From a virus: a stretch of DNA of 29,750 nucleotides. Under the pieces are notes generated by a model that was not told where the DNA came from, did no database searches, and worked only from the letters and a program-made list of their open reading frames with translations. Position numbers and translations under genes: made by a program. Below are positions 1 to 29,750 of this stretch, piece after piece. The stretch spans positions 1 through 29,750 of IMG/VR virus record IMGVR_UViG_3300025860_000057; one strand, written 5' to 3'. Positions within the stretch are counted from its first letter, which is position 1. Each line of letters begins with the position of its first letter.

Positions 1-57
1 AATATTGCTAAAGGCAAAATGTCTGCAGCATATTGGGCGAATAAAGTAAAATGGTAA
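1..57 (+). CDS. 3' end of an upstream gene (partial), possibly terminase small subunit
   Basis: The first reading frame is open from the window edge to a TAA at 55-57, giving the C-terminal peptide NIAKGKMSAAYWANKVKW. It lies 44 nt upstream of the terminase large subunit, the usual place for a terminase small subunit, but only 18 residues are visible and no domain can be recognised. The 58-101 gap shows no promoter or terminator; it holds only a weak AAAGG ribosome site for the next gene. The assignment rests on position alone. Confidence 0.4.
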   Translation, partial: NIAKGKMSAAYWANKVKW

Positions 58-101
58 TAGCTGTATTTAAAGATAGAACATAAATCAAAAGGCAAGTAAT
101 A

Positions 102-1406
102 ATGGCAATAGAAATAAGTAGAAAAGACGTAGTAAGTAGCGAAATAGTGGAGCTTGACTCCACTGATCGCTTCTTGAAGATACCTGTAGATCCTTATTTG
201 GACATGTTAAACATTGAGCCGTTAGAGTCTCAAATAGCCATGATCAATGCAGTTAATAACCCCAAGTATCGCTTCATAGTAGCAGCATTATCACGTAGAC
301 AGGGCAAGACGTATATAGCCAATATTATCGGCCAATTAGTTACTCTTATTCCTGGCTGTAATGTGTTGATAATGTCACCGAACTACTCACTGTCTCAGAT
401 TTCTTTCGACCTACAACGGGGTCTCATAAAACACTTTGACTTAGAAGTAACAAAAGATAACGCAAAAGATAAAGTTATCACACTATCTAATGGATCAAAC
501 GTTCGTATGGGTTCCGTAAATCAGGTAGACTCTTGTGTAGGCCGAAGCTACGATCTTATCATATTTGATGAAGCAGCACTATCAGACGGTAGAGATGCTT
601 TCAACGTAGCACTACGTCCCACACTAGATAAGCCTAACTCTAAAGCTATATTTGTATCAACCCCTCGTGGCCGCAACAATTGGTTCTCAGAATTCTTTTA
701 TAGAGGATACAGCGACGAGTTTCCTGAATGGTGTTCAATACGTGCAACTTATAAAGACAACCCTAGAATGACCGAATCAGATATAACAGAAGCTAGAAAG
801 TCTATGAGTGAGGCAGAGTTTAAGCAAGAGTACGAGGCGGATTTTAATACTTACGAAGGACAGATTTGGAACTTTAATTTCGAGACGCAAGTCCAGGACT
901 ACAGCAGGTTTGAGCCAAAAGGTATGGACATATTCGCAGGACTTGATGTAGGTTATCGAGACCCTACTGCATTTTGTGTAATTGCGTATGATTGGGACAA
1001 TGAAGTATTCCATGTATTAGATGAATACTATGACTCAGAACGTACTACAGAGCAACATGCCATAGAAATACAGGGACTAATAGATAAGTGGGACATAGAC
1101 TATATTTATATAGATTCCGCTGCCGCGCAGACCCGTTTTGACTTTGCACAGAACTATGATATTAGTACTATAAACGCCAAGAAGTCGGTGCTGGATGGTA
1201 TAGCCCATGTAGCTGCCATCGTAGACAATGATAATATGTTTGTGCACCAAGAATGCAAAGAGACCTTAGGGTGTCTAGATGCTTACCAGTGGGATACTAA
1301 TCCCAACCTTGTTAGAGAAAAGCCAAAACATAATATGGCCTCGCACATGGCAGATGCTTTGAGGTACGCACTATACTCATTTCAAACCGGTGGTGGCACA
1401 TTCTAG
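102..1406 (+). CDS. terL: Terminase large subunit (ATPase-nuclease DNA packaging motor)
   Basis: This 434-aa protein is the packaging motor that docks on the portal, drives DNA into the prohead by ATP hydrolysis and cuts the concatemer. The ATPase half shows a Walker A-like SRRQGKT (residues 64-70), a Walker B DLIIFDEA (151-158, Asp156/Glu157) and the coupling motif FVSTP (184-188). The RNase H-like nuclease half shows three spaced acidic positions: Asp282 in LDVGYRDP, Asp338 in YIYIDSA and Asp418 in HMADALRY. Length and motif order are normal for the family. ATG102 is chosen because an AAAGG stands nine bases upstream and the N-terminus reaches the expected motif spacing. The HNH and portal genes follow directly. 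Headful versus cos packaging cannot be decided from this sequence alone. Confidence 0.95.
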   Translation: MAIEISRKDVVSSEIVELDSTDRFLKIPVDPYLDMLNIEPLESQIAMINAVNNPKYRFIVAALSRRQGKTYIANIIGQLVTLIPGCNVLIMSPNYSLSQISFDLQRGLIKHFDLEVTKDNAKDKVITLSNGSNVRMGSVNQVDSCVGRSYDLIIFDEAALSDGRDAFNVALRPTLDKPNSKAIFVSTPRGRNNWFSEFFYRGYSDEFPEWCSIRATYKDNPRMTESDITEARKSMSEAEFKQEYEADFNTYEGQIWNFNFETQVQDYSRFEPKGMDIFAGLDVGYRDPTAFCVIAYDWDNEVFHVLDEYYDSERTTEQHAIEIQGLIDKWDIDYIYIDSAAAQTRFDFAQNYDISTINAKKSVLDGIAHVAAIVDNDNMFVHQECKETLGCLDAYQWDTNPNLVREKPKHNMASHMADALRYALYSFQTGGGTF

Positions 1407-1427
1407 TGCAGCTAGGAAAAATAGTGT

Positions 1428-1456
1428 TTGACAATAGACGTTAAACTGGTTATAAT
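1428..1456 (+). promoter_or_regulatory. Perfect-consensus sigma70 promoter upstream of HNH/portal
   Basis: TTGACA at 1428-1433 and TATAAT at 1451-1456 are separated by exactly 17 bases, a full consensus match. The predicted start of transcription is near 1463. That leaves only about 7 nt before ATG1470, so a transcript from here would be almost leaderless for the HNH gene but normal for the portal gene. The hexamers lie just downstream of the terL stop, and overlap only a spurious TTG-initiated extension of the HNH frame. Confidence 0.8.
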
Positions 1457-1469
1457 TTTGGATAAGAAA

Positions 1470-1832
1470 ATGGAACTGAAAAGAGATTTAGTAAAATACA
1501 TTCGAGATAAGGCGAAGTCGAAATACAAAAAAGGATGTGAGTGCGAGATTTGTGGTGATACCGTAAAGCTTGACTTCCACCATTATAACAGCCTAACTCG
1601 ACTACTTGACAAATGGGTCAAGGAAAATAATGTAGAGCGTTATCTTGTAATGGAGTGGCGCGAAGAATTTATTGATGAACATGATGCAGAGTTGTATGAG
1701 TATACCGCCACGTTATGTCACAAACACCACTTACAACTACACTCTATCTATGGTAAAGACCCACTACTAAGTACTGCTACAAAGCAGGAACGTTGGGTAA
1801 GAATACAACGAGAAAAGCATGGCTTGGTATGA
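1470..1832 (+). CDS. HNH endonuclease, probable packaging accessory
   Basis: This 120-aa protein has a zinc-dependent HNH nuclease pattern: a CEIC pair (Cys25, Cys28), then LDFHHYN (His37/His38), then a C-terminal TLCHKHHLQLH block (Cys83, His86, His87, His91). The segment between (residues 43-80) is helical and charged. A frame extension to TTG1428 exists, but those codons are the -35 and -10 hexamers of a promoter, so ATG1470 is preferred; a weak GGA at 1460-1462 could serve as ribosome site on longer transcripts. The stop overlaps the portal start by 14 nt, so translation may be coupled. HNH proteins beside terminase genes are known in HK97-like phages to help terminase cut DNA. That role is inferred from position; a homing-type origin is the alternative. 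Confidence 0.85.
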   Translation: MELKRDLVKYIRDKAKSKYKKGCECEICGDTVKLDFHHYNSLTRLLDKWVKENNVERYLVMEWREEFIDEHDAELYEYTATLCHKHHLQLHSIYGKDPLLSTATKQERWVRIQREKHGLV

Positions 1833-3018
1833 TAATATCTTAAATAGGAAAGTGCCTGAAGATGATAACGTAATCTTTAAGCTTAATCCTGTACAAGAGT
1901 ATTTACAACAAACACTCTCCTCTAGAGAGGCCACCCATAGCTATGAGAGATACTACGAGGAATTAGAAATAGTTAATCGTGGTGTTAACATGATTATAGA
2001 CGATGTTGCAGAAATCCCTGTGAGAGTAGGGGCTCCCACAAAGACTCTTAGTATTGTAAAAAACATAAAACGATCTAAGGTAGATTCTTTGCTCAACCAC
2101 CAGCCTAACCTCTATCAAGATATTAATACGTTTAAACGTAATTGCATAACCGACTATCTTCTAGACGGGAATATTTTTATATATTTTGATGGTGCGTTCA
2201 TCTATCATGTTCCAGCCTCAAAAGTTACGATCCATGGGGATCCTAAGACTTATATAGAGAAATACACTTATAATGATGTAGATTACTCCCCTAATGAAAT
2301 GGTACATATCAAAGAGAATTCATTCCATGATATGTACAGAGGAGTTTCTAGACTAAAACCCGCTGTTAGAACTATGAAGATTATCAAGTCTATGCGTGAC
2401 TTTCAAGATAACTTTTTTAACAATGGAGCAGTTCCTGGTTTAGTACTTAAGTCCCCTAATACTTTATCTGAGAAAATCAAAGAAAGAATGATTCAATCTT
2501 GGAGCGTAAGATATAAGCCTGACGCCGGAGGACGACGCCCCTTAATATTAGACGGTGGAATCGAAGTTGATGAGCTCACAAATGTAAATTTTAAAGACCT
2601 AGATTTTCAAAACGCAATACTTGAGAACGAGAAGATTATAGTAAAAGCTCTAGGAGTTCCTTACATTCTTTTGGACTCTGGGAATAACGCTAACATTCGT
2701 CCCAATATGCGAATGTACTACTTAGAGACTATACTACCAATACATAGAAAAATGAATTATGCTTTAGAAAGGTTTTTTGGGTTTGAGATAAAAGAAGATA
2801 CTACCGAAATCCCTGCTTTACAGCCAGAAATGAGAGACCAATCCGCATATTATACTTCATTAGTAAATGGTGGAATAATCACAGCAGCAGAAGCCAGAGA
2901 GCGTCTTGGTTTTGAGGAAATAGAAAATACACAAGATATTCGCATACCTGCAAACATAGCAGGCTCTGCAGCAAACCCAGACGAAGGCGGAAGGCCCGAA
3001 GAGACAAAGGAAGATTAA
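1819..3018 (+). CDS. Portal protein, HK97 family
   Basis: The portal is a dodecameric ring at one capsid vertex through which DNA passes; it binds terminase and later the connectors. The 399-aa length suits the HK97-type family. Visible family features are an N-terminal helical region with VNRGVNMIIDDVAEIPVRV (about residues 52-70), a core GNIFIYFDG followed by YHVPASKV (near 118-138), NEMVHIKENS, the helix-rich stem region around NNGAVPGLVLK, and LGVPYILLD in the crown half. The C-terminus is a flexible acidic tail. ATG1819 lies inside the end of the HNH gene (14-nt overlap) with only a weak AGAAAA ribosome site, consistent with translational coupling or with the nearby promoter at 1428-1456. 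Confidence 0.92.
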   Translation: MAWYDNILNRKVPEDDNVIFKLNPVQEYLQQTLSSREATHSYERYYEELEIVNRGVNMIIDDVAEIPVRVGAPTKTLSIVKNIKRSKVDSLLNHQPNLYQDINTFKRNCITDYLLDGNIFIYFDGAFIYHVPASKVTIHGDPKTYIEKYTYNDVDYSPNEMVHIKENSFHDMYRGVSRLKPAVRTMKIIKSMRDFQDNFFNNGAVPGLVLKSPNTLSEKIKERMIQSWSVRYKPDAGGRRPLILDGGIEVDELTNVNFKDLDFQNAILENEKIIVKALGVPYILLDSGNNANIRPNMRMYYLETILPIHRKMNYALERFFGFEIKEDTTEIPALQPEMRDQSAYYTSLVNGGIITAAEARERLGFEEIENTQDIRIPANIAGSAANPDEGGRPEETKED

Positions 3019-3019
3019 A

Positions 3020-3340
3020 ATGCCCGGAAAAAGAGTTGGAGCAAACGTAGAGAAATTAGCAATGTACTTTCTAGAGATAGGAAAAGTACCTACCTGGACT
3101 GAGTACCAAAATGATAAATATAATATCCCTATTAAAGTAACGTCATTCGGTCATGTATTTACTTCTTGGAAGCAGGCCGTAAACCTGGTACGTAAAACTA
3201 GACCCGACGTATGGGTTGAGCTACATACTACGCCTGAGCCTGAGCAAGTAGCTAAACCTGTAGCGCCTAAGCCTGCGCCTAAACTGTCTGTTAAAAAAGA
3301 TCCCTTATCAAAATTAGGGTCAAGCAAAAAAGAGAAATAA
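3020..3340 (+). CDS. Small protein resembling a homing-endonuclease-associated repeat
   Basis: This is a 106-aa basic protein of uncertain role. Residues 10-57 run L..YFLEIGKVPTWTEY, a variable stretch, then FTSWKQAVNLV. That spacing (helix, GK-P-T-EY, then F-SW--A at the end of the second helix) resembles the small DNA-binding repeats attached to some HNH/homing endonucleases. The rest is a Pro/Lys/Ala linker with KPVAPKPAPK and a lysine-rich tail. No nuclease residues are seen. It starts one base after the portal stop with a good AAGGA seven bases upstream and ends one base before the protease-capsid gene, so it belongs to the head operon. It may bind DNA at the portal or act in head assembly. 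Function is not established. Confidence 0.6.
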   Translation: MPGKRVGANVEKLAMYFLEIGKVPTWTEYQNDKYNIPIKVTSFGHVFTSWKQAVNLVRKTRPDVWVELHTTPEPEQVAKPVAPKPAPKLSVKKDPLSKLGSSKKEK

Positions 3341-3341
3341 T

Positions 3342-5357
3342 ATGGATAAAATCTTACATGTAGCCTCTACGTTCAAGTCTCTTGAGAATGATGATGGTAG
3401 CGTAATGATACGAGGTATGGCAAGTACTAATCACTCTGACCGAGCAGGAGATGTAATCTCTAAAGAGGCTTGGGAAAAAGGTGGTTTAGAAAATTTTAAA
3501 AATAACCCTGTAATTTTATTTAATCACGACTATGATAAACCAATTGGTCGTGCAACAGGCGTTAAAGTAACAGAAAATGGACTAGAGTTAGAAGCAAAGA
3601 TTAGTAAATCTGCTCCTGCTGCAGTCTGTGAACTAGTAAAAGACGGTGTTCTTGGAGCCTTTTCCGTTGGTTTCAAAGTCAAGGATGCTGATTATATAAA
3701 AGAAACTGACGGATTAATGATTAAGGATGCTGAGTTGTTTGAAGTATCGGTTGTATCGGTACCATGCAATCAAGCAGCTACTTTTTCTCTCGCGAAATCG
3801 TTTGACTCTCAAGAAGAGTACAATGAGTTCAAGAAAACTTTCACCAATCGTGTAGATCTAACAGGTCAGTCTCTGACCAAAGAAGATGAAATATCATCCA
3901 ACCTGGTTAGTGATGCACCTACAAGCTCCGAGAAATCGGAAAAACAGGAGATCAAAATGGATACTAATGAATCCGGAATCGACTTGGAAGCATTTGCTAA
4001 GAAAGTAGCTGAAGAAACTGCTGCTAAAATTGCAATGAAACAAGCCGAAACAAAAGCCGCTGACGAAGCGCAAGCAAAAATCGCAGCTGACGCTGCAGAA
4101 GCAAAAGCTGCTCAAGACGAGCAAGTTAAAACAGTAATCCGCACTGGTATCGAAACTGGCGCAGAAAGATTAAAAGCTGACATGGAAGCTGACTTTGCTA
4201 AGGCAAAAGACAGTGAAATGGCTGACGTTGTTAAGAAGTATGAAGCTGATGTTGCCGAGAAATCTGCAGAATTAGAAGCTATGCGTAACAGCAAAATGGA
4301 GTTTGCAGCAAAATCTGGTCAGTCTGATTTCTCTAAAGAATTCTTACATGCTAGCGTTTTAGGTGCAATCACTGGTAAAGGCATGGGAACTAACTTTGCT
4401 AAAGATCTTATGCAGAAAAATACTTTATTCGGTACTCCAACTCCAGTAGATACAGACGGTAATATCGATCTTTCTGTTACTCAAGCATTTGAAGAAGAAG
4501 TTTCTTTATCAACTAATGTTGCCGGTTTATTCCGTGAGATTCCAGTAAATTCACAAGCTACTATCATTCCTTTCGCTGCAGAAGCAGACGAAGCGGTATT
4601 TGGTGGTGCTGGCGGTCTTAGCACTAATACTAATCGTTTACAGAACGGTGGTACTGAAGGTCAATTCGACATTGGTAAGCGAATCATCAACACTGAGCGT
4701 GTTATTGCTGGTACTTTTATCGACAATGATACTGACGAAGAGTCTTTGATTAGCTTCTTGCCTATGATCACTTCAGCTTTAGCTGTTGCACATGGTCGCG
4801 CAATCGATAAAGCATTGCTTTATGGTACTGCTAACAACACAGCTGGTATGGCTGGTGGTAATGGTAGCGATAAAGGCGCTGGCCTTTTAGCCACTCCGCT
4901 AACAACATTAGCTCAGTTAGATGGCGCTCCTGCGTTCTCTGGTGCAGACTTGATTGCTGCACGTGCACAAATGGGTAAATTTGGTGTTAATCCAACTAAG
5001 ATTGCATACATTGTATCTCTACCTGCTTACTATAAGTTACTAGAAGATGCGGATTTCCAAACTGTTGATCAGATTGGTAATGATCGTGCAACTATCCTTA
5101 CGGGTCAAGTTGGTCAAGCATACGGTTCTCCAGTAATCGTAAGTGACGTTCTTGCACCGGCTTCTGCTGGTACTGCATGTGTTGCTGTAAATGTTGATGC
5201 ATTCTTAGTCGGTCGATTAAGAGGCGTTAAGATTGAAACAGACTACGAAGTAGCTAACCAACGAAATGCAATTGTTGCAACTCAGGCTATTGGCTTCTCA
5301 CGAATCCAATCAGCTCTTGCTGCAACAGCTGTAACGTTTACTGCAAACGTAGGCTAA
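3342..5357 (+). CDS. Prohead protease-scaffold-major capsid protein fusion (HK97 type)
   Basis: One 671-aa frame joins three parts that are often separate genes. Residues 1-155 are an HK97-type prohead protease: conserved DRAGDVIS (33-40), NHDYDKPIGRA with His62, GAFSVGF with candidate nucleophile Ser108, and ELFEVSVVSVPCN (131-143). Residues about 206-325 are an Ala/Glu/Lys-rich helical stretch with coiled-coil character, matching the delta/scaffold domain that HK97 capsids lose on maturation. Residues about 330-671 are the capsid fold: an N-arm, FGTPTPVD, EIPVNSQATIIPF, and a C-terminal GSPVIVSDVL...VGRLRGVKIETDYE. The protease would free itself and trim the scaffold inside the prohead. The start has only a weak AGAGAAA site, so the fusion may be made sparingly; see the nested start at 3957. 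Confidence 0.9.
   Translation: MDKILHVASTFKSLENDDGSVMIRGMASTNHSDRAGDVISKEAWEKGGLENFKNNPVILFNHDYDKPIGRATGVKVTENGLELEAKISKSAPAAVCELVKDGVLGAFSVGFKVKDADYIKETDGLMIKDAELFEVSVVSVPCNQAATFSLAKSFDSQEEYNEFKKTFTNRVDLTGQSLTKEDEISSNLVSDAPTSSEKSEKQEIKMDTNESGIDLEAFAKKVAEETAAKIAMKQAETKAADEAQAKIAADAAEAKAAQDEQVKTVIRTGIETGAERLKADMEADFAKAKDSEMADVVKKYEADVAEKSAELEAMRNSKMEFAAKSGQSDFSKEFLHASVLGAITGKGMGTNFAKDLMQKNTLFGTPTPVDTDGNIDLSVTQAFEEEVSLSTNVAGLFREIPVNSQATIIPFAAEADEAVFGGAGGLSTNTNRLQNGGTEGQFDIGKRIINTERVIAGTFIDNDTDEESLISFLPMITSALAVAHGRAIDKALLYGTANNTAGMAGGNGSDKGAGLLATPLTTLAQLDGAPAFSGADLIAARAQMGKFGVNPTKIAYIVSLPAYYKLLEDADFQTVDQIGNDRATILTGQVGQAYGSPVIVSDVLAPASAGTACVAVNVDAFLVGRLRGVKIETDYEVANQRNAIVATQAIGFSRIQSALAATAVTFTANVG
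3957..5357 (+). CDS. Nested capsid precursor from internal in-frame start (predicted)
   Basis: ATG3957 is codon 206 of the fusion frame and is preceded by AGGAG (3946-3950) at a six-base gap, a far better ribosome site than that of the full-length gene. Initiation here gives a 466-aa protein made of the helical scaffold/delta region plus the capsid fold, the normal composition of a separate HK97-type capsid precursor. The start sits exactly at the junction after the protease and a Ser/Thr/Glu-rich linker. This would allow many capsid subunits per protease, similar in principle to the lambda C/Nu3 nested genes. The sequence of the site is direct observation; its use is inferred. Confidence 0.65.
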   Translation: MDTNESGIDLEAFAKKVAEETAAKIAMKQAETKAADEAQAKIAADAAEAKAAQDEQVKTVIRTGIETGAERLKADMEADFAKAKDSEMADVVKKYEADVAEKSAELEAMRNSKMEFAAKSGQSDFSKEFLHASVLGAITGKGMGTNFAKDLMQKNTLFGTPTPVDTDGNIDLSVTQAFEEEVSLSTNVAGLFREIPVNSQATIIPFAAEADEAVFGGAGGLSTNTNRLQNGGTEGQFDIGKRIINTERVIAGTFIDNDTDEESLISFLPMITSALAVAHGRAIDKALLYGTANNTAGMAGGNGSDKGAGLLATPLTTLAQLDGAPAFSGADLIAARAQMGKFGVNPTKIAYIVSLPAYYKLLEDADFQTVDQIGNDRATILTGQVGQAYGSPVIVSDVLAPASAGTACVAVNVDAFLVGRLRGVKIETDYEVANQRNAIVATQAIGFSRIQSALAATAVTFTANVG

Positions 5358-5358
5358 T

Positions 5359-5372
5359 AGTAGTATACTACT
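5359..5372. repeat. 14-bp perfect palindrome after capsid stop
   Basis: AGTAGTATACTACT is identical to its reverse complement and lies between the capsid TAA and the terminator hairpin. It includes in-frame extra stop codons (TAA TAG TAG). It may be a protein-binding dyad or part of the 3' end structure of the capsid mRNA; function unknown. Confidence 0.5.
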
Positions 5373-5373
5373 T

Positions 5374-5407
5374 AAACTTCGGGGTGGTTCGCCGCCCCCA
5401 AGTTTTT
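5374..5407 (+). terminator. Rho-independent terminator with UUCG loop after capsid gene
   Basis: Stem arms AAACTT-C-GGGG-T-GG and CC-G-CCCC-C-AAGTTT pair around a TTCG tetraloop (5388-5391), with one C-C mismatch and one wobble. A run of five T (5403-5407) overlaps the end of the right arm. It probably ends many capsid transcripts, with read-through to the neck genes since no promoter is seen before 5425. Confidence 0.85.
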
Positions 5408-5424
5408 ATTAATGGACTTATAAT

Positions 5425-5997
5425 ATGGCAAATTTAATAACACTAACCGAATATAAAGAGCTTGAAGGCATCACTAGCCCTCAACATGACGCTCGCACGG
5501 AAGTTATTATCTCGTCTGTGAGTCAATTAATAAAAACTTATTGTGGAAACAGTATTATAGATCATTATAGCGGTGCCAATAAGGTAGAGACCCTTTCTAT
5601 AAACTACGGTACACACGCAATTCAGTTAACGGAAAGCCCAATTGTTACAATTGTAACTGTACAGGAGCGTACCGAAATTGGAGGCGCTTATACTACTTTA
5701 TCTAATACTGATGATGTAGAGTTAGACGCTGCTACAGACACATTGTATAGAGTTTCTGGCGGTCATTATCAAAACTGGGAACAAGGCATTAACTCCGTTA
5801 AAGTTACTTACGCTGCAGGATATAACTCAACCCCTGCAGATTTGTTACTGGCAGTAGCAGATACAGTAACTTATTATCTTAAAGGTGAGCACAAAGAGCG
5901 CAAGACTATTAAAGGCGCTACTATACAGAATGCTCGCAGCGATATATCTTTTCCAGACCACATTAAAAGAGTACTAGACCTTTACAGGACGTACTAG
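5425..5997 (+). CDS. Head-tail connector (gp6-like adaptor)
   Basis: This 190-aa protein fits the adaptor that forms a ring under the portal. The N-terminal TLTEYKELEGI and helix EVIISSVSQLIKTYCGNSI (about 24-44) followed by a beta-rich middle with SPIVTIVTVQ, VKVTYAAGYNSTPADL and a closing helix LLLAVADTVTYYLK match the pattern of phage gp6-like connector proteins (helix, beta insertion, Y.AGY-P-L, helix). Position right after the capsid and before other neck genes agrees. The ribosome site is weak (GGA at 5414-5416) and the gene depends on read-through past the terminator at 5374. The stop TAG shares its G with the next gene's GTG start. Confidence 0.75.
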   Translation: MANLITLTEYKELEGITSPQHDARTEVIISSVSQLIKTYCGNSIIDHYSGANKVETLSINYGTHAIQLTESPIVTIVTVQERTEIGGAYTTLSNTDDVELDAATDTLYRVSGGHYQNWEQGINSVKVTYAAGYNSTPADLLLAVADTVTYYLKGEHKERKTIKGATIQNARSDISFPDHIKRVLDLYRTY

Positions 5998-7298
5998 TGA
6001 GTAGAGCTAGTCAGTTAAGTTTCTTAGAGAAGTTAGATAAAGAAATGTCTAGAAACTCTTCGGATTATAGAAAGAACTCTGCAGATTATAGAGCTCATTC
6101 CTTCACTGTGACTAGAAGAGGTCTAAGACGTGCAATAGCCTTAGTATTAGAAAATCAGTTTATAGATATTTCCAAAGGAGATGTACAAGACATACAAAAG
6201 CTACTCGATCCTGTAGTTAAGAAACTTATAAAACATATAGGAAAAGAAATACAGAGAATAAGCAAAAAAGATCCAAGCGTTAGACTACATAAGTACTCTG
6301 CAGCAACTATAGTTGCATCTTTTGACGCTAAAAATACCAGTAGATATGCAAAAATATACGGTGTGTATAAACAACAAATTAAAATAGTTGCAAGTGCTTT
6401 TAACAAATCAGTAACAATTGTGCTAGGTAAGAAATCCAACTTAGCCGCAGGTGAAGTATTTAATTTAGAACATGGACACTTGCAAGGTATAGTAGAGTCA
6501 CAAGTACGAGACGCTATAGATAATGCCGTATTAGAAGATAGCGAAAGGTCTAAAAGTATGGTTATGTCTTTCTTCAAGAAAAGAGGCGTAGACCTAAAGG
6601 TAGTACGGGACACAAAAGCGGATACAATGAATGTCTTTATAGGTTCCGCAGTAGATAATATTAACGAAGGCGGTATCTCTAAAAATAGAAAAGCTAAGCT
6701 ACAGAGAGAATTAAAGAAAGCTATAACTGAGCTACAAGAGGGAGGTTACTTTTTAACTTTAAAAGGTTCAGACTCTTTTAAAGATATAAAAGAAAAGCAA
6801 GCCACTGCTGCAGTATTAAATAGTTTTAAAGGGAAAAAAGGACATAAAGTGTCTAAATCTCCTTCAATTAAACACTCTAAAACGACTACTAAGAAAACAA
6901 AAAACAAAAAAGGTGCAGTAGTTTCTCCTTTATTGAAAAAGAAAAAACTACGCAAAGCAAAAAGATCAACAGGCGTTGCTTCAACTCCTCTACAATTAAT
7001 TGCAAGTCTGAACAAAGCTTTGCCATCAGCGGTTCGAGATAATATGAAAGAACCTGGACTAGTTAATAGAACAGGCAGGTTTGCAGCAAGTGTTCATGTA
7101 ACAGATGTTATGACAACAAAAACAGGGCTGCCAAGTATAGGGTATACATACGATAGAGACCCCTACGAAGTATTTGAGGCAGGCAGCGGAACCAGATTCT
7201 CGAGCACAGATAGAGACCCAAGAAAGATAATAGATAAGTCTATACGAGAAATAGCAACTAAAATGGCAATCGGAAGATTCTTTACTAGGAGAACATAA
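5997..7298 (+). CDS. Neck/head-completion protein, long lysine-rich form
   Basis: This 433-aa basic protein starts with GTG in a TAGTG overlap with the connector stop, with AGGA at 5986-5989. The first 270 residues are helical and charged; FNLEHGHLQGIVESQVRDAI near residue 155 is the most distinctive motif and I do not recognise it securely. Residues about 275-320 are an extreme lysine-rich linker. The last 100 residues (PSAVRDNMKE, NRTGRFAASVHV, IGYTYDRDPYEVFE, ending in RFFTRRT) look like the small neck or tail-completion proteins found between connector and tail terminator. It therefore seems to be a neck protein with a large N-terminal extension. Structural role is likely from position; exact function is uncertain. 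Confidence 0.55.
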   Translation: MSRASQLSFLEKLDKEMSRNSSDYRKNSADYRAHSFTVTRRGLRRAIALVLENQFIDISKGDVQDIQKLLDPVVKKLIKHIGKEIQRISKKDPSVRLHKYSAATIVASFDAKNTSRYAKIYGVYKQQIKIVASAFNKSVTIVLGKKSNLAAGEVFNLEHGHLQGIVESQVRDAIDNAVLEDSERSKSMVMSFFKKRGVDLKVVRDTKADTMNVFIGSAVDNINEGGISKNRKAKLQRELKKAITELQEGGYFLTLKGSDSFKDIKEKQATAAVLNSFKGKKGHKVSKSPSIKHSKTTTKKTKNKKGAVVSPLLKKKKLRKAKRSTGVASTPLQLIASLNKALPSAVRDNMKEPGLVNRTGRFAASVHVTDVMTTKTGLPSIGYTYDRDPYEVFEAGSGTRFSSTDRDPRKIIDKSIREIATKMAIGRFFTRRT

Positions 7299-7750
7299 TG
7301 ACTTCAAGAATATATGCAACAAAACGAAGCTCCATAGTAAATGCCTTAGCAGAAAAGTTAAAGACTATTGATGGTACTGGACATTTTCTAACAAACGTAT
7401 ATGACAACGTCAGCCCTAGACTCTTATTTTGGGACGAGGTTAGTGATTTTCCTGCTATTCACTTAAACGCAGGACAAGAGACAAGAGAGTACCAAGGCGG
7501 CGGATATAGAGATAGATTCCTAAACATTACACTGAGATGTTATGTAAACGAAGAGAATGCACAAGACGCATTATCCGCGCTCATGGAAGACGTAGAGACA
7601 GTACTAGAAGATAACTCTAGACTGAAGTATTTAGATAAGCAGGGTGTTGAACACTTCACCCATCAAATCTCCCTTATGAGTCTTGAGACTGATGAGGGCG
7701 TACTAGAGCCACTAGGCGTAGGAGAACTACAAATAGAGGTTCGATATTAG
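7298..7750 (+). CDS. Tail terminator protein (gpU-like)
   Basis: This 150-aa protein starts in a TAATG overlap with the previous stop and has AGGAG six bases upstream. The order of elements, an N-terminal helix (IVNALAEKLKTI), FPAIHLNAGQETREYQGGGYRDRFLNITLRCYV, a helix with DALSALMEDVETVLEDN, and a terminal beta strand GVGELQIEVRY, is that of tail-terminator proteins that cap the tube and join it to the head. Length and position just before the first tail tube gene fit. The assignment comes from fold pattern and synteny rather than a catalytic motif. Confidence 0.75.
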   Translation: MTSRIYATKRSSIVNALAEKLKTIDGTGHFLTNVYDNVSPRLLFWDEVSDFPAIHLNAGQETREYQGGGYRDRFLNITLRCYVNEENAQDALSALMEDVETVLEDNSRLKYLDKQGVEHFTHQISLMSLETDEGVLEPLGVGELQIEVRY

Positions 7751-7755
7751 AAACT

Positions 7756-7784
7756 ACTAACACGAACAAATGTTCACGATTAGT
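7756..7784 (+). repeat. Imperfect hairpin/dyad in leader of first tail tube gene
   Basis: Outer arms ACTAA (7756-7760) and TTAGT (7780-7784) enclose inner arms GAACA (7764-7768) and TGTTC (7771-7775). As RNA it can fold with an AAAT loop. It lacks a clear T-tract, so it is not a standard terminator. It sits about 30 nt before the start of the tail tube gene and may be an mRNA-stability element, processing site or operator. Confidence 0.45.
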
Positions 7785-7813
7785 TCTTTCCAGAAAATCA
7801 TAGGAGAATTACT

Positions 7814-8959
7814 ATGGCTAGTTCAATTTTTTTAAGCAGAACGGCGAAGATGTTTGTAAAGTTCGATACCTCAGAGGTATTCGAAATCCCAATTTTAGAA
7901 GGTTACTCATTTTCTCAATCAATGAATACTTCAGAAGTAACTTTATCTGAAGCAACAGGCGCAAGTAACGTAAGTAGACGTGGCCGCAAAATGTTCAATA
8001 ACTCTCTAGCACCTGTTGAGTTTTCTTTCTCAACATACGTTAGACCTTTTGTATCTAACGGTGATCAAGGAACTACAGCTGGAGATGCAGATGATGCGGT
8101 AACTACTCATGGGGTTGAAGAGGTACTTTGGGCCTTAATGGCAGGTGCTGATACTTATACTACTGGCGCTTTTTTAAATGGTGCCAACCCAATTACTACT
8201 CCGGCAGCTGCAACAAACCCTATTTCGTTTGCGCACTCAAACATTCCACAGTTCAAAAATAACGTAGAGATTATTTTTCAGTTAGAAGAAGAAGACAGTA
8301 ATGGCGGCTTTTTGACGTACACCCTAGGCGGTGCTGCATTAAACGAAGCAACTATTGACTTTGACATTGAAGGTATTGCAACTATCTCTTGGTCTGGAAT
8401 GGGTACTTCAATTACTGAGGCAGCCAACCAAACTGCAATAACTGCAGATATTTTCGAAGGTGTTACAAGCACATCTAACTTTATTCAAAATAGATTAAGT
8501 ACAGTAACGCTTGACCCTACAGATGGCCAAACAGGTTTAGAAAGCTCTGCTTATACTCTTACTCTTACAGGAGGCAGTATCACCATCAGCAATAACATTA
8601 GCTTTTTAACTCCAGAAGAATTAGCCACAGTAAATAAGCCTATAGGCCATGTAAGCGGTTCTAGATCTATTACAGGCACTATGAGCTGCTACCTGGATGA
8701 TAGCTCTGCTAATAGTTCGGCATCTTTATTCGAGGATATGGCTTCTGCTACTACTCTTATACAGAATGAGTTTGCACTCAACATCGGTATTGGAGGTATT
8801 TCAGGCACTCCGTCTATTAAGTTCTCTTTGCCGCAGGCACAGCTTCAGATACCTACACACTCTTTCGATGACGTAGTATCGGTAGAGGTTACTTTTGATG
8901 GTATGCCCACTACTTTCGATGCAGCAGACGAAATTAGTATTACTTACAAAGCAGCCTAA
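7814..8959 (+). CDS. Major tail tube protein (first of three paralogs)
   Basis: This 381-aa protein probably forms the tube of the non-contractile tail. Marker segments are KMFVKF...LEGYSFSQSMN (12-39), FSFSTYVRPF (about 70-79), VEEVLWALMAG (about 100-110) and IATISWSGMGTSI (about 187-199), followed by a C-terminal module with NKPIGHVSGSRSITGTMSCY (about 274-293) and a final strand DEISITYKA. The two tube-like modules per chain would suit trimeric rings, as in T5 pb6; that is inference. AGGAGA seven bases before ATG7814 is strong and a terminator follows the gene, both consistent with an abundant protein. The next two genes share the same marker segments. Confidence 0.8.
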   Translation: MASSIFLSRTAKMFVKFDTSEVFEIPILEGYSFSQSMNTSEVTLSEATGASNVSRRGRKMFNNSLAPVEFSFSTYVRPFVSNGDQGTTAGDADDAVTTHGVEEVLWALMAGADTYTTGAFLNGANPITTPAAATNPISFAHSNIPQFKNNVEIIFQLEEEDSNGGFLTYTLGGAALNEATIDFDIEGIATISWSGMGTSITEAANQTAITADIFEGVTSTSNFIQNRLSTVTLDPTDGQTGLESSAYTLTLTGGSITISNNISFLTPEELATVNKPIGHVSGSRSITGTMSCYLDDSSANSSASLFEDMASATTLIQNEFALNIGIGGISGTPSIKFSLPQAQLQIPTHSFDDVVSVEVTFDGMPTTFDAADEISITYKAA

Positions 8960-8973
8960 TTTTTAGGTGTAGT

Positions 8974-9001
8974 AAAAGGAGGGGCTTCGGCCCCTTTCTT
9001 T
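8974..9001 (+). terminator. Rho-independent terminator with UUCG loop after first tail tube gene
   Basis: AAAAGGAGGGGC pairs with GCCCCTTTCTTT around a TTCG loop (8986-8989): a GGGGC/GCCCC core, then A-T and G-T pairs with one mismatch. The T-rich right arm acts as the tail. A small CCTAA-TTT-TTAGG hairpin (8955-8967) precedes it. No promoter is seen before the next gene, so that gene is expected to be expressed by read-through at a lower level. Confidence 0.8.
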
Positions 9002-9013
9002 GGAATAAAAAAT

Positions 9014-12000
9014 ATGACCACTGAATTTTACTTAGATAAAGAACTTAAAGTATACCTTGAAAATGACAAAGGCGAGCTGTGGCAAATTGCTGTAACAGCA
9101 GTACCTTCGTTTTCACAAAGTGTTAACCAAGAACCTGTTAGTACACCTTCGCTATATGCGGGCGGTACTACTAGGAATTCTTTAAATAAGTTTACAAAAA
9201 ATATCAAGGTAGGATACGCACCAGGTGAGTGGTCATTCAGTACGTATGTTAGACCTTTTAATCAAGACTCGAAAGAACGTGCTGTAGAAGACGTTTTATG
9301 GGAGTCTTTTGCTCAAGGTTCTGCAACCGCATATGCAGACAGCCCAAGCTCTGTATCTGCTACAAAACAAGATATAACTCTCTCTAAAGATGAACTATTA
9401 AGTTCCTTTAATCTTTACTTTATATATGAAAACAATACCGGATACGTAATGAAGAATTGCGTAGTATCCTCCGCTAATACAACTGTAGATATTGGGTCTT
9501 TGGCTACAATATCATGGTCGGGGTCGGGAACAAGTTTAGAAAAGTTCGACCCACAGGATTTAGTACAGTCTGCAGATAACTCGCCACAACATAGAAGCGG
9601 CAACATTGACAGTGGAAAAATGGCTGCAATGGAAGGCAATACTGCAATATTTGCACACTCATGGGAAAACGCCCCTGATACAAATAACTACGATGGTGCT
9701 GCTCATGTGTATGTAACAAATGATGGTGGGTGTACGTGGGAGTTTCAACAGACTTTACGACCTACTGAGACGGGAGGCCATGAGTACTTCGGGGTCTCTA
9801 TGGCTCTCGAAGGGGATAAACTTGTTATAGGTGCAGTCAATCGCCTGGGCGGAGACGGAGGATTCTACTACTTTACTAGAGCTGCAGGAGTCTGGACCCT
9901 AGTAGCGGCTTATTCTAGTCCTGACTTTGACGAGGATAATGGTGACGATGACGGAGTCTCAGGGGACTATGATGATGATAGACTAGGTCAATCAGTAGCA
10001 ATGAGCGGAGACTATTTAGTAACAGGTGTATCTGGGCATGATTCCGGAGATAGTTTAGACGATAATATTGGTGCAGCAGTTGTATGGAAGCTTGTAAACA
10101 ACGGATGGGTGCAAAAGGCTATATTATATAACACAGATGGAACGGACCAGCAATACGGAAGAAGTGTGCAGATAGATGGAGACAGAATTGTTATTCCGAG
10201 CAGACAAAATCTTTATTTTTACACTACATCAGACGCGGGAGAAACTTGGTCACTAGAGCAGACTTTATTTATCTGGGCCGTCGGTAAACCAATAGCATCA
10301 CAGAACGAAATATGTAAATATAACCGCCAGGGCGGAACTTACGGTACCGTCTTTCTTGGCATGGCCTACATAGATTCTAATGCCGGCTTTTTTGATAGCG
10401 GTGCAGTGCTGGTAATTACACATAATGGAACAGCTTGGTCCGTTACACAAACTATAGCGTCTCCTCTTGCAGCAACGCAACATTATTTCGGACGCCACAT
10501 AGACTTTGATGGAACTACACTATTAGTCGCAGGCTCAGACGATTACTCACGTTGGGGCTCTACCGATACGAATTACGGTAGAGGCAAGCTATACCAATAC
10601 AACTTAAACGAAACAACTTGGGAGTTATCCCATACGTTAGATACTGAAAAAGCATTATCTTTAGGCGGTGCAATGGGTCGTACTAACTATAGCTTCACAT
10701 TGAGTAATGGCAATATATTAACTAGATGTCTAGAAAACCGAACAGGATTAAGCGTAGCTACTACTACCCGAACTGTGACCAGCATTACAGCAGACTACAT
10801 AACACTAAATGCCCGCTACAATCCTAGAAGCTACGATTCTGTAGTTATCAACGGACAAAGGTATTTTGCTATTTTGTTATCTCCAGCCGGGGTCAACCAC
10901 GCTGTAGGTCTTAGTACGAACTGGGTTATGAACCAGGTGGGTAGAGGGCGAATAGACTGTACTACTTTAGGTCTATCTGTAAATGATAGTTTAGTTTTTG
11001 AAGGCGAGAATATACACTCTTGGCACTTCTTTAAGGCTGCCTTCCACCCTTCAATGTGTGAGAACAAAACGGGGTTAGCGCTAACAGATAACTACATAGT
11101 AAATAAACTTAGTAGCATGGAATTTGGTCTGCAAGAAAGTAAAGAAGTTCTTTATCGTGGTGGCATGCTTATTGATTCGCCTACATCGTATGATTATTTT
11201 GGAGCGGCAATGGACATGCAGTACCCTTGGTTGATGGTATCCGCATATGGAGATGATACTGCCACAGGAGATGCAGGCTCAGTACAAGTTTTTAAATTTG
11301 ATGAAGCTACTAACGCTTGGGTATTTAAACAGACTTTATTTTCCTTCTCACCTGAAGGAAGTGCACAATTTGGAGGACCCCCTGATGGTAGTCCAATTTC
11401 TATCTCACCTTGCGGTAGGCAGGTAGCAATAGGAGAACAAGGCAGAGGTACAAATACTACAGGCCGTGTAAATATCTTCTCCTTAAAAGCAGACCTGTGG
11501 CAGCAAGAAGCAATTATAGACCCTACAGGCACCGCTACCGGTGATACGTACCTAGAATTTGGCAGGGACGTGTCTTTATATCACAACATGCTTATTGTAG
11601 GTTGCTGGCTAGATAATACTTCTACAGGCAACGACAAAGCAGGCAGCGCCGCTATTTATAGAAGAGAAGGAGCGTTGTGGACTAAGAGAGAGCATTTAGT
11701 TGGGTCAGATCATGGCGGCACCAGTGCACCACATGATTTTTTCGGTAGAGGAGTAGCTATATATGACGGAGTGGCTATAGTATGTGCTTCTGGAGAAGGT
11801 GCCGGTACTTACTACTCCTTCAAATCCACAAATAATGGAAAAGACTGGTCGCTAGCAGAGAGAAAATACTTGCCTACCGGAGCATCATCAGGGGGTCGCC
11901 AAGTCAAGCTTGCAGAAGGTACCATGATCATTGGAGAGCACGGGCTAGATGTACTGAATGGCTTAAATAACACAGGGGGTGTATTTGTCTATAATACTAC

Positions 12001-12808
12001 TTCGACATTAGGCGTATTTAATCATGTAACTACTCTGCTTCCACTAACTGTAGACTTTGCTGATTTAGAGGTTAATGATTATTTTGGACTGCCTGTAGAT
12101 ATGGACACGTCTGAGAACGGTAAGAATGTTACTATTGTGGCAGGCGGTCATACGTTCGACACCAACGGAATAAATTCTGCAGGCCTCGGATACATTTGGA
12201 ACTCTACTGATTACGGAAAATCTTGGTCTGAAGGACGTACGTTTCACCCTTCCAATTTGGCCGATACCGATACTTTTGGGCACTCATTAGCAGTAAGCAA
12301 TGGACATATTGCAGGTGGATCTAGATATGGTGTAGTACCGGGATTAGCGGGAAATCGTCATGGATATGTAGCTACATTCAGAACTGGCGTAAACTTCCCT
12401 ATAACATCTGCAAACATTCAGATTAGTAACTCACTAACGCCCATCTCTTACCCATTGCTTGGCGAAATGGATAAACCTATCGGCTTTTCATCAGGGGCTC
12501 AACAAGTGTCGGGTAGCTTCTCTGGCTACATAATGGATGACGGAGGCCTAGACACAAAAGAGTTTATATCTTCTTTATTTGACAACACGATACAGACTTT
12601 GCCAATTTCTTTAAATCTAGGGGGAACCAAAGCAAATACTAATAGGTTAAAGTTTGAGCTAAACAAAGCTACACTTTCCAACCCTTCTATATCAGGAGAT
12701 GGAATATCAGCCTTCAGTGTAGAATTCTCCGCAGAAGATACTCAGGCACAGAACTCGGATTCAACAGATATATTAAAAATAACGTATAAATCTTCATCAG
12801 TAGCTTAG
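9014..12808 (+). CDS. Tail tube paralog carrying a large beta-propeller insertion
   Basis: This 1264-aa protein has tail-tube ends and a foreign middle. Residues 1-180 repeat the markers of the first tube gene: SFSQSVNQ, WSFSTYVRPF, VEDVLWESFAQG, LATISWSGSGTSL. Residues about 1137-1264 repeat its second module: DKPIGFSSGAQQVSGSFSGY near 1153 and a closing ILKITYKSS. Between them lie about 950 residues of roughly 13 FG-GAP-like blades, with recurring YFG.S.A..GD.LV.GA, then GA..V.., then W...QTL. Four Asp-box-like loops are present: TNDGGCTW, TSDAGETW, STNNGKDW, STDYGKSW near residues 233, 404, 937 and 1063. A different segment, about residues 555-705, splits the blades into a group of six and a group of seven. 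It is probably a virion protein displaying propellers for adhesion or glycan binding. The upstream terminator and weak ribosome site suggest low copy. Confidence 0.75.
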   Translation: MTTEFYLDKELKVYLENDKGELWQIAVTAVPSFSQSVNQEPVSTPSLYAGGTTRNSLNKFTKNIKVGYAPGEWSFSTYVRPFNQDSKERAVEDVLWESFAQGSATAYADSPSSVSATKQDITLSKDELLSSFNLYFIYENNTGYVMKNCVVSSANTTVDIGSLATISWSGSGTSLEKFDPQDLVQSADNSPQHRSGNIDSGKMAAMEGNTAIFAHSWENAPDTNNYDGAAHVYVTNDGGCTWEFQQTLRPTETGGHEYFGVSMALEGDKLVIGAVNRLGGDGGFYYFTRAAGVWTLVAAYSSPDFDEDNGDDDGVSGDYDDDRLGQSVAMSGDYLVTGVSGHDSGDSLDDNIGAAVVWKLVNNGWVQKAILYNTDGTDQQYGRSVQIDGDRIVIPSRQNLYFYTTSDAGETWSLEQTLFIWAVGKPIASQNEICKYNRQGGTYGTVFLGMAYIDSNAGFFDSGAVLVITHNGTAWSVTQTIASPLAATQHYFGRHIDFDGTTLLVAGSDDYSRWGSTDTNYGRGKLYQYNLNETTWELSHTLDTEKALSLGGAMGRTNYSFTLSNGNILTRCLENRTGLSVATTTRTVTSITADYITLNARYNPRSYDSVVINGQRYFAILLSPAGVNHAVGLSTNWVMNQVGRGRIDCTTLGLSVNDSLVFEGENIHSWHFFKAAFHPSMCENKTGLALTDNYIVNKLSSMEFGLQESKEVLYRGGMLIDSPTSYDYFGAAMDMQYPWLMVSAYGDDTATGDAGSVQVFKFDEATNAWVFKQTLFSFSPEGSAQFGGPPDGSPISISPCGRQVAIGEQGRGTNTTGRVNIFSLKADLWQQEAIIDPTGTATGDTYLEFGRDVSLYHNMLIVGCWLDNTSTGNDKAGSAAIYRREGALWTKREHLVGSDHGGTSAPHDFFGRGVAIYDGVAIVCASGEGAGTYYSFKSTNNGKDWSLAERKYLPTGASSGGRQVKLAEGTMIIGEHGLDVLNGLNNTGGVFVYNTTSTLGVFNHVTTLLPLTVDFADLEVNDYFGLPVDMDTSENGKNVTIVAGGHTFDTNGINSAGLGYIWNSTDYGKSWSEGRTFHPSNLADTDTFGHSLAVSNGHIAGGSRYGVVPGLAGNRHGYVATFRTGVNFPITSANIQISNSLTPISYPLLGEMDKPIGFSSGAQQVSGSFSGYIMDDGGLDTKEFISSLFDNTIQTLPISLNLGGTKANTNRLKFELNKATLSNPSISGDGISAFSVEFSAEDTQAQNSDSTDILKITYKSSSVA

Positions 12809-12825
12809 CACCTAAAAAATAACTC

Positions 12826-12854
12826 TTGACATTCTAGGTTGTTTATCATATACT
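12826..12854 (+). promoter_or_regulatory. Near-consensus sigma70 promoter before third tail tube gene
   Basis: TTGACA (12826-12831) and TATACT (12849-12854) are separated by 17 bases, matching 11 of 12 consensus positions. The expected start is near 12861, giving a leader of about 42 nt that contains CAGGCC twice (12874-12879, 12881-12886) and a GGAG ribosome site (12894-12897) five bases before ATG12903. Confidence 0.75.
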
Positions 12855-12902
12855 ATAGACTAGAAATTAAGAACAGGCCACAGGCCGGGTGCTGGAGTTA
12901 AG

Positions 12903-13919
12903 ATGGATATTTATCAGTTTTTAGAGAATGCGGATGTTTATCTTCAACCTTCCGCTGGAACTGATACATATAAACTAGATATAACTCCAGAAGGTGTTTC
13001 ATTCTCCCAAACTTTTACAGAGCATACCTATGCAAAGAAAACCTTGCATCAACAGTCTCATAATATAAAAGAGGGTTCAATATCTAAAGCCAACCCTGCC
13101 GATTTTTCTTTTACTATACCCTTGCTAAAAGAAAATGATTTTGACCCTGTATTCAATTTGCTCGTAGACTTAAACACTAGCAATACTTTAGATACTTTTA
13201 ACTTATTCTTTTTTGTTGATAATTCAGCATATGTAATAGAGAAGTGCGTATTTACATCGGGAAACTTTCCTATAAATAATACTAGTCCACTGTCTATTGA
13301 GCTATCTGGACAAGGAACACGACTTTATGTATATAATGCTCCTACAACAGGTATACACGAAGGAAAGATAGTAAATAGCCTAGGAAACATTAGTACTGTA
13401 TTTCAATCGCAAACTGATGTTCCTAAATTCACACGGGCAGATATAGTCGCTAGATCCAATACTAGAACTTTTTTACCTTTGACAGAGGCCATGCTAATGG
13501 AGACCTACGTTGCAGCAGGTAGCGATAGATCAGAAAGTTTAGTAAACCTTAATATAGAATTACAAAATAGTATTAGTTGGGTAGGATATACCACAGTACA
13601 TAAGAGATTAGGTGTAACAAATAATAGTAATAGCCAATACCCTGATAACTTCTCTTTAAAGGATAGATCTTTAGCAGGTAATGCATCCTACTACGTAGGA
13701 AAAGATAGAAGTGCTTCTACTGACTGGATAGAGGGAACAGAGTTTACTATAGCAGCGCTTAGTAGATCAAACAGTACTGACTACGGACTCAAACTAATAG
13801 CACCGCTAAATATAACAGCCAGAGTTACTCCAGGCTCTGTAATAGCAAACACATACGACTGGAGACTGGCAAGCAATGCCGACACTATTTCAAATTACTT
13901 TACATACACAACCGCCTAA
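12903..13919 (+). CDS. Third tail-tube-like protein
   Basis: This 338-aa protein is a diverged relative of the two preceding gene products. Equivalent segments appear in order: DVYLQ...GVSFSQTFTE (11-40), FSFTIPLLKE, FNLFFFVDNSAYVIEKCVFTSG, which resembles FNLYFIYENNTGYVMKNCVVSS of the second protein, then SIELSGQGTRL. A second module follows, where FSLKDRSLAGNASYYV resembles the GSRSITGTMSCY segment of the first. It has no propeller. Its own promoter (12826-12854) and GGAG site imply expression independent of the read-through feeding the second paralog. It could form a special tube ring near the tip or neck, or a minor tube component. The strong AAGGAGG for the next gene overlaps its stop. 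Confidence 0.65.
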   Translation: MDIYQFLENADVYLQPSAGTDTYKLDITPEGVSFSQTFTEHTYAKKTLHQQSHNIKEGSISKANPADFSFTIPLLKENDFDPVFNLLVDLNTSNTLDTFNLFFFVDNSAYVIEKCVFTSGNFPINNTSPLSIELSGQGTRLYVYNAPTTGIHEGKIVNSLGNISTVFQSQTDVPKFTRADIVARSNTRTFLPLTEAMLMETYVAAGSDRSESLVNLNIELQNSISWVGYTTVHKRLGVTNNSNSQYPDNFSLKDRSLAGNASYYVGKDRSASTDWIEGTEFTIAALSRSNSTDYGLKLIAPLNITARVTPGSVIANTYDWRLASNADTISNYFTYTTA

Positions 13920-13931
13920 GGAGGCATTTAA

Positions 13932-14366
13932 ATGCAACTAAAGAACTTAATTATAGACAGTAAATCAGCTTGGGTAGACTTCCCTGGCTTACCCGGCTTT
14001 TCAGTACAGGTAGTAAATCTATCTAGAAAGGAGCTACAAAATTTACGAAAGAAATGTATAACACAAAAGCTAGATCGTAAAACCCGACAAATGGAAGAAG
14101 TTTTAGACGAAGAAAAATTCGTGGAGTACTTTACTCAGTCTACTATTCGTAACTGGAAAGGCTTAACGTTGGAAAACTTAGAGTCTTTAATTTTAATAGA
14201 GACAGAAGGTAAGGATATGTCCCAAGAATTAGGGTTTTCTGCAGATAATGCTCAAATTCTAGTTGCTCAGTCTGCTGAATTTGATACATGGCTCAACGAG
14301 GTAGTCTTTGACTTAGATAACTTTCGTACAGTCTCAGAAGGATCTGATGTGGAAGCGTCTAACTAG
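13932..14366 (+). CDS. Tail assembly chaperone, upstream partner (gpG-like)
   Basis: This 144-aa acidic protein fits the N-terminal half of the G/GT tail chaperone system that holds the tape measure during tube polymerisation. Typical elements are AWVDFPGLPGFSVQVVNLSRKEL (split across residues 13-36), RKKCITQKLDRKTRQME, FVEYFTQSTIRNWKGLTLENL, and FDLDNFR near the end. It has an excellent AAGGAGG ribosome site (13918-13924). It lies directly before the tape measure with one overlapping gene between, as expected. The overlap with the next frame (14347-14366) raises the question of programmed frameshifting. Confidence 0.8.
   Translation: MQLKNLIIDSKSAWVDFPGLPGFSVQVVNLSRKELQNLRKKCITQKLDRKTRQMEEVLDEEKFVEYFTQSTIRNWKGLTLENLESLILIETEGKDMSQELGFSADNAQILVAQSAEFDTWLNEVVFDLDNFRTVSEGSDVEASN
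14317..14366 (+). other. Window in which a +1/-2 frameshift could join the two chaperone frames
   Basis: The second chaperone's frame is open from 14317 (previous stop TAG 14314-14316) and the first ends at 14366. Any fusion by recoding must occur in these 50 bases. The change needed is +1 or -2, not the usual -1, and no X-XXY-YYZ heptamer is seen. TTT-C at 14322-14325 is a possible +1 site (Phe tRNA re-pairing on TTC). An AAGGA at 14338-14342 could instead start the second gene at ATG14347. Confidence 0.35.
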
Positions 14367-14709
14367 TTTTTTCAACAACGCAGAGTCAAAAATTACAGCA
14401 GATAGGTACTTTGAAATCTGTGAACAAATGGGAACTGATCCAGACCCAGAAAAAATTCCCGTAGAGTGGGCCGATTTACCTGTTGTAGTACAAGAAGCAG
14501 TCTCTATCTTTAATATGCTTGGAGACAGAATCATGGCTGATGTGGGCTACTTAGGAAAAGACTACACACTCCTTACCGAGTTAATTAAAGGATATGGTAT
14601 AGAGGATACAGAGATCTTTCTAGAGATTATAAACTGGTTAGACTCAAGAGCTATCAAACAATCCGCAGAGTACATGAAGCGGGAAAGAGATAAGCTAAAG
14701 AGAAAATAG
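14347..14709 (+). CDS. Tail assembly chaperone, downstream partner (gpT-like)
   Basis: This 120-aa protein overlaps the upstream chaperone by 20 nt in another frame and ends one base before the tape measure. Its pattern, DRYFEICEQMGTDPDPEKIP, then EWADLPVVVQEAVSIFN, then VGYLGKDYTLL, and a basic C-terminus RERDKLKRK, is that of the T-like half of chaperone pairs. It may be made separately from ATG14347, which has AAGGA four bases upstream (slightly close), or as a frameshifted extension of the first protein. The T half is thought to bind the tape measure and to recruit tube subunits. Confidence 0.75.
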   Translation: MWKRLTSFFNNAESKITADRYFEICEQMGTDPDPEKIPVEWADLPVVVQEAVSIFNMLGDRIMADVGYLGKDYTLLTELIKGYGIEDTEIFLEIINWLDSRAIKQSAEYMKRERDKLKRK

Positions 14710-14710
14710 C

Positions 14711-17700
14711 GTGGCTAGTGAAATCAAAGTAAAGATAAAAATTGATGACGATGGCAGTCTATCTATAGTACAAAAAGAAGCCGAAAAAGCTTCTAAGGCT
14801 ACAGATAAACTAGCTAAATCTACCAATACTTTAAATAACAAACGTGGTAACTTTCATAAGAGAGAGAAGGGAGCTGCGGGAATAACAAGTAATAGCACTA
14901 AAGCATTTGCAAAGCAGGCTCAAACTATCGGTGGTGGTAGTTCTGGGCTTGTTGGTGCATATGCAGTTCTAGCTGCAAACGTTTTCGCACTTAGTGCAGC
15001 GTTTAACTTCTTCAAAAATGCAGCTGACGTATCCAACCTCGAAAAATCTCAAATAGCCTACGCTGCTAACACAGGTGTGGCTCTCAAAAGTGTAACCGAT
15101 AGATTAAGAAATGCAGCCGATGGTATGCTAGGTTTTAAAGAAGCAGCCCAGGCAGCAGGTATCGGCTTGGCCAAAGGTTTCTCCCCTAAACAGTTAGATA
15201 ATATGGCACAAGCCGCCCGTAGGGCATCTACTGCTCTTGGTAGGGACTTTGGAGATTCTTTCGATAGATTACTTCGTGGTGTATCAAAAGCCGAACCAGA
15301 ATTACTAGATGAATTAGGTATTACTTTAAGACTGAAAACCGCTACAGAAACATATGCAGCGGCTCTAGGCACAACAGCAGATCAACTAACAGACACTCAA
15401 CGTTCTCAGGCAATTTATGTTGAGACCATGAAACAAGCAAACGATTTATTTGGAGGAGTAAAACCTCAAACAAACGCGTTCATAAAACTATCCAAAACAT
15501 TTGAGGATCTAGCAAAAGCAGGTACTCAACTAGTTCTTCCTTTTTTCGAAGGCTTCGCAAACGTACTATCGAGTAATGCTATTGCTGCTGCAACAGTATT
15601 TGGTGCCGTAGCTATAAGCATATTTAAAATGATGGTGCCTCTTGATGGTTTAACTAACAGATTTAAAAGCTATGATGAAACACAAAAAGCAGCCTTAAAA
15701 AGTACCTCAAAGAATTTAGACGAAGTTAATCAAAAGCTAAGAGCAACTGCAAACCAAGAAAAACGTGCTTCAAAGATTGCACAAAATGCTGCGAAACGAA
15801 GCGGTGTAAAATCAGGTCTAGTAGGGAAACTTGCTAGCGGCGATAAAATGTCAGCTCAGCAGATTGGCCAAACTAGAGCCATGTTGAAACGTGCGGAAGA
15901 AGACTACGAAAAGCATGGAGAAATACGCTCTAAGATATTGCAAAAGGCAAACATCAAAGATATAAAAGCTATGCGTAGAGCTTTAGACCAAAAAGTTAGG
16001 GCGTCTAAGCTTGGTCACAGAAGCATGGCAGCTCATGCCAAGAGAGCCTCGCTTGTACTAAAAAAGGGTTACTTAAATATAAAACGAGTAGGTACAGCCT
16101 CCTTCCGCGCTATAGGTAGAGCTGCTCAATTCGCAGGTAAAATGGCGGGTAAGGCGATGAAGATGGCAGGTATCATTGGTGCTTTGATGATGGTCTGGGA
16201 GGTCGCCCAAAAGATTATGGCCGCTCCTTTTTCTTTAGTAAAAGGTATTCTATCAGGTATTGACAAACTCATAAATGGGGCAATAGCTGGTTTTAATATG
16301 ATTGCATCCAAGATACCAAAATGGATGCTTCCTAAGTCAATGGAAGACGGTATTCAAATGGTATCCAATTTAGCGGAGAAGTTTGAGAGCTCTGGTGTGG
16401 GAACCTACCTAAAAGGCATCGAAGATACCGCAACAGCCACTAGAAAGGCAAAAGAAGAACAAGAGGCTTTTAACGAAACCTTAGATACTATGAAAGAGGA
16501 CTTAGATACTATTCTAGGCCAGCTCAGAGAAAAGAAGGGTTTAGATAAAGAATCTGTTAAGTTAAATGCAATGGGTACTCTAGGATTAGGAGACGCCCTA
16601 TCAGCTGCCGGAACGGATAAAGGTAAGATAGCCTCTGTACAGAAAAAATTCTCGGGAGTCGAAGGTATTAGCTCAGGCATGTCTAAAGCTTTGGCGGCAG
16701 GAGACTTAGAAGGTGTTAGAGCATTAGAAACTGCAGCACAAGCAGCAACTAGCGGAATGAGGGCACTTAAAGACTCTGTTGCCAACTTAAACCAGAATCT
16801 AAAGAGCGGTGACTTAGTACAGGCCCAGATCATATTAGAAGGTCTCAAAAGAGAAGCAGAAGGAGTTGCTAAGGCTGCGGGAACTGCAGGTGCTCCAGGC
16901 ACGGCTGCTGAAGCAATGACTCAGTTTGACAAGGCTGTAAAAGGAGCAAAAGAAGGAACAGATGCATTTTTAGTTTCTTTACAAGCCCACAATGCAGCAG
17001 TAGTACAACTATCTGTATCTCAAGCCCATGCTAACTTCTTAGGTACTGAAAGAGGGAAAATAGTAAAAGCTTCAAACGAGCTAACTAAAGCCCAACTAGA
17101 GTTGGATGCTAATCTAATAGCAATCAAAGCAGCAGAAAATGAACAGGAAAAGATAAAGCTAGAAAACCTAACAAAAGAGTTAGAGATAAAACTAAAACTA
17201 GCAGAGATAGAAAAAATAAAGAGTACCGAAGGAGCTTTGTCAGGAGCGGCAGCACAGACCAACGCAGTATTAGGGGGAATGGAGAGCACTGGAGAAGGTA
17301 AGGATAAGAAAGTAGAATTAAAAACCTTCTCTCAAATGGCAGATTTTGTAAGCCCTATGAACGAAGAACTTGCCAAAATGGGTCCAGAGGGAGAGTTTAT
17401 GAGCACAGCCATAAGTGGTTTCCTCACCCTAGGAGAAAGCATGCAGACGGCTATGGAAGGCGGCAAGATAAGCATGCAAGAAGGCTTAAGTGTAGCTGCT
17501 ACAGCGGTTACTGCAATGTCGGGTATATTTGCAGCGCAGGCAAAAGCCAAGGTAGCAGGTGTAGATAAAGAAATTGCAGCAGAAAAGAAACGTGACGGAA
17601 AGTCAAAGGCAAGTCTCGCAAAGATAGCACAATTAGAGAAAAAGAAAGACAATATTAAGAAGAAAGCTTTTGAGAAAGAAAAGAAAATGAAAATGGCTTC

Positions 17701-18307
17701 CGTAGTAATATCTACCGCTCAAGCAGTAGCAGGCTCGATTGCCTCAAGCCCTATGACATTAGGTATGCCTTGGGCAGCAATTAACTTAGCAATGGGTATG
17801 GCTCAATTAGCCGCCATTAAATCTACTAGCTATGAAGGTGGAGGTAGCGCAGCTTCTTCGGGTGCAGGTGCAGCTCCAAGCTCTGTCTCTCAAGGAGAAA
17901 GATCAAATTCAGTAGATCTATCGAAGTCGCAGAGTGCTGTAGGTGAATTAGGATATGCTCGCGGTCGAGAAGGTTTAGGAAATGCTAACAACTTTAAGCC
18001 TGCATTTACTGGAGCTCGTTACAGAGCAGCCGGCGGTAGCACAGGGTTCATGGTAGGAGAGCAAGGACCTGAACTATTTATGCCTGACACACCAGGAACA
18101 ATTGTACCTGCAGGAGATACTGCAGCAGCAGGCGGAGCGGGGTCTAACGTAAGTTTTAATATCTCAGCGATGGATTCAGCAGGTGTAGAAGACGTACTAA
18201 TAAGACAGAGAGCAAATATAATAGCAATGATAAGAGAATCAGCAAACCAAGTAGGAGACACATTCCTAGAGAACGTGGATACTGCGAGTGAAGGAGCATC
18301 AATCTAA
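14711..18307 (+). CDS. Tail tape measure protein
   Basis: This 1198-aa protein sets tail length and lies in the tube lumen. At about 0.15 nm per residue, a family rule, it predicts a tail near 180 nm. It is rich in Ala/Lys/Glu helices. Hydrophobic segments lie near residues 77-100, 289-310 and 485-515 and in the 997-1038 region, as expected for a protein that may enter the host envelope during DNA ejection. Coiled-coil stretches occur near 330-440 and 770-850. The C-terminal MVGEQGPELFMPDTPGTIVP is a widespread tape-measure end motif. GTG14711 lies one base after the chaperone stop with a weak AGAGA site; the encoded start ASEIKVKIKIDDDGSLSIVQ fits family N-termini. No lysozyme or peptidase domain was recognised. 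Confidence 0.92.
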   Translation: MASEIKVKIKIDDDGSLSIVQKEAEKASKATDKLAKSTNTLNNKRGNFHKREKGAAGITSNSTKAFAKQAQTIGGGSSGLVGAYAVLAANVFALSAAFNFFKNAADVSNLEKSQIAYAANTGVALKSVTDRLRNAADGMLGFKEAAQAAGIGLAKGFSPKQLDNMAQAARRASTALGRDFGDSFDRLLRGVSKAEPELLDELGITLRLKTATETYAAALGTTADQLTDTQRSQAIYVETMKQANDLFGGVKPQTNAFIKLSKTFEDLAKAGTQLVLPFFEGFANVLSSNAIAAATVFGAVAISIFKMMVPLDGLTNRFKSYDETQKAALKSTSKNLDEVNQKLRATANQEKRASKIAQNAAKRSGVKSGLVGKLASGDKMSAQQIGQTRAMLKRAEEDYEKHGEIRSKILQKANIKDIKAMRRALDQKVRASKLGHRSMAAHAKRASLVLKKGYLNIKRVGTASFRAIGRAAQFAGKMAGKAMKMAGIIGALMMVWEVAQKIMAAPFSLVKGILSGIDKLINGAIAGFNMIASKIPKWMLPKSMEDGIQMVSNLAEKFESSGVGTYLKGIEDTATATRKAKEEQEAFNETLDTMKEDLDTILGQLREKKGLDKESVKLNAMGTLGLGDALSAAGTDKGKIASVQKKFSGVEGISSGMSKALAAGDLEGVRALETAAQAATSGMRALKDSVANLNQNLKSGDLVQAQIILEGLKREAEGVAKAAGTAGAPGTAAEAMTQFDKAVKGAKEGTDAFLVSLQAHNAAVVQLSVSQAHANFLGTERGKIVKASNELTKAQLELDANLIAIKAAENEQEKIKLENLTKELEIKLKLAEIEKIKSTEGALSGAAAQTNAVLGGMESTGEGKDKKVELKTFSQMADFVSPMNEELAKMGPEGEFMSTAISGFLTLGESMQTAMEGGKISMQEGLSVAATAVTAMSGIFAAQAKAKVAGVDKEIAAEKKRDGKSKASLAKIAQLEKKKDNIKKKAFEKEKKMKMASVVISTAQAVAGSIASSPMTLGMPWAAINLAMGMAQLAAIKSTSYEGGGSAASSGAGAAPSSVSQGERSNSVDLSKSQSAVGELGYARGREGLGNANNFKPAFTGARYRAAGGSTGFMVGEQGPELFMPDTPGTIVPAGDTAAAGGAGSNVSFNISAMDSAGVEDVLIRQRANIIAMIRESANQVGDTFLENVDTASEGASI

Positions 18308-19047
18308 TGGCATTTACACCTGTACTACCGGATCCGAATAATCCAATAACCCCCGCGGGAGCTAGCACTGGAACAGGGCCTGTTAACGGTCCTGGATATG
18401 CCTCCGTAAGTTTAAAATCAGTACTACCTAGTATGACTACTAGAACTAACTCTGGGCGAGCAATAGTACGAAATATAGCAGGACATAAATGGGAGATGAG
18501 TTTATCTTACAACCCACTTACTCGTGCTGAATTTGAGCCTTTGCATGCTTTTCTTTTACAAAAGAAAGGAGCTACTTCTCACTTTTTTGTGTCCTTGCCT
18601 CAGTATACAGCACCCCAAGATAGTACTTTTGCTACTTACCTAGCTACTAGCGCTTTGAAGCCTACTGCTAATGTAGCGGCGGGTAAAGATACATTTATGT
18701 TAAATACTAAGTCTGGTACTACGTTTGTTCTTAGCACCCACAAAACTCCTTCTCCAGGAGACATTTTTACTATAACAGATACTAACGATACCAATCATGT
18801 AAAAGTATATATGATTACTAGAGTAGAGACCAATTCTGATTATTCGACAACTCCTCGGCCTACTACAAATGAGCTTAAAATTAGCTTTACTCCGCCTTTG
18901 CAGAGATCTGTGCAAGCATCGACCACCGCTGTGGATTTTACAGATGTAAAGTTCCGAGTAATCAATAAAAACAAAGATATAGGCTACAGCCTAGATGTTA
19001 ATAACCTATACAAACTATCCCTTAGCTTAGAGGAGGCCCAACCGTAA
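18307..19047 (+). CDS. Minor tail protein (distal tail/gpM-like)
   Basis: This 246-aa protein starts in a TAATG overlap with the tape measure, with AAGGAG ten bases upstream. The segment GHKWEMSLSYNPLTRAEFEPL (split near residues 58-80), followed by HAFLLQKKGATSHFFVSLPQ, is characteristic of tail-tip proteins that link the tube end to the central hub. The C-terminal half is beta-rich (GDIFTITDTND, VKVYMITRVE, IGYSLDVNNLYKLSLSLEE). In lambda, genes L, K and I would follow; here the J-like gene follows at once with another TAATG overlap and a GAGGAGG ribosome site. Confidence 0.65.
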   Translation: MAFTPVLPDPNNPITPAGASTGTGPVNGPGYASVSLKSVLPSMTTRTNSGRAIVRNIAGHKWEMSLSYNPLTRAEFEPLHAFLLQKKGATSHFFVSLPQYTAPQDSTFATYLATSALKPTANVAAGKDTFMLNTKSGTTFVLSTHKTPSPGDIFTITDTNDTNHVKVYMITRVETNSDYSTTPRPTTNELKISFTPPLQRSVQASTTAVDFTDVKFRVINKNKDIGYSLDVNNLYKLSLSLEEAQP

Positions 19048-22000
19048 TGGCACTTAGAGAAATTAATGCAACACTAAAACAGGCACTTATTGATAATGTG
19101 CCTTTTACATATGCTCACTTATTAAAGTTTGAGCGTCCTACAAAAGTAGCTCAATATTTGGGAGTAGCTTCTACAGACTCTAAAAACTATACTTATATAA
19201 CAGACGCACCTTATGACATCGTATTTGATGATGGCGATGGTAATGGACCTAAAGTATATAGAGCAAACAAGCTTGTTAAAGCTGGTTCTGTAAACGAGAC
19301 TATAAAGGCGAAAGCATCTAGTATTAGTATAGTACTGGATTCCTCTACTTTGGACTCTCAAGCGATTGAGCCTCGTTTTATTACTGTATCGACTACAGAG
19401 GGCGGCACTGGTACACTAAACGCCACCGGGGTTACTAACTTTGTAGAGCTTGGATTTAGAGAAGGGGATAAAGCGACAATTAGGTCAAGTAATAGCAGCT
19501 TTGACGGTGTATCTGTCATAATTAGGACATTTATAAACGGAGGCAACGGGTTTACCTATACTGCAGCTACTACAATGCCTGAAATATCACTGTCAGCCTC
19601 TGCTGATGTCACCAGCATAGATTTGGTTTCTGAAGAGCTAACCGCCCTTACAACAGCCAAAGAAGTTACCTCGTATACTAGCTATATTAATCGAGAAGTT
19701 TACGTACATAAAGTATTTATTGCTACAGAGTTTACTACTTTATCTAATGGCGACACTATTTCAGCAGGAAGTATAATCGGAGGAGCAAATAATAGTCCCG
19801 GGAGTGTTCAGGGCGGTATATTAACTTTTCGAGGGATCATATCTAAAGCTGCTCTAACCGATGGACCTGGGTCCTCTACTATTACGTGGACGGCGGCCAG
19901 TCATTGGGCGGACTTTAATAGAGTTCAAGGACGAAGAACGGAAGATACATCACATAGAGCTGTAAACGCTGATGGTTTACCAGACAGGGAAGCTGCCGTA
20001 CGCGAAGCTTATGCAGACGATTTAGGTTTTGCACACGCAACCACGTCAGTAAATCTTACAGCAGTATACCAGAAAACTGAAACTCGAGTAGAGGTTGATG
20101 TAGATAAAAACTGGTATGGAGGGGTTAGTGACGTAGATACTAAAGAAGTAGAGTACGATGTACCTACCGAACTAGATCTTAAGTTCAACTTGCAGGCTAA
20201 ATACCTTCCTGTAGTATATGGGGTACAAAGAGTAGATACTATACCCTTCTTCGTGGATACTAGAAACCACGAGTCTACGGAAGTACACTCATGCTACGCG
20301 ATAGCGGAAGGCCCTATAACAGGCCTGTATGATATACATCTTAACGGGAACAGTTCTATTTGTGCCGATGAATCTGATTTTGATGTTCGAGGCACAAATG
20401 TAGCCGCTTCTGACTCTGATGGAAGAACGGATTTCTTATGTAAAGGCTATCAAAATCGTGGCAATACCTTAAGAGGGTATAATGCCGTTGAAAATCAACC
20501 TGTCCTAGTTACAGAGAATAACGTAGGGGAGATTGATTGGATTAATCCATCTAAGAATGCAGGCGTAGTCCCTTTAACAGATTCATATAGTGTACCTAAT
20601 TATACTTTGCTGAGCGCACCTGTAGGCAATACAGGTATACTACATGGACTATCATATTCTTTTGACAACCCGTTAAAAACAGACTTGACGTTCCATAATG
20701 GTGGTGGGTATCAAAAAGCAAATAACGATCTAGTCTCTATTGCTCAAACTACTGCCACTACAGCAGGTGGAGTAATTAAAAACTTCAAGGTACAAAAAGA
20801 CTACTACGTAGGCAAAGAGACGTACTGGGGGCCTAATCACAGGGTACTGGATACTTCTTATATACACGCCAAATTCAAGATAGACGAAGGCGAAACAGAT
20901 TTACCTAAGTTTAAGATGGTAGTTAGAGGTGTAGCGGTAAAATGCTACAACTATGATAATTCTTACGCCAAAGATAAGAGAGCTGGATTTGGAAGCGCAG
21001 ACCCACTTAACTTTGAGTTAGGCGACACTGTCACCCTAAAGAAGACTAGCAACAACGCCTCGCTTATAGGAGGCAACTTTACAATTACGGATAAGTGGTT
21101 TGTTTATGGGGCGGACGGCTTGCCCGAGTATAGATTTAAAGTACAGGATACTGCTGGTACCTATCCAACTATACCTGCAAATACGCACTTTTACATGGAA
21201 AAAGGTTCTCACAAATGGTATATGGCAACTCATGACGCCTATGTAGCAAAAGACACAGCTGTACCTGCTCCTTTGAGCAACACCGTAAGTGCACGAGGAA
21301 ACAAACAATTAACTATATCAGGGTCTTCTCCTGTAGAAGCTGCGCTGTCTCTAGACAATCCTACTGTTAGTTTAGTTTCTAATGCTAATCCATCTTTTGC
21401 TTCGGGTAACTTCGCTGGATTTCTATATACTGCCGGATCAAACATAATCTCTAATCTAGGTACTTCAAACTGGAGTAACGTTGGCAGCAGTAGTATCACT
21501 ACAGTTATAGTAAGTAATGGTATACAACTGCACTCAGGAGCAAGTACTACTCCAAATATGTACGTGGGCCTAACAATTGAGCTAACAAGAACTTTGGCAG
21601 ACGGTACTACGTATGTGCAAACAAGAAAAATCACAGACTACCATGGTTCTAGAGTAGCTATAGTAGATGTTCCTTGGGATACGGGATATATACCTGGTTT
21701 CGGTTTAGAAACAGGAGAAACAGATACATTTACGCTATTTACGGGTATTGACGAAAGAGCAAGTACTAACCCTGCTATGCAACTCTTGGATTATCTTACT
21801 TCAGAGAGGTACGGTAAAGGTTTAAAAGAATCAGATGTAGATTTACCTACGTTTAAATCCGCAGCAGCAGACTGCGATCAGCAAAGTACAGTTACAGTAG
21901 TAGCTAACGGAAGTGTTACTGTTGCAAACGGAGCTCAATATCGCTATGGTACTGCTGGGAGTGTCTCTGGATATTTTCGAGGTACAGTAGAGAGCTCTGT

Positions 22001-25000
22001 GCAACGTACTGTAGGAGGAAGCCCATACACAGAGATAACTTTTACAAATGTAATAGGAAAGCTAGCCAAAAAATGGAACAAATATACTATTTGGGTAGAT
22101 GATGAGCTTATCTGGAACCCTGCGACCGGAGAACTAAAAGAGGCACAAGCTGGGCAACAGACTAACTTTACAGGTAATACTATATCGTCTTTGAGCCTTA
22201 CTAAAGTATATGGATCTGGTGCACCAGGAACAATAGCACTAGACGTTACAACGTTCAAAGCAGGAAATAATAACCCTGTAGTTAAAAAATATACTACTAA
22301 CTTTGATACTTTTAGTGGATCAGGGTACTCATTATATGATGCTGATGATATAAAGTATTGGAAATATATCGGGTGGGACGATAACACACAAAGACATGCT
22401 ACTCGTCATCAGATGAACCAATCTATTAATACTTCTCAACCTCTTTTTACTAATGTAAATAAGATGCTGGAGCAGTTTAACGGCATGTTACGTTATTCAC
22501 TGGGCAAGTACCAACTGAAGATTAAGGCTAAAGCCCCTTCTACTTTTGATGTAATAGAAGATATAGATGCAGGAGATATAATTGGTAACCTAAAGATTAC
22601 TGATGCTGGAAGTAAAAAAACTTTTAACTCTGCTAACTTGTCATTTCCTGACCCTCAGAATAAGTTTGAGAATAGAGATATTTCGTTTTTTGACTCAAAC
22701 TTTTTGAAAGAAGATAAGGGTATACCTAAGAATCTCTCCTACCAATGTAGGGGCATAACTAACTATTTTAATGCTCGCTTCAATATAGTACAGAAACTAA
22801 AAGAGTCTAGGTACGGCTTAACTGTAAACTTTAAAATAGGTCCACAAGGACACGCGTTGTTGCCTGGGGAAATTATACGCATAACCTACCCTAGATTTGG
22901 GTGGACTACTAAGTCTTTCCGTATAACCAGCATCAACTACTCTCCAGATTGTCTAGCTACTATAACTGCGGACGAGCATAATAATGATGCTTACGCGGTA
23001 GACAGTACTCAGGAAAGTGTAGACACACTCTTTACTCCTGGCGGTATCGCAATAAAACCTATACCAGACTCCCCTACTGGACTAGCTACATCTGCACCAA
23101 GTGCTGGCGGTATTGGTCTGACTTGGATACATAGTGCGTCTTATAGACCTACTACCCACTTTCTTGAAGTGTGGAGAAGTGATACTAATAGTAGATCTAT
23201 TTCTCAAGCTATAACAACTAACTCTGCACCTAATAGTAACGCAGCTTACACTGACGTAGTAGTTAGTAGTAATACAGGAATTGCTGTAGGACAGTTAGTT
23301 AAGTACAGAAACTCTCCTACTAATTTAGTGGTTCAGGCCATAAACGGCACCACCATAACTCTATCTGCACCGGTAGAGATAGTAGACGAAACCGTACTTT
23401 TGTTTTTCGTTGCCAAAAAGATAGCTACATTAGGCGACGAAGTAGAGTACACAGATGCAATACTTAGTTCTGCAACCTCTGTAGATAGATACTACTGGGT
23501 GCGCTACGCAGTGCGTGTTCAAGAAGCAGGTACGGGCGCAGTAAAAATAAAAGAATCGTTCTCGCCTTTCCACCCTACCAGCGCTACCGGCGGGGTTGTA
23601 GGAACAAACCAACCTGCGGGAAGTCCAAGAACTCTTACTATATTTTCAGGTGCCAACGGGCAGTCGGGTAACTTTATACAGTACGATGTAAACTCGATAA
23701 ATCCAAACCCTAACGCAGTTACATTAACAGCTGTACCAGGAAATGTTGCAGGGACTCAAAGCTACGTATGGACGGTAGCAGTGCCAGGTGGAAGTTTCAG
23801 CGCAGTACCTAGCGCAGGCAATAATGCTACTCAGGCGTTTAGTCTTCCAACTAATTTATCTGACCTGCCAAAAATTATACGATGTGTGATGACCGATACG
23901 GTAGGAACTACAGAGTACACCGCAGAAGCAACTCTAGAGTTTTACGGAACACGAGTTGTAGCAGACGGTGAAGACGGTGAAGATGGTGCTGTCTCCGCAC
24001 AACTAGTAGATAGGTTCATGAGATCTAGAAGTGCTGCAGTAGGTGACATTACGTTTAGTACACTTAATAATGCGGTTAAATTAGTAGACGCAGGTGGTAT
24101 TGATAATGAGATAGCCATGGTATTGCCGGCTAAAACTGTTATTGCTGGACAGAAGTACGATGTAAGTTTCGCATACAAAGCAGATTCAGCTGCCTCGGCT
24201 GGATTCTACGCACGAATCAATGCAGACACTAACGTTTTATCTTCAGGAAATACTGCGGTAGCTAGTGGAGGCTTTCACGAGACAGGAGTTAAAGACGTAA
24301 CCAATACTTCTTCAGCGGTACCAGGTTTCTTAAACGGTAGTGTACTTAGCAATGCTGCAGTATCTACAGAGTGGCAGGTTAGAACATTTGTATATACCGT
24401 ACCTACTGATGCAGTTGTAGCAAGTCTACAGTTTTTGAGATGGTCAGGAATGGGCGGCGATGGTGTGACGGCCGGCTCAGCTACTAACGCTCTTTACATT
24501 AAAGATGTAGAGTTTAGTTTGCAAGGAGAAGCTGGAGACAACGGAGATGATGGAGATGATGGTTTTACTCTTTCTTCGCGTCTACCTGCATTTACGTTTA
24601 GTGCACCAGCTAACGGAAACATAGCAGACCTTACAGGCTACTCTGGATTCTTTGACCTCAAAAAGGGTACTACTGCATTTACATATGATAATACTGTGGC
24701 CTATGCAACAAATAGCTGGAGATACGGAACCTTTAGTAGCTCTACCACTGGTGGTGTTGGAGATCTCAATATAACCGTTGCAGCTAATGGTCAATTATCT
24801 ATCAACTCTAATTCTCCGTTTACTACAGGGACAAGTATTTTAGACGCTTACTTTGATGTACAGATTTTAGACAATAACAACAGTGGTGCGGTACTCTCAA
24901 CAATGAGAACGTCGTTCACAAAAGCTATATCTGGTACTGTAGGTGCAGATGCAACAACTGTATCTCTTAGAGCAACTAAGCAGATAATAGAATATGCCGC

Positions 25001-26810
25001 AGATGGCACAGGCGGTACTGGTACTATTACGCTTACTGCTACTTCTCAAGGTTTCACTGATGCATACTTTAAATTTACAGGTGGTGGGAGTGATTTTACA
25101 GACGAAACCAGCTGGACTGACGGTAGCGCGGCAAACAATGATACTGCCACGTTTACAGTACCTACTAGTTATAATGCTACTCCCTATACGTTCGCTGTAC
25201 AGGCTAGAGAGGGTGAAACAGGCACTCCGATAGCTGCAGATACTCTTACAATTGCGTCTGTTAAGCCTGGTACTAATGGTAATCCTGGTGAAAGCTTTAA
25301 GACAGTATCTGTTTATAAAATTGGTGATAGTACTTTAGGTTTTAGCTCTGGAGGCGCAAGTGGGCAAACTTTTGCTAGCCCAGTTAATAATTTAGAGACA
25401 GGCTGGAGTACAACTCAACCGAGTATAACTGCAAATAATCAAATAGTATATCAAGCTACTAGGACATTTAGTACTATTACTGCAAACAGTGATGCAGCAT
25501 GGAGTACTCCAGTAATAGTAGCTAGAAGAACTGATGGAACGAGTACTACAGGTCAAAGTGTTAAAACTGTTTCTTTGTTTAGAGAAGGAAGTAATAGTGA
25601 TGCTCCAACTACAGCAGGAACATTTGCTGATCCAGATAATCAGGTAAACGTAAACTGGTTAGATAATCAACCAGCTTTAGCTAACGACGGAGATGTAGTA
25701 TACCAAATAACTAGAACATTTACTTCTGATGCCGCTGCACCTCAAGACAGTGCATGGAGTACTCCAGTAATAGTAGCTAGTAGAACTGATGGTGCTCCTG
25801 GTGCTCCTGGTGCCGATGCACTCACAGTGCTTCTTACAAATGAAACACATGCTATTCCTGCAAGTAGTTCAGGCACTGTTAGCAGTTTCGCAGGGTCAGG
25901 TACTTCTATCAAAGTATTTGAGGGAGCCACACAGCTAGACTATGATGGAGTCGGAACTAGCAATGGTCATTTCAAAGTAAATGTTGCGCATAGCGGTATG
26001 AATAACCCAGTTTTTGCTTCAGATGATGCTTCCACACTTCATGCAACAGTGCAGGACTTCACTGCTATGTCAGGAAATACTGGTAGCGCAACGTACACTA
26101 TCGTAGGAAAATTTAGTGATGGTACTGCTATACCTGCTGGGGTTATCAAGACTCAAACCTTTACAAAAGCCAAAGCGGGTGCAGATAGTACTGTGGCTGG
26201 AGTACGTGGATCTGGTATATTTACCTTCGAGGAGCAAGACACTGCCCAGATAAATAATACGTACGCCACAAGCTGGGCTGGGACTCTTAATAATGCCAGT
26301 GCTCAAGCAGTTGCAGCAGCAGTTATAGCAGCAGCATCTGATGGCGCTATTAGACCAAATGATAGAATCACTGTTACAGACATTGACGCAAACCTAGCAG
26401 GAACTAGAGTATATAATGGAAGTGTACAATCATCTAGCACTTCTATAAGTGCTAGCAACTTTAGCTCGCTAGTAGTAGAAACCTTCCCAGGCAGTGTAAT
26501 CGTAGATGGTACATTGTCAGCAGATAAGATAAATGGTGGCACAATTAGTGGTAATAATGTCAATGTACGCTCTAACTTAGTGATTGGAGCATCAAATGCG
26601 GCAGGAGCAATTTATAGCCATGGTAAATCCAGTGCCACTAGTGCCACAAATGGATTCTATCTAGGTTCAAACTCTAGTGGTACTACTGTGTTTGCAATAG
26701 GCGGTGGTGGCGCCACTAGCGGAGGAACCACTATGACTGAGGACGGTATCCGCGTAAGAGACGACACTGGTGCAATCCGAGTTAAGATAGGTGACTTATC
26801 ACAGCTTTAA
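19047..26810 (+). CDS. Giant J-like tail tip/host-specificity protein, multidomain
   Basis: This 2587-aa protein is the probable central tip and receptor-binding polypeptide. Residues 1-330 look like a separate hub domain (TFRGIISKA, then WADFNRVQGRRTEDTSHR near 287). The J core follows: YLPVVYGVQRVDTIPFFVDT and AEGPITGLYDIHLNG (near 419), running to about 1330 with LGKYQLKIKA and IRITYPRFGW. Next comes an FN3-like domain with an internal insertion (about 1340-1510) and an Ig-like stretch. A jelly-roll, carbohydrate-binding-like domain at about 1651-1821 (YDVSFAYKAD, WQVRTFVYTVP) is flanked by collagen-like GEDGEDG and GEAGDNGDDGDDG. Two repeats of about 85-88 residues occupy about 2085-2248, then GAPGAPGADA. 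The C-terminus has GTLSADKINGGTISG, a motif common at J/fibre ends. Domain limits are estimates; overall identity is firm. Confidence 0.85.
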   Translation: MALREINATLKQALIDNVPFTYAHLLKFERPTKVAQYLGVASTDSKNYTYITDAPYDIVFDDGDGNGPKVYRANKLVKAGSVNETIKAKASSISIVLDSSTLDSQAIEPRFITVSTTEGGTGTLNATGVTNFVELGFREGDKATIRSSNSSFDGVSVIIRTFINGGNGFTYTAATTMPEISLSASADVTSIDLVSEELTALTTAKEVTSYTSYINREVYVHKVFIATEFTTLSNGDTISAGSIIGGANNSPGSVQGGILTFRGIISKAALTDGPGSSTITWTAASHWADFNRVQGRRTEDTSHRAVNADGLPDREAAVREAYADDLGFAHATTSVNLTAVYQKTETRVEVDVDKNWYGGVSDVDTKEVEYDVPTELDLKFNLQAKYLPVVYGVQRVDTIPFFVDTRNHESTEVHSCYAIAEGPITGLYDIHLNGNSSICADESDFDVRGTNVAASDSDGRTDFLCKGYQNRGNTLRGYNAVENQPVLVTENNVGEIDWINPSKNAGVVPLTDSYSVPNYTLLSAPVGNTGILHGLSYSFDNPLKTDLTFHNGGGYQKANNDLVSIAQTTATTAGGVIKNFKVQKDYYVGKETYWGPNHRVLDTSYIHAKFKIDEGETDLPKFKMVVRGVAVKCYNYDNSYAKDKRAGFGSADPLNFELGDTVTLKKTSNNASLIGGNFTITDKWFVYGADGLPEYRFKVQDTAGTYPTIPANTHFYMEKGSHKWYMATHDAYVAKDTAVPAPLSNTVSARGNKQLTISGSSPVEAALSLDNPTVSLVSNANPSFASGNFAGFLYTAGSNIISNLGTSNWSNVGSSSITTVIVSNGIQLHSGASTTPNMYVGLTIELTRTLADGTTYVQTRKITDYHGSRVAIVDVPWDTGYIPGFGLETGETDTFTLFTGIDERASTNPAMQLLDYLTSERYGKGLKESDVDLPTFKSAAADCDQQSTVTVVANGSVTVANGAQYRYGTAGSVSGYFRGTVESSVQRTVGGSPYTEITFTNVIGKLAKKWNKYTIWVDDELIWNPATGELKEAQAGQQTNFTGNTISSLSLTKVYGSGAPGTIALDVTTFKAGNNNPVVKKYTTNFDTFSGSGYSLYDADDIKYWKYIGWDDNTQRHATRHQMNQSINTSQPLFTNVNKMLEQFNGMLRYSLGKYQLKIKAKAPSTFDVIEDIDAGDIIGNLKITDAGSKKTFNSANLSFPDPQNKFENRDISFFDSNFLKEDKGIPKNLSYQCRGITNYFNARFNIVQKLKESRYGLTVNFKIGPQGHALLPGEIIRITYPRFGWTTKSFRITSINYSPDCLATITADEHNNDAYAVDSTQESVDTLFTPGGIAIKPIPDSPTGLATSAPSAGGIGLTWIHSASYRPTTHFLEVWRSDTNSRSISQAITTNSAPNSNAAYTDVVVSSNTGIAVGQLVKYRNSPTNLVVQAINGTTITLSAPVEIVDETVLLFFVAKKIATLGDEVEYTDAILSSATSVDRYYWVRYAVRVQEAGTGAVKIKESFSPFHPTSATGGVVGTNQPAGSPRTLTIFSGANGQSGNFIQYDVNSINPNPNAVTLTAVPGNVAGTQSYVWTVAVPGGSFSAVPSAGNNATQAFSLPTNLSDLPKIIRCVMTDTVGTTEYTAEATLEFYGTRVVADGEDGEDGAVSAQLVDRFMRSRSAAVGDITFSTLNNAVKLVDAGGIDNEIAMVLPAKTVIAGQKYDVSFAYKADSAASAGFYARINADTNVLSSGNTAVASGGFHETGVKDVTNTSSAVPGFLNGSVLSNAAVSTEWQVRTFVYTVPTDAVVASLQFLRWSGMGGDGVTAGSATNALYIKDVEFSLQGEAGDNGDDGDDGFTLSSRLPAFTFSAPANGNIADLTGYSGFFDLKKGTTAFTYDNTVAYATNSWRYGTFSSSTTGGVGDLNITVAANGQLSINSNSPFTTGTSILDAYFDVQILDNNNSGAVLSTMRTSFTKAISGTVGADATTVSLRATKQIIEYAADGTGGTGTITLTATSQGFTDAYFKFTGGGSDFTDETSWTDGSAANNDTATFTVPTSYNATPYTFAVQAREGETGTPIAADTLTIASVKPGTNGNPGESFKTVSVYKIGDSTLGFSSGGASGQTFASPVNNLETGWSTTQPSITANNQIVYQATRTFSTITANSDAAWSTPVIVARRTDGTSTTGQSVKTVSLFREGSNSDAPTTAGTFADPDNQVNVNWLDNQPALANDGDVVYQITRTFTSDAAAPQDSAWSTPVIVASRTDGAPGAPGADALTVLLTNETHAIPASSSGTVSSFAGSGTSIKVFEGATQLDYDGVGTSNGHFKVNVAHSGMNNPVFASDDASTLHATVQDFTAMSGNTGSATYTIVGKFSDGTAIPAGVIKTQTFTKAKAGADSTVAGVRGSGIFTFEEQDTAQINNTYATSWAGTLNNASAQAVAAAVIAAASDGAIRPNDRITVTDIDANLAGTRVYNGSVQSSSTSISASNFSSLVVETFPGSVIVDGTLSADKINGGTISGNNVNVRSNLVIGASNAAGAIYSHGKSSATSATNGFYLGSNSSGTTVFAIGGGGATSGGTTMTEDGIRVRDDTGAIRVKIGDLSQL
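25497..25537 (+). repeat. Direct repeat copy 1 in tip gene
   Basis: This 41-base copy encodes AWSTPVIVARRTDG and matches 25752-25792 at 40 of 41 bases. The spacing of 255 bases is 85 codons, so it marks a duplicated protein domain whose ends have stayed nearly identical in DNA. Confidence 0.85.
25752..25792 (+). repeat. Direct repeat copy 2 in tip gene
   Basis: This is the second copy, encoding AWSTPVIVASRTDG. The single difference (GCTAGT for GCTAGA) changes Arg to Ser. The rest of the repeat unit is conserved only at protein level, so this end has been kept alike by recent exchange or constraint. Confidence 0.85.
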
Positions 26811-26820
26811 AAAATAAAAC

Positions 26821-26849
26821 TTGACAAAATTTGTCATAGGCAATATAAT
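26821..26849 (+). promoter_or_regulatory. Perfect-consensus sigma70 promoter for fibre cassette
   Basis: TTGACA (26821-26826) and TATAAT (26844-26849) are separated by exactly 17 bases. The expected start near 26856 leaves a leader of about 13 nt with GGAGA (26859-26863) six bases before ATG26870. The promoter begins ten bases after the stop of the giant tip gene and no terminator is seen between them. Confidence 0.85.
26822..26836. promoter_or_regulatory. Dyad overlapping the -35 box (candidate operator)
   Basis: TGACAAA and TTTGTCA are a perfect 7-bp inverted repeat around one central A. The left arm covers five bases of the -35 hexamer and the right arm lies in the spacer, a classic place for repressor binding. 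No regulator for it is visible in the window. Confidence 0.5.
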
Positions 26850-26869
26850 GTACGACATGGAGAAAAAAT

Positions 26870-27205
26870 ATGTCAGCAGGTAAATACAACATAAACATCG
26901 ATCAAGGTTCTACTTTTGAACTTACGGTTACAATAAGCTCGGGAGGTTCTGCGAAGGACCTCACAGGCTACTCGGCACGTGCAAAGTTGCGGTTAAAACC
27001 GGAAGCTACCGCTTCTACTGATTTTACTTGTACAGTAACGAATGCAAGTGGCGGAGTACTTACAATGGCACTAACGCCTGAACAGACTGATGCACTAACT
27101 GCGAGCAGATATGTGTATGATCTAGAGATATTTACAAATAGTGATGCAATAGTTAATCGTATCATTGAAGGAACCGCAGAGGTATCTAGAGGAGTAACTA
27201 GATAA
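26870..27205 (+). CDS. Small tail/baseplate-type beta protein (BppU N-domain-like)
   Basis: This 111-aa protein opens the fibre cassette. Its pattern, INIDQGSTFELTVTI, then KDLTGYSARAKLRLKP, then GGVLTMALTPEQTDAL, then SRYVYDLEIFTNSD, ending RIIEGTAEVSRGVTR, is a recurrent one in short tail proteins of many phages and resembles the N-terminal module of baseplate upper proteins. It may be an adaptor joining fibres to the tip. It has GGAGA six bases before ATG and its own promoter. Its stop overlaps the next start (TAATG), so the two are translationally coupled. Confidence 0.65.
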   Translation: MSAGKYNINIDQGSTFELTVTISSGGSAKDLTGYSARAKLRLKPEATASTDFTCTVTNASGGVLTMALTPEQTDALTASRYVYDLEIFTNSDAIVNRIIEGTAEVSRGVTR

Positions 27206-28611
27206 TGGCTACTTCCGTAACTCTAAATCCTGCAGTAACAAACGTAACGGTAGCATCCCCCAGCGCTATATCCGTAGATCTAACTACTTTTACTACTACT
27301 GTAAATGTTACTAGTGGATTACTGCCTCAAGATCTGGGCACTAGTGCCATACCCTCTTTTTATGGCTTGAATATCACTACCTTTGGCGGAGGGATAAACT
27401 TCACTAGTGGCTTGAGTACTCGTTCGGGAAAAATTACATTTGAAGATAATAAAGAAAACGCTTTTCAATTTTATTCAAAAGACAATGGCAACCTCGTAGC
27501 GTATCAGACGTTCGATAGCACTGATGCGGCAGAGAAAGTTAAATTTCATAAAGATGTAGAAATTGAAGGTACTGCTACTGCTGTAGAATTTGTTGGCGAT
27601 TTAAGAGGGGCTGTAAGATTTCAAGCAAAAGCTGGCGAATCATTAGCAAAGGGAGATGTGGTTTATATCTCTAGCGTTAGCGGACAAAAACCCGTAGTAA
27701 GTAAAGCCCAAGCAAACTCTGCAGCCACGATGCCTTCATTTGGACTAGCTAATGCAGCCGTTAGTGCTAATGGTAATATTGAAGTTATTTCGTTTGGCAC
27801 ATTTGCACATGGTGACACAACAGGCGGTGCTGAAGAATGGGAATTCGGTGATATACTATATGTAAGCGCAGCAACGGCTGGAGCATTAACAAATGTTAAA
27901 CCTGCAGGTGCTGCTAATTTAATTCAAAATGTTGGTAAAGTTGAAAGAGTACATGAACAGACTGGATCTATTATGGTTGCGGGTGCAGGACGAACTGCAG
28001 CTACTCCCAACCTAGATACTGGAAAGTTCTTTATAGGAGATTCGAATAACTATTCCTCAATAGGCTCTTTTAATAACCAATTTACTAATACAAGTGGTAC
28101 GATCTCTTTAAATGGTGCTAACATTACTGCTTCAACTGTTACAGTTACAGATAGTACAGCAAATACGGACTTCCCAGTTGTATTTCATGATGAATCGAAC
28201 GGTCTCTTAGATGATACTGGAGCACTTACATATAATCCGTCAACGGGCGCGTTAGTATCTTCAGGAACAATAACTGCATCTCAAACCTTAGCAGCTACAG
28301 TTGACACCAGCATAGATGCTTCCGAGTTTGCTACTTTTGCAGGTAAAAAAATTGTTTATACTGGAGGTGCGGGAACCCTTATACTTGCAGATGCTGTCTC
28401 TGGTGATGTAGGTAAATCCTGGACACTTCTTAACTCAGGTACAGGAGCACTTACTGTAGACAGGACAACAAATACTCAGACAATTAAACATCTTAATGGT
28501 TCCGCTGTATCATCAGGTACTTCCAACTTAACAGTAGCTACAGGCGCTGTTACCGAGATTATTTGCACTGCCGTAGATAATTATATTATCTTTGGTTCTG
28601 GTATCTCATAG
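27205..28611 (+). CDS. Tail fibre protein with central beta-rich knob-like domain
   Basis: This 468-aa protein is Thr/Ser/Ala/Gly-rich, as fibres are, with AGGAG ten bases upstream. Residues 1-130 are a beta-rich shaft region. Residues about 130-265 hold a pattern often seen in phage fibres and decoration proteins: AKAGESLAKGDVVYISS, PSFGLANAAV, FGDILYVSAATAGALTNV, then IQNVGKVERVHE. A repeat-rich stretch (TNTSGTISLNGANITASTVT) leads to a C-terminal domain with GKKIVYTGGAGTLILADA and VGKSWTLLNSGTGALTVDR that probably trimerises or contacts the receptor. No enzymatic motif is seen. The stop TAG shares its G with the next gene's GTG. Confidence 0.65.
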   Translation: MATSVTLNPAVTNVTVASPSAISVDLTTFTTTVNVTSGLLPQDLGTSAIPSFYGLNITTFGGGINFTSGLSTRSGKITFEDNKENAFQFYSKDNGNLVAYQTFDSTDAAEKVKFHKDVEIEGTATAVEFVGDLRGAVRFQAKAGESLAKGDVVYISSVSGQKPVVSKAQANSAATMPSFGLANAAVSANGNIEVISFGTFAHGDTTGGAEEWEFGDILYVSAATAGALTNVKPAGAANLIQNVGKVERVHEQTGSIMVAGAGRTAATPNLDTGKFFIGDSNNYSSIGSFNNQFTNTSGTISLNGANITASTVTVTDSTANTDFPVVFHDESNGLLDDTGALTYNPSTGALVSSGTITASQTLAATVDTSIDASEFATFAGKKIVYTGGAGTLILADAVSGDVGKSWTLLNSGTGALTVDRTTNTQTIKHLNGSAVSSGTSNLTVATGAVTEIICTAVDNYIIFGSGIS

Positions 28612-29120
28612 TGTTTAGTTCCGCGATAGTGGCAGCCTCTGCCCCGACTTCAGTGCTGCTTCATGAAGTCGAACTAACTTCTGCCGCCGTTAATTACACT
28701 GGCAGCATATACTATGGGTACTTTAAGATATTCGGATACTATCAAGGAAGCATAGACCCAACTACAGATGTTACTGTAGCAGATGGAACCACTCATGGCT
28801 TTTATGAGTTTAGACGTCTAGGCACTACTGAATACTTAAAGCTGGGAGCAATAAATACTAATTACATAACATTTCCTGTACAAAGCCCTCTAAATACTGA
28901 TGCAAGCGCGTTTAAAACAATCAAATTACTTAGTTCAAATAGGACATTACTCTGGTCTAGAGAAAGATCTGATTTGACCTATACTAGTGATGCTTCTGGC
29001 TATACATATATCCCTGGTCAAGGGCTTGTAAATACATACCTACCTAAGTGGTCATGGACAGAACCACTCAATTATATAGTGCCCCAAGCTGGGACAAGAA
29101 TAATACAGCTTTGGAGCTAA
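28611..29120 (+). CDS. Fibre-cassette protein of unknown function
   Basis: This 169-aa protein starts with GTG in a TAGTG overlap with the fibre gene. I do not recognise the family. It is beta-rich and aromatic (IYYGYFKIFGYYQG, GFYEFRRLGTTEYLKLG, WSWTEPLNYIVPQ) with a short N-terminal hydrophobic stretch (FSSAIVAASAPTSVLL) that lacks the basic start of a signal peptide. Its place after the fibre suggests a fibre tip, chaperone or accessory. Its 3' end contains the GGAG ribosome site for the next gene. Confidence 0.6.
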   Translation: MFSSAIVAASAPTSVLLHEVELTSAAVNYTGSIYYGYFKIFGYYQGSIDPTTDVTVADGTTHGFYEFRRLGTTEYLKLGAINTNYITFPVQSPLNTDASAFKTIKLLSSNRTLLWSRERSDLTYTSDASGYTYIPGQGLVNTYLPKWSWTEPLNYIVPQAGTRIIQLWS

Positions 29121-29122
29121 CT

Positions 29123-29644
29123 ATGAATGAAGTAAGAAATATTACTGCGCTAGAGACATCTGAGATAGATATACTATTTAATGCCTGCAAAGACAAAATA
29201 TTAGAAGGTACTATGCGTTTAGTTACTGATAGTAGAGAGACAGAGGCCCATGATTGGTTAACCTCCGACTTACTTTACTCACTAGAGTCTGATAGTAACG
29301 CAGTAGTTTTTGGGTACTTTAAGGATAATGTACTATGCTGGATTAGATATGGTATTGTAACAGATGGAGTACTTAGACAGTCTTATTACTTAGCAGGTAT
29401 AGATTTTGAAGGGAGTAGGAATTATTTATACTCTCAAGATTTTTTTGATGCGCTTGAGTCTTACTATAGAACTAACTACACCGAAGTACTTTCATGGACT
29501 TTAAAAGACTGCTCTACTTATACATATGAGTTAAATACTGTGACGCCTATGCTATATGATTCTGCCTCTGCGTATACATCCGAAGAAGTACAAGATTTAG
29601 ATGATAGCCACACACTAATACAGCATTCTATGTCGTTTTCTTAG
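29123..29644 (+). CDS. Last fibre-cassette gene, possible GNAT-like fold
   Basis: This 173-aa acidic protein starts at ATG29123, with GGAG (29113-29116) six bases upstream and the previous stop three bases before. The same frame is open back to GTG29048, but that start would overlap the preceding gene by 73 nt and lacks a ribosome site. The order helix (EIDILFNACKDKIL), strands (NAVVFGYFKDNVLCWIRYGI), strand (QSYYLAGID), helix (DFFDALESYYRTNY), strand (EVLSWTLKD) is faintly like an acetyltransferase fold, but no clear acetyl-CoA loop is present. It could modify or help fold the fibre. Function is unknown; the terminator follows directly. Confidence 0.6.
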   Translation: MNEVRNITALETSEIDILFNACKDKILEGTMRLVTDSRETEAHDWLTSDLLYSLESDSNAVVFGYFKDNVLCWIRYGIVTDGVLRQSYYLAGIDFEGSRNYLYSQDFFDALESYYRTNYTEVLSWTLKDCSTYTYELNTVTPMLYDSASAYTSEEVQDLDDSHTLIQHSMSFS

Positions 29645-29646
29645 AC

Positions 29647-29674
29647 AAAGAAAAAGGGCTTTCGCCCCCTTTCT
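29647..29674. terminator. Bidirectional terminator between convergent genes
   Basis: On the + strand AAAAAGGGC pairs with GCCC, then TTT after a two-base bulge, across a TTTC loop. On the - strand it reads as GGGC-GAAA-GCCC followed by TTTTTCTTT, a textbook terminator with a GNRA loop. It ends the fibre cassette from the left and the minus-strand gene from the right. Confidence 0.8.
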
Positions 29675-29750
29675 ATACTACTTCACCTTCTTTGACTTCT
29701 TCAGGCTGCTCTTCTGCATCCTTAACAGCGTCTCTAAGCTGCTCTACAAA
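29673..29750 (-). CDS. 3' end of a minus-strand gene (partial), acidic C-terminus
   Basis: Read on the minus strand, the frame is open from the window edge to a TAG at 29675-29673 and gives VEQLRDAVKDAEEQPEEV followed by KEGEVV. The 25 visible residues are charged and strongly acidic, helix then tail. No family can be named from this. Its convergent direction suggests the structural module ends here and another module, such as lysis, regulation or replication, begins. The shared terminator abuts its stop. Confidence 0.55.
   Translation of the reverse strand, partial: FVEQLRDAVKDAEEQPEEVKEGEVV

Follow-up and report, generated by a model that had tools for sequence, protein, structure and literature searches.

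A consensus promoter, probably of a late class, at the join between tail tip and fibre modules in a T5-like marine phage group

What does a perfect promoter overlapped by an inverted repeat do at the boundary between the tail tip gene and the fibre genes of a phage? We addressed this question in a 29,750-nucleotide stretch of viral DNA (IMG/VR record IMGVR_UViG_3300025860_000057, positions 1 to 29,750; hereafter the window), where a sequence-only reading had proposed an independently transcribed and possibly repressor-controlled fibre cassette. The consensus promoter which that reading described ahead of the fibre genes is present: a sigma-70-type site on the plus strand (26821-26849) matches the consensus at 12 of 12 positions, with a -35 of TTGACA (26821-26826), a 17-bp spacer and a -10 of TATAAT (26844-26849), and it is the only 12/12 site within 22000-29750. 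Its start site (~26856), strength and timing are predictions from the sequence. Upstream, the tail tip gene (ORF 19047-26810, plus strand) ends in a TAA stop codon (26808-26810), which forms the upstream edge of a conserved promoter island, and an A-tract, AAAAATAAAAC (26810-26820, plus strand), abuts the -35 and occupies the place of a proximal UP element. Downstream, a ribosome-binding site TGGAG (26858-26862, plus strand), read from the sequence and conserved in relatives, precedes the ATG of the first cassette gene at 26870. An RNA element at this site was considered and rejected, as an Rfam search gave no match and the predicted leader is only ~14 nt.

Four plus-strand genes make up the cassette. 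The first (26870-27205) encodes a 111-aa LtfC-like, or L-shaped-tail-fibre-assembly, protein with no significant match to solved structures by sequence search, and carries a mosaic junction with relatives L014/L018 at ~26925. The second (27205-28611) encodes a variable fibre-like protein of 468 aa. The last two encode orphan proteins without a family match, one of 169 aa (28611-29120; its GTG start overlaps the preceding stop) and one of 173 aa (29123-29644). The only other copy of the latter that we found is in G021, a 25.5-kb contig whose 99.7% identity to the window over 27680-29750 indicates that it continues the window downstream in the same phage population. As had been proposed, the cassette ends at its own terminator: a hairpin (~29649-29676, not assigned to a strand) with a GGGC-TTTC-GCCC stem and A/T runs on its flanks, scored as a terminator on the minus strand, stands where the last cassette gene (stop 29644) meets a convergent gene (stop 29674-29676). 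The 3' end of this convergent gene (29674-29750, minus strand) closes the cassette, and its complete homologue is found in G002, L014's contig. Transcription of the four genes as an independent unit is upheld in part: the cassette is served by a strong promoter of its own, whose position is conserved, and closes with a terminator, but “independent” is too strong a word because nothing insulates it from upstream readthrough. Only 10 nt separate the tip-gene stop from the -35, too short a gap for a terminator, and none was found between 26810 and 26821, so readthrough into the cassette is expected from an intergenic 11/12 promoter without a dyad (12826-12854, plus strand) that precedes the tail genes leading up to the tip gene.

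We then compared the promoter across 82 sequences, consisting of the window, 80 relatives of its LtfC-like gene and L086. In 70 of these, a promoter matching the consensus at 11-12 of 12 positions with a 17-bp spacer stands at ~-49 of the ltfC start codon, and this conservation in place among relatives indicates that the 12/12 promoter with its 17-bp spacing is not a product of chance. Sequences were selected by their two hexamers; AAAAAT (-46 to -41) and a C at -36 played no part in the selection, and both are invariant in all 28 distinct fibre promoters.

Structural-family matches in the window include terminase, portal, protease-capsid, tail tube, tape measure and distal tail proteins, with T5-like phages as the best isolates; the closest are T5-like Vibrio and enterobacterial phages at ~35-50% protein identity. 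A single 671-aa ORF (3342-5357), a fused protease-capsid gene, matches the families of both prohead protease and major head protein, for which T5 has separate genes. Another ORF of 1264 aa (9014-12808) opens with a second major-tail-protein-like domain, with pieces of G004 matching its two ends, and is possibly a decorated or duplicated tail tube protein. Among the 20 records searched, mostly fragments, none matched an integrase (PF00589) or an HTH_3 repressor (PF01381), while positive controls matched, and eight encode a DNA polymerase of family A, truncated in one of them at the contig end. G009 looks like a complete genome, an 82,805-bp IMG/VR record with exact 4,911-bp direct terminal repeats and a unit of 77,894 bp; the record carries no end-repeat flag. 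We also considered integration of the portal relatives found in bacterial assemblies (L131-L138; 62-99% identity), and rejected it: these lie in metagenome bins on contigs that are short and covered to 59-96% by relatives. Bin labels include Gammaproteobacteria (Halieaceae and Porticoccaceae among them), Bacteroidetes and Parcubacteria; most bins hint at marine gammaproteobacteria as hosts, though the binning of phage contigs is unreliable. The window belongs to a T5-like marine phage group that is apparently lytic, and its structural genes, the lack of integrase or HTH_3 in the 20 records and the short contigs bearing portal homologues all speak against moron-like expression from a prophage.

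The fibre promoter belongs to a genome-wide set. Within the window, a second 12/12 promoter (1428-1456, plus strand) lies without a dyad in the intergenic region after the terminase gene, and a reversed-pattern control gave no exact match. Exact TTGAC-18-TATAAT sites occur in all 20 relatives, with G009 containing 17 and G011 13, whereas all reversed-pattern controls together gave a single match. Long genomes carry 13-17 promoters of this host type, and in nearly all of these an AAAAAT-like block precedes the -35; most transcription units of the group open with the A-tract, TTGAC and TATAAT. This arrangement resembles that of T5 (reference sequence AY543070) and T5-like phages, whose promoters (P-G25, P-J5 and those of AKFV33) have near-consensus hexamers 17-18 bp apart and an A-tract before the -35, with many promoters per genome and several inside the structural region (PMC3326045; PMC7472727). 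In AKFV33, the host-type promoters number 32 and have AAAAATT near -43 (PMC3326045), and T5 P-G25, which sits between tail genes, has AAAAATAAAAATTTC before its -35. The fibre promoter shares these traits, its hexamers being perfect, its spacing within 16-18 bp and its A/T block at the corresponding place. It differs from AKFV33 in its -35 (TTGACA vs TTGCTw), and the group differs from T5 in having a promoter between the tail genes and the ltf cluster, where none is annotated in T5.

In T5, the host sigma-70 reads all promoter classes, and early promoters, with the discriminator ATATT, differ from late ones mainly in that element (PMC7472727). We assigned the group's promoters by strand and gene neighbourhood (late, ahead of structural genes; early, on the opposite strand), and under this assignment a base other than A follows the -10 in 15/17 late vs 2/35 early promoters (Fisher 3.7e-9), or in 9/11 vs 2/35 when fibre promoters are left out (Fisher 2.5e-6), values that overstate independence because the promoters are related by descent. 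Position -21 is a C in 8/11 non-fibre late promoters vs 3/29 early ones (2.7e-4), where the same caution holds and the test was picked after viewing the alignment. The base after the -10 of the window's fibre promoter is G, a discriminator unlike that of the early class, though its not being T counts against this reading; the promoter probably belongs to the late class, with its timing judged from these promoter classes. Early-strand promoters (L121-L122 in G021, L098-L099, L103-L104) tend to have a spacer like [CG]YTAA, and their -10 tends to be followed by AT[ac]TTTC, which resembles the T5 early discriminator.

Does the inverted repeat add a second layer of control? The dyad TGACAAA-A-TTTGTCA (TGACAAAATTTGTCA), described by the sequence-only reading as overlapping the promoter, is exact at 26822-26836 (not assigned to a strand) and extends over the -35 into the spacer, so that a protein bound there would stand in the way of RNA polymerase; the dyad is also kept in the window's clade, including G004. 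Both points would suit the operator of a phage repressor that keeps the cassette off, or expressed moron-like, in a lysogen. Perfect dyads of this kind (arms of at least 7, gap of at most 3) number 10 in the window against 7.75 +/- 3.4 in simulated sequence; the palindrome in itself is therefore unremarkable for this composition, its overlap with the promoter being the one notable point. The perfect 7-bp dyad is restricted to the window's clade, its symmetry is lost in other relatives, most of which keep GAC...GTC only, and outside the clade its inner and outer positions are at chance level: across the 28 distinct fibre promoters, the inner three and outer two positions are complementary in just 7-12. 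The window holds no further copy with fewer than three mismatches, and no second copy with up to two mismatches was found in G001, G002, G009, G011 or G021; TGACA-N5-TGTCA is likewise absent from the 25.5 kb of G021. The sequence-only reading had named two things that would count against it, namely no other dyad copy in the genome and no regulated transcript from 26856, and the first is what the window and G021 show. Given also the T5-like gene set with its DNA polymerase A and the 0/20 records with an integrase or HTH_3 match, we regard a repressor operator as highly improbable. Phase-like control of the fibres finds no backing either, as no inverted repeats were found around the cassette. 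An exact search of viral contigs for the dyad with its promoter returned four records, three of which (L018, L014 and L086) are of the window's clade. The fourth (L084/G003), on a different and promoter-dense contig with a sibling promoter that lacks the dyad, was taken as coincidence. That 13-kb contig (31% GC), apparently unrelated to the window's phage group, has 14 consensus promoters, mostly within 3 kb (L105, 300-3400), in a region of few long ORFs with the repeated spacer TTGACARATTAAA. A host regulon was also considered and set aside: dyad matches in six metagenome bins with portal relatives did not exceed the reversed-pattern control overall, and the host link is doubtful.

The shorter core GAC-N7-GTC (-33 to -21) could instead be the true site of a phage or host late-promoter regulator, of which the window's longer arms would be a strong version. 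Its three GAC/GTC positions remain complementary in 23-25/28 distinct fibre promoters, GTC being kept at each position despite the variable seven bases between, and the core recurs at a few other promoters (e.g. G009 10481, 63242 and 72219; G010 17484 and 32805). Against such a site, base 11 is never A where base 5 of the dyad is T, so that compensating changes are absent, and a whole group (TTGACATAACACCCC) lacks the core with the same promoter in the same place; in one relative group, CACCCC replaces TATGTCC and the remainder is unchanged. Outside the fibre promoters, GTC occurs in 1/11 late vs 1/29 early promoters, and conservation within the fibre promoters extends to spacer positions other than GTC. 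We consider this regulator site unlikely. A phage-coded factor that tells late promoters from early ones by reading GAC-N7-GTC, or the C-rich late spacer motif (-23 to -20), seems quite unlikely too. The palindrome is probably a by-product instead: a GTC in the spacer of the late type lies opposite the GAC that is fixed in the -35 box, and the C at -21 contributed by the right arm recurs in late promoters without a dyad. Two promoter features would then add up to the palindrome, and in the window's clade chance would have completed it.

We next turn to the position of the promoter relative to its neighbours. Comparison of 49 dereplicated relatives gave 1176 pairs, 1050 of which have a nucleotide match across the promoter, and in 803 of the 918 pairs with enough flanking sequence that match starts at -45 to -110 of the ATG, at the tip stop or promoter edge (the tip stop is mostly at -62 to -77). 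The commonest downstream end is the end of the LtfC-like gene. Clean jumps in identity, from ~55% to ~90% or more, occur at -67 to -104 in L004/L009, L056/L064, L064/L065, L012/L013, L062/L066 and L042/L049; at the edges of L004/L009 (-68), L056/L064 (-73), L012/L013 (-77) and L042/L049 (-67), identity rises from ~55% upstream to 88-96% downstream. L032/L044, mainly an upstream insertion/deletion, was not counted as a clean swap. The window and L014/L018 differ in the opposite direction, high upstream and low downstream: identity is 95.5% from the tip gene across the promoter to 26925 (+55), followed by a protein 53% identical, then a 95% block inside the fibre gene (27576-28127), then no similarity until the terminator, where 29651-29750 is 85% conserved. 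Between the same flanks, the cassette measures 2.8 kb in the window, 4.1 kb in G004 and 5.2 kb in L014/L018. Together, the jumps at the tip stop and the opposite junction at +55 place junctions at the edges of a ~100-bp promoter island, which on these alignments borders exchangeable tip and fibre modules; a tip C-terminus that evolves faster could explain the sharp edges in part, and the direct recombination signal comes from high-identity pairs only.

Purifying selection on the promoter and start site could by itself have kept the island, with the mosaic edges incidental and no role in recombination. Conservation of the promoter, the UP-like block and the ribosome-binding site would be expected in any case, and both neighbours are presumably fast-evolving host-recognition genes. 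However, several pairs shift from ~55% to ~90% identity or more in the few bases around the tip stop, and the window shifts in the opposite sense against L014/L018 at +55, and we find selection as the sole cause rather doubtful. Since the island is conserved while the end of the tip gene and the fibre genes are exchanged, it would also work as a swap boundary. On balance, we consider it likely that the locus combines a strong late-class promoter for the host sigma-70 polymerase with an exchangeable fibre-module boundary in a T5-like lytic marine siphovirus group.

Boundary (linker) sequences of temperate lambdoid phages are short conserved sequences at module joins, a description that the island would share. 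The closest described case appears to be the promoter-early stem-loops (PeSLs) of T4-type phages, which are described as mediating modular shuffling (Arbiol 2010; Comeau 2014, cited in PMC4503421). As far as that summary describes them, PeSLs resemble our locus in that a conserved island carrying a promoter separates exchangeable modules, with junctions falling at the island's edges. They differ in being early rather than late promoters, in an adjoining terminator stem-loop, which we did not find between 26810 and 26821, and possibly in their many scattered copies, as opposed to a single tip/fibre site: in the records examined each genome has one fibre-type island, but the general promoter is repeated genome-wide. 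Because it has no stem-loop and is of the late class, we do not call the island a PeSL.

We propose that the host sigma-70 RNA polymerase reads the fibre promoter as one of a genome-wide near-consensus set, with AAAAAT at -46 to -41 probably serving as proximal UP element. The promoter would add transcripts to tail-operon readthrough from 12826, giving abundant fibre proteins late in infection, with timing set by the promoter classes (late, non-A after the -10 and C at -21; early, A after the -10) and not by a repressor on the dyad. The island may act as a boundary at which fibre and tip modules are swapped with a working promoter kept. A repressor-controlled fibre operon in a prophage would have been a regulatory surprise, and it is not borne out. 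What emerges is a T5-like group of marine phages in which early and late promoters follow a clear code resembling that of T5, whose early-to-late switch is still unexplained (PMC7472727); a phage-coded late factor, if real, would be a missing piece of that switch. By marking the site of tip/fibre exchange, the promoter island may offer a simple landmark for host-range modules in uncultured phages.
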